A stretch of DNA of 64,000 nt from Betaproteobacteria bacterium (GTDB taxonomy: Bacteria > Pseudomonadota > Gammaproteobacteria > Burkholderiales > Burkholderiaceae_C), in the NCBI GenBank assembly GCA_009921265.1, contig RFYV01000005.1:1-64000 (forward strand), written 5' to 3'. How positions within the stretch are numbered: position 1 is the first letter of the stretch; each line of letters opens with the position of its first letter. This document shows positions 1 through 64,000 of this stretch, piece after piece. Position numbers and translations under genes: made by a program. A model generated the notes under the pieces. That model worked only from the letters and a program-made list of their open reading frames with translations, was not told the origin of the DNA and did not search any database.

Positions 1-138
1 AAGGTGGCGTCTGCAACTGCACCAGCAGTTACGCCTACAAAGGTCACTAAAAATCAAAAGCCAAGCGCTACGGTTTCAAAGGTCGCAAATAGAAATGCGA
101 CTGCCACGCAAACCAAAGCAACACCTGCAATTAAATAA
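1..138 (+). CDS. C-terminal tail of a Lys/Ala/Thr-rich protein (5' end outside window)
   Basis: The first reading frame is open from the window edge to a TAA at 136-138 and encodes about 45 residues made almost only of Ala, Thr, Lys, Val, Pro and Asn. Such basic, low-complexity tails occur on histone H1-like DNA-binding proteins and on several RNA-binding proteins of Burkholderiales. The rest of the gene is missing, so the family cannot be named. A hairpin terminator follows directly, which supports this being a real gene end. Confidence 0.55.
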   Translation, partial: KVASATAPAVTPTKVTKNQKPSATVSKVANRNATATQTKATPAIK

Positions 139-159
139 TTGAATTATCCAGCCATGGAG

Positions 160-186
160 CCCGCTCAATATTTTGAGCGGGTTAAA
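160..186 (+). terminator. Hairpin terminator after the first partial gene
   Basis: A 9-bp perfect inverted repeat (160-168 and 173-181, CCCGCTCAA / TTGAGCGGG) closes a 4-base loop. It starts 21 bases after the stop codon of the partial gene and is followed by an A/T-rich stretch. The T-run is weak, so termination efficiency is uncertain. It may also serve the convergent minus-strand gene that ends at 219. Confidence 0.6.
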
Positions 187-218
187 TTTGCATTGACTCG
201 CTGAGGTCTTAATCGCTT

Positions 219-551
219 TTAAGCTTTAGCCTTTTTAAAAAGCGAGGAGAGTTGTTTATAGTAACTTGTAGACGATGAAGTTAAATGAACATATTTTGTT
301 CTGCGATTATTATCTTTGAAAATAAATTCTATATGGCCGCCATTTAATAAATCACTGAGTTTGCGATGCAATGTGGCTGATGAGGCAATATGAGTAAGTG
401 ACATAACATCGCTCACAGTCATGGGTTCTTGGTTGTATTCGCTTAATGCAATTTCATCCAAAATTAATTTGGCTTCAGCTTCTAAGGCAGCATGATTATC
501 TTCAGCTGAAAACGCTTTGACCAAATTCAAGAAATTCAGATAGTAATTCAC
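219..551 (-). CDS. Small winged-helix (MarR-like) protein
   Basis: The 110-residue protein has a predicted helix-turn-helix core at about residues 44-68 (MTVSDVMSLTHIASSATLHR, then KLSDLLNGG) followed by a short beta wing containing KDNNRRTKYVHLT. This is the layout of a winged-helix DNA-binding domain of MarR type. It has no ligand domain and no clear dimerisation arms, so it may be a short transcription factor. It stands alone, convergent with the upstream gene and divergent from the deacetylase gene at 697. The target is unknown. The fold call is by motif only. Confidence 0.6.
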   Translation of the reverse strand: MNYYLNFLNLVKAFSAEDNHAALEAEAKLILDEIALSEYNQEPMTVSDVMSLTHIASSATLHRKLSDLLNGGHIEFIFKDNNRRTKYVHLTSSSTSYYKQLSSLFKKAKA

Positions 552-696
552 TATATTCTTACTTTCAAATGCTGAGTAGTATTTGTCGAAGGTATTTTAA
601 TTAAGTATTGAGTTTGGGTTGTCTCGGGTGCGTCACTTTTAATTCGTGAGAGAATCTGACTCAGTATAGTGATACTTTAGAAGACAAGTTGTACGC

Positions 697-1671
697 ATGA
701 ATAAAGTTGGTTTTTATACACACCCTGACTTTGAGGCTCACGAAATGGGCCCTGGGCATCCCGAATGTCCCGAAAGGCTGAGCTCTATTTTTAGATATTT
801 AGAAAAAACGCAGCTCATTAAGCAATTGCAAGTCACAGCCCCTCCATTGGCTGCTGTCGAAGACTTCAAATTGGCTCATGATGCAACTCATATCGATCGT
901 TTAGAAGAAATCAGTCATTTATTTGACGTCGATGTAGATGGTTATCCAAGATCCTATGTGCAGATTGATCCAGATACTGCTTTTAATCCCCATACTTGGC
1001 AAGCCGTTCGCCGAAGTGTGGGTGCGGCTTTGCACGCCACGGACGCTGTCATCGATGGGCGATTGGAGCAGGCTTTTTGCGCGGTGAGGCCACCAGGTCA
1101 TCATGCGGAGCATCGTAGGGCTATGGGTTTTTGCGTAGTAAATACGGTAGCCGTTGCTGTGAAACATGCTTTAGATGTGCGCAGCATAAAACGAGTTGCC
1201 GTGATTGATTTTGATGTGCATCATGGCAATGGCACTGAAAATATATTGTCTGACGATGACCGTGTATTGATGGTGGGGATTTTTCAGCATCCCTTTTATC
1301 CCTATTCGGGTTCTGACAGCGCATCTGACAATATGAAAAATATTCCCATTCCTGCGCGAACCGATGGAAAAAAAATTAGACAACTTATATCGGATCAATG
1401 GTTACCTGCCCTCCATGCGCACCAACCCGAGATGATCTTTATTAGTGCAGGTTTTGATGCGCACCGTGAAGATGATTTGGGCCAACTTGGCCTGGTTGAA
1501 GATGACTATGCTTGGATCACGCAATTGATTTGTAAGGTTGCCCAAGAGCATTCGGGTGGGCGAATTGTGTCTTGTTTAGAAGGTGGATATAACTTGAGTG
1601 CATTGGCCCGAAGCGTACATGCACATCTGAAAGTTTTGTTAGACTTTCAGATGAATTCTTCATTTGATTGA
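697..1671 (+). CDS. Histone deacetylase-family (acetylpolyamine/acyl-amide) deacylase
   Basis: The 324-residue protein is a full-length class II HDAC-like zinc hydrolase. It carries RPPGHHAE at 131-138 (catalytic His135-His136), DFDVHHGNG at 171-179 (zinc ligands Asp173 and His175), AGFDAHRED with Asp254 as the third ligand, and EGGYN at 295-299 with the oxyanion Tyr298. Bacterial members remove acyl groups from small amines or from proteins. It is followed without a gap by a formyltransferase-like gene, so the two are probably cotranscribed and may act on related N-acyl compounds; that link is inference. The substrate is not known. Confidence 0.88.
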   Translation: MNKVGFYTHPDFEAHEMGPGHPECPERLSSIFRYLEKTQLIKQLQVTAPPLAAVEDFKLAHDATHIDRLEEISHLFDVDVDGYPRSYVQIDPDTAFNPHTWQAVRRSVGAALHATDAVIDGRLEQAFCAVRPPGHHAEHRRAMGFCVVNTVAVAVKHALDVRSIKRVAVIDFDVHHGNGTENILSDDDRVLMVGIFQHPFYPYSGSDSASDNMKNIPIPARTDGKKIRQLISDQWLPALHAHQPEMIFISAGFDAHREDDLGQLGLVEDDYAWITQLICKVAQEHSGGRIVSCLEGGYNLSALARSVHAHLKVLLDFQMNSSFD

Positions 1672-1686
1672 TTGTGGGAGACAAAA

Positions 1687-2607
1687 TTGGCACGCATTGC
1701 AATGATTGGACAACAAGATTTTGGTAAGGCCGCTCTTGAGGCTTTTATAGCCCGTGGCGATACTGTTGTAGGTGTTTTTTGTAAACCCGAAAAACCAGGT
1801 GAGCGCCCTGATGCGCTTAGGCAAGCCGCTCAAAATGCAGGCGTTTCTGTTTTTCAGCTGCCTGATTTAAAAGGAGACGAGGCTCACAAAGCCATGCAAT
1901 CTTTAAATGCAGATATTTGCATCATGGCTTATGTGTTGCAATTTGCACCTCAATCATTGGTTGATATTCCAAAGCACGGAACAATTCAATACCATCCCTC
2001 TTTGTTACCCAAATACCGAGGTCCATCCTCCATCAATTGGCCTATTGCCTTTGGAGAAAAGCAAACGGGCTTAACTATTTTTAGACCCACGGATGGGCTC
2101 GATGAAGGCCCAGTGATTTTACAAAAAACTTGTGATATTGGACCCGATACCACATTGGGAGAAGTTTATTTCAATTCTTTATTTCCAATGGGTGTGCAAG
2201 CGCTGTTAGAAGCCTGTGATTTGGTGATCGCCGGGAAACACACACAAATGATTCAAAATGAATCACAGGCGAGCTATCAAGGTTGGTTTCGAGATGCGGA
2301 ATCTCAAATCAATTGGGCCAATCACATTGATCATGTTTACAACTTGATTCGCGCGTGCAACCCAGCTCCTGGTGCATGGGCGATATTGGGTAGTGAGAAG
2401 GTATTTATTTTCGATTGCAAAAAACACATAACTCATCGTTTTGAGCAAGTCAAAGGCAAGCCTGGCACCATCGCACACAAAACTCAGGATTCTTTTTTTC
2501 TCAATGCACAAGGTGGGCAAATTGAAGTGCTGCGCATCAAGCCAGAAAGCGGCTCCAAAATGAAGGCCGCTGAATTTATAGCGGCTAGGCCATCACTTTT
2601 TCAGTGA
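1687..2607 (+). CDS. Formyltransferase / 10-formyl-THF hydrolase-like protein
   Basis: About 306 residues with an N-terminal formyltransferase domain and a C-terminal Fmt-like domain. The active-site segment is QYHPSLLPKYRGPSSINW (His103 with this start), followed by GLDEGPV with Asp139. In Met-tRNA formyltransferase the position before the Tyr/His is usually Asn; here it is Gln, and the YHPS...INW wording is closer to the hydrolase domain of 10-formyltetrahydrofolate dehydrogenase. The open frame extends up to 1672, but GGGAG at 1676-1680 is six bases before TTG 1687, so TTG 1687 is chosen. The 3' end overlaps the convergent aminotransferase gene by 23 bases. A housekeeping fmt is expected elsewhere, so this is probably a paralogue. 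Confidence 0.75.
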   Translation: MARIAMIGQQDFGKAALEAFIARGDTVVGVFCKPEKPGERPDALRQAAQNAGVSVFQLPDLKGDEAHKAMQSLNADICIMAYVLQFAPQSLVDIPKHGTIQYHPSLLPKYRGPSSINWPIAFGEKQTGLTIFRPTDGLDEGPVILQKTCDIGPDTTLGEVYFNSLFPMGVQALLEACDLVIAGKHTQMIQNESQASYQGWFRDAESQINWANHIDHVYNLIRACNPAPGAWAILGSEKVFIFDCKKHITHRFEQVKGKPGTIAHKTQDSFFLNAQGGQIEVLRIKPESGSKMKAAEFIAARPSLFQ

Positions 2608-3748
2608 TCTTTTTTTCGACAAAACCTAGTTTGTCGAGCGCGTCGGCCAAGTGTTGAACACTGCGCTGTGGGTTGTGTAGTTTTTCGAGACCAAACAAAC
2701 CAATTCTGAATGTCATAAAGTCTGCGGGTTCATCGCACTGTAAGGGCACGCCTGCTGCTGTTTGCAAGCCGAGTGCCAAAAACTTTTTGCTGTTGTGAAC
2801 GTCTGCGTCTTTGGTGTAGCTCACCACCACCCCTGGCGCTTGGAAGGGCTTGGCTGCAACACTCACGATACCGCGTGATTCCAACAGTGTACGAACCTGT
2901 TGACCGATGTTGGCTTGTTCTTTGCAGACACGATCAAATCCGTAAGCGCGCGTTTCGGTCATCACTTCGCGCAAACGCGTGAGCGCGTCTGTTGGCATGG
3001 TGGTGTGATAGGCGTGACCGCCTTTTTCATAGGTCTCCATGATTTGAAGCCATTTTTTGAGGTCGCATGCAAAACTACTGCTGGTGGTTTGCTCGATAGC
3101 TTGACGTGCAAGCTCGCTCATCATGACCATGGCGCAAGACGGTGAACCACTCCAACCTTTTTGCGGTGCGCTAATGAGTACATCAACGCCGGTTTGTTTC
3201 ATGTTGACCCAAATCGCGCCTGATGCGATGCAATCAAGAGCCAAGAGTCCGCCCACTTTGTGCACTGCATTAGCCATTTTGAGAATGTAGTCATCAGGCA
3301 ATATCATGCCTGCGGATGTTTCAACATGAGGTGCAAAAACGACAGCTGGTTTTTCAATTTCGATTTGACGCACGACTTCTTCAATAGGGCAAGGAATCCA
3401 AGGAGATTGTGAATCTTGTGAAACGCGTCTGGCTTTTAAAACAATAGATGATGAAGCAATTTCGCCCATCTCTAATATTTGTGTCCAGCGATAGCTGAAC
3501 CATCCATTTCGAACAATCAAAACTTTTTTGTTGGTTGCAAATTGTCTGGCAACCGATTCCATTCCAAAAGTGCCACTGCCAGGAACAAGTGCAGTGGAGT
3601 GTGCGTGATATACCTCTTTGAGAATAGAGGAGATGTCTTTCATGACATGCTGGAAACGCACTGACATATGGTTGAGTGCGCGATCAGTGTAAACCACAGA
3701 AAATTCAAGAAGGCCATCGGGATCAATTTGGGGGAGTAAGCCGGGCAT
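2585..3748 (-). CDS. Class V PLP-dependent aminotransferase (alanine-glyoxylate / serine-pyruvate type)
   Basis: The 387-residue protein is a fold-type I aminotransferase of the small-molecule class V branch. It has the PGSGTFGMES cofactor-phosphate segment at about 57-66, the PLP-pyridine Asp172 in ALDCIASG, and the Schiff-base Lys197 in SAPQKGWSG. The length matches alanine-glyoxylate and serine-glyoxylate aminotransferases, which transfer an amino group to glyoxylate or pyruvate. The GGAG before ATG 3748 is well placed. It is monocistronic, with about 120 bases separating it from the enoyl-CoA hydratase gene upstream. The exact amino donor cannot be read from the sequence. Confidence 0.85.
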   Translation of the reverse strand: MPGLLPQIDPDGLLEFSVVYTDRALNHMSVRFQHVMKDISSILKEVYHAHSTALVPGSGTFGMESVARQFATNKKVLIVRNGWFSYRWTQILEMGEIASSSIVLKARRVSQDSQSPWIPCPIEEVVRQIEIEKPAVVFAPHVETSAGMILPDDYILKMANAVHKVGGLLALDCIASGAIWVNMKQTGVDVLISAPQKGWSGSPSCAMVMMSELARQAIEQTTSSSFACDLKKWLQIMETYEKGGHAYHTTMPTDALTRLREVMTETRAYGFDRVCKEQANIGQQVRTLLESRGIVSVAAKPFQAPGVVVSYTKDADVHNSKKFLALGLQTAAGVPLQCDEPADFMTFRIGLFGLEKLHNPQRSVQHLADALDKLGFVEKKITEKVMA

Positions 3749-3865
3749 ATGTCAAATCTCCATTTTGTCGTTAATTAAATCCTGCTCAAAAAACGAGCCG
3801 GATCATGATTGTATGAGAGAAATGAGAACTGTGCTGGGCGTCTAAAGCCGTCCTTTACAGGGGGG

Positions 3866-4645
3866 TTATTGGTTCTTAAATACTGGCTTGCGCTTGTTAA
3901 CAAAAGCGTCCATGCCTTCTTTTTGATCCTGGGTTGCAAAAAGCGCGTGGAATATGCGTCTCTCAAACATGACGCCGTCTGATAACCCGTTCTCATAAGC
4001 GCGATTGACTGATTCTTTGGCGGCTTTGATCGCTATTTGTGATTGTTCGCAAATCATCAGAGCGGTGGCCAATGCTTCATTCATCAATTGATCCAATGCG
4101 ACCACGCGACTGATGAGGCCGCTTCGCTCTGCTTCGATTGCATCCATCATGCGACCAGTTAACACCAAATCCATGGCTTTAGATTTGCCGATGGCACGTG
4201 GAAGCCTTTGTGTGCCACCCGCGCCTGGAATGATGCCTAGTTTGATTTCGGGTTGTCCAAACTTAGCGTTGTCGGCGGCAATAATGATGTCGCACATCAT
4301 GGCCAGCTCGCAACCGCCACCCAATGCAAAGCCACTCACCGCCGCAATCACTGGCTTGCGAATGCTGCGAATGGTTTCCCAATTGCTGGTGATGAAATCA
4401 TTTTTGTACGCTTCAGCAAATGTCAATTGGCTCATGGCAACTATATCGGCGCCAGCTGCAAATGCTTTTTCATTGCCAGTGATGATGATGCAACCAATAT
4501 GGGGGTTAGCGTCAAATGATTGAAGCGCAGCGCCTAATTCAGTCATGAGTTCGCCATTGAGTGCGTTGAGTTGCTTGGGCCGATTGAGTGTGATGACACC
4601 TACTTTATCGGCTTCTGTTTTGATTTGTATATTGACGTATGACAT
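3866..4645 (-). CDS. Enoyl-CoA hydratase (crotonase family)
   Basis: The protein has 259 residues from ATG 4645. The frame is open to 4678, but that would overlap the upstream gene and the sequence MSYVNIQIK is the usual family start. Crotonase motifs are complete: the CoA/oxyanion segment AFAAGADI (about 61-68), [11 protein letters not shown] with catalytic Glu113, and [19 protein letters not shown] with catalytic Glu133. Both glutamates being present predicts a true hydratase giving 3-hydroxyacyl-CoA in fatty- or aromatic-acid beta-oxidation. It is the last gene of a run that begins with the UbiH-like gene at 8745. Confidence 0.9.
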
Positions 4646-4659
4646 GATGAATCCAATGA

Positions 4660-6435
4660 TTAAGTGTTGACTAACCAAGACTCCAATTTTGAAATATTTT
4701 CAATGGAAAGTTTGATGTGTGGTTTTGTTTTGGGCGCTTGTAGGTTGATAGGAAGCTTAAGAATTTTTTGATCACGTGAAATCAATGCGGTGACTTGATG
4801 ATCGGGCCCAACAAGTATCAGTAAATCATCAAGCTTAGATATTCGCCACATGGCGGGTACTCGATTCTTTTTTTCTGTGATTTCAATTCCTATCCATTCA
4901 TCACCTGGTGCGAAACCGGCTTTTTCGCAAGGACTGTTGCTCAAAACGGTTTTGATTTGTATGCCATTGCTTTCGTTGACGCGCATGCCCAGTTGTTGAG
5001 CCAATGGTTCGCCTTCGTGGTGAACTTGCACGCCGTGTATTTGCAACAGAGAAAGAACAGGCAACTCATCCGTGCTGTGCACCCACGACTGAATATCGCG
5101 TTTCCAAGAGTGCCCCGTTAGTGTTTTTAAGACGTCCAATAGATCTTGTTCACTCATCGGACCTGCAGAACATTTTTTCCATAAAGCACGCATAACTTCA
5201 TCTAGGTTATGACCTGCAACCTGCAGCTTGAGATCTAAACACATCGCAATCAATGCGCCCTTGGTGTAGTAACTCACTGTCATGTTGGGCGTGTTTTCAT
5301 CTGCTCTGTAGTATTTGGTCCATGCTTCAAAACTTGATTGAGCAACGGTGTGAATATGTCTGCCTGGCGTTTGAAAGACTTGATGAATCGTTTTGTTGAT
5401 CAATTGAATGTATTGCGCATTGGTGATGAGATTGGCACGACGCACAATCAGATCGTCGTAATAACTGGTGAATCCTTCAAAAAACCAAAGCAGTCGGGTG
5501 TAATTTTCTTGCGCGTAGTCGTATGTTTCAAATTCAGTAGGACGTAGTCGTTTGACATTCCACGTATGAAAATATTCATGGCTGATTAAGCCTAATAAAG
5601 TGATGTAGCCGTCGCTGGCTTTGATGGCGCCTTTTCGTGGCAAGTCTGCACGCTTGCAAATCAGTGCTGTGCTGTTGCGATGTTCGAGTCCACCGTATCC
5701 ATCGCTCACCGCATTAAGCATGAACAAATAATTTTTGTGTGGCGGTTTGCCGTTTTTATGCCACATGCGAATAGCTGTTTCACAAATTTTTTGAGTGTCT
5801 TGCAAAAGACGCTCACCATCCATGGTGGGCGGCGCACCAGCAACAACAAAACGATGTGTCACGCCGCGCACAGTGAATTGTCCCGACCAAAAGTCCCCCA
5901 TCTCAACTGGGCAATCGACGAATTCATCGTAGTCTTGCGCTGTGTATTGACCAAAGCCCTTGGCGTCAATTTTGAGTGGCTTCAGCCCTGTTGCCAACTT
6001 CCAATTGCCGAGTGATTTGTTGGATTCAAAAGTAATGTAATGCGGTTGATGAGCAAGTTGTGGTGCGCGCATCAATAAACTCGTTCCGTTTAAAAAACCT
6101 CTTTGCATATCGAGCCATGCGGTGCGAACCGAGTTGTCTCGGGCATAGACTTGATAAATGACTTGAAGTGTTTGTTGATTTGAACAATCAACAACCCATG
6201 TCGACTTATTGGTTTGTGTTATGGCGCATTGCTGTTTCCTTTGACTTGCACTGATGGCGATGATTTGTTTTGAAAATTCACGCACCATATAACTACCTGC
6301 AATCCAAACGGGCATTTCAAGGGTTTGTTGATCAAGCGGTTGCGAAATCGTTAAAGTAATTTGATAGATATGCGCTTTGGGATTTTGGAGCTGTACTAAA
6401 TAGTGGACGGGAACAGCGTTCGATTTTTTTTTCAT
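4660..6435 (-). CDS. M61-family metallopeptidase with PDZ domain
   Basis: From ATG 6435 the protein has 591 residues. The frame is open to 6462, but ATG 6435 forms an ATGA overlap with the stop of the upstream gene. The order is an N-terminal beta domain, a thermolysin-like catalytic domain with HEYFH at 286-290 and the third zinc ligand Glu320 in [11 protein letters not shown], the family motif [10 protein letters not shown] at 247-256, and a C-terminal PDZ-like region near 470-560 containing [15 protein letters not shown]61 enzymes are glycyl/alanyl aminopeptidases. No signal peptide is visible, so it is probably cytoplasmic. Confidence 0.9.
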
Positions 6436-6878
6436 CAAGTTGCACCTGCACCAATTAGACAAGCCAGTGTTGCAACAAAGGTGAGTCTAAATCGCAACGT
6501 CATCCATTGACGAAGACCCGATTGCGGCCAAGTTTTGCGATCAACCGCATAACAAGCAATGAGCAATAGACTTAAAACAACCAAGCCTGCATACGCAGGA
6601 AGTAAGAAAGCAATCCATGCCAAGAGGGAAGGGATCACGCCCCAAACGATATGAAATTTTTTATCAACGCATTGCTCTTGCAAGCCCAGTCCCCAATGAA
6701 TGCCGCCTAAAAACGAAACGATACTTGCGCCATACCCAGTGAGTGCCATTGCAACTAACGGATGTGCATTTTCATTGACTAAAAATAGTAATGCAGCCAA
6801 TACAACAAAAGGTATGAGGCCTGCATAGCCCAATCGCTCAATGCGTTGTTCTTGGTTTATTATTGGTGCTTCACTCAT
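6435..6878 (-). CDS. DUF3429-family inner-membrane protein
   Basis: The 147-residue protein has four to five hydrophobic segments and the family landmark FLGGIHWGLGL near residues 56-66. It resembles the DUF3429/TMEM69 group of small membrane proteins, whose function is not established. It lies six bases downstream of the DsbC-like gene and its stop overlaps the start of the M61 peptidase, so the three genes are translationally coupled. No catalytic residues can be assigned. Confidence 0.8.
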   Translation of the reverse strand: MSEAPIINQEQRIERLGYAGLIPFVVLAALLFLVNENAHPLVAMALTGYGASIVSFLGGIHWGLGLQEQCVDKKFHIVWGVIPSLLAWIAFLLPAYAGLVVLSLLLIACYAVDRKTWPQSGLRQWMTLRFRLTFVATLACLIGAGAT

Positions 6879-6884
6879 AAATAA

Positions 6885-7610
6885 TTAGGACTTGGAAGAT
6901 GTAAGGAATTTTTCAACTTGCGATGAGGTGATTGCACCAGGCACGCGTGTTCCATCTGTAAAAAGCAAAGTGGGCGTGCCATTGATTTTATTTTTTTGCC
7001 CAAAGGCTAGATTTCTTTGGATGGCTGCGGCGTCGCAATTACTGTTAGCTGTGAACATATCCTTTGTCATCAAGTCAATCCAAGCTTTTGCACGATCGCG
7101 GGCGCACCATACATTTTTTGATTTTTCCATGGATTCTGCGCTCAGAATGGGATATAAAAATAAATAGATAGTGATGTTGTCCACCGCTTGTAATTCACGC
7201 TCGAAGCGCTTGCAATAACCGCAATTGGGATCTTCAAAGATGGCTATTTTGCGCTCTCCGTTGCCACGCACAATCGTTACAGCATCTTTAATGGGCAACG
7301 CTTTGAAGTCAATTGCCAATAATTTATCGGTTCGTTCTTCGGTGAGATTCTTTTTTGTTTTGGTATCGGTGAGTGAACCGTCAAGCAAGTAGTTGCCTTC
7401 GCTATCGGTATAAAAAATTTCTGTTCCGTTGACGCGTACCTCGTACAGGCCTTGCATTGGCGTGCGTTTGATTTCTTCTATTTTTCCTAATTGTGGGATG
7501 CGGTCTAGAAGATTTTTTTTGATTAAGGCTTCTTGCCCCTGTGCAAAAACAAAAGTGATTTGCATGCCAACTATCAAAATAACCAGGTATTGAAATATAA
7601 ATTTTTTCAT
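6885..7610 (-). CDS. dsbC: DsbC-like periplasmic disulfide isomerase
   Basis: The 241-residue protein starts with a signal peptide ending near VFAQ (24). An N-terminal DsbC dimerisation domain covers about 25-90. A thioredoxin-fold domain follows, with CGYC at 130-133 and the cis-proline loop GTPTLLF near 210. A second cysteine pair (about 169 and 193) matches the structural disulfide of DsbC. The protein would reshuffle wrong disulfides in periplasmic proteins and be kept reduced by DsbD, which is not in this window. It lies 13 bases after the UbiH-like gene. Confidence 0.9.
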   Translation of the reverse strand: MKKFIFQYLVILIVGMQITFVFAQGQEALIKKNLLDRIPQLGKIEEIKRTPMQGLYEVRVNGTEIFYTDSEGNYLLDGSLTDTKTKKNLTEERTDKLLAIDFKALPIKDAVTIVRGNGERKIAIFEDPNCGYCKRFERELQAVDNITIYLFLYPILSAESMEKSKNVWCARDRAKAWIDLMTKDMFTANSNCDAAAIQRNLAFGQKNKINGTPTLLFTDGTRVPGAITSSQVEKFLTSSKS

Positions 7611-7623
7611 GAATTGCTTTCTT

Positions 7624-8745
7624 TTATTGCATCGCTTTTGTTGTGAGCCATTGTTTCAGTAATGGGGCTTGGTTTAAGCCATTTAATCCCCAGTTTCTTG
7701 CGGTCTGCGCCAATCGGTGAGGGTGAGCGAACAGTCTTTGTAACCCGTCGCACGCTATCCAAGTGGGCATTAAGTGCGCTTTGCAAGTTCTTTCATATTG
7801 CCGCAGTAAATGTCTGTCTCCTATGGGGCGCCAGTAATTGTGAGCATCTCTGGTTTTTAATACATCAGCTAATATTTGTACATCTGCCAATCCCACATTG
7901 AGACCCAAACCTGCTAAGGGGTGAATGGTATGAGCCGCGTCGCCAGCCAGCGCCCAAGCAGCGCCATTGGGCGCCAGGCCACACCATTGCTTAGCGTGTG
8001 ACAAATGCAAGGGCCAAGTGACGCGTTTTGAATGAAGTTGGAGGACGGCGCCAACTTGTTGACTGATTTGTTGAATTTTAGATATGAATTCTTCATCAGA
8101 AATAGAAATTAAAGAGGATGCTTTTTGAGTCGGCACAGACCATATGAGTGAAAGCTCTTTTCCGTGCATTCCTCCCATCGGAAGTAGGGCTAATATTTCA
8201 AGCTCTTGATTTTCGTTTTGAACAAACCATTGATGCGCAATTTGTTGATGGGGAAGGCTGGACAAAAGGCGCGCTGAAATCGCAGTTTGTGCATAGGGTA
8301 GCGTTTCGTACTCCACGCCTAATTCTTGTCGGGTAATACTATTTTTCCCTTCACAAATGACAGTGAGTGGCGCTGATTCGGGTTTTTCAATTTTTTGAAT
8401 ATTGGATTGAAATTCAATGGCTTGTAATAATTGTTTTTGTAAAACGCCAACGTCAACGACCCAAGCAAGGCTTTCGTGCGAAGGGGCATCAAATTGAATT
8501 TCACCGCCGTCATCGCCCCGCACTTGCATGCGCTCAATAGGCGTGGCGTGTTCTGGGCTTGGCCAACAGCGAACCGACTCGAGCAAGGCGCGCGAACGTG
8601 CATTGAGCGAGTAGGCCCGCACATCTTGGGCGGGGCTTTCGCCCGAGACCCATCCCACGCGCAGGCGCTGCTGGGCGAGTAACAAAGCCAAGGTGCCACC
8701 TACCATGCTGCCGCCACTAATACAAACGTCAAACTTGTTAGTCAT
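7624..8745 (-). CDS. UbiH/UbiF/VisC-family FAD monooxygenase
   Basis: The 373-residue flavoprotein has the N-terminal dinucleotide-binding motif GGSMVGG at 11-17 and the second FAD motif GDAAHTIHP at 268-276, followed by GLGLNVGLADV, the hallmark of the UbiH/COQ6 group. These enzymes hydroxylate the aromatic ring of ubiquinone precursors. Which ring position this member attacks cannot be told from motifs. It is the first gene of a five-gene minus-strand run, and its start faces the MOSC gene at 8805 across a 59-base divergent promoter region. Confidence 0.85.
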   Translation of the reverse strand: MTNKFDVCISGGSMVGGTLALLLAQQRLRVGWVSGESPAQDVRAYSLNARSRALLESVRCWPSPEHATPIERMQVRGDDGGEIQFDAPSHESLAWVVDVGVLQKQLLQAIEFQSNIQKIEKPESAPLTVICEGKNSITRQELGVEYETLPYAQTAISARLLSSLPHQQIAHQWFVQNENQELEILALLPMGGMHGKELSLIWSVPTQKASSLISISDEEFISKIQQISQQVGAVLQLHSKRVTWPLHLSHAKQWCGLAPNGAAWALAGDAAHTIHPLAGLGLNVGLADVQILADVLKTRDAHNYWRPIGDRHLLRQYERTCKAHLMPTWIACDGLQRLFAHPHRLAQTARNWGLNGLNQAPLLKQWLTTKAMQ

Positions 8746-8804
8746 GGGGCCATTGTAGAAGGGGTGACAATACTGGGGTTGAAGTCAATTGGAAACCTTT
8801 CACA

Positions 8805-9707
8805 ATGTCAGATATTCAAGCCCATATTTCACAACTTTGGATTTACCCCATTAAATCTTGCGGGGGCATTTCTGTTGAAGAGTCCATCCTCACACCCACT
8901 GGTTTGGAGTGGGATCGAAATTGGATGGTGGTCGACAAACGCGGTGAATTCATTTCGCAACGCGATTTGCCCAACATGGCGCTGATTCAACCCACCATGA
9001 GGCGCAGCGATATGGTCTTGCGCGCACCAGGTATGTTGGCATTGCATGTGGCTTTGTATGAAGTTGAAACTCCAACGCATGCGCAAGTATGGGATGACCG
9101 TGTCAAGGCCTTTGATATGGGCGATGTAGCTGGGCAATGGTTTAAAAGCTTTTTAACGCAAGATGAAAAAGGCAAAGCATTTGTCGAGCGAGAAGGTCCC
9201 TTGCGATTGGTTCGATTTGATCCCGATCATCGACGTGCAAGCTCGATCCAATGGACCAAAAAAGTGGCTGCGCAAACGCAATTTGCCGATGGTTTTCCGT
9301 TGTTGTTGTGTTCGCAAGCGTCGTTGGATGAATTGAATCAACGATTGACCAAGGCGGGTCATGCTGCTGTTGAGATGAATCGTTTTAGACCCAATGTGGT
9401 GATCACAGGTGTAGAGGCGCACGATGAAGATCGATTGGCGATGTTGAATATCCAAACTAATTTGAGAGTTGTGGATTTCCAACCCGTGAAGCCCTGCGGT
9501 CGTTGTTCTATTACCAATATTGATCCATTAACGGCTGAGTCGTCCCCTGAGGTGAGCGATATGCTTCAAACGTATCGACAAGATCCGCGACTGGATGGTT
9601 CGGTGACGTTTGGTATGAATACGATTGAAGTGCCGCCTTCTGAAGTGCATGAGGAGGAGCCTGTTTTGCGAGTGGGGCAAGCAGTTCAAGGGCAATGGGC
9701 TTTTTAA
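8805..9707 (+). CDS. MOSC domain protein with MOSC N-terminal barrel
   Basis: About 300 residues: a MOSC N-terminal beta-barrel (LWIYPIKSCGG at 11-21) followed by a MOSC domain with MNRFRPNVV at 191-199 and the KPCGRC motif with Cys231 and Cys234. MOSC proteins bind sulfur or molybdenum-cofactor sulfur; relatives include YcbX and mARC, which reduce N-hydroxylated compounds. No ferredoxin domain is fused at the C-terminus, unlike E. coli YcbX. It is transcribed alone ahead of ychF. Substrate unknown. Confidence 0.88.
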   Translation: MSDIQAHISQLWIYPIKSCGGISVEESILTPTGLEWDRNWMVVDKRGEFISQRDLPNMALIQPTMRRSDMVLRAPGMLALHVALYEVETPTHAQVWDDRVKAFDMGDVAGQWFKSFLTQDEKGKAFVEREGPLRLVRFDPDHRRASSIQWTKKVAAQTQFADGFPLLLCSQASLDELNQRLTKAGHAAVEMNRFRPNVVITGVEAHDEDRLAMLNIQTNLRVVDFQPVKPCGRCSITNIDPLTAESSPEVSDMLQTYRQDPRLDGSVTFGMNTIEVPPSEVHEEEPVLRVGQAVQGQWAF

Positions 9708-9749
9708 TCCGTCGATTAGTACAATAGCGGGTTATTCAGAGGATTTGTT

Positions 9750-10844
9750 ATGAGTTTGAAATGTGGCATCGTTGGCTTGCCCAATGTCGGTAAATCAACG
9801 CTTTTTAATGCGCTCACCAAAGCAGGTATTGCCGCAGAAAATTATCCGTTTTGCACGATCGAGCCCAACACAGGCGTGGTCGAAGTTCCAGACCCTCGTT
9901 TGGCGCAACTTTCCGATATTGTGAAGCCCGAGCGTATAGTGCCTGCCATTGTGGAGTTTGTGGATATTGCAGGTTTGGTTGCTGGCGCTAGTCAAGGCGA
10001 AGGATTGGGCAATCAATTTTTGGCGCACATCCGTGAAACCGATGCGATTGTGAATGTGGTGCGTTGCTTTGAAGATGATAATGTGATTCACGTCGCTGGA
10101 AAAGTTGACCCCATCTCCGATATTGAAGTGATTCAAACCGAATTGTGTTTGGCCGATTTGAGTACAGTTGAAAAATCCTTGCATCGCTACACCAAAGCGG
10201 CCCGATCGGGCAATGACAAGGAGGCCACAAGACTCGTGCAAGTACTCACCAAATGTCAAGAATCCTTGAATCAAGCCAAGGCTGTTCGTACGATTGATTT
10301 CAGCAAAGAAGAACATGTGTTGCTCAAACCTTTGTGTTTGATTACAGCCAAGCCCGCGATGTTTGTAGGTAATGTGAGCGAAACAGGTTTTGAAAATAAT
10401 CCTTATTTAGATCGATTGCATGATTACGCTAAAAATCAAAATGCACCCGTCGTTGCGATTTGCGCCAAGATGGAAGCCGATATGTCGGAGATGTGCGATG
10501 AAGACCGAGATTTATTTTTGTCTGAGATGGGGCAAACCGAGCCAGGATTGAGTCGCTTGATTCGTGCGGCTTATCGATTGCTCGGCTTACAAACGTACTT
10601 TACCGCTGGCATCAAAGAGGTGCGTGCCTGGACCATTCATATTGGGGACACCGCACCACAAGCCGCAGGTGCTATTCATGGCGATTTTGAGCGTGGCTTT
10701 ATTCGTGCGCAAACTATTGCCTTTGAGGACTATTTGGCTTTAAAAGGTGAGCAACCCGCCAAAGATGCTGGAAAAATGCGCTCAGAAGGTAAGGAATATG
10801 TGGTTCAGGATGGCGATATTTTAAACTTTTTGTTTAATGTTTAA
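9750..10844 (+). CDS. ychF: Redox-regulated ATPase YchF (OLA1 family)
   Basis: The 364-residue protein matches the full length of YchF. It has the P-loop GLPNVGKST at 9-17, the switch segment [18 protein letters not shown], a coiled-coil insertion (about 130-200) and a C-terminal TGS domain. YchF is an Obg-related ATPase that associates with ribosomes. An AGAGG-like ribosome-binding site (CAGAGG) precedes ATG 9750. It is probably monocistronic; the next gene downstream is a pseudogene. Confidence 0.96.
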
Positions 10845-10900
10845 TGTTTAATGCTTGAGTGGGGTTGGATATGTCGTTGGTGGCGACATATGGGTAAAAC

Positions 10901-11951
10901 ATGTCGCAAAAAACAGGAAAATCAACCATATCCCAATGGCATCCACAGAAGCCATATAACGATTTGCCGCCTTTACTGCCGGCCATCGAGTTGTAAACGC
11001 GCGGGGTTCTTAAGCTGTGCATCACTGCGCGTGCGGCTTTGGCCGAGCTCAAACAAGCGGCCGAGTTGATTCCCAACCGAACTGTTTTGATCAATACCTT
11101 GCCGTTGCCAGAGGTGCAGGCCAGCTCGGAGATTGAAAACATCGTAACAACCACCGATCATTTGTTTCAATTTCAAAATGACAATTACCATGCGGACGCT
11201 TGGCCGAGCAGATTTGCGCGCGCATCAAAGGCGTGGAGATGCAGGTGAGAAGAGTGCCGGGCACCGCTTTGGCCAATCAAACCAACAGTGACATTATTTA
11301 CACACCTCCTGTCGGCCTAGCGCTTTTGCGTCAAAAATTGGCCAACTGGGAGTTTTATTTGCATGAGCAACAAGATTTGGATTCACTTATTCGAATGGCT
11401 GTTGGTCACTATCAGTTTGAGACGATTCATCCGTTCACCAATGGCAATGGACGCACAGGTCGAGTGCTCAACAGTTTGTATCTGACTCAAGAAAACTTGC
11501 TCACTCTGCCCATTCTTTATTTGAGCCGTTACATCATCAACAACAAAGCAGACTATTACCGTTTCTTATTGGGTGTGACGCGTTACAGAGATTGGGAGTA
11601 TTGGTTGTATTATTTGATTCAAGGCGTAGCAGAAACGGCGCTGTGGACCACAGCCAAAATCGCAGCTATTCGCGCCTTACATAACATGACGATTGATCAT
11701 GTGAAAAAACCGCGCCTAAAATTTATAGCAGAGAGTTGGTGGATTTGATTTTTAATTTGCCTTATTGCCGCATCCAAAACTTGGTGGATCAGGCATTGGG
11801 CGCGCGACAAGCCGCATCTCGCTACCTCAAGCAATTGGAGAGTGTGGGCGTTTTAAAAGAAATGACGTTTGGGTTGGAAAAATTATTCATTCATCCCAAG
11901 CTGCTTGGATTGCTCACACGTGACAATAACCACATTGAAACCTATGCTTGA
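10901..11951 (+). pseudogene. Broken Fic-family AMP transferase gene
   Basis: Translation in pieces gives a full Fic protein. The N-terminal part (from ATG 10901) is stopped by TAA at 10994 where relatives have a Glu codon. The same frame resumes with the inhibitory motif SSEIEN (S-x-x-x-E-N, class II arrangement) and runs into nonsense near 11190, where a stretch of about 30 codons is missing and the frame changes. The next piece has the intact catalytic motif HPFTNGNGRTGR. A further frame change in the A-run at 11718-11721, best explained by one lost A, separates it from the C-terminal winged-helix part. Three independent lesions mean it cannot give a working enzyme. Confidence 0.9.
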
Positions 11952-11999
11952 AACAAATGTTCTATTGACAGATCAATAGAACTGAATCAGCATGACGGG

Positions 12000-13286
12000 A
12001 TGAATTCAACTGTTTCTTCGCAACCCCAAACACTTGCTCAAAAATTAATCGCCAAGGCCGCGGGTCAGTCAACGGCCCAAGTGGGTGATGTGCTCACTTG
12101 CCAGGTGGATTTGGCGATGTTCCATGACTCATCCGGGCCGCGGCGTTTAAGGCCGATGCTTGAATCGTTGGGCGCATCAATATGGGATCCCAAAAAAGTA
12201 GTGTTGGTGATGGATCACTATGTGCCCGAGCAAGACGATGACGCCAAACGCATTGTGCAAATCGCACGTCAAACCGCACGAGATTGGAAACTACCTAACG
12301 TGATTGATTCCGAAGGCATCTGCCATGTGGTGTTGCCAGAGCGCGGTCATTTGCATCCTGGCATGTTTTGTGTAGGGGGCGATTCGCATTCGCCAACGGG
12401 AGGTGCTTTTGGTACTTACATGTTTGGTATTGGTGCGACTGAAATGTTGGGCGTGGTGGTCACAGGTGAAATATGGGTGCAAGTGCCGCAAACCATTCGC
12501 TTGCAATGGAATGGGCAATTGCAACAAGCCGTGAGTGCCAAAGACATGATGCTGCACATGATTGGACGGTTTGGTATGAATGGTGGGAACTATCAAGCTG
12601 TGGAGTTTGCAGGCGACACCATTTCTACATTGTCGATGCAAGAGAGAATGACTTTATCCAATATGAGTGCAGAGATGGGCGCTCAAGCAGGTTTGATCGC
12701 GGCCGATGATGTCACGGTTGATTATTTGAAGCAACATGGTGTGGCGCAATATTATCTGGAAAATATTTCGCATTGGGTGAGTGATGAAGATGCGGTGTAC
12801 GAAAAACATTTGTTTGATGCAACCACTTTGTCGCCACAAGTGGCTGCTCCTCATAGTCCTGCGAATACAAAATCTGTTACAGAATTTTTAGATGTGAAAC
12901 CAACTATTGCATACATTGGTGCGTGTACGGGTGCCAAGCTCGATGATTTGCGTGCGGCTGCATCGGTGCTTAAGGGCAAGCGTGTGGCCAATCATGTGCG
13001 ATTGGCGGTGGCACCAGCAAGTGCGCGTGAACAGCAACAAGCACAACAAGAAGGCGTGATGGATATTTTGCGCGATGCAGGCGCTGAAATTTTGCCTAAC
13101 TCGTGTGGTGCGTGTGCGGGTTATGGCATGACGTTTGAAGAAAACGCTGTGGTGATATCAACCACAGCCAGAAATTTCAAAGGTCGCATGGGTCCAGCCA
13201 GCGTCAATGTTTATTTGGCTTCACCTTGGACCGTTGCAGCAAGTGCGTTGCGTGGGTTCATCACGGATCCAAGGACGGTGATATGA
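12000..13286 (+). CDS. Aconitase/LeuC-family hydratase, large subunit
   Basis: The 428-residue protein is the large subunit of a two-subunit [4Fe-4S] hydro-lyase. Cluster ligands are visible as Cys309 (GACTGAKLDD) and Cys369/Cys372 (NSCGACAGYG); GGDSHSPTGGAFG at 126-138 is the substrate-binding segment. Relatives are isopropylmalate isomerase, homoaconitase, maleate hydratase and 2,3-dimethylmalate dehydratase. The leucine role is unlikely because no leuA or leuB is adjacent and the gene heads a catabolic run containing a malate-type lyase at 19510. It overlaps the small subunit by ATGA. The likely reaction is hydration of a substituted maleate or its reverse; the substrate is inferred. Confidence 0.85.
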   Translation: MNSTVSSQPQTLAQKLIAKAAGQSTAQVGDVLTCQVDLAMFHDSSGPRRLRPMLESLGASIWDPKKVVLVMDHYVPEQDDDAKRIVQIARQTARDWKLPNVIDSEGICHVVLPERGHLHPGMFCVGGDSHSPTGGAFGTYMFGIGATEMLGVVVTGEIWVQVPQTIRLQWNGQLQQAVSAKDMMLHMIGRFGMNGGNYQAVEFAGDTISTLSMQERMTLSNMSAEMGAQAGLIAADDVTVDYLKQHGVAQYYLENISHWVSDEDAVYEKHLFDATTLSPQVAAPHSPANTKSVTEFLDVKPTIAYIGACTGAKLDDLRAAASVLKGKRVANHVRLAVAPASAREQQQAQQEGVMDILRDAGAEILPNSCGACAGYGMTFEENAVVISTTARNFKGRMGPASVNVYLASPWTVAASALRGFITDPRTVI

Positions 13287-13789
13287 GTGCATATCGAGTT
13301 TGGCGATTGGGTCACAACATCGACACGGATGCATTGGCACCTGGTATTTACATGAAATTAGGGTTGGACGAAATTGCCAAACATTGTTTGGAGTCGGTGC
13401 GACCTGAATTTGCAAGTGGTGTCAAAAAAGGTGATGTGTTGGTAGCCGGTCCTAATTTTGGAATTGGTTCTTCTCGTGAGCAAGCCGCTGGAGTGCTAGT
13501 GCAATTGGGTGTTGCGGCAGTGATTGCACCCTCTTACAGTGGTTTATTTTTTCGCAATGCATTTAATTTGGGATTGCTATTGCTCACTTGTAAAGATGCA
13601 GAGCAAATGCAAGAGGGTGACGAAGTGGAAGTGATTCACAAGCCCGATGGCAGTATTGCTATTAACAGAAAAAATCTTGCACCATTGTCGTGTCAATCAA
13701 TCCCCCATTTTTTAATGGACATGGTCAACGCGGGTGGCTTATTACCACTTTTAAAAATGAAACAACAAGGAAAACAACATGTCGGTTGA
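13283..13789 (+). CDS. Aconitase/LeuD-family hydratase, small subunit
   Basis: From ATG 13283 (ATGA overlap with the large subunit) the protein has 168 residues, the swivel domain of the hydro-lyase. It shows NIDTDALAPG near residue 12, GPNFGIGSSREQAAG near 56-70 and YSGLFFRNAFNLGL. The loop GSSREQ instead of the GSSREH of LeuD is seen in members acting on other diacids. The longer open frame to 13226 lies inside the large-subunit gene and is rejected. It overlaps hyuB by 11 bases, so the three genes are coupled. Confidence 0.85.
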   Translation: MSAYRVWRLGHNIDTDALAPGIYMKLGLDEIAKHCLESVRPEFASGVKKGDVLVAGPNFGIGSSREQAAGVLVQLGVAAVIAPSYSGLFFRNAFNLGLLLLTCKDAEQMQEGDEVEVIHKPDGSIAINRKNLAPLSCQSIPHFLMDMVNAGGLLPLLKMKQQGKQHVG

Positions 13790-15452
13790 TGTGACGATGG
13801 ATCCAGTCACGCTGGCGGTGCTCAAAGGACGGCTCGAGCAAATTGCAGATGAAATGGACGCGACGCTTTATAGAAGCGCATTCAATCCTATCATTGCGGA
13901 AGCGCATGATGCGTGTCATGGCATTTACGACGGTCAAAGTGGTGACACTTTGATTCAAGGTAAATCGGGCTTGCCTGTTTTTGTGGGTGCGATGGCGTTT
14001 GCGGTGCGCGCAGCAATTAAAGCAGCCAATGAACGACAAGGCATGCAAGACGGAGACATATGGCTTTTTAACGATCCTTATGAAGGTGGTACGCACGCCA
14101 ATGATTTCAAAATCGTACGACCATTTTTTAGAAATGGGCAATTGTTTTGTTTCATGGCTTCTGCTGCGCATTGGCACGATGTTGGCGGTGCAGTGCCAGG
14201 TAATTACAACCCAGGCGCCACCGAGTGTTGGCAAGAAGCGGTGCAAATTCCACCCGTGCGTATTGTTCGCAAGGGAGAGATGGATGACGATGTGTTGGCT
14301 ATTTTGCGCGCTAATACACGGCAGCCCGACAGCATGTGGGGCGACCTCAATGGTCAACTCGCTGCGCTTGAATTGGGTGCGAGGCGTTTGAATGATTTGT
14401 TAGATGAATACAGCGATGCATTGGTTTTGCAATCGATGCTTGAACTGCGCGCGCGTGCTTTCAAACTCATGCGAGAGCACATCAGTGAATTACCCAACGG
14501 CACTTATTCGTTTGATGATGTGTTGGACAACGATGGTGTGAATAATGTATATCTGAATATCTGTTTGGATATGACGATTCAAAACGATCGCATGACTTTG
14601 GATTTTTCTCGCACCTCTAAAGCTTGTGCAGGGCCTGTCAATATTTCAAGGGCCACTTCAGTTGCAGCTTGCTATGTAGCGCTCAAGCACGTGTTTCCTG
14701 ATGTTCCTGCCAATGCGGGCGTGTTGGACGCTGTTGAATTTGTGATTCCTGATGGATTGGTAATTAGTGCTAAACATCCCAAGCCAGTGGGCGGTTATAC
14801 CGAAACGATTTTGCGAATGATTGATGTAATTTTCAGTGCGACTGCATTGGCCGATCCCAATCTTGCAGTAGCGCATGCTTATGGCACCATCAATGCGTTA
14901 TCGATTGCAGGTCATCGCAGCGATGAAAAACGCAATGGGCAGCGTTGGGTCATGTTTAGTTTTTTTGGCGGTGGTCATGGAGGTCATAGCCATGGCGATG
15001 GTTTGAGTCATGGCAACGCGCCGATATCAACGGCAACGATTCCACCATTAGAAATTTTGGAGGCAGCGTATCCTGTTCGCTTCACGCAATGGGCGTTGCG
15101 TGCTGACTCGGGTGGCAAAGGTCAATACCGCGGTGGACTGGGTGCAATCTACGAAATTGAAGTGTTGGAAGACGGCGCCGATGTATTTATTTTTGGTGAA
15201 CGCGGTAAAGCGTCTCCCAAAGGTATTGCGGGCGGCGAACAAGCCAAGGCCAATGTTTTTTCTTATCTCAACAATGGACAGTGGTACAAGCCACCTATGG
15301 CGAGCAAGATGATGGGGATTCACATTCAAAGAGGTGAGCGTGTTCGATTAGAAACACCAGGCGGTGGCGGATGGGGCAAGGCTGAAGATCGCGATGCAAA
15401 AGCGATAGCGCACGATATGGCGATGGGTTACATCACGGGTGACGCATCATGA
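13779..15452 (+). CDS. HyuB-type hydantoinase/oxoprolinase B subunit
   Basis: The 557-residue protein has the full length of the N-methylhydantoinase B family. Landmarks are the N-terminal RSAFNPIIAEAHD segment, NDPYEGGTHANDF near 93-105, GGGHGGHSHGDG near 394-405 and a C-terminal TPGGGGWG. With HyuA it makes an ATP-dependent hydrolase that opens cyclic amides; known partners act on 5-oxoproline, N-methylhydantoin, caprolactam and, with a third subunit, acetone or acetophenone. The gene overlaps its HyuA partner by ATGA. No third carboxylase subunit is present, which favours ring hydrolysis over carboxylation. Confidence 0.88.
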   Translation: MSVDVTMDPVTLAVLKGRLEQIADEMDATLYRSAFNPIIAEAHDACHGIYDGQSGDTLIQGKSGLPVFVGAMAFAVRAAIKAANERQGMQDGDIWLFNDPYEGGTHANDFKIVRPFFRNGQLFCFMASAAHWHDVGGAVPGNYNPGATECWQEAVQIPPVRIVRKGEMDDDVLAILRANTRQPDSMWGDLNGQLAALELGARRLNDLLDEYSDALVLQSMLELRARAFKLMREHISELPNGTYSFDDVLDNDGVNNVYLNICLDMTIQNDRMTLDFSRTSKACAGPVNISRATSVAACYVALKHVFPDVPANAGVLDAVEFVIPDGLVISAKHPKPVGGYTETILRMIDVIFSATALADPNLAVAHAYGTINALSIAGHRSDEKRNGQRWVMFSFFGGGHGGHSHGDGLSHGNAPISTATIPPLEILEAAYPVRFTQWALRADSGGKGQYRGGLGAIYEIEVLEDGADVFIFGERGKASPKGIAGGEQAKANVFSYLNNGQWYKPPMASKMMGIHIQRGERVRLETPGGGGWGKAEDRDAKAIAHDMAMGYITGDAS

Positions 15453-17506
15453 GTAAAAACAACAACGCGGCGCATTTGGTGGTGGGCGTGGATGTGGGTG
15501 GCACATTCACTGATTTGTTTGTACTCAACACAACGGATGGATCTGCGCAAATTGTGAAAGTGCCTTCAACTCGCGGTGAAGAAGCCAAAGGATTCATGAA
15601 CGGGATTGCACGCGTGCATGCCAATGCTGCTGCTGTTCGCACCATCGTGCATGGAACAACGGTGGGCACCAATGCATTGCTTGAGAGAAAAATTGCAAAG
15701 ACAGGCATCATCACCACGCGCGGCTTTAAAGATGTTTTAGAAATGCGAAGACGCGATCGTCCTCAAACTTGGGGATTGCGTGGCAGATATTCACCGATTG
15801 TTGCCAGAGATTTGCGGCTTGAAGTGGATGAGCGTATGTTGGCCGATGGCACATTGCACACGCCTGTTAACTTGAATCAAATCAAGCAAGCTGCTGCTCA
15901 ATTGATTGAGATGGGTTGTGATGCCGTGTGTTTGTTTTTTATCAACACCTATGCCAATCCATCCAACGAACAAGCAGCCGCTAAAGTATTGCGCGAATGT
16001 TGGCCTAATTCTTTTGTGACCGTGGCCAGCGAAGTGTTGCCCGAGATTCGAGAGTTTGAGCGATGTTCGACATCGGTGATTAATGCATCGTTACAACCCG
16101 TCGTGGGCAGTTATTTAGAAAGACTCGATCACGATTTACGCCAACAAGACTTTTCGGGTGAGTTGTTGATTGTGCAAAGCAATGGTGGCGTGATGTCTCG
16201 GCAAACAGCGTGTGACATGCCAGCTCGCACTGCACTGTCAGGACCTGCTGCGGGCGTTATTGCGTGCGCGGAGATTGCAAGAACGAGTGGTTATCCCAAT
16301 GTGATTACGGGCGATATGGGTGGCACTTCGTTTGATGTGTCTTTGGTTGCTAACGGACAAGCAGCACTGGCTGCGCAAACATCGATTGAATTTGGATTGG
16401 TGATTCGCTCACCCATGATTCAAATTGAAACGATTGGTGCAGGTGGTGGATCGATTGCATCGGTGGATGCGAGTGGTATGTTGCAAGTGGGTCCCGAGTC
16501 TGCTGGAAGCAATCCAGGTCCTGCTTGTTATGGACGTGGTAACTCAAGACCCACAGTCACAGATGCAAATGTACTGTTAGGTCGCATTTCAGCCGTTCGG
16601 CCCTTGGGTGGTGGTTTGTTAAATGCATTGGATGCCAAGTTATCTGAACAAGCCATCAATCAACACGTTGCAAAACCATTGGGTTTGAGCGTGCACGATG
16701 CAGCGCAAGCGATCCTCACGGTAGCGAACGCAAAAATGGCTGGCGCTATTCGTGTGGCATCGATTGAGAAAGGCCACGATCCGCGTCAATTTGCTTACAT
16801 GCCTTTTGGTGGCGGTGGTGCGTTACACGTGTGCGCCATGATGCGAGAAGTGGGTGTCACTACGGGTATCGTGCCTCGATACCCTGGTGTCACATCCGCA
16901 TTGGGTTGTGTGATGGCTGATATGCGACACGATGCGGTGCAAACACTCAATACCATGCTCAATGATTTGGATATTGAAGCGCTGCAACAGCGATTAAAAA
17001 CTTTGTCTGCTGCGTGTCAACAACGGTTGGATTCTGCAGGTGTTGAATTTGAACGCATTGAAGAGCAAATCAGTTTGGATATGTTGTATCAAGGACAAAC
17101 GCACACATTGGCTGTGACCTTGCCGCAACAAACCATCAGTCGCAACATGATTCAAACGGCGTTTGAGAGCGCGTATCAACAAGCATTTGGGCGTGTGTTG
17201 CATGGTTTGGTGATTCGTGTGATGAATTTGCGTTATGCGCGCATGGGCATTCGGCCCAAATTTGATTTGTCGGTGCTCGCACCACAAGGCAAAGGCAGCA
17301 CCGAATCTTTGGGTATTCAAAATGTATATCACGCGTCGCAATGGTGGGGCGCCAAACGATACGACCGATTGGCATTGCCCGTGCAATCGGTCATTGCGGG
17401 TCCTGCAATTTTGGAGCAAGCCGATACCACCGTTTGGTTAGAGCCTGATTTTTCTGCGCATGTCGATGCATGGGGTAATTTGATTGTGCAAAGGATTTCA
17501 TCATGA
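15449..17506 (+). CDS. HyuA-type hydantoinase/oxoprolinase A subunit
   Basis: The 685-residue protein has the ASKHA-type ATPase architecture of HyuA: phosphate-1 motif VDVGGTFTDLF near 12-22, HGTTVGTNALLE near 68-79, second phosphate motif GDMGGTSFDVSLV near 289-301, and the glycine-rich IGAGGGSIA. It would phosphorylate the substrate carbonyl to drive ring opening with HyuB. It is coupled by ATGA overlaps to hyuB before and the isochorismatase-family gene after. The actual ring substrate is not shown by the sequence. Confidence 0.9.
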   Translation: MSKNNNAAHLVVGVDVGGTFTDLFVLNTTDGSAQIVKVPSTRGEEAKGFMNGIARVHANAAAVRTIVHGTTVGTNALLERKIAKTGIITTRGFKDVLEMRRRDRPQTWGLRGRYSPIVARDLRLEVDERMLADGTLHTPVNLNQIKQAAAQLIEMGCDAVCLFFINTYANPSNEQAAAKVLRECWPNSFVTVASEVLPEIREFERCSTSVINASLQPVVGSYLERLDHDLRQQDFSGELLIVQSNGGVMSRQTACDMPARTALSGPAAGVIACAEIARTSGYPNVITGDMGGTSFDVSLVANGQAALAAQTSIEFGLVIRSPMIQIETIGAGGGSIASVDASGMLQVGPESAGSNPGPACYGRGNSRPTVTDANVLLGRISAVRPLGGGLLNALDAKLSEQAINQHVAKPLGLSVHDAAQAILTVANAKMAGAIRVASIEKGHDPRQFAYMPFGGGGALHVCAMMREVGVTTGIVPRYPGVTSALGCVMADMRHDAVQTLNTMLNDLDIEALQQRLKTLSAACQQRLDSAGVEFERIEEQISLDMLYQGQTHTLAVTLPQQTISRNMIQTAFESAYQQAFGRVLHGLVIRVMNLRYARMGIRPKFDLSVLAPQGKGSTESLGIQNVYHASQWWGAKRYDRLALPVQSVIAGPAILEQADTTVWLEPDFSAHVDAWGNLIVQRISS

Positions 17507-18105
17507 GTGACAAGCAAAGCAAATGGGGATTGATCATCATTGATTTGCAAAATGATTTTTTGCATGCCAATGGTGCTTATTCGCGCGGCAAAGCCACGAG
17601 TGCAGAGGCATTACTATTGGCCGATCGTGTTGTACCTGTTGCCAAAGCAGTGAAACAACACGGCGGCATGGTGGCCGCTAGTTTGTTTACCTTATGGCCA
17701 GATACGCATGGTGACCCGATGATTTCACCTCATCTGTTTGCCAATCGTCCTTTTTTAAAAAAAGGTGATTTCAAAATGGGTGGATGGGGTCATGCCAATT
17801 TGGATGCGATTGCGTCGCACGTCGATGTGACTGTTAACAAGGTTGCTTACTCTGCATTTTTTAACACACAACTCGATTGGTTCTTGCGTCGTGCAGGAAT
17901 TACTCATTTGGCCGTGTGTGGCATTGTGACCAATGGTGGCGTGGCCAGTACGGTTCGTGATGCACACATGCGTGACTATCACACGGTGGTGATCAGCGAT
18001 GGGTGCGCTGCGTTTTCTCACAAAATTCATGACGCTGCAATTGAAGATATGTCTACCGTTGCAACGGTGATGGATTGCAAAACTTTTATTCAACAATTGG
18101 GTTGA
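17503..18105 (+). CDS. Isochorismatase-family amidase (cysteine hydrolase)
   Basis: The 200-residue alpha/beta hydrolase has the Asp-Lys-Cys catalytic triad: Asp14 in IIIDLQNDF, Lys113 in VNKVAYSAFF and Cys139 in LAVCGIVTNGGV. The GIVTN loop carries the cis-peptide seen in N-carbamoylsarcosine amidase, nicotinamidase and maleamate amidohydrolase. Such enzymes remove ammonia or a carbamoyl group from linear amides, so its place in the operon fits a second step after ring opening by HyuAB or the deacetylase-fold protein. The start overlaps the hyuA stop by ATGA. Confidence 0.87.
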   Translation: MSDKQSKWGLIIIDLQNDFLHANGAYSRGKATSAEALLLADRVVPVAKAVKQHGGMVAASLFTLWPDTHGDPMISPHLFANRPFLKKGDFKMGGWGHANLDAIASHVDVTVNKVAYSAFFNTQLDWFLRRAGITHLAVCGIVTNGGVASTVRDAHMRDYHTVVISDGCAAFSHKIHDAAIEDMSTVATVMDCKTFIQQLG

Positions 18106-18108
18106 TGT

Positions 18109-19506
18109 ATGACAGCTGATGCACAAATTTATCGCGCATCACACATGGATGCGCCTGTTCATTCGCCCGTGGTGATTGTGGGTGCGGGTGCATGTGGACT
18201 CACGGCCGCACTAATGCTCAGACATCTGGGCGTTGATGTGGTGGTGCTTGAGCGAGACGAGTATCCTTCAGGGTCAACTGCTTTGTCATCAGGCTTTATT
18301 CCTGCCGCATCAACGCGTATACAAAAAAGCATGGGTATCCAAGACAGCCCTGAGTTGTTTGCCAAAGATATTCAATCTAAAGCCAAAAATAAATCAGATC
18401 CTGAACTCACCATGGCGTATGCCAAGGCCATCGGTCCTGCATTGGATGCATTGGAAAAAAACAATGGTTTGGTGTGGGCAGTATTGGATCAATTTTTATA
18501 TCCCAATCACAGCGTGCATCGCATGCATGCAGTGCCAGAAAAAACAGGCGATGCATTGATGACGCGTTTGCGAGCAGCTGCAGATTCTGCTGATGTGGTG
18601 GTGTTGACGCAGGCGCGTGTGAATCAAATTTGGTTAGACAACAGCAATCGGGTGTTGGGTGTGGGCTATACAACGCCAGACAATGAAACGTCAATGCTGT
18701 CGTGCGATGCGTTGCTATTGGCGTGCAATGGTTTTGGTGGAAATACCGATTTGGTCCAAGAGTTGTTGCCCGAGATGGCGCAAGCCTTGTTTGCAGGGCA
18801 TACGGGTAACGACGGTAGTGCGATTCTTTGGGGACGACAAATGGGTGCGGGCTTGGCCGATTTGGGCGCGTACCAAGGTCATGGTTCATGGGCGATACCG
18901 CATGGCGTTTTGGTGTCGTGGGCTTTGATGATGGAGGGCGCGATTCAAGTCAATAAAAAAGGTGAGCGTTTTCATGACGAGACCTTAGGTTATTCTGAAG
19001 CAGCAGTGCATGTGCTGACGCAACCCAACGCAATAGCGTGGAATATTTTTGACGATACCTTGCTTGCATTTGCACAAGATTTCCCAGATTTTGTACAAGC
19101 ACAACAAGCAGGTGCTATGAAGTCAGCAAACAGCATTGAAGAATTAGCAAGCATCATTCAATGCGACGCCAACCATTTAAAAAAAACTTTAAATGGCGTG
19201 AAGCCAGGTGCTGACGCTACAACAGGGCGAACATTCAAACGCTCTTTGCAAGGTCGATTGCACGCCATCAAAGTGACGGGTGCTTTGTTTCATACGCAAG
19301 GTGGTTTGGCTATTAACGCTGAATGTCGCGTTCTTAGTCAGCAAGGCGTTGCGTTTGCAAATCTTTGGGCTGCAGGTGGCGCGGCGCGCGGTGTATCGGG
19401 TCAAGCGGTGTGGGGCTATTTATCGGGCAACGGATTGCTCAGTGCCGTTGCGGGTGGTTACATCAGCGCGCACACCATATCACATCAACTTCAATATCCT
19501 AAGTAA
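18109..19506 (+). CDS. FAD-dependent oxidoreductase, fumarate reductase / ketosteroid dehydrogenase type
   Basis: The 465-residue flavoprotein has an N-terminal Rossmann motif VGAGACGLTAA near 24-34, then VVVLERDEYPSGSTALSSG, and the active-site segment ALFHTQGGLAIN near 386-397, which corresponds to the HTxGG motif of fumarate reductases. It ends with the FAD segment AGGAARG...GNGLLSAVAGG. This family moves electrons to or from a carbon-carbon double bond next to a carbonyl. There is no signal peptide or haem domain, so it is cytoplasmic. In this operon it may oxidise a succinate-like intermediate to the maleate-like substrate of the hydratase; that is inference. Confidence 0.83.
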   Translation: MTADAQIYRASHMDAPVHSPVVIVGAGACGLTAALMLRHLGVDVVVLERDEYPSGSTALSSGFIPAASTRIQKSMGIQDSPELFAKDIQSKAKNKSDPELTMAYAKAIGPALDALEKNNGLVWAVLDQFLYPNHSVHRMHAVPEKTGDALMTRLRAAADSADVVVLTQARVNQIWLDNSNRVLGVGYTTPDNETSMLSCDALLLACNGFGGNTDLVQELLPEMAQALFAGHTGNDGSAILWGRQMGAGLADLGAYQGHGSWAIPHGVLVSWALMMEGAIQVNKKGERFHDETLGYSEAAVHVLTQPNAIAWNIFDDTLLAFAQDFPDFVQAQQAGAMKSANSIEELASIIQCDANHLKKTLNGVKPGADATTGRTFKRSLQGRLHAIKVTGALFHTQGGLAINAECRVLSQQGVAFANLWAAGGAARGVSGQAVWGYLSGNGLLSAVAGGYISAHTISHQLQYPK

Positions 19507-19509
19507 CAC

Positions 19510-20367
19510 ATGACTGATTTTAAAAAACGCTTACAAGAAAAACGCGCAGTGCTTGCGCCTGGTGTGTACGATTCTCTCAGTGGTTTGATTGCAGAGCAAT
19601 CGGGTTTTGAGGCTTTATATTTATCCGGTGCTTCTATTGCATACACAAAGTTGGGTCGATCAGATATTGGTTTGGTAACGGCATCAGAAGTTGCGCAAAC
19701 ACTGGCGGCTTTGGCTGAACGCGTTCAGTTACCCATCATTGTGGATGCAGATACAGGTTTTGGAAACGCACTCAACACGCGGCGCACTGTATTTGAGTTT
19801 GAGCGTTGTGGTGCAAGCATGATTCAACTAGAAGATCAAACATTTCCCAAACGATGCGGGCATTTGCAAGGCAAAGGCGTGATACCTGCCAAGGAGATGC
19901 AAGGCAAATTGCGTGCAGCCTTGGACGCGCGGCGATCGAGCAATACCTTGATATTGGCTCGAACCGATGCCGTTGCTGTAGAAGGTTTGGACGCTGCATT
20001 GGATCGTGCAGAGCAGTATTTGGAGTGTGGCGTTGATGCATTGTTTATAGAAGCCTTACGAACGGTACAAGACATGGAGACTGCATGCAAACGTTTTGCG
20101 CATCGCATTCCATTGCTGGCCAATATGGTGGAGGGTGGTCAAACACCCATTCAAAGCGCAATCGAATTAGAAAAAATTGGTTTTAGGATTGTGATTTTTC
20201 CAGGTGGAACCGTGCGTGCAATTGCGCGTACATTGCAAAGCTATTACGGCAGTTTGCATCAACATCAAACCACACAACCGTGGCGCGATCGCATGTTAGA
20301 TTTTGATGGCCTCAATGCAGTGATAGGAACGCCTGAGTTGTTGCAGTTGGGTAAAAAATACGATTAA
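19510..20367 (+). CDS. Isocitrate lyase/PEP mutase-family C-C lyase
   Basis: The 285-residue TIM-barrel protein has the metal motif VDADTGFGN near 78-86 and the flexible catalytic loop FPKRCGHLQGKG near 114-125. The K-R-C-G-H loop cysteine marks a lyase (2-methylisocitrate lyase, dimethylmalate lyase) rather than a phosphonomutase; oxaloacetate decarboxylase is another relative. It would split a substituted malate into pyruvate or glyoxylate and a short acid. It lies 3 bases after the flavoprotein gene and 4 bases before the deacetylase-fold gene. Together with the hydratase at 12000-13789 it resembles the end of the anaerobic nicotinate pathway. Confidence 0.85.
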   Translation: MTDFKKRLQEKRAVLAPGVYDSLSGLIAEQSGFEALYLSGASIAYTKLGRSDIGLVTASEVAQTLAALAERVQLPIIVDADTGFGNALNTRRTVFEFERCGASMIQLEDQTFPKRCGHLQGKGVIPAKEMQGKLRAALDARRSSNTLILARTDAVAVEGLDAALDRAEQYLECGVDALFIEALRTVQDMETACKRFAHRIPLLANMVEGGQTPIQSAIELEKIGFRIVIFPGGTVRAIARTLQSYYGSLHQHQTTQPWRDRMLDFDGLNAVIGTPELLQLGKKYD

Positions 20368-20371
20368 TCCC

Positions 20372-21256
20372 ATGTCGACCGCACAATCAACCGATCACAC
20401 CATGCAACGCATCAGTTATAGCGCTGCCCCCGATCGGACCGCTTTAAAGTGGCCTCATCAAGCCAAGATAGCGCTATGGGTTGCGCCCAATATCGAACAC
20501 TACGAATACGCACCCGAAAAAATTCGTGTCCGCGATCCATGGCCACGCATTCCCCATCCTGACATTCTCAATTACGGTGTTCGCGATTACGGGAATCGTG
20601 TGGGCGTGTGGCGTTTGATGGAAGTTTTCGATCGTTTCAAAATTCCATGCACGGTTTCATTGTCAATGTCAGTTTTAGAAATGTATCCCGATATTGCAAA
20701 CGCCATGATGCAGCGAGAATATGAATTCATGTCCCACGGCTTGTACAACACCCGATATCACTGGGGGTTGTCGGCCGAAGAAGAAATGCATTCCATTGAA
20801 GAATGTCAAGCGATACACCAACGCATCACTGGGAAAAAGTTTCGGGGATGGTTTTCACCTGCGGCATCCAACACACTCAACACACCTGACTTGGTTGCAA
20901 AGGCAGGCATTGATTATTTGTGCGATCTGTATCACGACGACCAACCAACGTCCATCCATGTCAAAGAGGGTCGACTCATTTCATTGCCTTATTCGATGGA
21001 AATCAATGACAGTATTGCATGGCGCAGAGGTATGGAGGCAGAGCAATTTAAACAAAGCATTTGCGATGAGTTTGATACTTTGTACGCTGAAGGCGGTAAA
21101 GTGATGAATATTGCAGTGCATCCCTTTATCATGGGACAACCCCATCGCATCGAACAATTGGCGCAAGCCTTTGAATATATCTTTTCACACGACGGCGTTT
21201 GGTGCGCCACAGGCAGTGAAATCGTTGATTGCTATCTTCAACAGGTGAGTGTATGA
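20372..21256 (+). CDS. Polysaccharide deacetylase-fold hydrolase (PuuE allantoinase / cyclic imide hydrolase type)
   Basis: The 294-residue protein belongs to the branch of the CE4 fold that acts on cyclic amides rather than sugars. The first motif is WVAPNIEHYEY instead of the sugar-deacetylase TFDD, followed by EFMSHGLYNTRYHWG, RGWFSPA and a late AVHPFIMGQPHR histidine motif. PuuE allantoinase and, to my knowledge, the Pseudomonas putida cyclic imide hydrolase belong to this branch. There is no secretion signal, which also speaks against a sugar substrate. It is 4 bases after the lyase gene and overlaps the next gene by ATGA. Confidence 0.8.
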   Translation: MSTAQSTDHTMQRISYSAAPDRTALKWPHQAKIALWVAPNIEHYEYAPEKIRVRDPWPRIPHPDILNYGVRDYGNRVGVWRLMEVFDRFKIPCTVSLSMSVLEMYPDIANAMMQREYEFMSHGLYNTRYHWGLSAEEEMHSIEECQAIHQRITGKKFRGWFSPAASNTLNTPDLVAKAGIDYLCDLYHDDQPTSIHVKEGRLISLPYSMEINDSIAWRRGMEAEQFKQSICDEFDTLYAEGGKVMNIAVHPFIMGQPHRIEQLAQAFEYIFSHDGVWCATGSEIVDCYLQQVSV

Positions 21257-22029
21257 AAAAAATATTGGTCATTGTGCCATTTGCGATGTCACATGAAAAT
21301 TTAAATTTAAGAAAACAGCAATTGGCAGGCCTTCACATCGATGCTTCGGTGCAATTTGACTATCGACCTGTAGCAGCCGGACCTGTTAATTATTCAAGTC
21401 ATCATGACTTTGCATTGGCTGATATTTCTATTTTGCAAGCGGGGCATACTGCGCAACAAGAAGGCTATGACGCTGTTTGCATCGATACCATGAGCGATTC
21501 GGGTGTGGCGGCGCTGCGCAGTGTCTTGTCCATTCCCGTTGTGGGTCCGGGCAAATTATCAATGCTCACCGCAATGACCTTGGGCGATAAATTTTCTATC
21601 GTGACCATGGCCAGTCGCTGGAAGCCTTTGTATAAAAAAGCATTGGATGAATTGGATATGCATCGACATTGCGCTTCTGTGCGCGCGATCGAAGTGCTGC
21701 CCGACAACCAATCCTTATTGAATGGAAAAGAAGAAGATGTATTTCCTTTGCTCGAGCAAGCTGCAATTGATTGCATTGAAAAAGATGGTGCGCAGGTCTT
21801 GATATTGGGTTCGACCACGATGCATCAAGCGCATGCTTACCTATCCCAAAAACTAAAGGTTCCCATCATCAATCCTGGGCCTTTGAGTTATCAATGGGCA
21901 ATGGGTATGTTGGGCTTGAATTTGAGTCACAGCGTATTAGCCTATCCGCGGCCCATACACCATCGGCTTGAGATGCTAGACGCCATGATCCAAAGTGGTC
22001 AACAATTCTTTCAACACAAAAAATCATGA
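21253..22029 (+). CDS. Asp/Glu/hydantoin racemase-fold protein lacking both catalytic cysteines
   Basis: From ATG 21253 (ATGA overlap) the protein has 258 residues with the two-domain fold of the Asp/Glu/hydantoin racemase superfamily. The first catalytic position lies in YDAVCIDTMSDSG, where Thr79 aligns with the usual Cys; the second lies in VLILGSTTM, where Ser187 replaces the usual Cys. Cys76 is near but three residues off. Two-base racemisation is therefore unlikely. Arylmalonate decarboxylase and maleate isomerase are relatives with other chemistries. It may be an isomerase, decarboxylase or binding protein specific to this pathway. Confidence 0.75.
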   Translation: MKKILVIVPFAMSHENLNLRKQQLAGLHIDASVQFDYRPVAAGPVNYSSHHDFALADISILQAGHTAQQEGYDAVCIDTMSDSGVAALRSVLSIPVVGPGKLSMLTAMTLGDKFSIVTMASRWKPLYKKALDELDMHRHCASVRAIEVLPDNQSLLNGKEEDVFPLLEQAAIDCIEKDGAQVLILGSTTMHQAHAYLSQKLKVPIINPGPLSYQWAMGMLGLNLSHSVLAYPRPIHHRLEMLDAMIQSGQQFFQHKKS

Positions 22030-22406
22030 CACATTCAAATCCGCTTATTGCCGAGAGCGAAGCTTACTTTGATGCAGTTGACCGCATGCATTTAGATGAC
22101 GTGCTGTCTTTTTTTAATGCGGACGCAGTTTTTACAATTGCCACTCATCAGCAAATTTACGCAGGGCGCAATGATCAGATCAAAAACATGTTTGAGCGCT
22201 TGTTTGCTAGGTATGCAAAAGTTTGGCATGGTGATTTTAGGCATGTTACGTCAGAGTCGAATCAAATTGCGAGTCAGTTTACGGTTAAAAATACCGCATT
22301 CGATGGCTCTGTCAGCTTTAAAAAAAATTGCAATTTTTTCTATTTAAAAAACGGAAAGTTTTCTGAAGTATTTGTGTATATGGCAGGAGAAAATTCTCTT
22401 AAATAA
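22026..22406 (+). CDS. NTF2-like (SnoaL-type) small protein
   Basis: The 126-residue protein has the cone-shaped NTF2-like pattern: an N-terminal helix pair (ESEAYFDAVDRMHLDDVLSF), FNADAVFTIATHQQIYAGR, then a C-terminal antiparallel sheet ending FVYMAGENS. Members are small isomerases, cyclases or dehydratases without a shared catalytic residue. It is the last gene of the ten-gene run and overlaps the preceding gene by ATGA. Its role may be a spontaneous-step helper or lactone/enol handling; this is inference. Base composition becomes AT-rich toward its end. Confidence 0.65.
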   Translation: MTHSNPLIAESEAYFDAVDRMHLDDVLSFFNADAVFTIATHQQIYAGRNDQIKNMFERLFARYAKVWHGDFRHVTSESNQIASQFTVKNTAFDGSVSFKKNCNFFYLKNGKFSEVFVYMAGENSLK

Positions 22407-22983
22407 ATGAACTTTTTTAACTCAATCGTCACTAAGAGATTATTTTAAATATTTTTTTAGAAAGTTGAAAATGACAAAAAGCATTATTGCAAATACATTA
22501 AATATTAAAAATCGATATGACTTATATAACATTGTTCATAATAACCTTACAGCATGAAAAATTTGATGCAAATATTTAGCAGGCGACTTTGAAATTTAAA
22601 ATCTACACCTCAATTTATAGAAGATATAAAACGTGAAATTTTGTCTCAAAAAATATCTGACAAGTATGAAAAACTGAATCCTGTCATTGTTCAAGATGCT
22701 TTAGATATGAATGTTAATCTCAATACTAATTTCAACCAGATTAAACATGAGATAGCTCAGTTGTAGAGGTCGTATGAGTCGCGACCGAGCAACTTCAATT
22801 TCGACGGAAAATGATTCGTGTCAATAAAAATTTTTCGATTGGAGTCATTGAGTTTCTAAGGAATGGTTATTTAAATTACCACAAAGCAGTCGCCGGAAAT
22901 GATCCGCAAATTTTCAAGTCAAATACTGGAAAAAATATATTCTGAATGAAATTGATTTGATAGGACTTTGACGCTTGCAAGAA
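22407..22983. other. AT-rich intergenic scar without intact genes
   Basis: This stretch of about 580 bases is clearly richer in A and T than its surroundings and has no long open frame on either strand. It holds a stop-interrupted small frame (22554-22766), a 17-base segment resembling a tRNA D-arm (22752-22768) and a 44-codon open frame (22811-22945, starting MIRVNKNF) without a good ribosome-binding site. No inverted repeats typical of insertion sequences were found. It looks like the decayed remains of foreign or lost genes between the catabolic operon and the convergent VWA gene. Confidence 0.55.
22554..22766 (+). pseudogene. Remnant of a small gene, interrupted by a stop
   Basis: ATG 22554 opens a frame that is cut by TGA at 22590 and then continues for 57 more codons to TAG 22764. 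The second part (TPQFIEDIKREILSQK and LNPVIVQDALDMNVNLN) has the charged, helical look of a real protein. No family was recognised and no ribosome-binding site is clear. It could also be chance in AT-rich DNA. Confidence 0.25.
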
Positions 22984-24168
22984 TCACTTCGACAACATTC
23001 GCATCGCATCCTCTAAGCCTTTAAGCGTCAGGGGATACATCCGACTGCTCGTGAGTTGTTGAATAATACTGATGCTTTGTCTATATTGCCAAACGCCAGG
23101 TGGTTCTGGATTGATCCATGCAAATTTCGGATAGGCGTGAGTGAGTCGTTGAATCCACTCTGCGCCTGCCTCCTCGTTGTTGTATTCAACGCTGCCACCA
23201 GGTTGCAAAATTTCATAGGGACTCATCGTTGCGTCGCCCACAAAAATCAATTTGTGATCTTTGTTGTATTTGCGGATGATATCCCAAGTGGGAAATTTTT
23301 CTGCATAACGCCGTTTGTTATTTTTCCACAAAAAATCATAAACGCAATTGTGAAAATAATAAAACTCTAAATGTTTAAATTCTGTTTTAACTGCAGAAAA
23401 CAATTCTTCCACGCGTTGCACATGCTCGTCCATGGTGCCACCTACATCCATTAGCAACAAGACCTTCACATTATTGTGCCGCTCTGGAATCATCTTGATG
23501 TCTAAGTAACCAGCATTGGCTGCCGTGCTTCGAATGGTGTCGTCTAAATCAAGTTCCTCGGCCGCGCCTTCTCTTGCAAAGCGACGCAATCTGCGCAGAG
23601 CCACTTTGATGTTACGAGTGCCCAGCTCAACGTTGTCGTCGTAATCTTGGTAGCTGCGCTTTTCCCAAACCTTGACCGCACTTTTATTCCCGCCTTTGCC
23701 GCCAATGCGAATGCCTTGGGGGTTGTATCCGCCATTACCAAAGGCCGATGTGCCGCCCGTGCCAATCCATTTGTTTCCACCTTCATGCTTTTCTTTTTGT
23801 TCTTCGAGTCGTTTTTTTAATGTCTCCATCAACTCGTCCCAACCCATTTTTTCAATCGCTGTCTTTTGCTCAGGCGAGAGTTCATTTTCTAACGTTTTTT
23901 TGAGCCAATCAAGCGGCACATCATTGGTGAAATCGGTGAGCATTTCAACGCCTTTAAAGTAAGCGCCAAACGCACGATCAAATTTGTCAAAGTGTTTTTC
24001 ATCTTTGACCAATGTGATGCGACTCAAATAATAAAAATCATCGATGCTGCAGGCTTGACTCTCTGGCCCCACCACATTTTTTTGCATTGCTTCGAGCAAT
24101 GTCAAAAATTCCTTAACTGAAACAGGCAATTTAGAGACACGCAAGGTGTAAAAAAAATCGATGAGCAT
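22984..24168 (-). CDS. VWA domain protein, CoxE-like
   Basis: The 394-residue protein pairs with the MoxR ATPase gene 22 bases upstream, a standard MoxR-VWA chaperone pair. The N-terminal half is helical (residues 1-130), followed by a glycine-rich linker (about 135-165) and a C-terminal von Willebrand A domain. The metal site reads DVGGT (Asp241, Gly243, Thr245) instead of the canonical DxSxS, so metal binding may be weak or altered. Such pairs help metal-centre insertion or remodel protein complexes; no target gene is adjacent, so the client is unknown. Confidence 0.87.
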   Translation of the reverse strand: MLIDFFYTLRVSKLPVSVKEFLTLLEAMQKNVVGPESQACSIDDFYYLSRITLVKDEKHFDKFDRAFGAYFKGVEMLTDFTNDVPLDWLKKTLENELSPEQKTAIEKMGWDELMETLKKRLEEQKEKHEGGNKWIGTGGTSAFGNGGYNPQGIRIGGKGGNKSAVKVWEKRSYQDYDDNVELGTRNIKVALRRLRRFAREGAAEELDLDDTIRSTAANAGYLDIKMIPERHNNVKVLLLMDVGGTMDEHVQRVEELFSAVKTEFKHLEFYYFHNCVYDFLWKNNKRRYAEKFPTWDIIRKYNKDHKLIFVGDATMSPYEILQPGGSVEYNNEEAGAEWIQRLTHAYPKFAWINPEPPGVWQYRQSISIIQQLTSSRMYPLTLKGLEDAMRMLSK

Positions 24169-24190
24169 GTGTCGTCGCGCCTTTCTCGTC

Positions 24191-25045
24191 TTAACGGTTT
24201 CGGCTTTGCATAAAAACTAACTTTTCAAACAGCGCCACGTCTTGTTCATTTTTGAGCAAGGCTCCCACCAATGGAGGTATGGCCACTTTGTCGTCTTGCG
24301 TTTGCAAAATAGATAGCGGAATATCTTCTGCAACTAATAATTTAAGCCAATCCAAAAGTTCAGAGGTCGATGGTTTTTTCTTGAGGCCTGGCAAATTGCG
24401 CACATCATAAAAAGTTTTTAGAGCGGCCGCTAGTAAATCTTTTTTGAGACTGGGGAAATGCACGTCGATGATTTGACGCATGGTGTCGGCATCTGGAAAT
24501 TTGATGTAATGAAAAAAGCATCTTCTTAAAAAAGCATCTGGCAATTCTTTTTCATTGTTTGATGTAATAAACACCAAAGGCCTGGTTTGCGCTTTGATTA
24601 ATTCGCGTGTTTCATAGCAATAAAACTCCATGCGATCGAGTTCGCGTAATAAATCGTTGGGAAATTCGATATCAGCCTTGTCAACCTCATCAATAAGCAA
24701 TGCGACAGGCTCTTGGGCCGTGAAGGCTTGCCACAAAACACCCTTGACAATGTAGTTATGGATATTTTTTACCTTGTCGCCACCGTCAATATCGGCCATT
24801 TGACTGTCGCGCAATCGACTCACCGCATCGTATTCATACAGACCTTGTTGGGCCTTGGTGGTTGATTTGACGTGCCATTGGAGCAACGGCATGCCCAGTG
24901 CTTGGGCTACTTCTTCGGCCAGCATGGTCTTGCCAGTTCCGGGTTCGCCCTTGACCAAAAGCGGTCTTTTGAGGGTTATGGCTGCGTTCACCGCGAGCAT
25001 TAAGTCTTGGGTGGCGACGTATTGGTTGGATCCTTCAAAACGCAT
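24191..25045 (-). CDS. MoxR-family AAA+ ATPase
   Basis: From ATG 25045 the protein has 284 residues; the frame is open six codons further to 25063, and MRFEGSNQYV is the usual family start. It has Walker A GEPGTGKT at 33-40, Walker B LLIDEVDKAD, sensor 1 in FITSNNEKELPDAFLRRC with the arginine finger pair, and a C-terminal lid. MoxR ATPases act as chaperones with a VWA partner, here encoded directly downstream. The start faces the cytochrome c gene at 25155 across a divergent promoter region. Confidence 0.92.
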   Translation of the reverse strand: MRFEGSNQYVATQDLMLAVNAAITLKRPLLVKGEPGTGKTMLAEEVAQALGMPLLQWHVKSTTKAQQGLYEYDAVSRLRDSQMADIDGGDKVKNIHNYIVKGVLWQAFTAQEPVALLIDEVDKADIEFPNDLLRELDRMEFYCYETRELIKAQTRPLVFITSNNEKELPDAFLRRCFFHYIKFPDADTMRQIIDVHFPSLKKDLLAAALKTFYDVRNLPGLKKKPSTSELLDWLKLLVAEDIPLSILQTQDDKVAIPPLVGALLKNEQDVALFEKLVFMQSRNR

Positions 25046-25154
25046 GGTGATTACCGATCTCAAATTCTTCGTGGAACTTACAAAATGTGCCTTTGGGGCT
25101 CTATATAATACTCAGTTGATTTCTCAATGAACATTCACCAATTGTCTGTCCAAA

Positions 25155-25817
25155 ATGACCAAGCTGCTGTCCACCATTTTCACACTAGTTGTCGCCTCTG
25201 CGACCCCATTTGCTTTTGCGCAAGACGCCAAAGGTGACCCCAATGCTGGCGAAAAGAAAGTCGCCATGTGCATTGGTTGTCATGGCATCAAGGGCTATCA
25301 AGCCAGTTTCCCTGAGGTCTACAAAGTTCCCATGATCTCGGGTCAAGGCGCCAAATATATCGCTAATTCCCTCACAGCTTACAGAGCAGGCGAGCGCAAG
25401 CATCCCACCATGAAGGGCATTGCCACATCACTTACAGATCAAGATGTTGCTGATATTTCCACTTATTACGAAGCTCACGGCAAAACCGTGGGTGCAAGTC
25501 TTCCCGAAAAAGCATCTGACCCAACGGACAAAGTTGCCGAACTTCTCACCAAAGGTGCCTGTGTTTCTTGCCATGGCAACAACTTCAGCAAGCCCATCGA
25601 TCCTTCTTATCCAAAAATTGCGGGTCAACACTCTGATTATTTATTTGTTGCTCTTAAGTCATACAAAACTGAAGGCGTTTCTACATGGGGCCGTACCAAT
25701 GGCGTTATGGGTGGAGTCGCCAAGCAGTTCACCAATTCAGAACTCAAAGAATTAGCCAAATACGTCAGTGCACAAACGGGGGAACTCAAAACCGTTCCTC
25801 AGTCAAAATTTCGCTGA
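25155..25817 (+). CDS. Dihaem c-type cytochrome (cytochrome c4-like)
   Basis: The 220-residue protein has a signal peptide ending near AFAQ (23) and two class I cytochrome c domains, each with one haem site: CIGCH at 39-43 and CVSCH at 136-140. Candidate distal methionines follow in HPTMKGIA and NGVMGGV. This two-domain layout is that of cytochrome c4, a periplasmic electron carrier to terminal oxidases such as the one encoded at 36.4-41 kb. It is monocistronic and ends in a strong terminator. Confidence 0.88.
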   Translation: MTKLLSTIFTLVVASATPFAFAQDAKGDPNAGEKKVAMCIGCHGIKGYQASFPEVYKVPMISGQGAKYIANSLTAYRAGERKHPTMKGIATSLTDQDVADISTYYEAHGKTVGASLPEKASDPTDKVAELLTKGACVSCHGNNFSKPIDPSYPKIAGQHSDYLFVALKSYKTEGVSTWGRTNGVMGGVAKQFTNSELKELAKYVSAQTGELKTVPQSKFR

Positions 25818-25837
25818 TCTATAAAGCGTACTTCTAC

Positions 25838-25865
25838 AAAACCCCACCTAAAGGCGGGTTTTTTT
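25838..25865 (+). terminator. Rho-independent terminator of the cytochrome gene
   Basis: An imperfect GC-rich stem (CCCACC at 25843-25848, TAAA loop, GGCGGG at 25853-25858; one A-C mismatch) is followed by a run of seven T from 25859. It lies 26 bases after the stop codon and just before the end of the convergent DUF1841 gene. Confidence 0.8.
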
Positions 25866-25867
25866 CG

Positions 25868-26302
25868 TTAGTCTCGTGTGGCGCGCCTTTGAATGGCTTC
25901 TATGTATGCATTGCCATCGAGTGCTCTGCCACTGCGCTGACTTTCCCAAATCATAGTTCCTAGGCATTCCATGGTTTCGTGATGCGCATCGTGCAAGGAA
26001 TTGAGCTTTGCACTGAGCAATTCAATTGCATGCCGAACGCCTCTGGGTTGATCAATCGAACATTGCTCGCTGATGGATAAATGCATCGATAAATGTAAAA
26101 AAGGATTGGTTTTCCCGTTCACTACTTCATACATTTTTGTTAAGGCTTGATCGACATGCGCAAAATCGGTATGGTATTCGGGGTGTTCGGCGATCCATTG
26201 ACCCGCTAGTGTCTCTAGTGCGTCTAGAGGTTGACCTAGTTGTTGCTTGCTGTAGACAGCGCAAAAAAAGCGCCGAACGTCTTCTTGTGATGGAGTAAAC
26301 AT
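25868..26302 (-). CDS. DUF1841 family protein
   Basis: The 144-residue protein matches the betaproteobacterial DUF1841 family, starting MFTPSQEDVRRFF and containing the core NPFLHLSMHLSISEQ near 66-80 and a C-terminal AYIEAIQRR. It is mostly helical with no signal peptide. The function is unknown. It is divergent from the thiolase gene, the two start codons being about 40 bases apart. Confidence 0.85.
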   Translation of the reverse strand: MFTPSQEDVRRFFCAVYSKQQLGQPLDALETLAGQWIAEHPEYHTDFAHVDQALTKMYEVVNGKTNPFLHLSMHLSISEQCSIDQPRGVRHAIELLSAKLNSLHDAHHETMECLGTMIWESQRSGRALDGNAYIEAIQRRATRD

Positions 26303-26343
26303 ATCTGAATGATAATGTGAACAAAATTCAAAGAGGTACCCTC

Positions 26344-27546
26344 ATGACGCAAGCTTTTATTTGCGACGCAATTCGAACTCCATTTGGCCGCTATGGTGGC
26401 GCTCTATCGTCGGTCAGAACCGATGACTTAGGCGCAATTCCAATCAAGGCATTGATGCAAAGAAATCCGAATTTGGATTGGCAAGCTTTAACGGATGTCA
26501 TCTACGGTTGTGTCAATCAAGCGGGCGAAGACAACCGAAACGTGGCGCACATGGCCAGTTTATTGGCGGGCTTGCCTCACACCATTCCAGGAGCCACGAT
26601 CAATCGTTTGTGTGGGTCAGGTATGGACGCAGTGGGAACTGCTGCTCGCGCAATTAAATCAGGCGAAGCGCAGTTGATGATTGCGGGTGGTGTTGAAAGC
26701 ATGAGCCGTGCACCCTTTGTGATGCCCAAGTCTGAGTCCGCATTTAGCAGAGCGCCTGCTATTTATGACACCACAATTGGATGGCGTTTTATTAATCCAA
26801 AAATGAAAGAAATGTATGGTGTGGATGCCATGCCTGAAACCGCTGAAAACGTTGCAATCGATTTCAAAATTGAGCGTGAGGCGCAAGACCGCATGGCCTT
26901 GGCCAGTCAACTTAAAGCAGTGGCTGCGCAAAAATCAGGGTTTTTTGATGTAGAAATTACACCCGTCACCATCGCTCAAAAAAAGGGTGACCCCATTGTT
27001 GTTTCAAAAGATGAACATCCTCGCGAAACAAGTTTGGAATCATTGGCCAAGTTAAAAGGCGTGGTCACACCTCAAGGCAGCGTTACTGCAGGCAATGCGA
27101 GTGGCGTGAATGACGGTGCTTGTGCATTGTTAATGGCCAGCGAAAGTGCCGCACAAAAACACGGCCTTACGCCACGTGCTCGAGTTGTTGGTATGGCAAC
27201 AGCAGGTGTTGCGCCTCGAATCATGGGAATCGGCCCTGCACCTGCGACTCAAAACGTGTTGGCACTCACGGGTCTTAAGCTCGAACAAATGGATGTGATT
27301 GAACTTAACGAAGCCTTTGCTGCACAAGGTATAGCAGTGCTTCGCATGCTGGGTTTAAAAGACGATGATGCCCGAGTCAATCCCAATGGTGGTGCGATTG
27401 CACTGGGTCATCCACTGGGTGCCAGTGGCGCACGATTAGTGACAACGGCCATCAATCAATTACACAAAACAAAAGGTCGTTATGCCTTGAGCACCATGTG
27501 TATTGGTGTCGGGCAAGGCATTGCGATCATCATTGAACGGGTTTAA
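26344..27546 (+). CDS. Acetyl-CoA acyltransferase, 3-oxoadipyl-CoA thiolase type
   Basis: The frame opens at 26317, but AGAGG at 26331-26335 and the start MTQAFICDAIRTPFG support ATG 26344, giving 400 residues. The nucleophile is Cys90 in RLCGSGMD, the catalytic His lies in GHPLGASGAR, and the second Cys in CIGVGQG. Residues such as YGCVNQAGEDNRNVA are typical of PcaF/PaaJ, which cleave 3-oxoadipyl-CoA to succinyl-CoA and acetyl-CoA. No other beta-ketoadipate genes are adjacent, so a general beta-oxidation thiolase cannot be excluded. Confidence 0.88.
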   Translation: MTQAFICDAIRTPFGRYGGALSSVRTDDLGAIPIKALMQRNPNLDWQALTDVIYGCVNQAGEDNRNVAHMASLLAGLPHTIPGATINRLCGSGMDAVGTAARAIKSGEAQLMIAGGVESMSRAPFVMPKSESAFSRAPAIYDTTIGWRFINPKMKEMYGVDAMPETAENVAIDFKIEREAQDRMALASQLKAVAAQKSGFFDVEITPVTIAQKKGDPIVVSKDEHPRETSLESLAKLKGVVTPQGSVTAGNASGVNDGACALLMASESAAQKHGLTPRARVVGMATAGVAPRIMGIGPAPATQNVLALTGLKLEQMDVIELNEAFAAQGIAVLRMLGLKDDDARVNPNGGAIALGHPLGASGARLVTTAINQLHKTKGRYALSTMCIGVGQGIAIIIERV

Positions 27547-27555
27547 TCAGCCTTT

Positions 27556-28329
27556 TTACTGCTCGACAAAGGCTCTTTCCACAACAAAGTCACCCGGTGT
27601 TGTGGTGTTGCCTTCTTTTAAATGACGCGCCTCTAGCATTTGCTTGAGATCTTTGAGCATTTGTGGACTGCCACACAGCATGACGCGGTCAATGGCTGGG
27701 TCAAACGCAGTCAGTCCCAAATCAGCAAATAATTTTCCGTTTTCAATTAAATCAGTGATGCGTCCCTGATTTTGAAAAGCTTCACGGGTGACGGTTGGGT
27801 AATAAAGAAATTGTTGACTGACCCATTCGCCCAAAAATTCATGCTGCGGCAATTCTTGGGTGAGATAGTCGTGATAGGCCAACTCTTTGACTTCGCGCAC
27901 ACCATGAACCAAGATGACTTTTTCAAAGCGCTCGTATGTCTCGGGATCGCGAATAATGCTTAGATAGGGTGCCATACCTGTACCCGTTCCTAGGAGATAC
28001 AGATTTTTTCCAGGTAATAAATAGTCAATAAGCAGGGTGCCCGTGGGTTTTTTGCCGACAACAATCGTGTCGCCGACTTGAATGTGTTGCAATCGCGACG
28101 TTAGCGGTCCGTCTTGGACCTTGATGCTCAAGAATTCGAGGTGCTCCTCGTAGTTGGGGTTCACAATGCTGTAGGCGCGCAAAAGGGGTTTGCCATCCAC
28201 GCGCAGGCCAATCATGGTGAAATGACCATTTGAAAATCGTAGCGACGTGTCTCGCGTGGTGGTGAAACTGAACAATCGGTCGGTCCAATGGTGAACCGAT
28301 AACACTTTTTCTTCGAGAAAGGCACTCAT
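27556..28329 (-). CDS. fpr: Ferredoxin-NADP reductase
   Basis: The protein has 257 residues from ATG 28329; the frame is open to 28389, but MSAFLEEKVLSVHHW is the family start. It has the FAD site RAYSIVNPNYEE and the NADP-binding segments LLGTGTGMAPYLS and VMLCGSPQML, and ends VERAFVEQ, the usual C-terminus of the bacterial FNR subclass I. It moves electrons between NADPH and ferredoxin or flavodoxin. It is convergent with the thiolase and divergent from the ABC transporter operon. Confidence 0.93.
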   Translation of the reverse strand: MSAFLEEKVLSVHHWTDRLFSFTTTRDTSLRFSNGHFTMIGLRVDGKPLLRAYSIVNPNYEEHLEFLSIKVQDGPLTSRLQHIQVGDTIVVGKKPTGTLLIDYLLPGKNLYLLGTGTGMAPYLSIIRDPETYERFEKVILVHGVREVKELAYHDYLTQELPQHEFLGEWVSQQFLYYPTVTREAFQNQGRITDLIENGKLFADLGLTAFDPAIDRVMLCGSPQMLKDLKQMLEARHLKEGNTTTPGDFVVERAFVEQ

Positions 28330-28430
28330 GAGATTAAACTTGCAGTAAATGTAAACACAAGATTTTAAATCAGTCCCGAGTTCGGGCATGATAGTGGCCG
28401 TATCTTCTTTTTTCTCTTCATTTCAAAACT

Positions 28431-29561
28431 ATGAACTTTCTCAATCGTCGTAATTTTTTCATTTTGACCCTATTGGGCTGTGTGGTGGGTCAAGCTTTAG
28501 CGCAAAGCAATCCCATACGGATTGGTGAAGTCAATAGTTACAAAGCGCAACCTGCATTTTTAGACCCGTACAAAAAAGGAATGGATTTAGCCATTGAAGA
28601 AGTCAATGCAGCAGGCGGCGTGATGGGGCGCAAATTAGAAGTCATCACGCGTGATGACAATGCAACGCCAGGGGACGCCGTGCGAGCCGCTGAAGAATTG
28701 TTGTCTCGCGAAAGAGTCGATGTATTGGCAGGATCTTTTTTGTCGCACATTGGTTTGGCGTTGGGTGATTTTGCCAAGCAACGAAAAATATTCTTCTTGG
28801 CTAGTGAACCACTCACCGACAAAATGGTTTGGCAAGGTGGCAATCGCTACACCTTTCGCTTGCGCGCATCCACCTATATGCAAGTTTCTATGTTGGTCCC
28901 CGAAGCGGTTCGCATGAAGAAAAAGCGTTGGGCGATTGTGTATCCCAATTATGAATACGGTCAATCTGCCGCCGCTACTTTTAAACAATTGCTCAAAGCG
29001 GCCCAACCCGACGTTGAATTTGTTGCCGAACAAGCACCTGCATTGGGAAAAGTAGACGCAGGTAGTGTGACGCAAGCACTCGCAGACGCCAAGCCCGATG
29101 CAATTTTTAATGTTTTATTTGGCACCGATTTGGCCAAGTTTGTTCGCGAAGGCAACAACAGAGATTTATTCAAAGGCCGTGAAGTGGTGAGTTTGCTCAG
29201 CGGTGAGCCCGAATACCTCGACACCCTCAAAGATGAAACACCCAACGGTTGGGTCGTTACGGGATATCCCTGGTATGGCATAGATACACCCGAGCACAAG
29301 TCGTTTGTCAAAGCCTATCAAAGCAAATTCAACGACTATCCACGTTTGGGCTCAGTGGTGGGTTACACCACCATCAAAGCATTGGCTGAAGGCATCAAAA
29401 AAGCGCAAAGTACCGACACAGAAAAACTCATCACAGCATTTAGAGGGCTCAACTTTGATAGTCCATACGGCAAACTGCAGTTCAGAGCCATTGATCATCA
29501 ATCCACCATGGGCGCTTTTGTCGGATTACAAATACATGGATGGTTCCAAATTTCAACCTAG
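28431..29561 (+). CDS. ABC transporter substrate-binding protein, branched-chain amino acid/amide family
   Basis: The 376-residue periplasmic protein has a signal peptide (RRNFFILTLLGCVVGQALA, cleavage near 25) and a type I periplasmic-binding fold of the LivJ/UrtA family, with VNAAGGVMGRKLEVITRDD near 58-76. It is the first gene of an operon with a fused permease and two ATPases, 49 bases before the permease start. These receptors bind branched-chain amino acids, amides, urea or aromatic acids; the ligand is not evident. Confidence 0.9.
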   Translation: MNFLNRRNFFILTLLGCVVGQALAQSNPIRIGEVNSYKAQPAFLDPYKKGMDLAIEEVNAAGGVMGRKLEVITRDDNATPGDAVRAAEELLSRERVDVLAGSFLSHIGLALGDFAKQRKIFFLASEPLTDKMVWQGGNRYTFRLRASTYMQVSMLVPEAVRMKKKRWAIVYPNYEYGQSAAATFKQLLKAAQPDVEFVAEQAPALGKVDAGSVTQALADAKPDAIFNVLFGTDLAKFVREGNNRDLFKGREVVSLLSGEPEYLDTLKDETPNGWVVTGYPWYGIDTPEHKSFVKAYQSKFNDYPRLGSVVGYTTIKALAEGIKKAQSTDTEKLITAFRGLNFDSPYGKLQFRAIDHQSTMGAFVGLQIHGWFQIST

Positions 29562-29610
29562 CAATGACGACGTGCGCAAGATGCGCCCGGCCGATTAATT
29601 CGTACCCGTC

Positions 29611-31530
29611 ATGGACGCAGTTGCATCGATATGGCTGGTGCATGGTCTGAATGGCCTGGCCAGTGCGGCCACATTATTTTTAGTCGCCGTTGGTTTGTCC
29701 CTCATCTTTGGAGTCACACGCGTTGTTAATTTTGCGCATGGCTCTTTTTTTATGTTGGGGCTGTATGTTGCGTATAGCTTCGTAGATAAATTTGCGCCCG
29801 TGGTGGACTCTTATTTAGGGTTCGGTTGGGGCTACTGGCTGAGTTTGCCGCTCACCGCACTGGTGGTGGCTTGCCTGGGTGCGTTGGTAGAAGTTTTTTT
29901 ATTGAGACGCTTATACGCGTCGCAAGAATTATTTCTATTGCTCGCAACATTTGCGTGCGTATTGATCATTCAAGATGCGGTGTTGTGGTTGTGGGGCTCA
30001 CAAGATTTGTTGGGGCCGCGTGCGCCAGGCTTGGCTTTTTCAATACAAGTGGGCGATCAAAAATTTCCTGCCTACGATTTATTTTTAATTGTAATGGGGC
30101 CACTCATATTGTTATTGATGCAATTTTTTTTACATCACACACAATTGGGATTATTGGTGCGAGCCGCCTCTCACGACCGAGAAATGGTCAGCGCATTGGG
30201 TGTGCCACAAAGTTATTTATTCACCAGCGTTTTTGCACTGGGATGTGCGTTAGCAGGGTTGGCTGGCGCACTGCAATTGCCCAAGGAGCCAGCGCATTTG
30301 GGGCTTGATTTATCCGTGATTGGTGACGCGTTTGTGGTGGTGGTGGTGGGCGGTTTGGGCTCGATGACTGGCGCATTTTTAGCGGCTATTTTGGTGGGTA
30401 TGGTCAAAGCGATTTGTATTGCCATTGGAAGTTTCGAGTGGAATGACCTCACTTTTTCTTTATCCAAGCTCACATTGGTCGCTGAATTTATTGTGATGGC
30501 AATCGTTCTTATTGTGCGACCTTCGGGTTTGATGGGCAAAGAAATAAAGCCGTATCACACGCACAACTATTCATTTCAAATGCAAATCCCAATTGTTCAT
30601 CAGCAATGGCTATGGATTGTTTTTTTAAGCGTATTGTTTTTATTGCCGTTGTGGTCGCAACCATGGCCCTACATCGCCATCATTGGAATTGATATATTGA
30701 TTGCATGCTTGATGGCGGCAAGCTTGCAATGGCTAATGGGGCCAGTAGGTTTGAATTCATTTGGACATTCGGCTTGGCTGGGTGTTGGTTCATACACGGC
30801 TGCATTGCTCAGTTTGAAATTGAGTCTGCCGATGTGGGGTGCATTGTTATTGGCCCCCTTTATGGCTGCTGTTGTTGCGTTGGTATTGGGTTGGTTTTGT
30901 ATTCGCTTATCGGGTGTTTATTTGGCGATGCTTACATTGGCTGCAGGACAAATCTTATGGTCGATTGCATTTCAATGGGATTCATTGACGGGCGGCAGCA
31001 ATGGACTCACTGGCGTATGGCCGTCTCCCATCTTGAGCGACAAATCTAATTTTTATATGTTGTGTTTGATTCTAGTTTCAATCGGTGTCTTTATGTTGAT
31101 GAAATTAGCACAATCTCCCTTTGGATGGATGTTGCGAGCGAGTAGAGATACTGATGTGCGCGCACAAGCCATTGGTATACCTGTTTTTAAATTGCGTTGG
31201 TTGGCATTTGTGATCTCCGCTTTTTTTGCAGGACTTGCAGGCGCTTTGTTTGCATTTTCAAAAGGCAGCATTTCTCCAGATGTATTAAGCATTCAAAAAT
31301 CAATGGATGCTTTGTTGATGGTTTTATTGGGAGGAATTGAATCTGCAACAGGTCCGATTTGGGGTGCTTGGGTTATGACGGGTTTACAAGACACCTTTTC
31401 GCGCAACACAGAATATTGGCGAGCCGTTTGGGGTGGGGTGATGCTTTTATTGATTATTGCGTTTCCACAAGGCTTGGCGACGTTTCAAAATTATCTATGG
31501 TTTCTTTTGTTCAAGCGAGCGTCAACATGA
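29611..31530 (+). CDS. Fused LivH-LivM-type ABC permease
   Basis: The 639-residue protein joins two permease domains usually encoded separately. Residues 1 to about 300 are LivH-like (GVTRVVNFAHGSFFMLG near 34-50; VVVVVGGLGSMTGAF near 244-258), and residues about 330-639 are LivM-like (GPVGLNSFGHSAWLGVG; SRDTDVRAQAIGI; LGGIESATGPIWGA). No stop or frameshift lies between the halves. The fusion would fix the stoichiometry of the membrane channel. It overlaps the first ATPase gene by ATGA. Confidence 0.9.
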   Translation: MDAVASIWLVHGLNGLASAATLFLVAVGLSLIFGVTRVVNFAHGSFFMLGLYVAYSFVDKFAPVVDSYLGFGWGYWLSLPLTALVVACLGALVEVFLLRRLYASQELFLLLATFACVLIIQDAVLWLWGSQDLLGPRAPGLAFSIQVGDQKFPAYDLFLIVMGPLILLLMQFFLHHTQLGLLVRAASHDREMVSALGVPQSYLFTSVFALGCALAGLAGALQLPKEPAHLGLDLSVIGDAFVVVVVGGLGSMTGAFLAAILVGMVKAICIAIGSFEWNDLTFSLSKLTLVAEFIVMAIVLIVRPSGLMGKEIKPYHTHNYSFQMQIPIVHQQWLWIVFLSVLFLLPLWSQPWPYIAIIGIDILIACLMAASLQWLMGPVGLNSFGHSAWLGVGSYTAALLSLKLSLPMWGALLLAPFMAAVVALVLGWFCIRLSGVYLAMLTLAAGQILWSIAFQWDSLTGGSNGLTGVWPSPILSDKSNFYMLCLILVSIGVFMLMKLAQSPFGWMLRASRDTDVRAQAIGIPVFKLRWLAFVISAFFAGLAGALFAFSKGSISPDVLSIQKSMDALLMVLLGGIESATGPIWGAWVMTGLQDTFSRNTEYWRAVWGGVMLLLIIAFPQGLATFQNYLWFLLFKRAST

Positions 31531-32291
31531 GCGCATCCTTACTCAAGGTTCGCGGTCTTAGCAAAAGCTTTGGTGGATTGCGTGCGGTTGATTCTTTAGA
31601 TTTGGATATTGCAGTGGGCGAGCGTGTCGCATTGATTGGCCCCAATGGTGCTGGCAAGTCCACAACATTTAATATGCTCAATGGTCAACTCAAACCCGAT
31701 GCAGGGCACATACAACTCAATCAACAAATCATCAACGGTCAAGCGTCCGAGCAAATGTGGGCACTAGGTGTGGGGCGCACATTTCAAATTGCACTCACCT
31801 TTCAATCGTTCACGGTTTTACAAAACGTTCAAATTGCCTTACTATCGCATCAAAAAAAATATTTTAATTTTTTAAGTTCAAATATAAAAAACACCATCGA
31901 TCCATCCATTTATTTGCTTGGACTGGTGGGCTTGTCAGATCAAGCGAATCGACCCTGTAGCGAATTGGCTTATGGTGATGTCAAGCGTCTGGAGTTGGCG
32001 TTGGCCATCTCCAACCGTCCGCGTCTTTTGTTAATGGATGAGCCCACTGCGGGCATGGCGCCGTCTGAGCGAAAAGCAATGATGCAATTGACATCGCGAT
32101 TGGTTGAAGAGCAAAAGATGGGCCTGCTCTTTACAGAACACAGCATGGATGTTGTTTTTCATTATGCAGATCGCATTGTCGTGATGGATCAAGGTCGATG
32201 TATCGCCAACGGCACCCCCAACGATGTAAAAAATAATTCGCTGGTTCAATCGATTTATTTAGGTGCATCTGCGCAGCACATAACGTTATGA
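31527..32291 (+). CDS. LivG-type ABC transporter ATPase
   Basis: From ATG 31527 (ATGA overlap with the permease) the protein has 254 residues. An upstream extension of the frame to 31359 lies inside the permease gene and is rejected. It has Walker A GPNGAGKST at 38-46, a LivG-type signature LAYGDVKRLELA in place of LSGGQ, and Walker B LLLMDEPTAGMAP. It energises the fused permease together with the LivF-type ATPase that overlaps it by 4 bases. Confidence 0.92.
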   Translation: MSASLLKVRGLSKSFGGLRAVDSLDLDIAVGERVALIGPNGAGKSTTFNMLNGQLKPDAGHIQLNQQIINGQASEQMWALGVGRTFQIALTFQSFTVLQNVQIALLSHQKKYFNFLSSNIKNTIDPSIYLLGLVGLSDQANRPCSELAYGDVKRLELALAISNRPRLLLMDEPTAGMAPSERKAMMQLTSRLVEEQKMGLLFTEHSMDVVFHYADRIVVMDQGRCIANGTPNDVKNNSLVQSIYLGASAQHITL

Positions 32292-33013
32292 AAAATCTGT
32301 TGCATATTCAATCTCTTAAAGCATGGTATGGCCCTGCACAAATATTATTTAAAATAAATTTGCGGGTCAATTCTGGCGAGTGCGTTGCATTGCTAGGGCG
32401 CAATGGTGCGGGCAAATCCACTTTGGTTAAATCGATCATGGGGTTGGTTCAGCGCCAAGCGCATTCGTTTCAATTTTTAAATCAAGATGCGTCTAATTGG
32501 GCAACCGATCAATTGGTGCGTGCAGGAATTGCCTATGTGCCCGAAGACAGACGCATATTTACCAACCTTACGGTATTAGAAAATTTAAAAGTGGGTAGAC
32601 CCCAGCATCATGTGTTGGGCGATGGACGAGCAGCTCCTCAATGGGAGCTCAAAGATGTGCTCGAGCTTTTTCCACGCTTACAAAATATGCTCAATCGAAG
32701 CGCCTCTCAAATGAGTGGCGGAGAACAACAAATGTTATCGATTGCCAGAAGCTTAATGGTTAACCCTTTGCTTTTGTTATTGGATGAGCCTACTGAGGGC
32801 ATTGCCCCCGTGCTTGTTGAGCAAATGTCTCAAGCAATACTTCAACTGAAATCGCAGGGTGTGAGTGTGTTGTTATCAGAGCAAAACTGGGCGTTTGCAA
32901 GTAGCGTTTGTGACCGTGCTTATGTCCTTCAAAAAGGACAAGTTGTGTTTAATGGCAACATGTCAGACATTCAACACAATAATTTAGCGCAAGATGCCCT
33001 TTGGGTCTTGTAA
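32288..33013 (+). CDS. LivF-type ABC transporter ATPase
   Basis: The 241-residue protein has Walker A GRNGAGKST at 37-45, the LivF landmark YVPEDRRIFTNLTVLENL, signature MSGGEQQMLSIARSL and Walker B LLLLDEPTEGIAP. It is the second ATPase of the branched-chain-type importer, coupled by ATGA to the LivG gene. The TauE-like gene follows 12 bases later and is probably in the same transcript. Confidence 0.93.
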   Translation: MKNLLHIQSLKAWYGPAQILFKINLRVNSGECVALLGRNGAGKSTLVKSIMGLVQRQAHSFQFLNQDASNWATDQLVRAGIAYVPEDRRIFTNLTVLENLKVGRPQHHVLGDGRAAPQWELKDVLELFPRLQNMLNRSASQMSGGEQQMLSIARSLMVNPLLLLLDEPTEGIAPVLVEQMSQAILQLKSQGVSVLLSEQNWAFASSVCDRAYVLQKGQVVFNGNMSDIQHNNLAQDALWVL

Positions 33014-33025
33014 GGAAATTTTAAA

Positions 33026-33802
33026 TTGCCTTCCTTTCTGACTGACTTCAGCAACATCATCATTACAGATCCATTTTTTTATTTGGTTGCTATTCCTGCG
33101 GTTCTAATTTTTGGAATTAGTAAAAGTGGTTTTGGTGCGGGCTTTGGATCTCTTGCTGTTCCACTGATGGCACTGGCAATACCTGTTTCTCAATCTGCCG
33201 CTATTTTTATGCCCATTTTGCTTGCAACAGATTTGTTGGCCATGTCTGCATTGAGAAAAACCGTTGATAAGCCGCTATTAAAATTTATATTGTGTTGGGG
33301 AGTACTCGGCGTTGTCATTGGATATTTTACTTTTCGGGTTTTAGATTCGCATGTGGTTTCGGGTATTTTGGGATTTGTAACCTTGCTATTTTTAGCTCAT
33401 CGACTTTTATTCAAGCAACCTGATCACCCTGTTTATTTGCCCAAATGGTTTGGCGCCATTATGTCGACATTGGGTGGATTCACCAGCTTTATTGCCCACT
33501 CGGGTAGTCCGCCGCTCAATACTTATTTGCTTCCTATGCGGTTACCCCCGCTTGTTTTTAGCGCGACATTGTCCTATCATTTCTTTGCGCTCAACATGGC
33601 TAAATGGATTCCATACGTGGCATTGGGGTGGCTAGATAGGAAGGGCTTGGCTACTGCGATCGTATTGCTTCCGTTGGCCCCTGTAGGCGTGTGGTTGGGT
33701 ATCAATGTGGCCAAACGTGTGAGTCAACAATTGTTTTACCACTTGGTTCATACGGGCATGTTTTTAACAGGACTCAAACTGTTATGGGATGGATTTCAAT
33801 AG
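33026..33802 (+). CDS. TauE/SafE-family anion exporter
   Basis: About 258 residues with seven to eight hydrophobic segments and the family motif GISKSGFGAGFGSLAVPLMA near 28-47; a second repeat is seen around GGFTSFIAHSGSPPLNTYLLP. TauE/SafE proteins export sulfite, sulfoacetate or other organic anions. The start is TTG 33026 with AAGGA about nine bases before it; no ATG is available before the first membrane segment. The gene follows livF by 12 bases, so it may export an anion related to the imported substrate. That link is inference. Confidence 0.82.
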   Translation: MPSFLTDFSNIIITDPFFYLVAIPAVLIFGISKSGFGAGFGSLAVPLMALAIPVSQSAAIFMPILLATDLLAMSALRKTVDKPLLKFILCWGVLGVVIGYFTFRVLDSHVVSGILGFVTLLFLAHRLLFKQPDHPVYLPKWFGAIMSTLGGFTSFIAHSGSPPLNTYLLPMRLPPLVFSATLSYHFFALNMAKWIPYVALGWLDRKGLATAIVLLPLAPVGVWLGINVAKRVSQQLFYHLVHTGMFLTGLKLLWDGFQ

Positions 33803-33833
33803 TGATTTTTCATTTTTAACTTTTAACAACAAC

Positions 33834-34289
33834 ATGAAAATTTTTCAAACACTACAAGATTTAGCGGCCTGTGTGGGACAAGAGGTTGCTGTGAGCGATT
33901 GGTTATTGGTTACCCAAGACCGCATCGACTTATTTGCAAAAGCAACGGGAGACCACCAATGGATTCATGTAGATCCAGAAAAATCTGAACAAGGCCCATT
34001 TGGTGTCACTATTGCTCATGGTTATTTAACCTTGTCGTTGTTGCCTCAATTTTTTGACTCATCCATGAAAGTGATTGAAACCCGAATGGGCATCAACTAT
34101 GGATTGAACAAAGTAAGGTTTACGGCGCCGGTACTGGTGAACAGCAGGTTGCGCGCAAGGCTCACTTTGATGGCTTGCTCGGATATCGATCAAGGCGGCG
34201 TACAAATGAATTGGCATGCGTTAATTGAATGCGAAGGTTCAGATAAACCAGTTTGTATAGCCGAAACTGTGGTGCGTCGCTATCCTTAA
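33834..34289 (+). CDS. MaoC-like (R)-specific enoyl-CoA hydratase
   Basis: From ATG 33834 the protein has 151 residues, a single hot-dog domain. The frame is open to 33789, but the earlier codons lie in the end of the exporter gene. The hydratase motif is ATGDHQWIHVDPE (catalytic Asp and His) with PFGVTIAHGYLTLSLLP. This matches NodN/MaoC proteins that hydrate enoyl-CoA to (R)-3-hydroxyacyl-CoA, often for polyhydroxyalkanoate supply. Last gene of the plus-strand run; its 3' end faces trmL. Confidence 0.87.
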   Translation: MKIFQTLQDLAACVGQEVAVSDWLLVTQDRIDLFAKATGDHQWIHVDPEKSEQGPFGVTIAHGYLTLSLLPQFFDSSMKVIETRMGINYGLNKVRFTAPVLVNSRLRARLTLMACSDIDQGGVQMNWHALIECEGSDKPVCIAETVVRRYP

Positions 34290-34292
34290 AAT

Positions 34293-34757
34293 TTAAATTC
34301 CAAAACCATTTTGACGCCATGCCTCGTATACGGTGACGGCCACCGCATTGGACAAATTAAGACTGCGCTGTCCTTCGAGCATGGGCAAAATTAATTTTTT
34401 GTCGTTTGCAAAAGAATTTCTAATCAGTTCAGGCAATCCGCCGGTCTCATTGCCAAACACCAACCAATCGTCTTTGCAAAACGCCACATCAAACACGCGA
34501 TGTGTTCCTTTGGTGGTGAGGGCAAAACAACGATTGATATTGGGTTTTTGAGTTTCATAAAAAACATCCCAACTCGCATATTTTTTAACCGACGCGTATT
34601 CGTGATAGTCCAGCCCTGCGCGGCGCATTTGTTTGTCGTGCATTGAAAACCCCAAAGGCTCTATCAAATGGAGTCTGCAACCCGTATTGGCAGCCAATCG
34701 AATGACATTACCTGTATTAGGTGGAATTTCAGGATGAACTAAAACAATATTGAACAT
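34293..34757 (-). CDS. trmL: tRNA (cytidine(34)-2'-O)-methyltransferase TrmL
   Basis: The 154-residue SPOUT methyltransferase matches the length of TrmL. Motifs are the N-terminal LVHPEIPPNTGNVIRLAAN, the knot segment VFGNETGGLPEL near 111-122 and MLEGQRSLNLSNAVAVTVYE near 129-148. TrmL methylates the wobble ribose in tRNA-Leu isoacceptors. It reads away from the decayed comF gene immediately upstream. Confidence 0.94.
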   Translation of the reverse strand: MFNIVLVHPEIPPNTGNVIRLAANTGCRLHLIEPLGFSMHDKQMRRAGLDYHEYASVKKYASWDVFYETQKPNINRCFALTTKGTHRVFDVAFCKDDWLVFGNETGGLPELIRNSFANDKKLILPMLEGQRSLNLSNAVAVTVYEAWRQNGFGI

Positions 34758-34808
34758 GGTTTTTGTGGGTTACAAATGGGCGCGGACAAAGACGATGCGC
34801 GTGATGGT

Positions 34809-35273
34809 CTAAACACCTGCAGATATTAAAATTTGACTGTCTTGCTCAAGTGTAGCCCCTCTAGTCAGCACGTCGTCCGCCAATACGCAATGGGTGTCAA
34901 TCAACTCGTGTTTGCGAAAGGTATATGTGCATGATCCAGTCAGCATGCGCGAGTGTGAGTGCGATGGCGCAATATTGATGCATCAATTGAGCCATGGCAC
35001 CGGCAAGTCCCGGGTATTGTTTGTATTTGAGCTGATGCACCGTTGAGTTCCAAGGATAGGCATAGTTGATCGCTCCAAAAAAGCGTCCCACGCAGGTGGA
35101 TTAAGTATGCACTGCGCGCAAAGGTCTTCGTCGTAGGCAATCGCACACATGCCGCATCTTTTTTGGATGTTGGCAAACTCTTGGATGCAATGTTTGCAAA
35201 AAATCGCGGATGACCATGTATGACAAAACAGACAACGCGAAGGCCAAGAAAATTAAAATAATTTGGATTGCAT
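34809..35273 (-). pseudogene. comF: Broken comF gene
   Basis: Pieces of a ComF phosphoribosyltransferase-like protein are readable on the minus strand in different frames. After ATG 35273 a TAA arrives at codon seven. The same frame then gives the cysteine-rich zinc-binding region (CLFCH, CKHC, CGMC, CAQC). The frame breaks in the A-run at 35077-35082 (one base lost), followed by GAINYAYPWNSTVHQLKYKQ. A deletion near 34930-34940 removes the middle, and the PRPP-type motif VLADDVLTRGATL ends at TAG 34811-34809. At least three lesions make it non-functional. ComF is needed for DNA uptake in competent bacteria. Confidence 0.88.
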
Positions 35274-35275
35274 GA

Positions 35276-36214
35276 GTGCGCATCTATACTGAAAGGGTGT
35301 CTATATCTTCTGATTTATTTAACCCATTACCCAGTGACGCCATTCACATGGATGGTGTCGCCTGCGCACGTTGGCTGACACAATTGCATTCTTCGACAGT
35401 TGATGCTTGGCTTCACCAAGAAGTAGCGCGTCGCATGGCTGACCGCCTCACTTGGATTAAAACCAAACCTGCGCATTGGGCGCACTGGATGCCATTAACG
35501 GGATCAATTGCGTCGCAAAAATATGTACAAGCCGTTTATGCAGATGCAGTGTGTCATGTCATTGAGTCATCGGCGGAACGCTTGCATCAAGCAAAAAAAA
35601 TACTTAGCCCCACTTGGTGGCAGCGTGCATTCAAACCACCCATTCATTTTTCTTTGGCACCCACCCAGCCTGTGCACATGCTGTGGTCCAACATGACTTT
35701 GCACCATACGCATCGACCTCAACTCATGATGAAGTCTTGGTCTGATGCAGTAGATGTGGGCGGATTTGTGATGTTTTCTTGTTTGGGTCCTGATACGCTC
35801 AAGCAACTTCGTGCGGTTTATGAGGCTAATCATTGGCCAGCTCCAACGCATGCATTCACAGACATGCACGATTGGGGAGATATGTTGTTGCAATCGGGTT
35901 TTACTGAGCCCATCATGGACATGGAGCGCATTCAATTGACCTATGCAAATGCCCATGATTTATGGGTTGACTTGCGCACGCTGGGGCGCAATCTCAATCC
36001 TAAAAGGTTCCAAGGTTTACAAGGTAAAAAATGGCGCGAAAAACTTGATTCACAGCTTTTTCAATCGGAGGCTACCCATAGCAACGACTCAAGAGTCACC
36101 ATGACTTTTGAGGTTATTTATGGACACGCCTTCAAGTCAAACCCCAAAATACGAGTAGCGCCTAAAAGCACGGTAACACTCGAAAATATGAAATCCATGC
36201 TGGGTCAAAAATAG
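35276..36214 (+). CDS. BioC-like methyltransferase with degenerate SAM motif
   Basis: The protein has up to 312 residues from GTG 35276; GTG 35297 is an alternative start. The C-terminal two thirds resemble BioC (malonyl-ACP O-methyltransferase): MLWSNMTLHH near 139-148, FSCLGPDTLKQLRAVY near 166-181, FTDMHDWGDMLLQSGF and DLRTLGRNLNPKR. The glycine-rich SAM motif expected near 66-80 is replaced by AHWMPLTGSIAS, so cofactor binding is in doubt. No other biotin gene is near. It starts two bases from the broken comF gene on the opposite strand and lies upstream of the cox operon. Confidence 0.7.
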   Translation: MRIYTERVSISSDLFNPLPSDAIHMDGVACARWLTQLHSSTVDAWLHQEVARRMADRLTWIKTKPAHWAHWMPLTGSIASQKYVQAVYADAVCHVIESSAERLHQAKKILSPTWWQRAFKPPIHFSLAPTQPVHMLWSNMTLHHTHRPQLMMKSWSDAVDVGGFVMFSCLGPDTLKQLRAVYEANHWPAPTHAFTDMHDWGDMLLQSGFTEPIMDMERIQLTYANAHDLWVDLRTLGRNLNPKRFQGLQGKKWREKLDSQLFQSEATHSNDSRVTMTFEVIYGHAFKSNPKIRVAPKSTVTLENMKSMLGQK

Positions 36215-36279
36215 CAACGCCAAGCGCTTTTCAATGTGGCTACTTTTCATCATGCGGTTTAAGGGCTGAAATTGTCAGT

Positions 36280-36306
36280 TTGACGACGATTTAGCCTTGC
36301 TACAAT
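36280..36306 (+). promoter_or_regulatory. Putative sigma-70 promoter of the cox operon
   Basis: TTGACG at 36280-36285 and TACAAT at 36301-36306 resemble -35 and -10 boxes. The spacing is 15 bases, shorter than the optimal 17, so strength is uncertain. The site lies about 105 bases before coxB in an otherwise gene-free stretch (36215-36411). Confidence 0.35.
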
Positions 36307-36411
36307 GTATTGTTGCGACCAGTCCTAGGGTATTCACCATGGACGCCGTCGGTTGTCTGATTTCCAAATCTGGCTCAATCAACGGATGGTGGCGTTTTGA
36401 GGCAATAAAAC

Positions 36412-37584
36412 GTGAACAAGATGAACGATTTAATCAAAAAGTTGGCTTTAGGTCTTTTAGGGGCCGTTGTATTTGTATCAACTGCCGCATGGGCAGTTAA
36501 CGATCTTCCGGGCGGCCCCGCGGTTTGGCAACTCAACTTGCAACCCGCCGCCACCAAAATGGCTGCAGAGCAAGCATGGTTGCATTGGTTCATGCTTATC
36601 ATCTGTACAGTTATTTTTGTCGTCGTATTTGGCGTGATGTTTTATTCCATTTGGAAGCATCGCAAATCAGTGGGTCATAAGCCCGCTGATTTTCATGAAT
36701 CCGTCAAAGTTGAAATCGCATGGACTGTTATTCCTTTCATCATCGTGATTTTGATGGCATTGCCTGCAACCAAGGCGGTGGTCGCTCAAAAAGACACATC
36801 CAATGCAGACATCACCATCAAAGCAACGGGCTATCAATGGAAGTGGGGATACGACTACCTCAAAGGCGAAGGTGAAGGCATTGCTTTCATTTCAACGCTA
36901 GACAATGAACACCGCGAGATTTCTAACAGCGGTGCCAAGGGTGTTCAGATCGACGACTACTTGCTTAAAGTCGACAATGTATTGGTTGTTCCAGTTGATA
37001 AAAAAATTCGCATTATCACTACAGCCAATGACGTGATTCACGCATTTGCAGTCCCTTCACTGGGCATCAAACAAGATGCGATTCCAGGCTTTGTTCGCGA
37101 TACTTGGTTTCGTGCCGAAAAAATAGGTGATTTCCATGGTCAATGCCAAGAGCTATGCGGTAAAGAGCACGCCTACATGCCTATTCATGTCAAGGTCGTC
37201 AGCGCAGAAGATTATGCCAAGTGGGTTCAAGACGAACAAAAAAAGATGGCCGCCAAATTGGATGATCCTTCCAAAGTTTGGACGCTTGACGAAATCACCA
37301 AACGTGGTGAGAAGGTATATGCAGCCAATTGTGCAGCTTGCCATCAATCCAACGGTAAAGGTGCTGGCCCCATCAAGCCTTTAGATGGCGCAGCTGTCGT
37401 ATTAAACGCCGACAAAATCAAACAAATCAAAGTATTGCTTAATGGACAAAACAACGGCACCATGCCTGCGTGGAAACAATTGAGCGACACCGATATTGCC
37501 GCTGTTATTAGTTACACAAAAAACAACTGGTCCAATAAAACGGGTCAATTGGTGCAACCTGCAGACGTTAAAGCCGCTCGTTAA
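36412..37584 (+). CDS. coxB: Cytochrome c oxidase subunit II with fused cytochrome c
   Basis: The 390-residue protein has a signal peptide, two transmembrane helices (about 57-79 and 103-122), a CuA domain with His210, Cys245, Glu247, Cys249, His253 and Met256 (CQELCGKEHAYM), and a C-terminal cytochrome c domain with CAACH at 307-311. This is the caa3/aa3 subunit II with fused haem domain common in Burkholderiales. GAGG at 36399-36402 is nine bases from GTG 36412, which supports that start; ATG 36421 is the alternative. First gene of the oxidase operon. Confidence 0.95.
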   Translation: MNKMNDLIKKLALGLLGAVVFVSTAAWAVNDLPGGPAVWQLNLQPAATKMAAEQAWLHWFMLIICTVIFVVVFGVMFYSIWKHRKSVGHKPADFHESVKVEIAWTVIPFIIVILMALPATKAVVAQKDTSNADITIKATGYQWKWGYDYLKGEGEGIAFISTLDNEHREISNSGAKGVQIDDYLLKVDNVLVVPVDKKIRIITTANDVIHAFAVPSLGIKQDAIPGFVRDTWFRAEKIGDFHGQCQELCGKEHAYMPIHVKVVSAEDYAKWVQDEQKKMAAKLDDPSKVWTLDEITKRGEKVYAANCAACHQSNGKGAGPIKPLDGAAVVLNADKIKQIKVLLNGQNNGTMPAWKQLSDTDIAAVISYTKNNWSNKTGQLVQPADVKAAR

Positions 37585-37614
37585 TCAAGAATCGTCATTC
37601 AGAAGGACATCATC

Positions 37615-39246
37615 ATGAGTGCAGTACTCGACCCCCACGGCCATGTAGCTGGCGACCACGGACACGACGATCATCACGGAGCCCCTCATGGATGGCGACG
37701 TTGGGTCTTTGCAACCAACCACAAAGACATCGGTACTTTGTATTTGTTATTTGCTTTCACCATGTTCATTATTGGTGGCATATTGGCTTTGATTATTCGT
37801 GCAGAGTTGTTTCAACCGGGTTTGCAAGTGGTCAACCCCGAGCTCTTCAATCAACTCACCACCATGCATGGTCTCATTATGGTGTTTGGCGCCATCATGC
37901 CTGCCTTTGTTGGATTTGCAAACTGGATGATTCCATTACAAATTGGCGCTGCTGATATGGCTTTTGCACGCATGAACAACTTCAGTTTTTGGCTGATGAT
38001 TCCTGCGGCTGTCATGCTTTCTACATCATTCTTTATGCCTGGTGGTGCACCCGCTGCAGGTTGGACGTTGTACGCGCCACTCACGCTTCAAATGGGTCCC
38101 ACCATGGACTCCGGTATTTTTGCACTACATATTTTGGGTGCTTCATCGATCATGGGCTCCATCAACATCATCGTCACCATTCTCAATATGCGCGCTCCTG
38201 GCATGACATTGATGAAAATGCCGATGTTTGTTTGGACATGGTTAATCACTGCTTATTTGTTGATTGCTGTGATGCCTGTGTTGGCTGGCGCAATCACCAT
38301 GACGCTCACTGATCGTCACTTTGGAACCACCTTCTTTAATCCTGCAGGTGGCGGTGATCCTGTGATGTACCAACATATTTTTTGGTTCTTCGGTCACCCC
38401 GAGGTCTACATCATGATTTTGCCCGCCTTTGGTATCGTCAGTCACATTATTCCTGCATTTTCACGTAAAAGATTATTTGGTTATGCATCCATGGTTTATG
38501 CGACAGCGTCAATCGCTATTTTGTCTTTCATTGTGTGGGCGCATCACATGTATGCGACTGGCATGCCTGTCACAGGTCAATTGTTCTTCATGTACGCAAC
38601 CATGTTGATTTCAGTACCAACGGGCGTCAAAGTTTTCAATTGGATTGCAACCATGTGGAAGGGCTCCATGACTTTTGAGTCACCCATGTTGTTTGCGGTT
38701 GGCTTTATCTTTGTGTTCACCATGGGCGGATTCACAGGTTTGATTTGTGCAATGGCTCCCATTGACACGCAAATTCAAGACACCTATTACATCGTTGCTC
38801 ATTTCCACTATGTATTAGTGGCGGGCTCTTTATTTGCGATGTTTGCTGGTTACTATTACTGGTCTCCCAAATGGACTGGCGTGATGTATAACGAAACACG
38901 CGGCCAAATCCATTTTTGGTGGACGCTCATTTCTTTTAACATCACATTCTTCCCCATGCACTTTTTGGGATTAGCCGGAATGCCACGTCGCTATGCGGAC
39001 TACCCCATGCAGTTTGCGGACTTCAATGCGATTGCCTCGGTGGGTGCTTTTGCTTTTGGTCTTGCACAGGTTTATTTCTTCTGCTTTGTAATTTTTCCCA
39101 CCATGATGGGCAAAGGTGAAAAAGCTGCAGCTAGTCCTTGGGAAGCTGCAGAAGGCTTGGAGTGGCAAGTTCCATCTCCCGCGCCATTCCACACGTTTGA
39201 GACACCGCCCAAGTTGGATTCAACAGCCACCAAAATCATTGCTTAA
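37615..39246 (+). CDS. coxA: Cytochrome c oxidase subunit I
   Basis: The 543-residue protein is the haem-copper oxidase core of type A. It has a His-rich N-terminus, then RWVFATNHKDIGTLYL, HGLIMVFGAIMPAF (low-spin haem ligand), FWFFGHPEVYIMILPAFGI (CuB His and the His-Tyr crosslink segment), HHMYATGMP, and VAHFHYVLVAGSLFA with the haem a3/a ligands. The proton D- and K-channel segments are present. An AGAAGGA site precedes ATG 37615, 30 bases after coxB. Confidence 0.97.
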   Translation: MSAVLDPHGHVAGDHGHDDHHGAPHGWRRWVFATNHKDIGTLYLLFAFTMFIIGGILALIIRAELFQPGLQVVNPELFNQLTTMHGLIMVFGAIMPAFVGFANWMIPLQIGAADMAFARMNNFSFWLMIPAAVMLSTSFFMPGGAPAAGWTLYAPLTLQMGPTMDSGIFALHILGASSIMGSINIIVTILNMRAPGMTLMKMPMFVWTWLITAYLLIAVMPVLAGAITMTLTDRHFGTTFFNPAGGGDPVMYQHIFWFFGHPEVYIMILPAFGIVSHIIPAFSRKRLFGYASMVYATASIAILSFIVWAHHMYATGMPVTGQLFFMYATMLISVPTGVKVFNWIATMWKGSMTFESPMLFAVGFIFVFTMGGFTGLICAMAPIDTQIQDTYYIVAHFHYVLVAGSLFAMFAGYYYWSPKWTGVMYNETRGQIHFWWTLISFNITFFPMHFLGLAGMPRRYADYPMQFADFNAIASVGAFAFGLAQVYFFCFVIFPTMMGKGEKAAASPWEAAEGLEWQVPSPAPFHTFETPPKLDSTATKIIA

Positions 39247-39251
39247 TTTTT

Positions 39252-39365
39252 ATGACAACACCTGAGCAAAAAAAGAATAACGTCCGACTTGCCCTGATAT
39301 TGGCTACGGTTGCGATTGCTTTTTTTCTTGGGTTTTTGGCAAAAATGATTTTGCTACAGCGATAA
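39252..39365 (+). CDS. Cytochrome oxidase small assembly protein (37 residues)
   Basis: This short frame lies between coxA and ctaG, five bases after the coxA stop and four bases before ctaG. It encodes MTTPEQKKNNVR, one hydrophobic helix (LALILATVAIAFFLGFLAKM) and a three-residue tail. Tiny single-helix proteins at exactly this position are conserved in Burkholderiales and named cytochrome oxidase small assembly proteins. The function is inferred from position only. Confidence 0.8.
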   Translation: MTTPEQKKNNVRLALILATVAIAFFLGFLAKMILLQR

Positions 39366-39369
39366 ATTC

Positions 39370-39981
39370 ATGCTCTCCAAAACAACCTCAGCCAATCTCA
39401 CCATGATGCGTAAGCTTTGTGTTGTTGCGTTAGGTATGTTTGCTTTTGGTTATGCCTTGGTGCCCATGTACAAAGCCATTTGTGAAATGACGGGCATCAA
39501 TATCCTTGCCTTGGGCGAGCGTGAAATACCAGGCTCTGGTTCGGCTCGTTTGGGTAGACTTGAAAACAGCCAAGTCGATACAACGCGCACCATCACCATT
39601 GAATTTGATGCTAATTCGCGCGGACCTTGGCTGTTCAAGCCCGCACAAAATTCAATTCAAGTTCATCCAGGACAAATGACAACGGTGATGTATGAATTTC
39701 AAAATACACAAAACCGCACCATGTCTGCGCAAGCCATCCCCAGTTATGCGCCACGTCAAGCTGCGTCTCACTTCAATAAGTTGGAATGTTTTTGCTTTAA
39801 TCAATACACGTTAGCGCCCGGCGAAAAAAAGCAATGGCCCGTGGTTTTTGTGGTGAATCACAAGTTGTCCAAAGACGTCAACACCATCACACTGTCATAC
39901 ACATTTTTTGAAGTCGGCAGCAAGGTGCCTGAGGCCCCCACTGCATCCGTGTTTAAGTCCAATACAAAGTGGGGCGTATGA
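39370..39981 (+). CDS. ctaG: Cytochrome c oxidase copper chaperone CtaG (Cox11)
   Basis: The 203-residue protein has an N-terminal membrane anchor (about 13-35), a Cox11 immunoglobulin-like domain and the copper motif ECFCFNQYTLAPGEKK near 137-152 with the essential CFCF cysteines. It delivers copper to the CuB site of subunit I. It overlaps the DUF2970 gene by ATGA, so the two are coupled. Confidence 0.95.
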   Translation: MLSKTTSANLTMMRKLCVVALGMFAFGYALVPMYKAICEMTGINILALGEREIPGSGSARLGRLENSQVDTTRTITIEFDANSRGPWLFKPAQNSIQVHPGQMTTVMYEFQNTQNRTMSAQAIPSYAPRQAASHFNKLECFCFNQYTLAPGEKKQWPVVFVVNHKLSKDVNTITLSYTFFEVGSKVPEAPTASVFKSNTKWGV

Positions 39982-40190
39982 GTCAAGATCTTGTGCCTCC
40001 CAAAAAAGGATCGATCTTTCGAACCATTGTTGCGATCGCTTGGTCGTTCATTGGCATTCGTAAAAGTTCTGAGTTTCAAGAAGACATTGCACGCATCACA
40101 CCACTGCATATTATGCTCGTGGGCTTTGTGGCTATTTTTTTATTTGTAATCGGTTTGATGTTGTTGGTCAAACTTGTTGTCGCGACATAA
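39978..40190 (+). CDS. DUF2970 small membrane protein
   Basis: From ATG 39978 the protein has 70 residues: a charged N-terminus, KKGSIFRTIVAIAWSFIGIR, the family segment EDIARITPLHIMLVG and one long C-terminal helix. DUF2970 proteins sit in cox operons between ctaG and coxC. They probably help oxidase assembly; no biochemical role is established. It is coupled to ctaG by ATGA. Confidence 0.88.
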   Translation: MSQDLVPPKKGSIFRTIVAIAWSFIGIRKSSEFQEDIARITPLHIMLVGFVAIFLFVIGLMLLVKLVVAT

Positions 40191-40202
40191 AAAGGAGTTG
40201 AA

Positions 40203-41084
40203 ATGAGTAGCAATTTAAACGGCGCAGCGCCCTATTATTTTGTGCCCGAACCCTCTCGCCATCCTGCGATGGCCGCACTTGGTTTGTTTTTTGTCATCAT
40301 GGGTGCCAGTCAATGGGTCAATAGCGTTGAATGGGGCAAGTACTCTTTAATACTTGGTCTTGCCATTGTGTTTATTGTGTTATTTCAATGGTTCATGCAG
40401 GCCATCACCGAGAGTGAAAGCGGACAATACGGTCACAAGGTTGATCTTTCTTTCCGCTGGAGCATGAGTTGGTTTATTTTTTCTGAAGTGATGTTCTTCG
40501 GTGCTTTTTTCTCGGCTTTGTGGTGGATGCGTGTTCACTCTGTGCCCGAACTCGGCAATATCAACAACGCTATTTTGTGGCCTGACTTTAAAGCGGTGTG
40601 GCCTTCAGTTTCCGCAGGCGCTACAGCATCTCCTGCAGGCATTATCGAGCCATTCACAGCAATGACACCCTTTTGGTTGCCCACCATCAACACCGCTTTG
40701 TTGTTGAGCTCTGGTGTCACCATCACCATTGCGCATCACGCGTTGAGAGAAAACAAGCGCGAACAAGCGCTGCTATTCATGTGGCTTACCGTTATATTGG
40801 GTCTCGTGTTTTTGTTTGTTCAAGGTTATGAGTATGCACACGCGTATTCAGACATGAACCTGAAGCTCACATCGGGTGCGTATGGTTCTACATTCTTTAT
40901 GCTCACGGGCTTTCACGGTTTTCACGTGTTCCTCGGCATGTTGATGTTGTTTTTCATCACGCTTCGCATTCAAAAAGGCCACTTCACCGCTGACAAACAT
41001 TTTGGTTTTGAAGGCGCAGCTTGGTATTGGCACTTTGTTGACGTGGTGTGGTTGGGCTTGTATATTTTGGTTTATTGGTTGTAA
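40203..41084 (+). CDS. coxC: Cytochrome c oxidase subunit III
   Basis: The 293-residue membrane protein has seven hydrophobic segments and the subunit III landmarks SEVMFFGAFFSALWW near 94-108, HALRENKREQAL, GFHGFHVFLGMLML near 237-250 and WYWHFVDVVWLGLYILVYW at the C-terminus. A perfect AAGGAG lies before ATG 40203. It closes the structural part of the oxidase operon and is followed by a strong terminator. Confidence 0.96.
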   Translation: MSSNLNGAAPYYFVPEPSRHPAMAALGLFFVIMGASQWVNSVEWGKYSLILGLAIVFIVLFQWFMQAITESESGQYGHKVDLSFRWSMSWFIFSEVMFFGAFFSALWWMRVHSVPELGNINNAILWPDFKAVWPSVSAGATASPAGIIEPFTAMTPFWLPTINTALLLSSGVTITIAHHALRENKREQALLFMWLTVILGLVFLFVQGYEYAHAYSDMNLKLTSGAYGSTFFMLTGFHGFHVFLGMLMLFFITLRIQKGHFTADKHFGFEGAAWYWHFVDVVWLGLYILVYWL

Positions 41085-41100
41085 ACCTCAGCAATCAAAG

Positions 41101-41128
41101 CAAAGGCCGCAAGTGCGGCCTTTGTTAT
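41101..41128. terminator. Bidirectional terminator between coxC and the DUF2909 gene
   Basis: A perfect 10-bp stem (CAAAGGCCGC at 41101-41110, GCGGCCTTTG at 41115-41124) with a 4-base loop lies 17 bases after coxC and 20 bases after the convergent DUF2909 gene. Pyrimidine-rich ends on both sides allow use in both directions. Confidence 0.75.
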
Positions 41129-41144
41129 TGGCGATTGGCAAAAA

Positions 41145-41366
41145 TTATCTGCCCGCTGGAATTCCTGTGGGTTGAATCCATCCCATCATCCATGCGAATA
41201 AAATGCAAATAAAAAGCATAATGGAAAAGCCCACACGCAGTGCAAGAGCGCGAGCCATTCGACTGGTTTTGGGAGCGCCGTCTTGACCGTCGCGCATCAT
41301 AAAAAACAAAGCAACAGCCAAACTCACTAAGATGGCGACAAATGCAATCAGAACAAATAATTTCAT
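41145..41366 (-). CDS. Twin transmembrane protein (DUF2909)
   Basis: From ATG 41366 the 73-residue protein has two hydrophobic helices (about 2-22 and 44-63) joined by a charged loop, FFMMRDGQDGAPKTSRMARAL. This is the DUF2909 'twin TM' protein found next to cox genes in betaproteobacteria, and the minus-strand orientation inside the cluster is also usual there. Function unknown; an oxidase assembly role is inferred from position. Confidence 0.85.
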   Translation of the reverse strand: MKLFVLIAFVAILVSLAVALFFMMRDGQDGAPKTSRMARALALRVGFSIMLFICILFAWMMGWIQPTGIPAGR

Positions 41367-41381
41367 AACCACTATTATCTC

Positions 41382-42146
41382 GTGAAATCAACTCAAAGCG
41401 GCATCCAAGCAAGCCCATCGAATATGAATCGATGGGTGATTGCTATGGCTGCCGCCTTGGGCGTGGCTTTGACTATTGGTTTGGCTTTATGGCAGTTGTC
41501 GCGCGCGCAACAAAAAGATGAGATCCATCAAGCCATGATTCAAATGCAAGCCTTGCCTTCATTACAGTCTCAACAATTAGTTGCAGATCCACAATTGTGG
41601 CAATCAACGCACCGTGCGGTGCAATTAAACGGCCAATGGTTGGTTGATCAAACTATTTTTTTAGACAATCGCAGTCATCATGGTGCCGCTGGTTTTTGGG
41701 TGATATCGCCCCTCAAGATCAATGAGCAAGAGTCTGTCTTGGTCAAGCGTGGTTGGCTTGCACGTGACTTGCGCGACCCCAAGTTTTTATCTCGTCTTGA
41801 TACACCTACCACGGATGTTGTGATCAATGGCCGCATTGATTTGCCCTTGTCTCAATGGTTTACATTGAGCAATCCCTCGCCATCTTCGCAAAGTGTCGAT
41901 ACAAAAAAATCTCGTATTCAATCCAATATTCAAAACAAGGATATTGAATATGAGACAGGATTGAAGATTGTTGCAACTGTTTTGCAAATTGACGCAAGTA
42001 GTGATGGTTTAAAACGAGACTGGCCCGACATCACTCAAACATCGGATAAAAACAGAGCGTATGCTTGGCAATGGTTTGCGCTTAGCGCTTTGATTGCAGG
42101 TTTATACGTGTGGTTTCAATGGATAAAACCTTATGCAAAAAAATAA
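41382..42146 (+). CDS. SURF1-family oxidase assembly protein
   Basis: The 254-residue protein has the SURF1 layout: one helix at each end (about 15-36 and 230-248) and a periplasmic domain between with VKRGWLARD and the start-proximal RWVIAMAAALGVALTIGLALW. SURF1 helps haem A insertion into subunit I. The start is GTG 41382 or ATG 41424; neither has a clear ribosome-binding site. GTG 41382 lies only 15 bases from the start of the divergent DUF2909 gene, so the promoter probably lies inside that gene. Confidence 0.85.
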   Translation: MKSTQSGIQASPSNMNRWVIAMAAALGVALTIGLALWQLSRAQQKDEIHQAMIQMQALPSLQSQQLVADPQLWQSTHRAVQLNGQWLVDQTIFLDNRSHHGAAGFWVISPLKINEQESVLVKRGWLARDLRDPKFLSRLDTPTTDVVINGRIDLPLSQWFTLSNPSPSSQSVDTKKSRIQSNIQNKDIEYETGLKIVATVLQIDASSDGLKRDWPDITQTSDKNRAYAWQWFALSALIAGLYVWFQWIKPYAKK

Positions 42147-42831
42147 CGTCGAAAAAAACAATGACGATCAACCTTTAGGGCTGACTGTTTATGACTTGCC
42201 AAGCCCAGTGGAAAGTGTGGCGCATGACGCCAAGCGCACGCGTGCGGGTCGCTTAGGCATGTTGCTGGTTTTTATTATTTGTTTGTCACCCGTTGTTGCA
42301 TCGTATTTTATGTATTACGTGGCAAGACCTGCTTCTATCAAATCGTTTGGTGAATTGATTCAACCCACGCAATCATTACCCAATGCACCTATGACTAATT
42401 TACAAGGACAAGCGGGAGATTTGTCACAACTCAAAAAACAGTGGTTATTCATCAGTGTGGGATCTGGTGCATGTCCGATTGAATGTCAAAACCGTTTGTA
42501 TTTGCAACACCAAATCTGGGTTTCATTGGGCAAAGAGCGCGTACGCTTCGATTGGGTTTGGCTCATCTCTGATAATGAAGCGGTGCCCGCACCAATATTG
42601 CCAGGTCTAAAAGAGGCACAAGTTTGGCGTGTCAAATCGCAAGTGTTGGAGGCTTGGTTAAAGCCACAATCAAATTTTTCATTGCAAGATCATTTTTATT
42701 TAGTCGATCCCATGGGTGAATGGATGATGCGATTTCCTGCGCCCATTGACAAAGACAGGGCCACTCCCATTAAAAAAGATTTGGAACGTGTGCTCAGAGC
42801 CTCAGCCGGCTGGGATTTACCAGGTCGTTAA
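42133..42831 (+). CDS. Membrane-anchored SCO-like thioredoxin-fold protein
   Basis: The 232-residue protein has a cytoplasmic N-terminus, one helix (about 41-62) and a periplasmic domain with a redox pair Cys114/Cys118 in ACPIECQN and His187 in QDHFYLVDPMG. These positions match the two Cys and one His copper ligands of SCO proteins, although the overall similarity to the true SCO gene at 44859 is low. It overlaps SURF1 by 14 bases and is followed two bases later by ctaA. A role in CuA delivery or in reducing subunit II cysteines is plausible. Confidence 0.75.
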   Translation: MQKNNVEKNNDDQPLGLTVYDLPSPVESVAHDAKRTRAGRLGMLLVFIICLSPVVASYFMYYVARPASIKSFGELIQPTQSLPNAPMTNLQGQAGDLSQLKKQWLFISVGSGACPIECQNRLYLQHQIWVSLGKERVRFDWVWLISDNEAVPAPILPGLKEAQVWRVKSQVLEAWLKPQSNFSLQDHFYLVDPMGEWMMRFPAPIDKDRATPIKKDLERVLRASAGWDLPGR

Positions 42832-42833
42832 TC

Positions 42834-43964
42834 ATGGAAACACCTGCCTACAACTGGAGCCCCGTTTTGCATCTCATGCTCATGGGCGTGGTGATTGCGA
42901 TGGGACCGCTGTGTTGGGTTTGGTTGCGTCATCGACATGCCAATACAGCGCAACGTTTCAGGCAAATCACTTTGCTCACATTATTTTTAACTTTTGATTT
43001 GGTTCTCTTTGGCTCGTTTACGCGACTCACCGATTCTGGTTTGGGTTGCCCCGATTGGCCCGGTTGCTACGGTCATTTATCGCCTGTTGGCGCTAAGTAT
43101 GTCATTGCTGAAGCTCAAGCGGCTATGCCAAGCGGACCTGTTAGCGCTGTGAAAGCGTGGATTGAAATGTTGCATCGTTATCTGGCAACTGGGGTTGGTG
43201 TGTTGATTTTGACAATTGCAATTTTTTCTTGGATGAGTGCGCGTTTTTCAAGATTGCTACCCAGTATCACTTTGTTGGTTGTGTGTATGCAAGGTGCGTT
43301 TGGTGCATGGACAGTTACTTTCAAATTACAACCCGCCATTGTGACTTTGCATTTGTTGGGGGCGATGGTGCTATTGGTTTTACTCACGCGTCAATGGGTT
43401 CGACAAATGCAAAGCACGGGAGATATGGATCACTCACCTGCAAGCCCTCATCTTCGTCTTTGGCTGGTGTTGACATCGATTGCGCTTCTCATTCAATTGG
43501 TGTTGGGCGCATGGGTGAGTACCAATTACGCTGTATTGGCTTGTGATCAATTTCCGCAATGCCAAAATTCTTGGTGGCCTGAGATGGATTTTTCGAGTGC
43601 ATTTGAAATTTGGCGTCCATTGGGTTTTTCAAGCCAAGGCGATACGCTCACTTTTTCTTCGCTCACAGCCATTCATTACACGCATAGACTTATGGCCTAT
43701 ATCTTGATGTGCGTTGTGTTGGTATTGGCTTGGGTACTCAACAAAACCGGTTGGACGCAAATCGCTGGTTTGCTGTTTGCTGTTTTGGTTTTGCAATTTA
43801 TCACAGGCATATCTAATGTAGTCTTCAGTTGGCCGTTGATTGCAGCTGTCATTCACACAGGTGGTGCTGCGGCATTGGTGATATTGATCACAACAGCATG
43901 GACTTGCACCAGCGACGATAATCCGAACATGGCATCTATTTTTAAAGCCCCTCATCACTCATGA
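42834..43964 (+). CDS. ctaA: Haem A synthase
   Basis: The 376-residue protein has eight hydrophobic segments and the CtaA/COX15 landmarks [19 protein letters not shown] near 60-78, [11 protein letters not shown], a mid-protein [17 protein letters not shown] and a late [11 protein letters not shown] histidine motif. It oxidises haem O to haem A for the oxidase above. It overlaps ctaB by ATGA, so haem O is made and converted by coupled products. Confidence 0.95.
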
Positions 43965-44851
43965 GCACTGTTATCACATCCGATATGCCTGTCTGGCGTC
44001 AATTCAACGCATTGACCAAGCCGCGCGTGATTCAGTTGATAGTGTTTTGCGCGCTCATTGGAATGGTGTTGGCGGTACCTGGTTTGCCCACGCTTGCCGA
44101 GATCAGTTTGGCCTTGTGGGCTTGCTTTGGTATTTGGTTTGTTTCGGGCGCCGCCGCCGCTTTCAATTGCATTGTTGAAAAAGCAATCGATGCTCGTATG
44201 AAGCGCACATCTTGGCGACCCACAGCAAAGGGTGAATTGAGTGATCGCGACACGCTTTTGTTTTCTGCCGTCTTGTGTTTGATTGGCTCAACCATTTTGT
44301 ATGTGATGGTCAATCCCCTCACTATGTGGCTCACCTTTGCAACGTTTGTGGGTTATGCCGTTATCTATACCGTGATATTAAAACCGCTCACGCCGCAAAA
44401 TATTGTGATTGGCGGCGCATCGGGTGCGATGCCTCCTGTGCTGGGATGGGCTGCGATGACGGGGGATGTCGGGCCTGAAGCATTGATCTTATTTTTAATT
44501 ATTTTTTTGTGGACACCCCCTCATTTTTGGGCGCTGGCACTTTATCGCGTTGAAGATTACAGAAAATCAGGGCTTCCAATGTTGCCCGTTACGCACGGCA
44601 ATGAATTTACAAGGCTGCAAGTGTTGCTTTACACATGGGTTTTATTGGCGGCTTGTTTGATGCCCTTTGTTTATCGCATGAGCGGATGGTTTTATTTAAT
44701 CAGCGCGATTATTCTGAGTTTGATGTTTTGTTATTACGCATGGAAACTTTGGAAAAATTATTCCGATTCGCTGGCTAAAAAAACATTTCGGTTTTCATTG
44801 ATTCATCTTAGTCTTTTATTTGCCGCCTTGTTGATTGATCACTATCTTTGA
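43961..44851 (+). CDS. ctaB: Protohaem IX farnesyltransferase (haem O synthase)
   Basis: The 296-residue UbiA-family membrane enzyme has the prenyl-diphosphate motif [20 protein letters not shown] near 69-88, the second motif [21 protein letters not shown], and the [20 protein letters not shown] segment typical of COX10/CyoE. It attaches the farnesyl chain to haem B. It is coupled to ctaA by ATGA. Confidence 0.96.
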
Positions 44852-44858
44852 AAAAATC

Positions 44859-45446
44859 ATGAAACAAATCATCATTAAATTTTTAATGACCAGTCTGCTT
44901 GTGTTACTTGCATCTTGTTCGCCTAATCTGGCTTCTTTCAAGTCGATTGACCTGACTGGTGCAGACTATGCCAAAGGATTTAGTCTTCTTGATTTCAATG
45001 GTAAAAATAAAACTCTTGCTGACTTTTCTGGCAAAGTGGTGGTGGTTTTTTTTGGATACACGCAGTGTCCTGACTTTTGTCCGACAACTTTGACAGAGTT
45101 CACAGAGGTCAAGCAAAAATTGGGTTCTCAAGGCGATCGCTTGCAAGCTATTTTTATTACCGTCGATCCTGAGCGAGATCAGCCCGATTTACTCAAGGAA
45201 TACATGGGTAACTTTGATCCCACTTTTTTGGCTTTGATACCGACTCCAGAGCAACTGGAAGTTTTAGCCAAGGACTATAAAATTTATTTTAAAAAAGTAC
45301 CTGTTAAAAATAGCAAGAGCTACACCATGGATCACAGTGCAGGTACTTATATTTACGACACCTCGGGTCGATTGCGTTTGTATGCGCGCTACGGATTAGG
45401 CCCGCAGTCTATCGCCGAAGATATTGGGTTGTTGCTCAAGCAGTAA
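44859..45446 (+). CDS. SCO1/SenC-family copper chaperone lipoprotein
   Basis: From ATG 44859 the protein has 195 residues. A lipobox LASC places the lipidated Cys at residue 20. The SCO domain has the copper ligands Cys70 and Cys74 (CPDFCP) and His159 (TMDHSAG). It would deliver copper to CuA of subunit II. The upstream part of the frame (to 44835) overlaps ctaB and lacks a usual start codon. It ends five bases from the convergent rpoH gene. Confidence 0.93.
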   Translation: MKQIIIKFLMTSLLVLLASCSPNLASFKSIDLTGADYAKGFSLLDFNGKNKTLADFSGKVVVVFFGYTQCPDFCPTTLTEFTEVKQKLGSQGDRLQAIFITVDPERDQPDLLKEYMGNFDPTFLALIPTPEQLEVLAKDYKIYFKKVPVKNSKSYTMDHSAGTYIYDTSGRLRLYARYGLGPQSIAEDIGLLLKQ

Positions 45447-45450
45447 CAAA

Positions 45451-46389
45451 TCAGGCGTAATGCGCCAAAGTCGCTTTCATTTTTTTCATGGCCGCAACTT
45501 CGATTTGACGAACACGTTCTGCGCTGATGCCGTATTCATCGGCTAATTCATGCAGTGTCAGGCCGCCAGATCCGTCGTCGTTGACTTTGAGCCAACGCTC
45601 TTCAACAATGCGTCGGCTTCTTTCATCGAGCACATTGAGAGCGGCCGCAATTCCATCGGTGGACATGACGTCGTGGCGATGCGATTCAATCATTGCGGTG
45701 GGCTCATGATGCGTGTCGGTTAAATAAGCAATGGGTCCGTAACTTTCTTCTCCGTCGTCAGAAGGCGAAGGGTCAAGCATGACATCACCGCCCGACATGC
45801 GAGTTTCCATTTCCATCACTTCTTCACGTTTGACGTTAAGGCTTTGAGCGACAGATGAAATTTGATCTTCGGTGAGTCGGTCGCGATAGGTTTGAACGTC
45901 TAATGAATCGGTATCGGACTTGAGTTCTTGTTTGAGCGAGCGCAAATTAAAAAATAATTTGCGTTGCGCCTTGGTAGTGGCTACCTTGACCATGCGCCAA
46001 TTTTTGAGAATGTATTCGTGAATTTCTGCTTTGATCCAGTGCATGGCGTAACTCACCAAACGCACGCCTTGCTCGGGGTCAAAACGCTTGACGGCTTTCA
46101 TCAAACCGATATTGCCTTCTTGAATCAAGTCTGCATGAGGTAATCCGTAGCCTAAATATTGACGCGAAATAGAAACCACCAAACGCAGATGCGACATGAT
46201 CAATTGACCCGCGGCTTCTAAATCATTGCTGTTTTTGAGGGAGCGTGCCAACTTTTGTTCTTGCTCAAGCGTGAGCATGGGCATGCGATTGACGGCTGAT
46301 ATATAGGCGTCAATATTGCCCAACGGTGGTAGAAGGCTCCAGGAAGAGGCAGCTAATGAATTGTTTTTTGCCAATGTTAAGGTGGTCAT
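45451..46389 (-). CDS. rpoH: RNA polymerase heat-shock sigma factor RpoH (sigma-32)
   Basis: The protein has 312 residues from ATG 46389, with AGGAG before it. Region 2 contains SHLRLVVSISRQYLGYGLPHADLIQEGN; the RpoH box QRKLFFNLR is at 142-150, which separates it from the vegetative sigma. Region 4 ends with ADEYGISAERVRQIE. It directs RNA polymerase to heat-shock promoters. A perfect CIRCE operator lies 32 bases upstream, which predicts repression by HrcA in addition to the usual control of RpoH stability. Confidence 0.95.
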   Translation of the reverse strand: MTTLTLAKNNSLAASSWSLLPPLGNIDAYISAVNRMPMLTLEQEQKLARSLKNSNDLEAAGQLIMSHLRLVVSISRQYLGYGLPHADLIQEGNIGLMKAVKRFDPEQGVRLVSYAMHWIKAEIHEYILKNWRMVKVATTKAQRKLFFNLRSLKQELKSDTDSLDVQTYRDRLTEDQISSVAQSLNVKREEVMEMETRMSGGDVMLDPSPSDDGEESYGPIAYLTDTHHEPTAMIESHRHDVMSTDGIAAALNVLDERSRRIVEERWLKVNDDGSGGLTLHELADEYGISAERVRQIEVAAMKKMKATLAHYA

Positions 46390-46421
46390 AAAAGTACTCC
46401 TTTTGTGCTCAAGAAACCATT

Positions 46422-46448
46422 TTAGCACTCTTGGGGTGGGAGTGCTAA
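46422..46448. promoter_or_regulatory. CIRCE element (HrcA operator) upstream of rpoH
   Basis: The sequence TTAGCACTC (46422-46430), nine bases, GAGTGCTAA (46440-46448) is an exact match to the CIRCE consensus inverted repeat with the standard 9-base spacer. CIRCE is the operator of the HrcA heat-shock repressor. It ends 32 bases from the rpoH start codon, in the position expected for a promoter-blocking site. Confidence 0.9.
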
Positions 46449-46491
46449 AATTCTATCAAATACTAGGGTTTTTACCAGTTTTAGTGGTTTT

Positions 46492-47487
46492 TTAGCTATC
46501 GAGCTCAATTTGCTTGTCTTTTGCCAATTTGGTCCAGCGCGCAATATCTGCACGCATAAATTGGGCAAAAGCATCTGAAGTCATTGGCATAGGCTCGACT
46601 GCTTCAACTGACAATTTTTCTCTTAAATCAGGCGCTTTGAGGATGGTGGTAAGACTTTCATTGAGCTGTTTGACTATAGCAGGAGGCATGCCAGCAGGCC
46701 CGACAACGCCGTACCACTGCATGGCGTCAAAGCCTTTGAAGCCGAGTTCATCCAAAGAGGGCAGCTCTTTGACCTGGGGGTGACGTTGCATGCCCGTGAC
46801 GGCAAGCGCCCTAACCCTTCCCGAGCGAATGTAGGGCATGGCTGCAGCGAGGCCTGGAAACATCGCCTGCGTTTGCCCCGCAATCACATCGGTAAAAGCG
46901 GGAGCGATGCCACGATAGGGAATATGAACCATGAAACTGTTGACTTGTTGTTTAAACAATTCCATGGTGAGATGTGTGAGCGAGCCTTGTCCTGCAGATC
47001 CATAACTGAGTTTGCCTTGATTTTTTTTCAAGTAACTTAAAAATTGTGAAAAATCTTGCGCAGGAATATTGGCATTGATTACCAATACATTGGGTGTGCC
47101 ACCGATCATTCCAATGGGTGAGAAATCTTTGATGGCGTCATAGGGCAAATTGCGCCTTGTGGCGGGACTGGTGCCGTGTGTGGCCACATAACCTTGCATC
47201 AGCGTATAACCATCGGGTACGGACTTGGCTGTGTTTTGACACGCAATCACCCCACCTCCGCCGCCTTGGTTGTCAACGACGATGCTTTGTCCTAATACGC
47301 GGGACCATCTTTCACAAACGGTGCGTGCCACCATGTCACTACCACCACCTGCAGCAACGGGCACGATGTAGCGCAGAGGTTTTTGAGGAAAGACTGTTTG
47401 TGCATTTAAAAAAGGCATGGCCACCACCGATGAAGAAATCATCGCTGATTGAAATAATCGACGCTTGGTGATCAACATATTTTTCAT
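46492..47487 (-). CDS. Bug-family (TctC-like) periplasmic substrate-binding protein
   Basis: The 331-residue protein has an export signal with a KRRLF sequence before a hydrophobic stretch ending near NAQ (30), followed by the Bug family pattern FPQKPLRYIVPVAAGGGSDMVAR and later GYVATHGTSPATRRNLPYD and GPAGMPPAIVKQLN. Bug proteins bind carboxylates, often without an adjacent TctA/TctB transporter, as here. The ligand is unknown. It lies between rpoH and ftsY on the same strand. Confidence 0.9.
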   Translation of the reverse strand: MKNMLITKRRLFQSAMISSSVVAMPFLNAQTVFPQKPLRYIVPVAAGGGSDMVARTVCERWSRVLGQSIVVDNQGGGGGVIACQNTAKSVPDGYTLMQGYVATHGTSPATRRNLPYDAIKDFSPIGMIGGTPNVLVINANIPAQDFSQFLSYLKKNQGKLSYGSAGQGSLTHLTMELFKQQVNSFMVHIPYRGIAPAFTDVIAGQTQAMFPGLAAAMPYIRSGRVRALAVTGMQRHPQVKELPSLDELGFKGFDAMQWYGVVGPAGMPPAIVKQLNESLTTILKAPDLREKLSVEAVEPMPMTSDAFAQFMRADIARWTKLAKDKQIELDS

Positions 47488-47498
47488 AACAACCTTGG

Positions 47499-48488
47499 TT
47501 AACTATCGAGCAGCGCTTGCGCAAATTCTTGAGCGTCAAAGCTTTGCAAGTCTTCTAACTTTTCGCCCACACCAATAAAATAAACAGGAATCGATTGACC
47601 GCCATTTTTAATGCGCTCAAGCCCCCACAGCGCAATCGCAGCCAACACACCACCTTTGGCGGTTCCATCCAGTTTGGTCACAATCAAACCCGTGAGACCT
47701 AAGTATTCATCAAATATTTTGACTTGACTCAGTGCATTTTGACCTGTGTTGCCGTCAATCACCAAAATAATTTCGTGTGGCGATGTGTTGTCTGCTTTTT
47801 GAACGACACGTTTTATTTTTTTTAATTCATCCATCAGATGTAATTGTGAAGGCAGTCGACCTGCCGTGTCCACAATCACTACATCGCGCCCACGTGCTTT
47901 GCCTGCGCTTACTGCATCAAAGCTTACTGCCGCAGGGTCGCCATCTGCTTGGCTCACAATATCAACGCGGTTGCGATCAGCCCACACCAACAATTGCTCG
48001 CGAGCAGCGGCGCGAAATGTATCTGCAGCAGCCAACAAAACACTGGTGCCCGAATCTGAAAGATGTTTGGTGAGTTTGCCAATTGAAGTTGTTTTGCCAG
48101 CGCCATTGACCCCCGCCACCATGATCACAGTGGGATGGTGTTGACCGATACTTAAATTTTTTTGCAAGGTCAAAAATAAATTAGTCAGCACTTCTTCTAG
48201 TAATTTCTTGACCTGAATGGGATCGGTTGCTTGTGTAGTTTTTACTTTATCTTTTAAATGTTCAAGCACATATGAAGTTGCGCCAACGCCCGCATCCGAC
48301 ATCAGTAATGCACTTTCGAGTTCTTCATACAAGGCATCATCAATTTGTGTACCAGTAAAAAGCGTGGTGATATTTTTTCCGGTGCGCGAAAGTCCCTTGC
48401 GAAGTTGAGCAAACCAATTTTTGCGAGGGCTGTCTGAGACTGATTCGCCGGACGGTGCTGGGGTCTTTTTCTTAAAGAAATTGAACAT
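47499..48488 (-). CDS. ftsY: Signal recognition particle receptor FtsY
   Basis: The 329-residue protein has a short N-terminal A domain (MFNFFKKK...) and complete NG GTPase domains: GVNGAGKTTSIGKL, the insertion-box DTFRAAAREQL, DTAGRLPSQ and TKLDGTAKGG. The short A domain is usual in this order. FtsY docks SRP-ribosome complexes at the inner membrane. It is divergent from the M16 peptidase pair. Confidence 0.96.
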   Translation of the reverse strand: MFNFFKKKTPAPSGESVSDSPRKNWFAQLRKGLSRTGKNITTLFTGTQIDDALYEELESALLMSDAGVGATSYVLEHLKDKVKTTQATDPIQVKKLLEEVLTNLFLTLQKNLSIGQHHPTVIMVAGVNGAGKTTSIGKLTKHLSDSGTSVLLAAADTFRAAAREQLLVWADRNRVDIVSQADGDPAAVSFDAVSAGKARGRDVVIVDTAGRLPSQLHLMDELKKIKRVVQKADNTSPHEIILVIDGNTGQNALSQVKIFDEYLGLTGLIVTKLDGTAKGGVLAAIALWGLERIKNGGQSIPVYFIGVGEKLEDLQSFDAQEFAQALLDS

Positions 48489-48552
48489 GAACCAAGTGTT
48501 TCTAAAATGAGGGGGTTCCGTGCGGTTTGCAGGGTTTAAACAAAGCTATTCT

Positions 48553-49980
48553 ATGAAACCTTATTTTCTCTTGATTCGCTCAATTTTGCGAAATATTTCC
48601 GTGCTTTTATGTGTCGTATCGATGGGGTCGCCTGCTTATTCACAAAATCAGACGTCGGTTGAAAGTCACACGCTCCCCAATGGCCTGACTTTGCTCATCA
48701 AACCCGATCGTCGAGCGCCCACGGCCGTTCATATGTTGTGGGTCAGAGTTGGCTCCATGGACGAGGTGGACGGTAGTTCGGGCTTGGCTCATATGCTCGA
48801 GCATATGTTATTCAAAGGAACGCCCACCGTCAAGGCGGGTGAGTTTTCAAGACGTGTCGCAGCTTTGGGGGGGCGAGAAAATGCGTTCACCAGCAAAGAT
48901 TACACCGGTTACTTTCAGCAAATACCCACAAAAAAATTACCTGATGTGATGCGTTTAGAGTCAGATCGATTCACCAACAACCAATGGCCCGATGAAGAGT
49001 TTGTCAAAGAACTCGAAGTCGTTAAAGAAGAGCGACGTATGCGCACCGAAGATCAACCGCATTCAATGTTGTATGAACAACTCAGTGCGGTTCAATATGC
49101 GGCCTCTCCTTACCGACGACCGATTGTGGGCTGGATGAGTGATCTCGATTCGATGAAGCCACAAGACGCGCGAGATTTTTATAAGCGTTGGTATGTACCG
49201 TCCAATGCTGTGGTTGTGGTGGTTGGCGATGTTGATCCTGTTCAAGTCAAGCAATGGACTAATCAGTTTTATGGCGTCATTCCATCGGGTGTTGTGCCAG
49301 ATCGCAAACCACGAATCGAACCCGAGCAAAAAGGATTGCGCAGATTGTGGGTCAAGGCAGCTGCCGATCAATCCTACGTATCCTTGTCCTTTAAAACACC
49401 TGCCTTTACAGGATTTAACGTCAGTCCAAATAATCAAGACGCATTGGCTTTGACTGTATTGGCTGCAGTGTTGGATGGATACAGTGGTGCACGATTAGAT
49501 CGAACCTTGACGCAAGGCGAGCAACGGTTGGCAGATAGTGCGGGCGCGTCGTTTGGTTTTAGTGGTCGAGGTCCTCAAACATTTACATTGGACGGTGTAC
49601 CTGCGGCAGGAAAAACACCCGAGCAACTCGAAGCCGCATTGCGACAACAAATCACTCGTATTGCCAAAGAGGGCGTTACAGTGTCTGAGCTCAATCGTGT
49701 GAAAGCGCAATGGGTGGCCTCATCTGTTTACAAACGCGACTCTTTATTTAATCAAGCGCGCGAATTGGGTACTTATTGGATTGAAGGTTTACCTTTAGAC
49801 ACAGGCGAAAAAATCATTGAATCTTTACGCGCGGTGACACCTGAACAAGTCAAACAAGTCGCACAAACTTATTTTGGAGATGATGCGTTAACCATTGCGC
49901 ATTTGATTCCCACTGGAAAATCACAGGCCGATCCTAAAAAACCAACGAGTAATGCGCGTCAGGCGGAGAGCACACGATGA
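48553..49980 (+). CDS. M16-family zinc peptidase, catalytic subunit
   Basis: From ATG 48553 the protein has 475 residues with a signal peptide ending near AYSQ (31). The inverted zinc motif HMLEH is at 80-84 with the distal Glu in ELEVVKEERRM. M16B peptidases work as dimers of a catalytic and a non-catalytic chain; the second chain is encoded immediately downstream with an ATGA overlap. The pair is periplasmic and probably degrades short peptides. The frame is open to 48520, but the signal peptide supports ATG 48553. Confidence 0.9.
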   Translation: MKPYFLLIRSILRNISVLLCVVSMGSPAYSQNQTSVESHTLPNGLTLLIKPDRRAPTAVHMLWVRVGSMDEVDGSSGLAHMLEHMLFKGTPTVKAGEFSRRVAALGGRENAFTSKDYTGYFQQIPTKKLPDVMRLESDRFTNNQWPDEEFVKELEVVKEERRMRTEDQPHSMLYEQLSAVQYAASPYRRPIVGWMSDLDSMKPQDARDFYKRWYVPSNAVVVVVGDVDPVQVKQWTNQFYGVIPSGVVPDRKPRIEPEQKGLRRLWVKAAADQSYVSLSFKTPAFTGFNVSPNNQDALALTVLAAVLDGYSGARLDRTLTQGEQRLADSAGASFGFSGRGPQTFTLDGVPAAGKTPEQLEAALRQQITRIAKEGVTVSELNRVKAQWVASSVYKRDSLFNQARELGTYWIEGLPLDTGEKIIESLRAVTPEQVKQVAQTYFGDDALTIAHLIPTGKSQADPKKPTSNARQAESTR

Positions 49981-51305
49981 AAAAAATTCAAATTTTATGG
50001 TTTTTTGTTTTGTGCCATTTCCTTACCATGTCGCAAGCGGCGATACCTATTGAAACATGGACGATGTCCAACGGCGCTAAAGTATTTTTGATTTCATCGC
50101 CTGCATTGCCCATGGTCGATATTCAAATTGATTTTGACGGAGGCTCTCGGCGCGACCCTGAGACACAACAAGGCTTGGCGCAAGCAACAGCTTCAATGAT
50201 TAGCAAAGGCGTACGTGCAAAAGGCAATCAACCCGCGTTGGATGAAAATGGAATTGGTGAGGCTTGGGCCGATTTTGGCGCTTCATTTTCTGCCTCTGCA
50301 ACGTCAGACCGAATAAGTTTTGTATTGCGCAGTTTGACTTCACCCGATTTATTGGACGGTGCAATTGCGTTGGCTGCGCGCTTGCTGGCGCAACCCACCA
50401 TGCCCGCCGATATTTGGAAAACAGAAAGAGATCGTTGGATTGCATCCATCAAAGAGGCCAATACCAAGCCCGCACAGGTAGCAAGTCGTGCTTATGAAAA
50501 ACAAGTGTTTGGCAACCATCCATATGGCTATGAGGCCGATGCACAAAACTTAAATCGATTACAGGCAAGTGATTTATTAAATTTTCATCGCGTGCATGTT
50601 CAAGCCTGTCGTGCGCATGTGAGCTTGGTGGGTGCGCTCAATAAAGCGCAAGCGCAAGCGCGTGTGGCGCAATTGCTTTCTTTGTTGCCTGCTAGCAATG
50701 TATGCGCGCCTTTACCAACCTTGCCTGAGGTTCAAACATTAAAAGCCTCTAACGAGCAGTTGATTGCATTTGAATCGGCGCAAGCGCATGTATTGATCGG
50801 ACAGCCAGGTATCAAACGCAATAGTCCTGATTTTTTTGCTTTAACAGTTGGCAACTATGTGTTGGGAGGCGGTGGTTTTGTGTCACGCCTGACTGAGCAA
50901 GTGCGTGAAAAGCGTGGATTGAGTTATAGCGTTTACAGTTATTTTTCTCCTGCACGTCACGCGGGTTCGTTCACCATTGGTTTACAAACAAGACCCGATC
51001 AGGCCAAGCAAGCCATAGAAATAGCCAAATCGGTGTTGCAAGATTTTGTAAGAGATGGGCCAACACCCGCAGAACTTCAAGCAGCTAAAGATAATTTGAT
51101 CGGTGGATTTGCCTTGCGAATCGATAGCAACAAAAAATTATTGGACAACATCGCTAGCATTTCATGGAATGGATTACCGCTTGATTATTTGGAGACGTGG
51201 ACTCAACAAATTGAGAAGCTTACAGTTGAGCAAGTCAAGGATGCATTTTCAAGAACGCTGCAACCCGATCGTATGGTGACGGTCGTTGTTGGAGGAAAGT
51301 TTTGA
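49977..51305 (+). CDS. M16-family peptidase-like protein, non-catalytic partner
   Basis: The 442-residue protein has a signal peptide ending near SQAA (22) and two M16 domains. At the place of HxxEH it reads GLAQATASM, so no zinc can be bound. The substrate-binding Arg/Tyr region is intact in REKRGLSYSVYSYFSP near 304-319. This is the usual division of labour in M16B heterodimers. Coupled to the catalytic gene by ATGA and to rsmD by a TTGA overlap. Confidence 0.9.
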   Translation: MKKIQILWFFVLCHFLTMSQAAIPIETWTMSNGAKVFLISSPALPMVDIQIDFDGGSRRDPETQQGLAQATASMISKGVRAKGNQPALDENGIGEAWADFGASFSASATSDRISFVLRSLTSPDLLDGAIALAARLLAQPTMPADIWKTERDRWIASIKEANTKPAQVASRAYEKQVFGNHPYGYEADAQNLNRLQASDLLNFHRVHVQACRAHVSLVGALNKAQAQARVAQLLSLLPASNVCAPLPTLPEVQTLKASNEQLIAFESAQAHVLIGQPGIKRNSPDFFALTVGNYVLGGGGFVSRLTEQVREKRGLSYSVYSYFSPARHAGSFTIGLQTRPDQAKQAIEIAKSVLQDFVRDGPTPAELQAAKDNLIGGFALRIDSNKKLLDNIASISWNGLPLDYLETWTQQIEKLTVEQVKDAFSRTLQPDRMVTVVVGGKF

Positions 51306-51859
51306 AACCTGGGCGTGTTCGCATCATTGGGGGGTTATGGAAGCGAAGTCTGATTCGTGTTGCCGATTTTCCAGGTCTGCGCCCCTCGCCTGATCGTGTG
51401 CGAGAAACATTATTTAATTGGTTGGGTCAAGACCTCACGCGTTGGCGTTGTGTGGATGCGTTTGCTGGAACGGGCGCGCTGGGTATCGAAGCAGCCTCAC
51501 GAGGGTCGGAGCGTGTTGTTTTGGTCGAAAAAAATAGCGCCTTGGTTGATCAACTCAAAAAAATACAAAAACAATTGAATGCGCAAGCCTTGGATATTAT
51601 TCGTGGCGATGGACTGAATTATTTGAATCAATTGCCAGCGGGTCTTTCTGACTTGATTTTTTTGGACCCGCCTTTTGACAGTGATTTATATGCATCGGCT
51701 TTACAAGCGTCTGCAATAGCCATTCAAGCGCAAGGATTTATTTATTTAGAAGCTGCCAAGAAATGGTCAGAGGCTGAATTGGCTGGTTTTGGGCTTTGTA
51801 CCTATCGACACCTCAAGGCAGGTGCGGTTCATGCACACTTGCTCAAGCTGGTTGCATAA
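51302..51859 (+). CDS. rsmD: 16S rRNA m2G966 methyltransferase RsmD
   Basis: The 185-residue protein has an N-terminal RIIGGLWKR and LRPSPDRVRETLFNWLG, SAM motif I DAFAGTGALGIEAASRG near 53-69 and the catalytic LIFLDPPF near 117-124. It methylates G966 of 16S rRNA. The start TTG 51302 overlaps the M16 stop by TTGA. rsmD followed by coaD is a common bacterial neighbourhood. Confidence 0.94.
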   Translation: MKPGRVRIIGGLWKRSLIRVADFPGLRPSPDRVRETLFNWLGQDLTRWRCVDAFAGTGALGIEAASRGSERVVLVEKNSALVDQLKKIQKQLNAQALDIIRGDGLNYLNQLPAGLSDLIFLDPPFDSDLYASALQASAIAIQAQGFIYLEAAKKWSEAELAGFGLCTYRHLKAGAVHAHLLKLVA

Positions 51860-51899
51860 TTGGGTTTGTCGTTCGTTTTGAATTATTGAAGGACTCACC

Positions 51900-52385
51900 A
51901 TGACCAAGCCCATCATCGCTATTTACCCCGGCACCTTTGATCCCATTACCTTGGGTCATGAAGATATTGTTCGCCGTGCTTCGCGTTTGTTTGATCAGGT
52001 GATTATTGCTGTGGCAGAAGCACATCACAAAAAAACCATGTTTAATTTGGAAGAGCGTAAAACCATGACAAAAGAGGCTTTAAAAGATTGCCCCAATGTG
52101 GTGGTGGAATCTTTTACAGGATTGGTTTCTGACTTTGCACTGGCTAAGGGGGCGCAAACCATGGTGCGTGGAGTGCGATCCATGACGGACTTTGAATATG
52201 AATTTCAATTGGCGGGGATGAATCGCCGCTTGGTCTCACACATCGACACCGTATTTTTAAACACGGTTGATGTGTACCAATGCATTTCAAGCACTTTGGT
52301 TCGTGAAATTGCAGTGCTCGGTGGCGATGTGGCGCAATTTGTATCGCCAGGTGTTTACGCCCGGCTTCAATCCAAAAAAGCGTGA
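51900..52385 (+). CDS. coaD: Phosphopantetheine adenylyltransferase
   Basis: The 161-residue protein has the nucleotidyltransferase motifs YPGTFDPITLGHEDIV near 9-24 (TxGH) and CISSTLVREIAVLGGD near 127-142 (ISSTxxR). The length equals that of E. coli CoaD. It catalyses the fourth step of coenzyme A synthesis. GAAGGA lies ten bases before ATG 51900. It ends four bases from the convergent peptide-transporter receptor gene. Confidence 0.96.
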   Translation: MTKPIIAIYPGTFDPITLGHEDIVRRASRLFDQVIIAVAEAHHKKTMFNLEERKTMTKEALKDCPNVVVESFTGLVSDFALAKGAQTMVRGVRSMTDFEYEFQLAGMNRRLVSHIDTVFLNTVDVYQCISSTLVREIAVLGGDVAQFVSPGVYARLQSKKA

Positions 52386-52389
52386 GTTT

Positions 52390-53883
52390 TTAACTCCAGC
52401 GTAAAGCGGACAAGTCGTTGACAAAGATGGGCATGTCTTTCCAAAGACCTGTAAGACCTTTCCTAGCAACCGTGAGCCATTGCGGTTGATACAAAAATGC
52501 ATGCACCGCATCTTGTGCAAGCATTTTTTGTGCATCACCTAAATATTTAACGCGATCGCTCATGCGTGGTGCATTGTTGATCTTGTCAAACAATTCATTA
52601 AATTTGGATGATTCATAACCCCAGTAGTAACCCGATTTGGCAAAGTTGCCTAAGTCAAAGGGTTCGACGTGCGAGATGATGGTCATGTCGTAATTTTTAT
52701 TGTTGTAGACGCCGCTAAGCCATTGCGCCCATTCGACGTTTTGTAACTTGGCGATGATGCCAATTTTGGCCAACTGCGAGGCAATGACTTCTCCGCCTTG
52801 TCTGGCATAAGGTGGTGGCGGCAAAATCAAACTCACTTCGAGAGGCGTTTTGATTCCGGCCTCGGCGAGTAAGGATTTGGCTTTGTCTACATTGAATGGA
52901 TTGACACTGGTGGTATCCACAAAGCCCAATGCGCCAGGCACATAGTGACTTCCAATGGGGACGCCTAATCCATCTGCAGCGCCCGCAATCACTGCATTGC
53001 GATCAATGGCGGCGCTGATGGCGCGACGCACGCGCACATCGTCAAAAGGTTTTTTCTTGTTGTTGAGTGCCAAAATAGTTTTTGCGCGAGAACCATTTTG
53101 AATGATTTGAAATCGATTGGCCGATTTGAGCGTATCTAAACTACGAGCAGCAGCCACGCGTGGAAACGCATCAACATCGCCTGACAAAAGTGCTGCAACT
53201 TGAGCCGCAGGATCAGAAATAAATTTGAAGGTGGTTTTTTTAATGGCAACAGATGCTGCTGATCTGTGACCGTCCCAACGATTGAGAATAAGGGATGAGC
53301 CTTTGACCCAATTGCCCAATTGATAGGGGCCAGTGCCAATGGGTTGCGTTGCATTGGAGGCCGCGCTGACAGGCTCCACAATAATGGCAGTGGCCTGCCC
53401 CATTAAAAATAAAAAATCAGGATCGATTTGTTTATTGATGACGACAACAGTGTAGTCATCGACTGCAACAACTGCTTCCATTCCCGCAAATGTGCGTTTG
53501 TCTTTGTTGGTGCTGGTGGTCGATGTGGCGCGCTCAAAAGAGTATTTGACCGCTTTGGCATTGAAGGGTTCGCCATTGTGAAATTTGACATTGCGGCGAA
53601 GTTTGAATGTGTAGGTTTTGAGGTCGGGTGAAACTTCCCATTTTTCGGCGAGCAGTGGAGAAACACTGCCGTCTGAATTGATTTTGGTTAAGGTTTCAAA
53701 AATGTTGTAATGAGTGATTTCGGCAATGGCAGATGCAGCACCTGCGGTGGGATCAAGGCCTGGCGGCTCGAGAGTCATCGCCAAGATAACCGAGTCTTTT
53801 TTGGATTGCGATAGTGCAGCTAATGGCATGGTTTGTAATGCGCCTGTGGTTGCAGCAAGAAAGGCAAAGTCACGTCTTTTCAT
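52390..53883 (-). CDS. Family 5 peptide-type ABC substrate-binding protein
   Basis: The 497-residue protein has an export signal (MKRRDFAFLAATTGALQTMPLAALS) with a KRRDF start that could use the Tat route, and an SBP_bac_5 fold: YNIFETLTKINSDGSVSPLL, YTFKLRRNVKFHNGEPFNAK and the C-terminal VHAFLYQPQW. It is the last gene of the five-gene ABC operon starting at 57.5 kb. Ligands of this family include di- and oligopeptides, glutathione and opines; none can be assigned. Confidence 0.9.
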   Translation of the reverse strand: MKRRDFAFLAATTGALQTMPLAALSQSKKDSVILAMTLEPPGLDPTAGAASAIAEITHYNIFETLTKINSDGSVSPLLAEKWEVSPDLKTYTFKLRRNVKFHNGEPFNAKAVKYSFERATSTTSTNKDKRTFAGMEAVVAVDDYTVVVINKQIDPDFLFLMGQATAIIVEPVSAASNATQPIGTGPYQLGNWVKGSSLILNRWDGHRSAASVAIKKTTFKFISDPAAQVAALLSGDVDAFPRVAAARSLDTLKSANRFQIIQNGSRAKTILALNNKKKPFDDVRVRRAISAAIDRNAVIAGAADGLGVPIGSHYVPGALGFVDTTSVNPFNVDKAKSLLAEAGIKTPLEVSLILPPPPYARQGGEVIASQLAKIGIIAKLQNVEWAQWLSGVYNNKNYDMTIISHVEPFDLGNFAKSGYYWGYESSKFNELFDKINNAPRMSDRVKYLGDAQKMLAQDAVHAFLYQPQWLTVARKGLTGLWKDMPIFVNDLSALRWS

Positions 53884-53910
53884 GGGGACTCCTCACATAT
53901 GAAGGTGTGG

Positions 53911-54696
53911 TTACTGGGTTACAGCTTGTACCAATGCTTGAGTGCAGGGATGCTTGGGCTGTGTAAACAATTGATGGGGCGAACCCTGCTCAACAATTTG
54001 ACCCTTTTGCATCACACACACATCGTCACACAGATGTTTTACCACAGCCAAGTCGTGGCTGATCAATAAATAAGTCATACCAAAAAGATCTTGCAAGTCC
54101 ATCATGAGGTTGAGCATTTGGGCTTGCACAGAAACATCAAGAGCCGATAAGGGCTCGTCAGCAACGACTAATTGCGGGCGAGTTATCAGCGCACGCGCCA
54201 ATGCAATGCGTTGACGTTGACCGCCTGAAAATTCGTGCGGATATTTTTGTAAATCTTCTGATCGAAGACCCACATTGGACAAAATTTCTTGCGCCATGTC
54301 GCAACGTTGAGAGCGTGTGATGTGATCCAAGCCAGTCAATGGTTCTGTGACGATGGTTTCAACGCGTTGACGAGGATCGAGAGAGCTGTAGGGATCTTGA
54401 AAAACCATTTGAAAATGCTGTCTTCGATCGCGAAGTTGTTCGGGCTCCAAGGAATGCAAATCTTCTCCTTGAAAAAAAACCTGTCCTTCATCTGGTTTTT
54501 CAAGGGCCATGATGATGCGAGCTAAAGTGGATTTACCCGATCCAGATTCACCAACAATGGCGATGTTTTTGCCAGTCGTGATGGATAAGTCAACTTCTCT
54601 TAATGCATGCAATGCTTGAGGTTGAGTCCACAGGGATGTACTCGGCATGGGGTAACGCCGATTAATTTGCTTGAGTTGAACCAGTGGCGAACTCAT
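53911..54696 (-). CDS. Peptide-type ABC transporter ATPase (OppF/DppF-like, short)
   Basis: ATG 54696 forms an ATGA overlap with the other ATPase gene and gives 261 residues; the frame is open to 54906 but that extension only shadows the upstream gene. It has Walker A GESGSGKST at 49-57, signature FSGGQRQRIALARAL and Walker B VVADEPLSALD. It lacks the C-terminal oligopeptide-transporter extension of typical OppF, ending soon after the ABC core. Confidence 0.9.
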   Translation of the reverse strand: MSSPLVQLKQINRRYPMPSTSLWTQPQALHALREVDLSITTGKNIAIVGESGSGKSTLARIIMALEKPDEGQVFFQGEDLHSLEPEQLRDRRQHFQMVFQDPYSSLDPRQRVETIVTEPLTGLDHITRSQRCDMAQEILSNVGLRSEDLQKYPHEFSGGQRQRIALARALITRPQLVVADEPLSALDVSVQAQMLNLMMDLQDLFGMTYLLISHDLAVVKHLCDDVCVMQKGQIVEQGSPHQLFTQPKHPCTQALVQAVTQ

Positions 54697-55694
54697 ACTT
54701 TTTTCCGGCATCGCATCAGATGCGTTTGATCCAGCGAACGTATGGGTGCAAGTGAGCGATGACAATCGTACTCCGCAAATGTGCAGCGATCTGCAAATGG
54801 ACAACCCAAGGGCATTTGATGCAAGGCTGGTACTTGTCCAGGAATATTTTTGAGTCGGGGGCGCGAATTTGATTGGGATGAGTAAGTTGATTGCTGTCCA
54901 TTCCAATGGGGGCGTGAAGCCATTAAACCTTGTGTGTAAGGATGTGCAGGTCTTGAGAGCACAGATGGAGTTGTGCCTTCTTCCATGATTTGACCGCCAT
55001 ACATCACCATGATTCGCTGCACATGACGCGCCATCACGCCGAGATCATGTGAAATTAAAATCAGACCCATTCCGTTTTGTTCGGCCAAGGTGTGCAGCAG
55101 GTCCAACACTTTGTGTGCAACCGTCACGTCTAATGCTGTGGTTGGCTCATCTGCAATGAGTAAATCGGGAGAGCAGGCTAATGCCATTGCAATCATGATG
55201 CGTTGACGTTGACCGCCTGAAAATTGATGTGGATAAGCATTAATGCGATGACCTGAAGAATCAATGCCAACGCGATTGAGTAATTCGGCGGTACGATCCA
55301 GGGCATCGCGTTTAGATAACTGCTGATGAATGCGCAATGGTTCTGCCACTTGGTGACCGATGGTATGAACGGGGTTGAGCGCAGTCATCGGCTCTTGAAA
55401 AATCATTGCGATTCGATTGCCTCTGAGTTGACACAGTTGTGATTCATTGAGTTGCAATAAGTTTTGATTTTGAAACCATATTTCGCCACTGGCTCGTGAG
55501 CCTTGTGGAAGCAATCCCATCAAAGCCAACGCCGTTAAAGATTTGCCGCATCCCGATTCGCCCATGAGGCCTAGAGTTTCGCCAGCATTTAAATTGAAAT
55601 CAATGCCCCTGACTGCTTGTAAATTACCCGCGATGGTGGGAACAAGCACACGCAAGTTGTTAACGCGTAACAAGGAAATGTTATTGGCGCTCAT
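54693..55694 (-). CDS. Peptide-type ABC transporter ATPase (OppD/DppD-like)
   Basis: The 333-residue protein has Walker A GESGCGKS at 45-52, signature FSGGQRQRIMIAMAL, Walker B LLIADEPTTALD and the C-terminal oligopeptide domain with cysteines in LGCPFADRCTFAEYDC, where many OppD/DppD proteins carry an iron-sulfur or zinc site. Overlaps of four bases on both sides couple it to the OppC-like permease and the second ATPase. Confidence 0.92.
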   Translation of the reverse strand: MSANNISLLRVNNLRVLVPTIAGNLQAVRGIDFNLNAGETLGLMGESGCGKSLTALALMGLLPQGSRASGEIWFQNQNLLQLNESQLCQLRGNRIAMIFQEPMTALNPVHTIGHQVAEPLRIHQQLSKRDALDRTAELLNRVGIDSSGHRINAYPHQFSGGQRQRIMIAMALACSPDLLIADEPTTALDVTVAHKVLDLLHTLAEQNGMGLILISHDLGVMARHVQRIMVMYGGQIMEEGTTPSVLSRPAHPYTQGLMASRPHWNGQQSTYSSQSNSRPRLKNIPGQVPALHQMPLGCPFADRCTFAEYDCHRSLAPIRSLDQTHLMRCRKKV

Positions 55695-56527
55695 CTTTGT
55701 CGCGACATTTTGGGGTCGAGTAAATCACGCAGACCATCGCCCATGAGGTTGAGACCTAATACAGCCAATGCAATGGCGACGCCTGGAAAAACAGCCAAGC
55801 GTGGGGCTTGGAACAACAAGGATTGCGCGTCGCTCAGCATGCGTCCCCATGAAGGTTCAGGGGGTTGTGTGCCCAATCCAAGATAAGAGAGTGCGGCCTC
55901 TGCCAATATCGCCAATGCAAATTGAATTGTCGCTTGAACAATTAAAACAGCCATGATGTTGGGCAATACATGATCTATGGTGATTCGGAATTTTCCTTTG
56001 CCACAAGCCCCTGCGGCTAAAACATAATCGAGCGACCAAATGGTTTGTGCACTGGCTCGAGTGATGCGTGCAAACACTGGAATATTAAAGATGCCGATGG
56101 CAATGATGGCATTGATCATGCCAGGACCCCAAACTGCCGTGATCATGATGGCTAACAAAATCGCAGGAAAAGCAAAACTGAAATCGCATGCGCGCATAAT
56201 AATTTCTTCCGTCCAGCCTTTGGCTGCTGCTGCCCATAAACCTAATAAGACGCCAATGCCCAAACCGATTCCTACAGCCACAATGCCGACCATGATGGAA
56301 CTGCGCGATCCTGCCAAAAGCATGAGCGCAACATCACGGCCTAAGGCGTCGGTGCCTAACCAATATTGTTGCGATGGCAACATTAATTTTTGATCCATAC
56401 GAACTTCGAATGCCACACCCGACAACCAAACAAATGAAACCAATGCAGCCGCGCCCAAGCATAAACATAAAAAAACACCAACGATAAAACTGGGATGGCG
56501 TCTTGCGCGACTCAAAAAATAATTCAT
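55691..56527 (-). CDS. Peptide-type ABC permease (OppC/DppC-like)
   Basis: The 278-residue protein has an N-terminal helix, a periplasmic loop with the family phrase WLGTDALGRDVALML near 51-65, and a five-helix permease core with the coupling segment AAGACGKGKFRITIDHVLPN near 170-189 (EAA loop variant). It is coupled by ATGA to the OppB-like gene and to the OppD-like gene. Confidence 0.92.
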   Translation of the reverse strand: MNYFLSRARRHPSFIVGVFLCLCLGAAALVSFVWLSGVAFEVRMDQKLMLPSQQYWLGTDALGRDVALMLLAGSRSSIMVGIVAVGIGLGIGVLLGLWAAAAKGWTEEIIMRACDFSFAFPAILLAIMITAVWGPGMINAIIAIGIFNIPVFARITRASAQTIWSLDYVLAAGACGKGKFRITIDHVLPNIMAVLIVQATIQFALAILAEAALSYLGLGTQPPEPSWGRMLSDAQSLLFQAPRLAVFPGVAIALAVLGLNLMGDGLRDLLDPKMSRQR

Positions 56528-57504
56528 GATTGATGACTCTTGATGCGCGGATCTATCACCACATAAAGCAAGTCAACAATAAAATTGACCACCACAACCA
56601 TGATGGTGAGTAGCATCACACAATTGCGCACCACTATCAAATCGCGATTGGCAATAGATTGAAAAATCAATCTCCCCAATCCTGGCAAATAAAAAACATT
56701 TTCAATCACGATGGTGCCTGTGAGGAGGTTGGCGAATTGAAGCCCCATCACGGTCACCACAGGAATTAATGCATTGCGTAATGCGTGGCCCCATAAAACA
56801 GATTGCGCACCCAAGCCTTTGGCGCGAGCGGTTCGAATGTAGTCTTCACGCAAAACTTCGAGAATGGCTGAACGTGTAATTCTGGCCAAGATAGCAGCTT
56901 GAACAACAGCTAAAGAAACAGCGGGCAATATCAGTGCTTTGAAACCTTCCCAAACGCCTTCATCCCATCCATCAAAGCCGCCTGCTTTAAGCCAATTGAG
57001 TTGAACGGCAAACAAGAGTATCAACAAAATAGCAAACCAAAAATTGGGTATAGCGACACCCAGTTGCGACAAGCCCATGATGCCGACATCGCCCGCTTGA
57101 TTTTGTTTGGATGCGGCATAGACGCCCGCAGTGAGCGCCAAAAGGGTGGTGATGCTCATGGCCATCAACGCCAACGGTACAGTCACGCTCATGCGTTGCA
57201 AAATTAATTCGGCCACAGGTGCGCTGTAAGCGTAACTGTTACCCAATTCCATGTGAGACAGGCCCCAGAGCCACTCAGCAAATCGCTCGATAGCAGGGCG
57301 ATCGAGTCCGAGTTGTTGTGCCAATGCCTTAACGGCTTCTGGGTCGGCGTCGGCGCCCATGAGAATTTGGGACGCATTGCCAGGCAATAAATCGAGACCA
57401 ATAAAAATAATGGCCGCCGCCCCTAGCAATGTTGCCAATAAGGTTAAAAATCGACGAAATAGGTAGGCGATCATGGATGACGAGGATAATAGATATGTTG
57501 ACAT
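56524..57504 (-). CDS. Peptide-type ABC permease (OppB/DppB-like)
   Basis: Up to 326 residues; ATG 57474 (MIAYLFRRFL) is the more family-like start and gives 316. The core has LLPGNASQILMG, the EAA-type coupling loop YIRTARAKGLGAQSVLWGHA and FYLPGLGRLIFQS. It is the first gene of the minus-strand importer operon and faces the ferredoxin gene at 57538 across a short divergent gap. No good ribosome-binding site is visible for either start. Confidence 0.9.
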   Translation of the reverse strand: MSTYLLSSSSMIAYLFRRFLTLLATLLGAAAIIFIGLDLLPGNASQILMGADADPEAVKALAQQLGLDRPAIERFAEWLWGLSHMELGNSYAYSAPVAELILQRMSVTVPLALMAMSITTLLALTAGVYAASKQNQAGDVGIMGLSQLGVAIPNFWFAILLILLFAVQLNWLKAGGFDGWDEGVWEGFKALILPAVSLAVVQAAILARITRSAILEVLREDYIRTARAKGLGAQSVLWGHALRNALIPVVTVMGLQFANLLTGTIVIENVFYLPGLGRLIFQSIANRDLIVVRNCVMLLTIMVVVVNFIVDLLYVVIDPRIKSHQS

Positions 57505-57525
57505 TTTACAGATTCATTTTTTTGA

Positions 57526-57801
<276 letters not shown>

Positions 57802-57975
57802 TGTGAGGGCGTTGGTGGGTTGGGTGCCTTTGCTCGAAAAACTTTTTTGTTGAGTGAAATAGATGTGGTGTTTTCGTACGCTAGCCATTGATTTTCTTTT
57901 TGGCACAACGGAGAAGGAAGTTTGTTCCGATGGCGTTACTTGGCCAACGCAGATCTCATGTGCAGAGTGATTGCG

Positions 57976-58614
57976 CTAAACAACAGAATCATCTTGATTT
58001 TTAACGGGAATGATGTCGGGTTTTGGATTTTTGGGACGTGGTGTTTTGCTGGTGTGAACAATTTGAGTGGCTTTAACAATTTCACCGCTGACCAAGAATG
58101 GTAATGCAGTCAATGAGCGATCGATGCACTCGTCAATCAAATCACGTTGATCAGGTGCAGGGTTCTTCAAAACCCAGTGAATCACTTCAGACTTGACACC
58201 CGGATGGCCGATACCAATACGCAATCTCCAATAGGCATCGCTACCGAGTTGTGCGTGGATATCTCTTAAACCATTGTGGCCCGCATGACTTCCACCCAAT
58301 TTGAGCTTTGCTTCGCCAGGTACGACGTCGAGTTCATCGTGTACGACCAAAATTTCTTCGGGTTTGATTTTGTAAAACCGTGCCAATGCAGACACTGACT
58401 TACCCGATTGATTCATAAAGGTTTGAGGCTCGAGCAGCCAAATGGTCTCACCTTCAAACGTTGTTTTGGCAACAAGTCCATGATAGGCGCGATCGTTTTG
58501 CAAGTTCAATTTAAGTTGACGCGCCAATTGACTAATCCACCAAAAGCCCGCGTTGTGTCGCGTCAATTGATAGGCGTCTCCGGGATTTCCTAAACCAACA
58601 AACAATTTAATCAT
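57976..58614 (-). CDS. pth: Peptidyl-tRNA hydrolase
   Basis: The 212-residue protein has [20 protein letters not shown] near 5-24 with the catalytic His, the [15 protein letters not shown] segment and [28 protein letters not shown] read in two parts around residues 95-120. It frees peptides from stalled peptidyl-tRNA. The C-terminus is about 15 residues longer than in E. coli and basic. It lies downstream of rplY after a terminator. Confidence 0.96.
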
Positions 58615-58656
58615 GCGCTCATTATCGGTTTGGAATTGTCTAGATTAAAAAATTCC

Positions 58657-58685
58657 AAAAAAAAGACCCGACTAGCGGGTCTTTT
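58657..58685 (-). terminator. Rho-independent terminator after rplY
   Basis: A 10-bp perfect stem (AAAAGACCCG at 58661-58670 and CGGGTCTTTT at 58676-58685) with a 5-base loop is followed on the minus strand by more T residues. It lies 19 bases after the rplY stop and 43 bases before pth, so pth needs its own promoter or read-through. Confidence 0.8.
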
Positions 58686-58703
58686 AATTAAAAAATAACA
58701 GGG

Positions 58704-59336
58704 TTATTTTTTGGCGGCAGGTGCGGCGGCAGCAGGTGCAGCAGCAGCGGCAGGTGCAGCTGGCGTTTCAACTTCGGCTGCAACGGTCACGACAGACACG
58801 ATCACAGGGTTGGATTTGCCATGGGTAACCACGGTAACGCCCTTTGGAAGTGTGATGTCGTTGGCATGCAGTGAAGTGCCTTTTTTCAGGTTGCTAAGAT
58901 CAACCGCAATGAACTCTGGCAAATCGGCCGGCAAGCAGGCGATTTCCAATTCGTTCATCACATGATTGACCAAACAAGCATCAGCTTTGACGGCAGGTGA
59001 ATTTTCTTGACCGCTGAAATGCAATGGCACTTTCATGTGCAATTTGGTGTTGGCTTCAACGCGCTGAAAATCAACGTGTAAAACTAATTGTTTGAATGGG
59101 TGATATTGAACATCACGCAATAAAACTTTGGATTCCTTGCCAGCGAGTTCCATATCGAGAATGGATGCGTGAAAGGATTCTTTTTTGAGTGCATGCCACA
59201 ACGCATTGTGGTCTAACTCAATCGCATGGGCTTCACCCTTACCGCCATACACGATACCGGGCGTTCGACCGGTAATGCGCAGACGGCGGCTCGCACCCGT
59301 ACCCTGCTTGGAGCGCTCAAAAGCGACAAATTTCAT
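58704..59336 (-). CDS. rplY: 50S ribosomal protein L25 (Ctc form)
   Basis: The 210-residue protein is the long CTC form: an N-terminal L25 domain (1-95, starting [20 protein letters not shown]) that binds 5S rRNA, and a C-terminal domain. The last 20 or so residues are almost only Ala and Pro, ending in KK. The repeated GCAGG/GCGGC codons there make a low-complexity DNA tract at about 58710-58770. It lies directly downstream of prs, the usual order. Confidence 0.95.
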
Positions 59337-59428
59337 AATAACTCCTGTGAGAGTCCACCGCGACCAGTGTGACTCCGTTTAAAAAAAGACTGACGAGCAG
59401 TCCACTTGAATGTTCCTCGATTGCTTGC

Positions 59429-60403
59429 TTAAAAAAGCTGATTTTGATCGGAGAACAAACTCATGACCGACTCACCTTTTGCAATGCGCTGAATCGTTTC
59501 TGCAATCAGCGGTGCAACAGAGAGTTGGCGAATTTTTTGACATTGAGCAGCTTGCGCACTCAATGGAATGGTATTGGTGATAACGACTTCATCGAGTGCG
59601 CCGCCATTGGCAATACGTTCGATCGCAGGGCCAGAAAAAATTGGATGGGTACAGTAGGCATAGACCTTTTTGGCGCCTCGTTCTTTGAGAACTTCTGCAG
59701 CCTTGACCAAGGTGCCTGCGGTGTCAATCATGTCATCCATGATGACGCAATTGCGTCCTTCGATGTCACCAATGACGTGCATCACCTCTGACACATTGGC
59801 CTTGGGACGACGTTTGTCGATGATGGCCAAATCGCAATCGAGTTGTTTGGCCAAAGCACGAGCACGCACCACGCCGCCAACGTCTGGCGACACAACGATG
59901 AGGTCGTCGTATTGCATTTGACGCAAGTCGCCAAGCAAAACGGGCGAGGCATAAATGTTGTCAACAGGAATATCAAAAAATCCTTGAATTTGGTCAGCGT
60001 GTAAATCCATGGTGAGCACACGCGCAACGCCAACGGTTTGCAACAAATCGGCCACGACTTTGGCAGAGATTGGCACACGCGAAGAGCGGGGTCGACGATC
60101 TTGTCTGGCATAACCAAAATAAGGAATTACCGCGCTGATGCGCTCAGCAGATGCACGTTTGAGCGCATCGACCATGATCAGCAATTCCATTAAATTTTCG
60201 TTAGTAGGCGCACACGTCGATTGAATAACAAAGACATCGCGTGCGCGAACGTTTTGATTGATTTCGACTGTGACTTCGCCATCGGAGAAGCGACCGACTT
60301 CGGCCGCACCCAACTCGATACCCAAATGGCCAGCAATTTCTGCGGCAAGTGTGGGGTTGGCGTTTCCGGTAAACACCATGAAATCAGCGGTTGGAGTTGT
60401 CAT
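59429..60403 (-). CDS. prs: Ribose-phosphate pyrophosphokinase
   Basis: The 324-residue enzyme has [20 protein letters not shown] near 37-56, ATP-binding [18 protein letters not shown], the catalytic flexible-loop Lys/Arg region [17 protein letters not shown], and the PRPP loop [16 protein letters not shown] near 221-236. It makes PRPP for nucleotides, His and Trp. It lies between tRNA-Gln and rplY on the same strand. Confidence 0.97.
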
Positions 60404-60438
60404 GATGACGAAGCTTCAGGTTTCTCACAAACACAAAA

Positions 60439-60515
60439 TGGCAGGGGAGGAAGGACTCGAACCCTCGCATGCCGGAATCAAAATCCGGTGCCTTGACCAA
60501 CTTGGCGACTCCCCT
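60439..60515 (-). tRNA. tRNA-Gln (anticodon UUG)
   Basis: On the minus strand a 77-base cloverleaf is complete: acceptor AGGGGAG pairing with CTCCCCT, D-arm GCCAAGTTGGTCAAGGC, anticodon arm CCGGA-TTTTGAT-TCCGG with anticodon TTG, T-arm GAGGG-TTCGAGT-CCTTC, discriminator G and an encoded CCA. It lies between ispE and prs, the position common in betaproteobacteria. Confidence 0.97.
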
Positions 60516-60548
60516 ACACAGGAGATCAGCTATTGGGCTGACCACCGG

Positions 60549-61397
60549 TTATATGTCGCTGGACGCCCACATTGCCAAGGGGTGAACATCCAAATTTTTG
60601 CACTGCTTGATCGACCAATTGCTGGGGGCTTTTGGAAAAGCAACCAAAGATGGAGTGTAAGCAAAAACTGCGCTACCGCTTCCCGTCATTCTGGCATTGA
60701 GCCCCAAGGATTGAAGCCAAAGAATGGCTTTTGAAACATCGGAACACATGGTCTGAGCGAAAGGCTGAAGATCATTACACCCAAAGTGAAATGGCCTTGC
60801 GGCAAAGTCAATTATTGTAGCAGGCTTGGTGTCTCTTTTTAAATCGGGATTTTGGAAAATGTGCGCAGTTTCCAAGCCCATGGGCGGTTTAACGACAACA
60901 AAGCTCGCAGAGGGGAGCTTAATCGAGCTTAATTTTTCGCCAATTCCTTCAACCCAAGCTGATGTCCCTTGAAGAAAAAATGGCACATCAGCGCCCAAAC
61001 TCAAGCCAATTTTTGCCAGTTGATGGGTCGACCAATGAAGCCCCCAGAGTCGATTGAGTGCGAGTAAAGTGGTCGCCGCATTGGAGGATCCGCCGCCCAT
61101 GCCGGCTTGTGCGGGTAAAAACTTTTTTAAATGAATGTGAGCGCCCAGAGAAATACCGCTTGCCTTTTGCAGTGCCAATGCAGCTTTGACGCTCAGGTCT
61201 TGTTCGGGCAATACCAATGTTCCTTCGTCACTTCGAGAAACCAATCCATCATTTCTGATTTCAAAGCTCAATAAATCCCACCAATCAATCAACATAAAAA
61301 CAGATTGAAGCAAGTGATAGCCATTGTCTTGTCGCCCCACAATGTGTAAAAACAAATTGAGTTTGGCTGGAGCGGGCGCATCGTAAATCGTTGTCAT
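60549..61397 (-). CDS. ispE: 4-diphosphocytidyl-2-C-methyl-D-erythritol kinase
   Basis: The 282-residue GHMP kinase has PAPAKLNLFLHIVGRQDNGYH near its start (read as two parts, with the catalytic Lys at about 12), the ATP loop PAQAGMGGGSSNAATT near 93-108 and a C-terminal MTGSGSAVFA. It acts in the non-mevalonate isoprenoid pathway. Its start overlaps the lolB stop by one base (TAATG). Confidence 0.96.
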   Translation of the reverse strand: MTTIYDAPAPAKLNLFLHIVGRQDNGYHLLQSVFMLIDWWDLLSFEIRNDGLVSRSDEGTLVLPEQDLSVKAALALQKASGISLGAHIHLKKFLPAQAGMGGGSSNAATTLLALNRLWGLHWSTHQLAKIGLSLGADVPFFLQGTSAWVEGIGEKLSSIKLPSASFVVVKPPMGLETAHIFQNPDLKRDTKPATIIDFAARPFHFGCNDLQPFAQTMCSDVSKAILWLQSLGLNARMTGSGSAVFAYTPSLVAFPKAPSNWSIKQCKNLDVHPLAMWASSDI

Positions 61398-61921
61398 TAT
61401 CGATTGGGCGAGGGCTGAGAGACGTCAGAGTCGATCTGAATTTTGAGTTGAATGTGCGGCAAGGGTTCGTTTCGATCCAACACCAAGCGTTCGGGCGTTT
61501 CACGTTTGACAACCCAACCCTTTAAAACTGGCGTTATCGATTTGGATTGATAAAACTGGATGACTTCAGGTAATGAGATGGGTGTTCCCAAAAGTTTTTG
61601 TTCCAAATCATTCATATTGGCAAAAACTTGCCGACGTTGCCCGTTGATTAAAACTGCTTGTTCAGAATCCCACATGGCTTGCGCAAGAATCGATCCAAGG
61701 GGTGAATAAATATCGATTTGTCCTTTGGATGCACTGCCACGCATTTCAAACGGTGCAAAAAGAACTTGCGACGGTGAACTGTCGATTTGTAAAGACAGGC
61801 GTCCTTGAATCAATAAATCGTTATGAGACGTCGAGTTCGTTTTAGGTAGTTGAGCGCAAGCCGTCAAAAAAAAGATAGTAATTAAAGTTAAGCGACAACA
61901 AAGACGAAATTGAAAGCGCAT
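61397..61921 (-). CDS. lolB: Outer-membrane lipoprotein receptor LolB
   Basis: The 174-residue protein has a lipoprotein signal with lipobox LTAC (Cys at about 21) and the LolB fold pattern: LLIQGRLSLQIDSSPSQV, GQIDIYSPLGSILAQ and the C-terminal VVKRETPERLVLDR. LolB accepts lipoproteins from LolA and inserts them into the outer membrane. lolB-ispE is a conserved pair. It abuts the TPR gene. Confidence 0.9.
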   Translation of the reverse strand: MRFQFRLCCRLTLITIFFLTACAQLPKTNSTSHNDLLIQGRLSLQIDSSPSQVLFAPFEMRGSASKGQIDIYSPLGSILAQAMWDSEQAVLINGQRRQVFANMNDLEQKLLGTPISLPEVIQFYQSKSITPVLKGWVVKRETPERLVLDRNEPLPHIQLKIQIDSDVSQPSPNR

Positions 61922-63694
61922 TTAAATAGGTGCTTTGAGTCTTTTGATCGCATCTAACAAGGCCTGATGCTTGGGATCGAGTTTGAGACCTTCGCGCCAA
62001 ACTTGTAATGCTTGATCGCGTTGCCCAAGAGACCAATGTACCTCTCCCAAATGGGCCGCAATCTCTGGATCGGGTCTTGTTTTATAAGCGCGGGTCAATA
62101 TCGCCAGCGCTTCTTTTGAATTGCCCATGCGAAATTCGACCCAACCCAAGCTATCGGTAATGAAGGGATCTTCGGGCGCAAACTCGAGAGCTTTCACGAT
62201 GAGACTGCGCGCTTCTTGTAAACGAATGCCACGATCTGCCAAAGAATAACCAAGCGCGTTGTAGGCGTGGTGATAGTCTGGCTTTTGAGCAATGATGTTG
62301 CGCAACAGTTTTTCCATCTCATCAAGGCGCTGCATTTTTTCGCACAGCATCGCGAGTTCATAGGCAATGTCGTGCTCGAGTGGCGTTGCGGCGAGTGCCG
62401 TATTTAAAACACGATAGGCTTCGTCAAAATCATTGAAGTCTCTGAGTAATTGCGCCTCAACCATAGTGCGTTGTTTTCGCGCCTGCGCAGTGTTGCTGGG
62501 TAATTGTGAAACCAGTTGGCGCGCTTCTTTGAGCTGTCCCTTACGGGCCAATATTCGTGCACGCTCAGTTTGAGCACTCACTAATGCTTGAGGGTCATCG
62601 ATTTTTGCAAGCAATGATTCGGCTGCTTTGTCGTCTTTGTTTTGAATAGCAATTTGAGCCAAGATGGCGTAGGCCTGAGATTTACCGCGTTTGGCTTGCG
62701 GTGTATTAGCGTCATACTCGTTGGCAATTTCAAGATAGCGTTGCAATGCAGATTGTGAGAGTTCATTTTTGTTTTGTTCAAATAAAACGCCGCCTTTGAG
62801 CAACCAAGCCTCCAACATTTTTGGAGAATTTTTATTGATGAGTTCGAGTTGATCCAAAGCTTCTGATGCGCGTTGTTTTTCGAGAAGTGAGCGTGTCCAA
62901 TTGAGTCGAAATGAGGCTTCTGGTTGAGCAAGAAGTATTTTTTGAATAAGTGCTCCTGCTGGCGCATGGTCACGATTGAATAATTCCAACGCAACAAAAC
63001 CTGCTTCTAGTGATTGTGGATTGATTTGTAAAGCTCTTGTTGCAGCTTGTTCGCTGGTTGTTAATTCATTATTGGACAAGCGAATCCAACCCAAGGCGAT
63101 CCAACTGGCCAAAGAGGTGTCGTTTGCATTGAGATATGGTTTGAGCGCCTCTTCCACAACGGCTAGACTCATTTTTTTGTTGCTTGCTTGTGCGAGTTGA
63201 CTCGGTAGACTCGATATCACGCCAGGCAATTCTTTTGCGGGTGTGAGTTTGAGTTCAGTTTGCAGCGGCTCCAAAATTTCATTGATTTGGTTCATTGCAA
63301 TTAACACTTGCAGCACAAAACGATTAGCAGGGCGTGATTCAGGAAATGCTTGTTTCCAAGCGCGTGCAGCCTCAAGGGCTGATGGCCCCGATTTGGCTTG
63401 CAAGGCGATTTCTACAGCGCGTTTATAAAGACGCTCATCGCCACTTTTTCGGGCGGCGTCCAAAATGAGTGAATAACCTGCTCCAGGCTCATTCATTTGC
63501 GCATTTAATTCGCCCAATAGCACTTCAAACAACAATTCGGCTCTTTGCTGAGATTCGGTAGGCGTAGGAAATAGGCTTTTATCGGCTTTTGGGGCCGCGC
63601 TTTGAGCGTGTGTTACAAATGGAAAAACCAACATAAAACCTGTCAAAAGAAGGCTGGATTGGCGTGCCCAATTGAAGGCGTGTGTATTGATCAT
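61922..63694 (-). CDS. Exported tetratricopeptide repeat protein
   Basis: The 590-residue protein has a signal peptide ending near THAQ (31) and helical TPR-like repeats over almost the whole length. The clearest are near the C-terminus ([40 protein letters not shown] and [20 protein letters not shown]). It occupies the conserved position before lolB in Burkholderiales. It is divergent from mutM, with start codons 39 bases apart. The likely role is a periplasmic scaffold in envelope assembly; not established. Confidence 0.88.
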
Positions 63695-63733
63695 GGACGA
63701 ATGATAATGCCACCTTGGATCTTTTTTATTTTT

Positions 63734-64000
63734 ATGCCTGAATTACCCGAAGTTGAAGTCACCCGACGTAGTTTTGCGCAACCCATCACGGGTGCCGTTA
63801 TTCGTCAATTTCAGATGGGAAAGCCATTGCGCTGGCCCTTGGGTTGCTCGCCAGAAAAACTGATTGGCAAACAAATAACATCCGTACGCAGAAGAGGGAA
63901 ATACCTTTTAATCGATTTGAATCAAGGCTTGTTAATGGTTCACTTGGGTATGTCGGGGTCTTTGCGTTTTGCTCCCCAACTGGGCCCGTTGCAAACGCAC
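63734..64000 (+). CDS. mutM: Formamidopyrimidine-DNA glycosylase (3' end outside window)
   Basis: ATG 63734 starts MPELPEVEV, with the catalytic N-terminal Pro and Glu of MutM/Fpg, and continues through [20 protein letters not shown] with the conserved Lys in the active-site groove, for 89 codons to the window edge. It removes 8-oxoguanine from DNA. The zinc finger is beyond the edge and cannot be checked. Confidence 0.95.

Follow-up and report, generated by a model that had tools for sequence, protein, structure and literature searches.

A conserved Burkholderiales operon with exchangeable ring-opening modules as a candidate system for degradation of a carboxyethyl-substituted cyclic imide

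Several described systems resemble parts of the gene cluster analyzed here, which lies in a 64,000-nucleotide stretch of DNA (the window) from the Limnohabitans-like genome of a freshwater bacterium, assembled to 3.56 Mb. The nicotinate fermentation of Eubacterium barkeri employs dimethylmaleate hydratase (DmdAB) and 2,3-dimethylmalate lyase, and the likeness lies in the combination of a LeuCD-type hydratase with a subsequent lyase of the ICL/PEP-mutase superfamily whose substrate is a disubstituted malate. However, the operon type found here instead has HyuAB, AllB or PuuE as the ring-opening enzyme together with a flavoprotein, and we set the nicotinate pathway aside since its middle enzymes, i.e. 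enamidase, hydroxymethylglutarate dehydrogenase, B12 mutase and methylitaconate isomerase, are absent from the ten genes. In the 2-methylcitrate cycle, operating with AcnD/AcnB and PrpB, a methylated tricarboxylate is likewise hydrated before a lyase releases pyruvate, but the substrate proposed here is one CH2 longer (glutarate vs succinate), the lyase misses the PrpB cut-off (TIGR02317, 280.8 of 354.4) and the ten genes include no citrate-synthase-type gene. CapAB and N-methylhydantoinase HyuAB share with the locus the family of two-subunit ATP-dependent ring-opening amidohydrolases, whereas the scores are far under the CapA and CapB cut-offs and AllB takes the same operon position elsewhere. 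The cyclic imide pathway (imidase, half-amidase) of Blastobacter A17p-4 and Pseudomonas putida YZ-26 is similar in its PuuE-like or dihydropyrimidinase-like imide opening and subsequent half-amide hydrolysis, but here the ring would be substituted, a hydratase and a lyase follow, and the half-amidase candidate is devoid of the Cys. A sequence-only reading of this DNA had reported knowing of no described pathway with this exact set, in agreement with our search of the open literature, most subscription journals being outside its scope, which returned no published description of the pathway or gene set; the accessible part of an RB-TnSeq paper (PMC12543098) mentions glutarate, and the gene families are not named there under the terms checked.

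Table 1 Coordinates of the ten genes and of the upstream palindrome in the window.
Feature	Position	Strand	Basis
Palindrome GTTCTATTGACAGATCAATAGAAC, probable operator of GntR (UTRA-type) regulator	11959..11982	.	TTGACA hexamer inside
P0001, LeuC-type large subunit, aconitase-superfamily hydratase	12000..13286	+	NCBIfam NF001614 518 bits, subfamily level
P0002, LeuD/DmdB-type small subunit	13283..13789	+	TIGR02087 149 bits, cut-off 108.95
P0003, HyuB-type subunit, ATP-dependent ring-opening amidohydrolase	13779..15452	+	Pfam Hydantoinase_B 548 bits
P0004, HyuA-type subunit	15449..17506	+	Pfam Hydantoinase_A, Hydant_A_N
P0005, isochorismatase-fold protein, RutB-like	17503..18105	+	Gly146 at amidase Cys position
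P0006, FAD oxidoreductase, fumarate-reductase/ketosteroid-dehydrogenase superfamily	18109..19506	+	Tyr295 replaces catalytic Arg
P0007, 2-methylisocitrate/2,3-dimethylmalate-lyase-type C-C lyase	19510..20367	+	Catalytic Cys116; PDB relatives
P0008, PuuE-type polysaccharide-deacetylase-fold protein	20372..21256	+	PDB 3cl6 Puue allantoinase
P0009, Asp/Glu/hydantoin-racemase-fold protein	21253..22029	+	Pfam Asp_Glu_race; PDB 3qvk
P0010, SnoaL/NTF2-fold protein	22026..22406	+	Pfam SnoaL_2 41.9 bits

The ten plus-strand ORFs form a single run (12000-22406) with successive gaps of -4, -11, -4, -4, +3, +3, +4, -4 and -4 bases, confirming the tight same-strand packing noted earlier. They are under purifying selection, with dN/dS values of 0.044-0.109 for 10/10 genes relative to a Baikal Limnohabitans MAG; for the lyase, 176 of 285 codons were compared, as the MAG contig stops there. 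Gene order in this MAG, read across two contigs (L081 from LeuC to lyase, and G720:C22 with lyase-PuuE-Race-NTF2), is the same as in the window. Conservation as a unit applies to the first seven genes, LeuC-LeuD-HyuB-HyuA-isochorismatase fold-FAD-lyase, and the earlier interpretation as a single catabolic unit is thus upheld, with the genes conserved together, for these seven but not for the ten-gene unit as such. PuuE-'racemase'-SnoaL is a rarer add-on; among the loci fetched, it was located immediately behind the lyase gene in the Baikal MAG alone, its other occurrences being in clusters of different layout. The arrangement GntR-LivKHMGF-(TctC)-LeuC-LeuD-HyuB-HyuA-Amid-FAD-lyase is conserved in Limnohabitans and other Burkholderiales, with numerous records of Limnohabitans and other Comamonadaceae containing the operon, which also occurs in two genomes of one genus from another family of the phylum. 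The interpretation, partly supported overall, is hence not refuted by a lack of joint conservation. Outside the window, 34 LeuC matches had at least 58% identity, of which 32 were taken, leaving out two contig-end fragments; these 32 loci overlap with the 80 named loci (L041/L096 and L042/L108 are the same places). The gene caller was a simple script that can miss genes in high-GC loci, and the residue counts given below include the window's own sequence and are based on distinct sequences that passed a bit-score limit and reached at least 85% length.

In many relatives, the seven-gene operon is located downstream of genes for a GntR regulator and a LivKHMGF importer. In the present genome, the GntR (UTRA-type) regulator is encoded on contig C206 and the importer also on other contigs. 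The pattern GTTCTAT-N(2-10)-ATAGAAC, searched as GTTCTATN{2,10}ATAGAAC, occurs at only two places in the assembly, before leuC and 42 bp before livK (C238), and its reversed control at none; the palindrome scores 20, compared to a best of 15 of 20 across 20 shuffles of the window. A candidate third site (G000:C240:2541) was rejected as it falls inside an ORF. In relatives a similar palindrome lies 15-21 bp before gntR, and of 57 distinct gntR-livK upstream regions 56 contain the core when one mismatch is allowed, a count without background control that is limited to GntR matches exceeding 200 bits with an adjoining livK; before livK of L139, L166, L167 and L170 the palindrome was not seen. A promoter scan detected no promoter excess, and none on the TTGACA hexamer inside the palindrome. 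Occurrence of the palindrome only before leuC and livK suggests one regulon, with operon and separately encoded importer apparently under common control. The statement that the cluster has no regulator and no transporter is therefore correct for the DNA directly around the cluster but probably does not extend to the genome level, and a transporter-less pathway was rejected, as LivKHMGF is encoded on other contigs and livK carries the shared palindrome. The PDB relatives of LivK gave no hint of its ligand.

The ring-opening position is occupied by different modules. In other genomes HyuBA and the isochorismatase-fold protein are swapped for a metal-dependent allantoinase-family enzyme (AllB), and among the 32 loci HyuBA is present in eight and AllB in nine, never both together. 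L179 carries HyuBA but lacks the flavoprotein. Twice in the LeuC tree an AllB locus and a HyuBA locus form a supported sister pair, L046/L155 and L052/L070, the latter pair on a long branch and with L070 flagged. AllB is scattered on this tree no less than in shuffles (143/500 as low); the tree comprises 77 rows, with an 'other' class that includes truncated loci; identical rows were dropped, and one of the four L082-L136 rows and one of the three type-C rows of L139-L160 were retained. AllB scores below the allantoinase equivalog (TIGR03178, 213.5 of 357.85), and in the one member aligned with allantoinase 3e74 (L046) the HMH, FK, LHCE, LLHLSS and VSDH motifs are all present, and with them the HxH, Lys, His, His and Asp that we take to be the binuclear metal ligands. 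HyuBA in turn falls short of the caprolactamase equivalogs (CapA 527.9, CapB 281.8, each with a cut-off of 1000). The exchange suggests imide or hydantoin ring opening, with HyuAB and AllB apparently able to replace each other. A 1127-aa ORF beside one cluster was rejected as a fused HyuAB, being a guanylate-cyclase-type protein.

The next two proteins deviate from their named relatives at catalytic positions. P0005 had been read as an Asp-Lys-Cys amidase, which is not borne out: Asp14 and Gly146 are each found in 62/62 rows and Lys113 in at least 97%, so that Gly replaces the Cys of the catalytic Asp-Lys-Cys of N-carbamoylsarcosine, maleamate and ureidoacrylate amidases, whereas all seven other isochorismatase-like proteins of the fetched loci (L184 from a locus without LeuC) have Cys in this column. 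In P0006, Tyr295 and Trp271 are present in 84/84 rows; Tyr295 takes the place of the proton-shuttling Arg, presumably R402 in Shewanella numbering, for which reason a fumarate reductase was rejected, and Trp271 stands opposite the Glu of the fumarate-reductase substrate site. As for the add-on genes, P0008 remains below the PuuE allantoinase equivalog (TIGR03212, 152.2 of 424.6), and we assume that cyclic imide hydrolases belong to its family. Super-clusters also occur, in which PuuE is present in several copies together with two amidases and a PhyH dioxygenase.

For the hydratase, only subfamily-level models pass. P0001 stays below the listed equivalog cut-offs, and the homoaconitase and isopropylmalate isomerase equivalogs are reached by neither the large subunit (HacA_Meth 388.8 of 550, LEU2 366 of 610.65) nor the small one (HacB_Meth 120.3 of 230, leud 121.5 of 245.85). 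The short substrate loop of P0002, PGIYMK, contains Lys25, conserved in 110/117 rows, which could bind a distal carboxylate, by comparison with a homoaconitase small-subunit Arg that we take to be its counterpart. In P0007 the catalytic Cys loop (KRCGH/KKCGH) is intact as K114-R115-C116-G117-H118 in 91/91 rows, although the second PrpB equivalog is missed as well (NF008455, 226.5 of 353); the matches listed include no NCBIfam model for dimethylmalate lyase.

Glutarate genes adjoin the operon in a few clusters. In a plasmid of Burkholderia plantarii, genes for a porin, ETF, glutaryl-CoA dehydrogenase (GcdH) and succinate-glutarate CoA-transferase lie downstream of LeuC-LeuD-FAD-lyase in the same orientation, and in L091, L110, G104, G082 and L102 GcdH lies on the opposite strand 0.6-1.2 kb upstream of gntR, accompanied by the CoA-transferase in L091 and L110 and represented by a contig-end fragment in L102. 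Both genes thus adjoin three clusters. The linkage in L091, L110 and L102 looks like one event. The name GcdH rests on PDB matches (735 bits to 3gnc for the plasmid protein), the NCBIfam glutaryl-CoA dehydrogenase model giving 207.6 of 470, and the CoA-transferases score 542.1 (plasmid) and 472.5, below the equivalog cut-off of 750. Their position beside the operon suggests that the lyase releases glutarate, and hematinic acid therefore fits as a substrate that would yield pyruvate plus glutarate, in agreement with the earlier guess of a tetrapyrrole-derived maleimide.

We tentatively propose, at somewhat less than even confidence, that the operon encodes the enzymes of a GntR-controlled regulon for import and degradation of a five-membered cyclic imide with a carboxyethyl group on its ring carbons, most likely hematinic acid, i.e. 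tetrapyrrole-derived 2-methyl-3-(2-carboxyethyl)maleimide, and its dihydro form. For this scheme we infer the substrate, the step order and the chemistry of steps 2-6. The imide would be imported by the LivKHMGF ABC transporter (step 1), its succinimide (dihydro) form would be oxidized to the maleimide by the flavoprotein (step 2), and the ring would be opened to the half-amide by HyuAB, or by AllB or PuuE in other lineages (step 3). The Cys-less isochorismatase-fold protein may then aid ammonia release, with a neighboring substrate carboxylate possibly standing in for the Cys (step 4). LeuCD would hydrate the resulting maleate, 3-methyl-homoaconitate (step 5), the Cys116 lyase would yield pyruvate and glutarate (step 6), and glutarate would be finished by the CoA-transferase and glutaryl-CoA dehydrogenase (step 7). 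The carbon balance holds (C8H12O7 = pyruvate + glutarate), and the chain of ring opening, aconitase-type hydration and lyase cleavage suggested earlier is the likely logic. Against this reading, HyuAB would spend ATP where other enzymes open imides without it. In its widest form, which we regard as unlikely but worth stating, the proposal is that of a widespread and hitherto undescribed regulon by which freshwater and soil Burkholderiales would mineralize the pyrrole-derived imide remaining after the decay of tetrapyrroles (chlorophyll, heme, phycobilins), from hematinic acid via methylhomoaconitate and methylhomoisocitrate to pyruvate and glutarate; the ring-opening modules would be interchangeable, and the isochorismatase-fold enzyme, devoid of its Cys, would expel ammonia via the substrate carboxylate. 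The operon offers a precise candidate substrate and product, checkable in named isolates such as Limnohabitans planktonicus II-D5 (L089) and Variovorax sp. PDNC026 (L178), each of which carries the HyuBA-type operon. According to the accessible part of PMC7318184, hematinic acid is reported from leaves and lake sediments, and chlorophyll is made and degraded yearly at the 10^12-kg scale; our search of the open literature turned up no account of a pathway by which bacteria process its pyrrole-derived imide fragments.

The same chemistry may apply to dialkyl maleimides or succinimides without the extra carboxylate (dimethyl-, methylethyl- or methylvinylmaleimide), which we consider improbable. 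LeuCD would then be a dimethylmaleate-type hydratase and the lyase a 2,3-dimethylmalate-type enzyme yielding a 2-oxoacid and propionate or butyrate. The petal death protein cleaves 2-ethyl-3-methylmalate, and the V207-E-G-G loop of P0007 resembles its I-E-G-G rather than the T-E-F-G of 4iqd; such a loop may favor alkyl side chains, which counts against hematinic acid. Membership of P0002 in the LeuD/DmdB subfamily points the same way, and maleimides are known tetrapyrrole products in the portion of PMC7318184 available, but there the leaves contained hematinic acid and maleimides were not found, and both the conserved Lys25 and the GcdH and CoA-transferase genes beside some operons are left unexplained.

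An enamide lactam, i.e. a pyridone or a 5-ylidene-pyrrolinone such as a bilirubin-oxidation-product-like fragment, opened by HyuAB, is a distinctly unlikely substrate. The isochorismatase-fold enzyme would hydrolyze the enamine by acid-base catalysis, comparable to isochorismatase acting on a vinyl ether. This is compatible with the Asp-Lys-Gly arrangement of P0005 and with ATP-driven opening of a true lactam by a HyuAB relative, as described in the accessible part of PMC6061476, and the PuuE copies, two amidases and PhyH dioxygenase of the super-clusters suggest a larger substrate. However, the enamine would give a ketone, not an obvious LeuCD substrate, and replacement of HyuAB by metal-dependent AllB is less expected for a simple lactam.

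It is similarly doubtful that the glutarate linkage reflects coincidental catabolic clustering and that the substrate is another imported N-heterocycle or polycarboxylate amide. GcdH serves other pathways as well; it occurs in 35 of the 38 genomes, in two of which it lies no more than 10 kb from LeuC, the two copies of the present genome are both on other contigs, and of the five plasmid records opened, out of 13, one has GcdH beside the cluster. As GcdH is unlinked in most genomes, the linkage could be chance in some, but its similar placement in the five gntR-flanking loci, covering two cluster types, and its collinearity with the operon on a plasmid that also encodes an ETF argue against coincidence.

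In P0009, Thr79 and Ser187 (5/5 rows, the window's included) align to the Ser sites of PDB 3qvk, which we take to be mutated catalytic Cys residues, and an ordinary two-Cys racemase or maleate isomerase was rejected since both Cys are replaced. Ureide or hydantoin catabolism, in which HyuAB, AllB or PuuE would open a substituted hydantoin and the skeleton would reach LeuCD and the lyase after carbamoyl removal, is very unlikely: AllB and PuuE are closest to allantoinases, P0005 to RutB and P0009 to hydantoin/allantoin racemases, yet the allantoinase equivalog cut-offs are not reached, the carbamoylase Cys is missing from P0005 and the two racemase Cys from P0009, and an amino acid would be left over with no aminotransferase or ammonia-lyase among the ten genes. 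Two Cys-enzyme folds, the isochorismatase-type amidase and the Asp/Glu racemase, are thus conserved here without their Cys.

The operon is conserved across genomes, and its ring-opening modules are exchanged. The route is likely opening of an imide or hydantoin ring, followed by hydration and then C-C cleavage, and hematinic acid is a plausible substrate. The ten genes all lie on the + strand of the window (G000:C202:1-64000, from the own assembly of 267 contigs with a completeness of 95.76%) and are spaced by -4, -11, -4, -4, +3, +3, +4, -4 and -4 bases. None of the ten products reached an NCBIfam equivalog cut-off in the family searches, and therefore no operon protein can be given the name of an experimentally tested function. 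Compared with the nearest named genome, the Limnohabitans sp. MAG Baikal-deep-G94 (L081; 96% LeuC identity), each of the ten genes shows purifying selection, with dN/dS of 0.044-0.109 (lyase: 176 of 285 codons). Directly 5' of the operon, an ORF that we take to be Fic-domain-like ends early and another short ORF then precedes leuC; the region reads as if a gene had been disrupted or the assembly were wrong, and the Baikal MAG carries different genes at the matching place.

Gene orders and coordinates of the operon, related clusters and associated features.
Feature	Genome or locus	Coordinates	Gene order or content
Operon	window	12000-22406	LeuC-type and LeuD-type aconitase-superfamily subunits; HyuB; HyuA; isochorismatase-fold (Amid); FAD_binding_2 oxidoreductase (FAD); methylisocitrate/dimethylmalate-type lyase; PuuE-type; Asp/Glu-racemase-fold (P0009); SnoaL protein
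Upstream ORF	window	11200-11748	
Upstream region	window	11200-11951	
Palindrome, leuC	window	11959-11982	directly 5' of leuC
Palindrome, livK	G000:C238		42 bp 5' of livK
Type A			GntR-LivKHMGF-(TctC)-LeuC-LeuD-HyuB-HyuA-Amid-FAD-lyase
Type B			AllB between LeuD and FAD, in the place of HyuBA-Amid in type A
Type C			PrpD and PuuE divergent from LivKHMGF-SDR-DUF4387-AtuA-GntR-LeuC-LeuD-FAD-lyase
Minimal type			TctC-LeuC-LeuD-lyase-GntR
Burkholderia plantarii plasmid p1	L177		PuuE-PuuE-isochorismatase divergent from GntR-LeuC-LeuD-FAD-lyase
Insert between LeuD and AllB	L056	7407-10309	thiolase-like gene, two-subunit CoA-transferase
GNAT-like acetyltransferase gene	L041	4063-4554	4-base overlap with lyase gene end
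GNAT-like acetyltransferase gene	L137	14118-14615	4-base overlap with lyase gene end
MsrA gene (family F15)	L048	15798-16352	after lyase gene
Glutaryl-CoA dehydrogenase gene	G000:C114	28605-29786	
Glutaryl-CoA dehydrogenase gene	G000:C26	1939-3123	
Super-cluster	L181 (G122)	3151-9999	several PuuE paralogues, Cys-bearing amidases and SnoaL proteins beside type-C importer
Super-cluster	L182 (G077)	3-6074	as L181

Among 299 family genomes, LeuC matches at E<=1e-60 occur in 46, and the LeuC orthologue group (>=58% identity) in 32, own genome included. Loci were fetched for 32 of this group's 34 matches outside the window, and contain LeuD (32), lyase (26), GntR (25), FAD (19), LivF (18), TctC (18) and AllB (9), counts that are lower bounds because several contigs are incomplete. 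HyuB and HyuA are found in eight of these 32 loci, the same eight that hold an isochorismatase-fold gene, while HyuB and AllB co-occur in none of them. In 80 named loci, which share some places with the 32-locus set, the counts are LeuD 77, LivF 71, FAD 62, lyase 59, HyuB 56, GntR 56, HyuA 53, Amid 51 and AllB 0. At phylum level, LeuC was detected at E<=1e-110 in 11 of 398 genomes, own genome included, two of which (L166 and L167, from one genus of another family) carry a complete GntR-LivKHMGF-LeuC-LeuD-lyase-HyuB-HyuA-Amid-FAD cluster. Comamonadaceae-type operons also appear on contigs of MAGs labelled Akkermansia muciniphila and Singulisphaera (L118, L157), whose labels or bins look wrong.

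On a LeuC tree built on thinned rows, the HyuBA label requires 10 changes, 8 of them forced by supported branches, and the AllB label 8 (5 forced), AllB being no less scattered than in shuffles. AllB and HyuBA loci are twice supported sisters on this tree (L046/L155 and, with a long branch, L052/L070), and the two modules therefore look interchangeable. AllB, an allantoinase-family amidohydrolase, has residues present at the metal-ligand positions in the one type B member examined. Opening a simple lactam usually takes ATP, whereas hydantoins and imides can be opened without it, and thus a swap between the ATP-dependent HyuAB and a metallo-enzyme suggests that the ring is a hydantoin or an imide. 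The insert in L056, seen in one genome, is perhaps an alternative route for using the acid product. In some genomes a gene overlaps the lyase gene end, its GNAT-like naming resting on weak NCBIfam matches, and in six loci the gene after the lyase encodes MsrA (methionine sulfoxide reductase).

In the isochorismatase-fold protein, Asp14 and Lys113 are preserved, with Gly146 replacing Cys in 62 of 62 rows; Cys occupies this column in all seven other isochorismatase-like proteins of the fetched loci (one from a locus without LeuC). True isochorismatases likewise have Gly at the amidase-Cys position. A dialkylmaleamic half-amide expels its amine via its own cis carboxylate, so that Cys would be dispensable here, and such self-expulsion would also account for AllB clusters without an isochorismatase-fold gene. 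In the flavoprotein, Tyr295 and Trp271 (84 of 84 rows) occupy the positions of the catalytic Arg and of a Glu of fumarate reductase. Minimal clusters lack the flavoprotein, as does one HyuBA cluster (L179), and hence it may serve an optional entry step, e.g. oxidation of the dihydro imide. The lyase retains Cys116 (91/91 rows) and has Arg50 (89/91) and V207-E-G-G (91/91), a loop that reads I-E-G-G in petal death protein, whereas 4iqd has T-E-F-G. Position 25 of LeuD is Lys in 110 of 117 rows, the remainder being Gln (4), His (2) and Arg (1); this loop position is Arg in homoaconitase and hydrophobic in isopropylmalate isomerase.

Glutarate genes lie near a few clusters. Downstream of the lyase gene, and in the same orientation, the B. 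plantarii plasmid carries genes for a porin, ETF beta, ETF alpha, glutaryl-CoA dehydrogenase (GcdH; 735 bits to PDB 3gnc) and succinate-glutarate CoA-transferase (NF052585, 542 bits against a cut-off of 750); the NCBIfam GcdH model stayed below its cut-off (207.6 against 470). As this plasmid is typed as conjugative, the pathway may move between species. GcdH and the CoA-transferase are also found upstream of gntR on the opposite strand in L110 and L091, the latter with a LysR-type gene in between and a CoA-transferase score of 472.5 bits. At the same place, G104 and G082 have GcdH without the CoA-transferase and L102 a GcdH fragment at a contig end, all five at 0.6-1.2 kb from gntR. L091, L110 and L102, which share one arrangement, may represent one event. 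GcdH is present in 35 of 38 searched genomes, lying within 10 kb of LeuC in two (about 0.16 expected by our own arithmetic). Two observations count against the link: GcdH is not that close in the other 33 genomes, among them the own genome, which has two such genes off the operon contig, and the NCBIfam GcdH score falls short of its cut-off. With glutarate as product, the lyase substrate would be R-C(OH)(COOH)-CH(COOH)-CH2CH2COOH, and with R as methyl the precursor imide would be hematinic acid. This tetrapyrrole breakdown product is reported to occur in leaves and in the sediments of lakes (PMC7318184). The portions of the open papers searched contain no description of the gene set or of bacterial hematinic acid catabolism.

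The ABC importer LivKHMGF is encoded separately. Own contig C238 terminates in LivK-LivH, adjoining PuuE- and PrpD-like genes, and C206 starts with LivG-LivF-GntR; the corresponding genes of the Baikal MAG are in one piece, LivKHMGF-GntR (L202). The palindrome GTTCTAT-N(2-10)-ATAGAAC has exactly two sites in the 3,563,199 bases of the own assembly, before leuC and before livK, and its reversed control none. The looser TTCTAT-N(0-12)-ATAGAA gave 11 matches, two being one site held in two loci, in 2.75 Mb of partly overlapping loci enriched in these clusters, all directly before gntR, leuC or livK; in the own genome it gave a third site, within an ORF and taken as chance (reversed control, 2). 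A 25-base form (<=2 mismatches; control 0) has one site in each of three further genomes, 5' of gntR in G011 and G303 and 5' of leuC in G720 (the Baikal MAG). The core (<=1 mismatch) occurs upstream of 56 of 57 distinct gntR-livK pairs, a count without background control. Against a shared regulon, no site of this kind was seen before livK in L139, L166, L167 and L170. Because leuC and livK share the palindrome, the ten genes and the separate importer very probably form one predicted regulon of GntR (UTRA-type), a prediction well supported by sequence.

The last three genes are rarer. Of the 299 family genomes, three (G000, the own genome; G077; G122) have a P0009 match at E<=1e-40, and the protein is further present in the Baikal MAG and G721. 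LeuC-LeuD-FAD-lyase without HyuAB is also found in G077 (L047) and G122 (L043). The order in G122 is Amid2-PuuE-PuuE, PuuE-amidase-P0009-PhyH dioxygenase-SnoaL, PrpD/PuuE and LivK, the PuuE next to amidase-P0009 matching that of the window (P0008) at 74%. G077 repeats this order from the first PuuE onward, with a 280-aa gene without a name at the PhyH place, and the version in G721 (L160, L193) is shorter, lacking the third PuuE, second amidase and PhyH. These layouts place PuuE-P0009-SnoaL in the same neighbourhood in another arrangement, and the window's lineage seems to have joined a HyuAB core to this add-on. In all five rows, P0009 carries Thr79 and Ser187 where racemases have Cys. The super-clusters of G122 and G077, the former including the PhyH-type dioxygenase, look as if built for dismantling a larger, multi-ring substrate.
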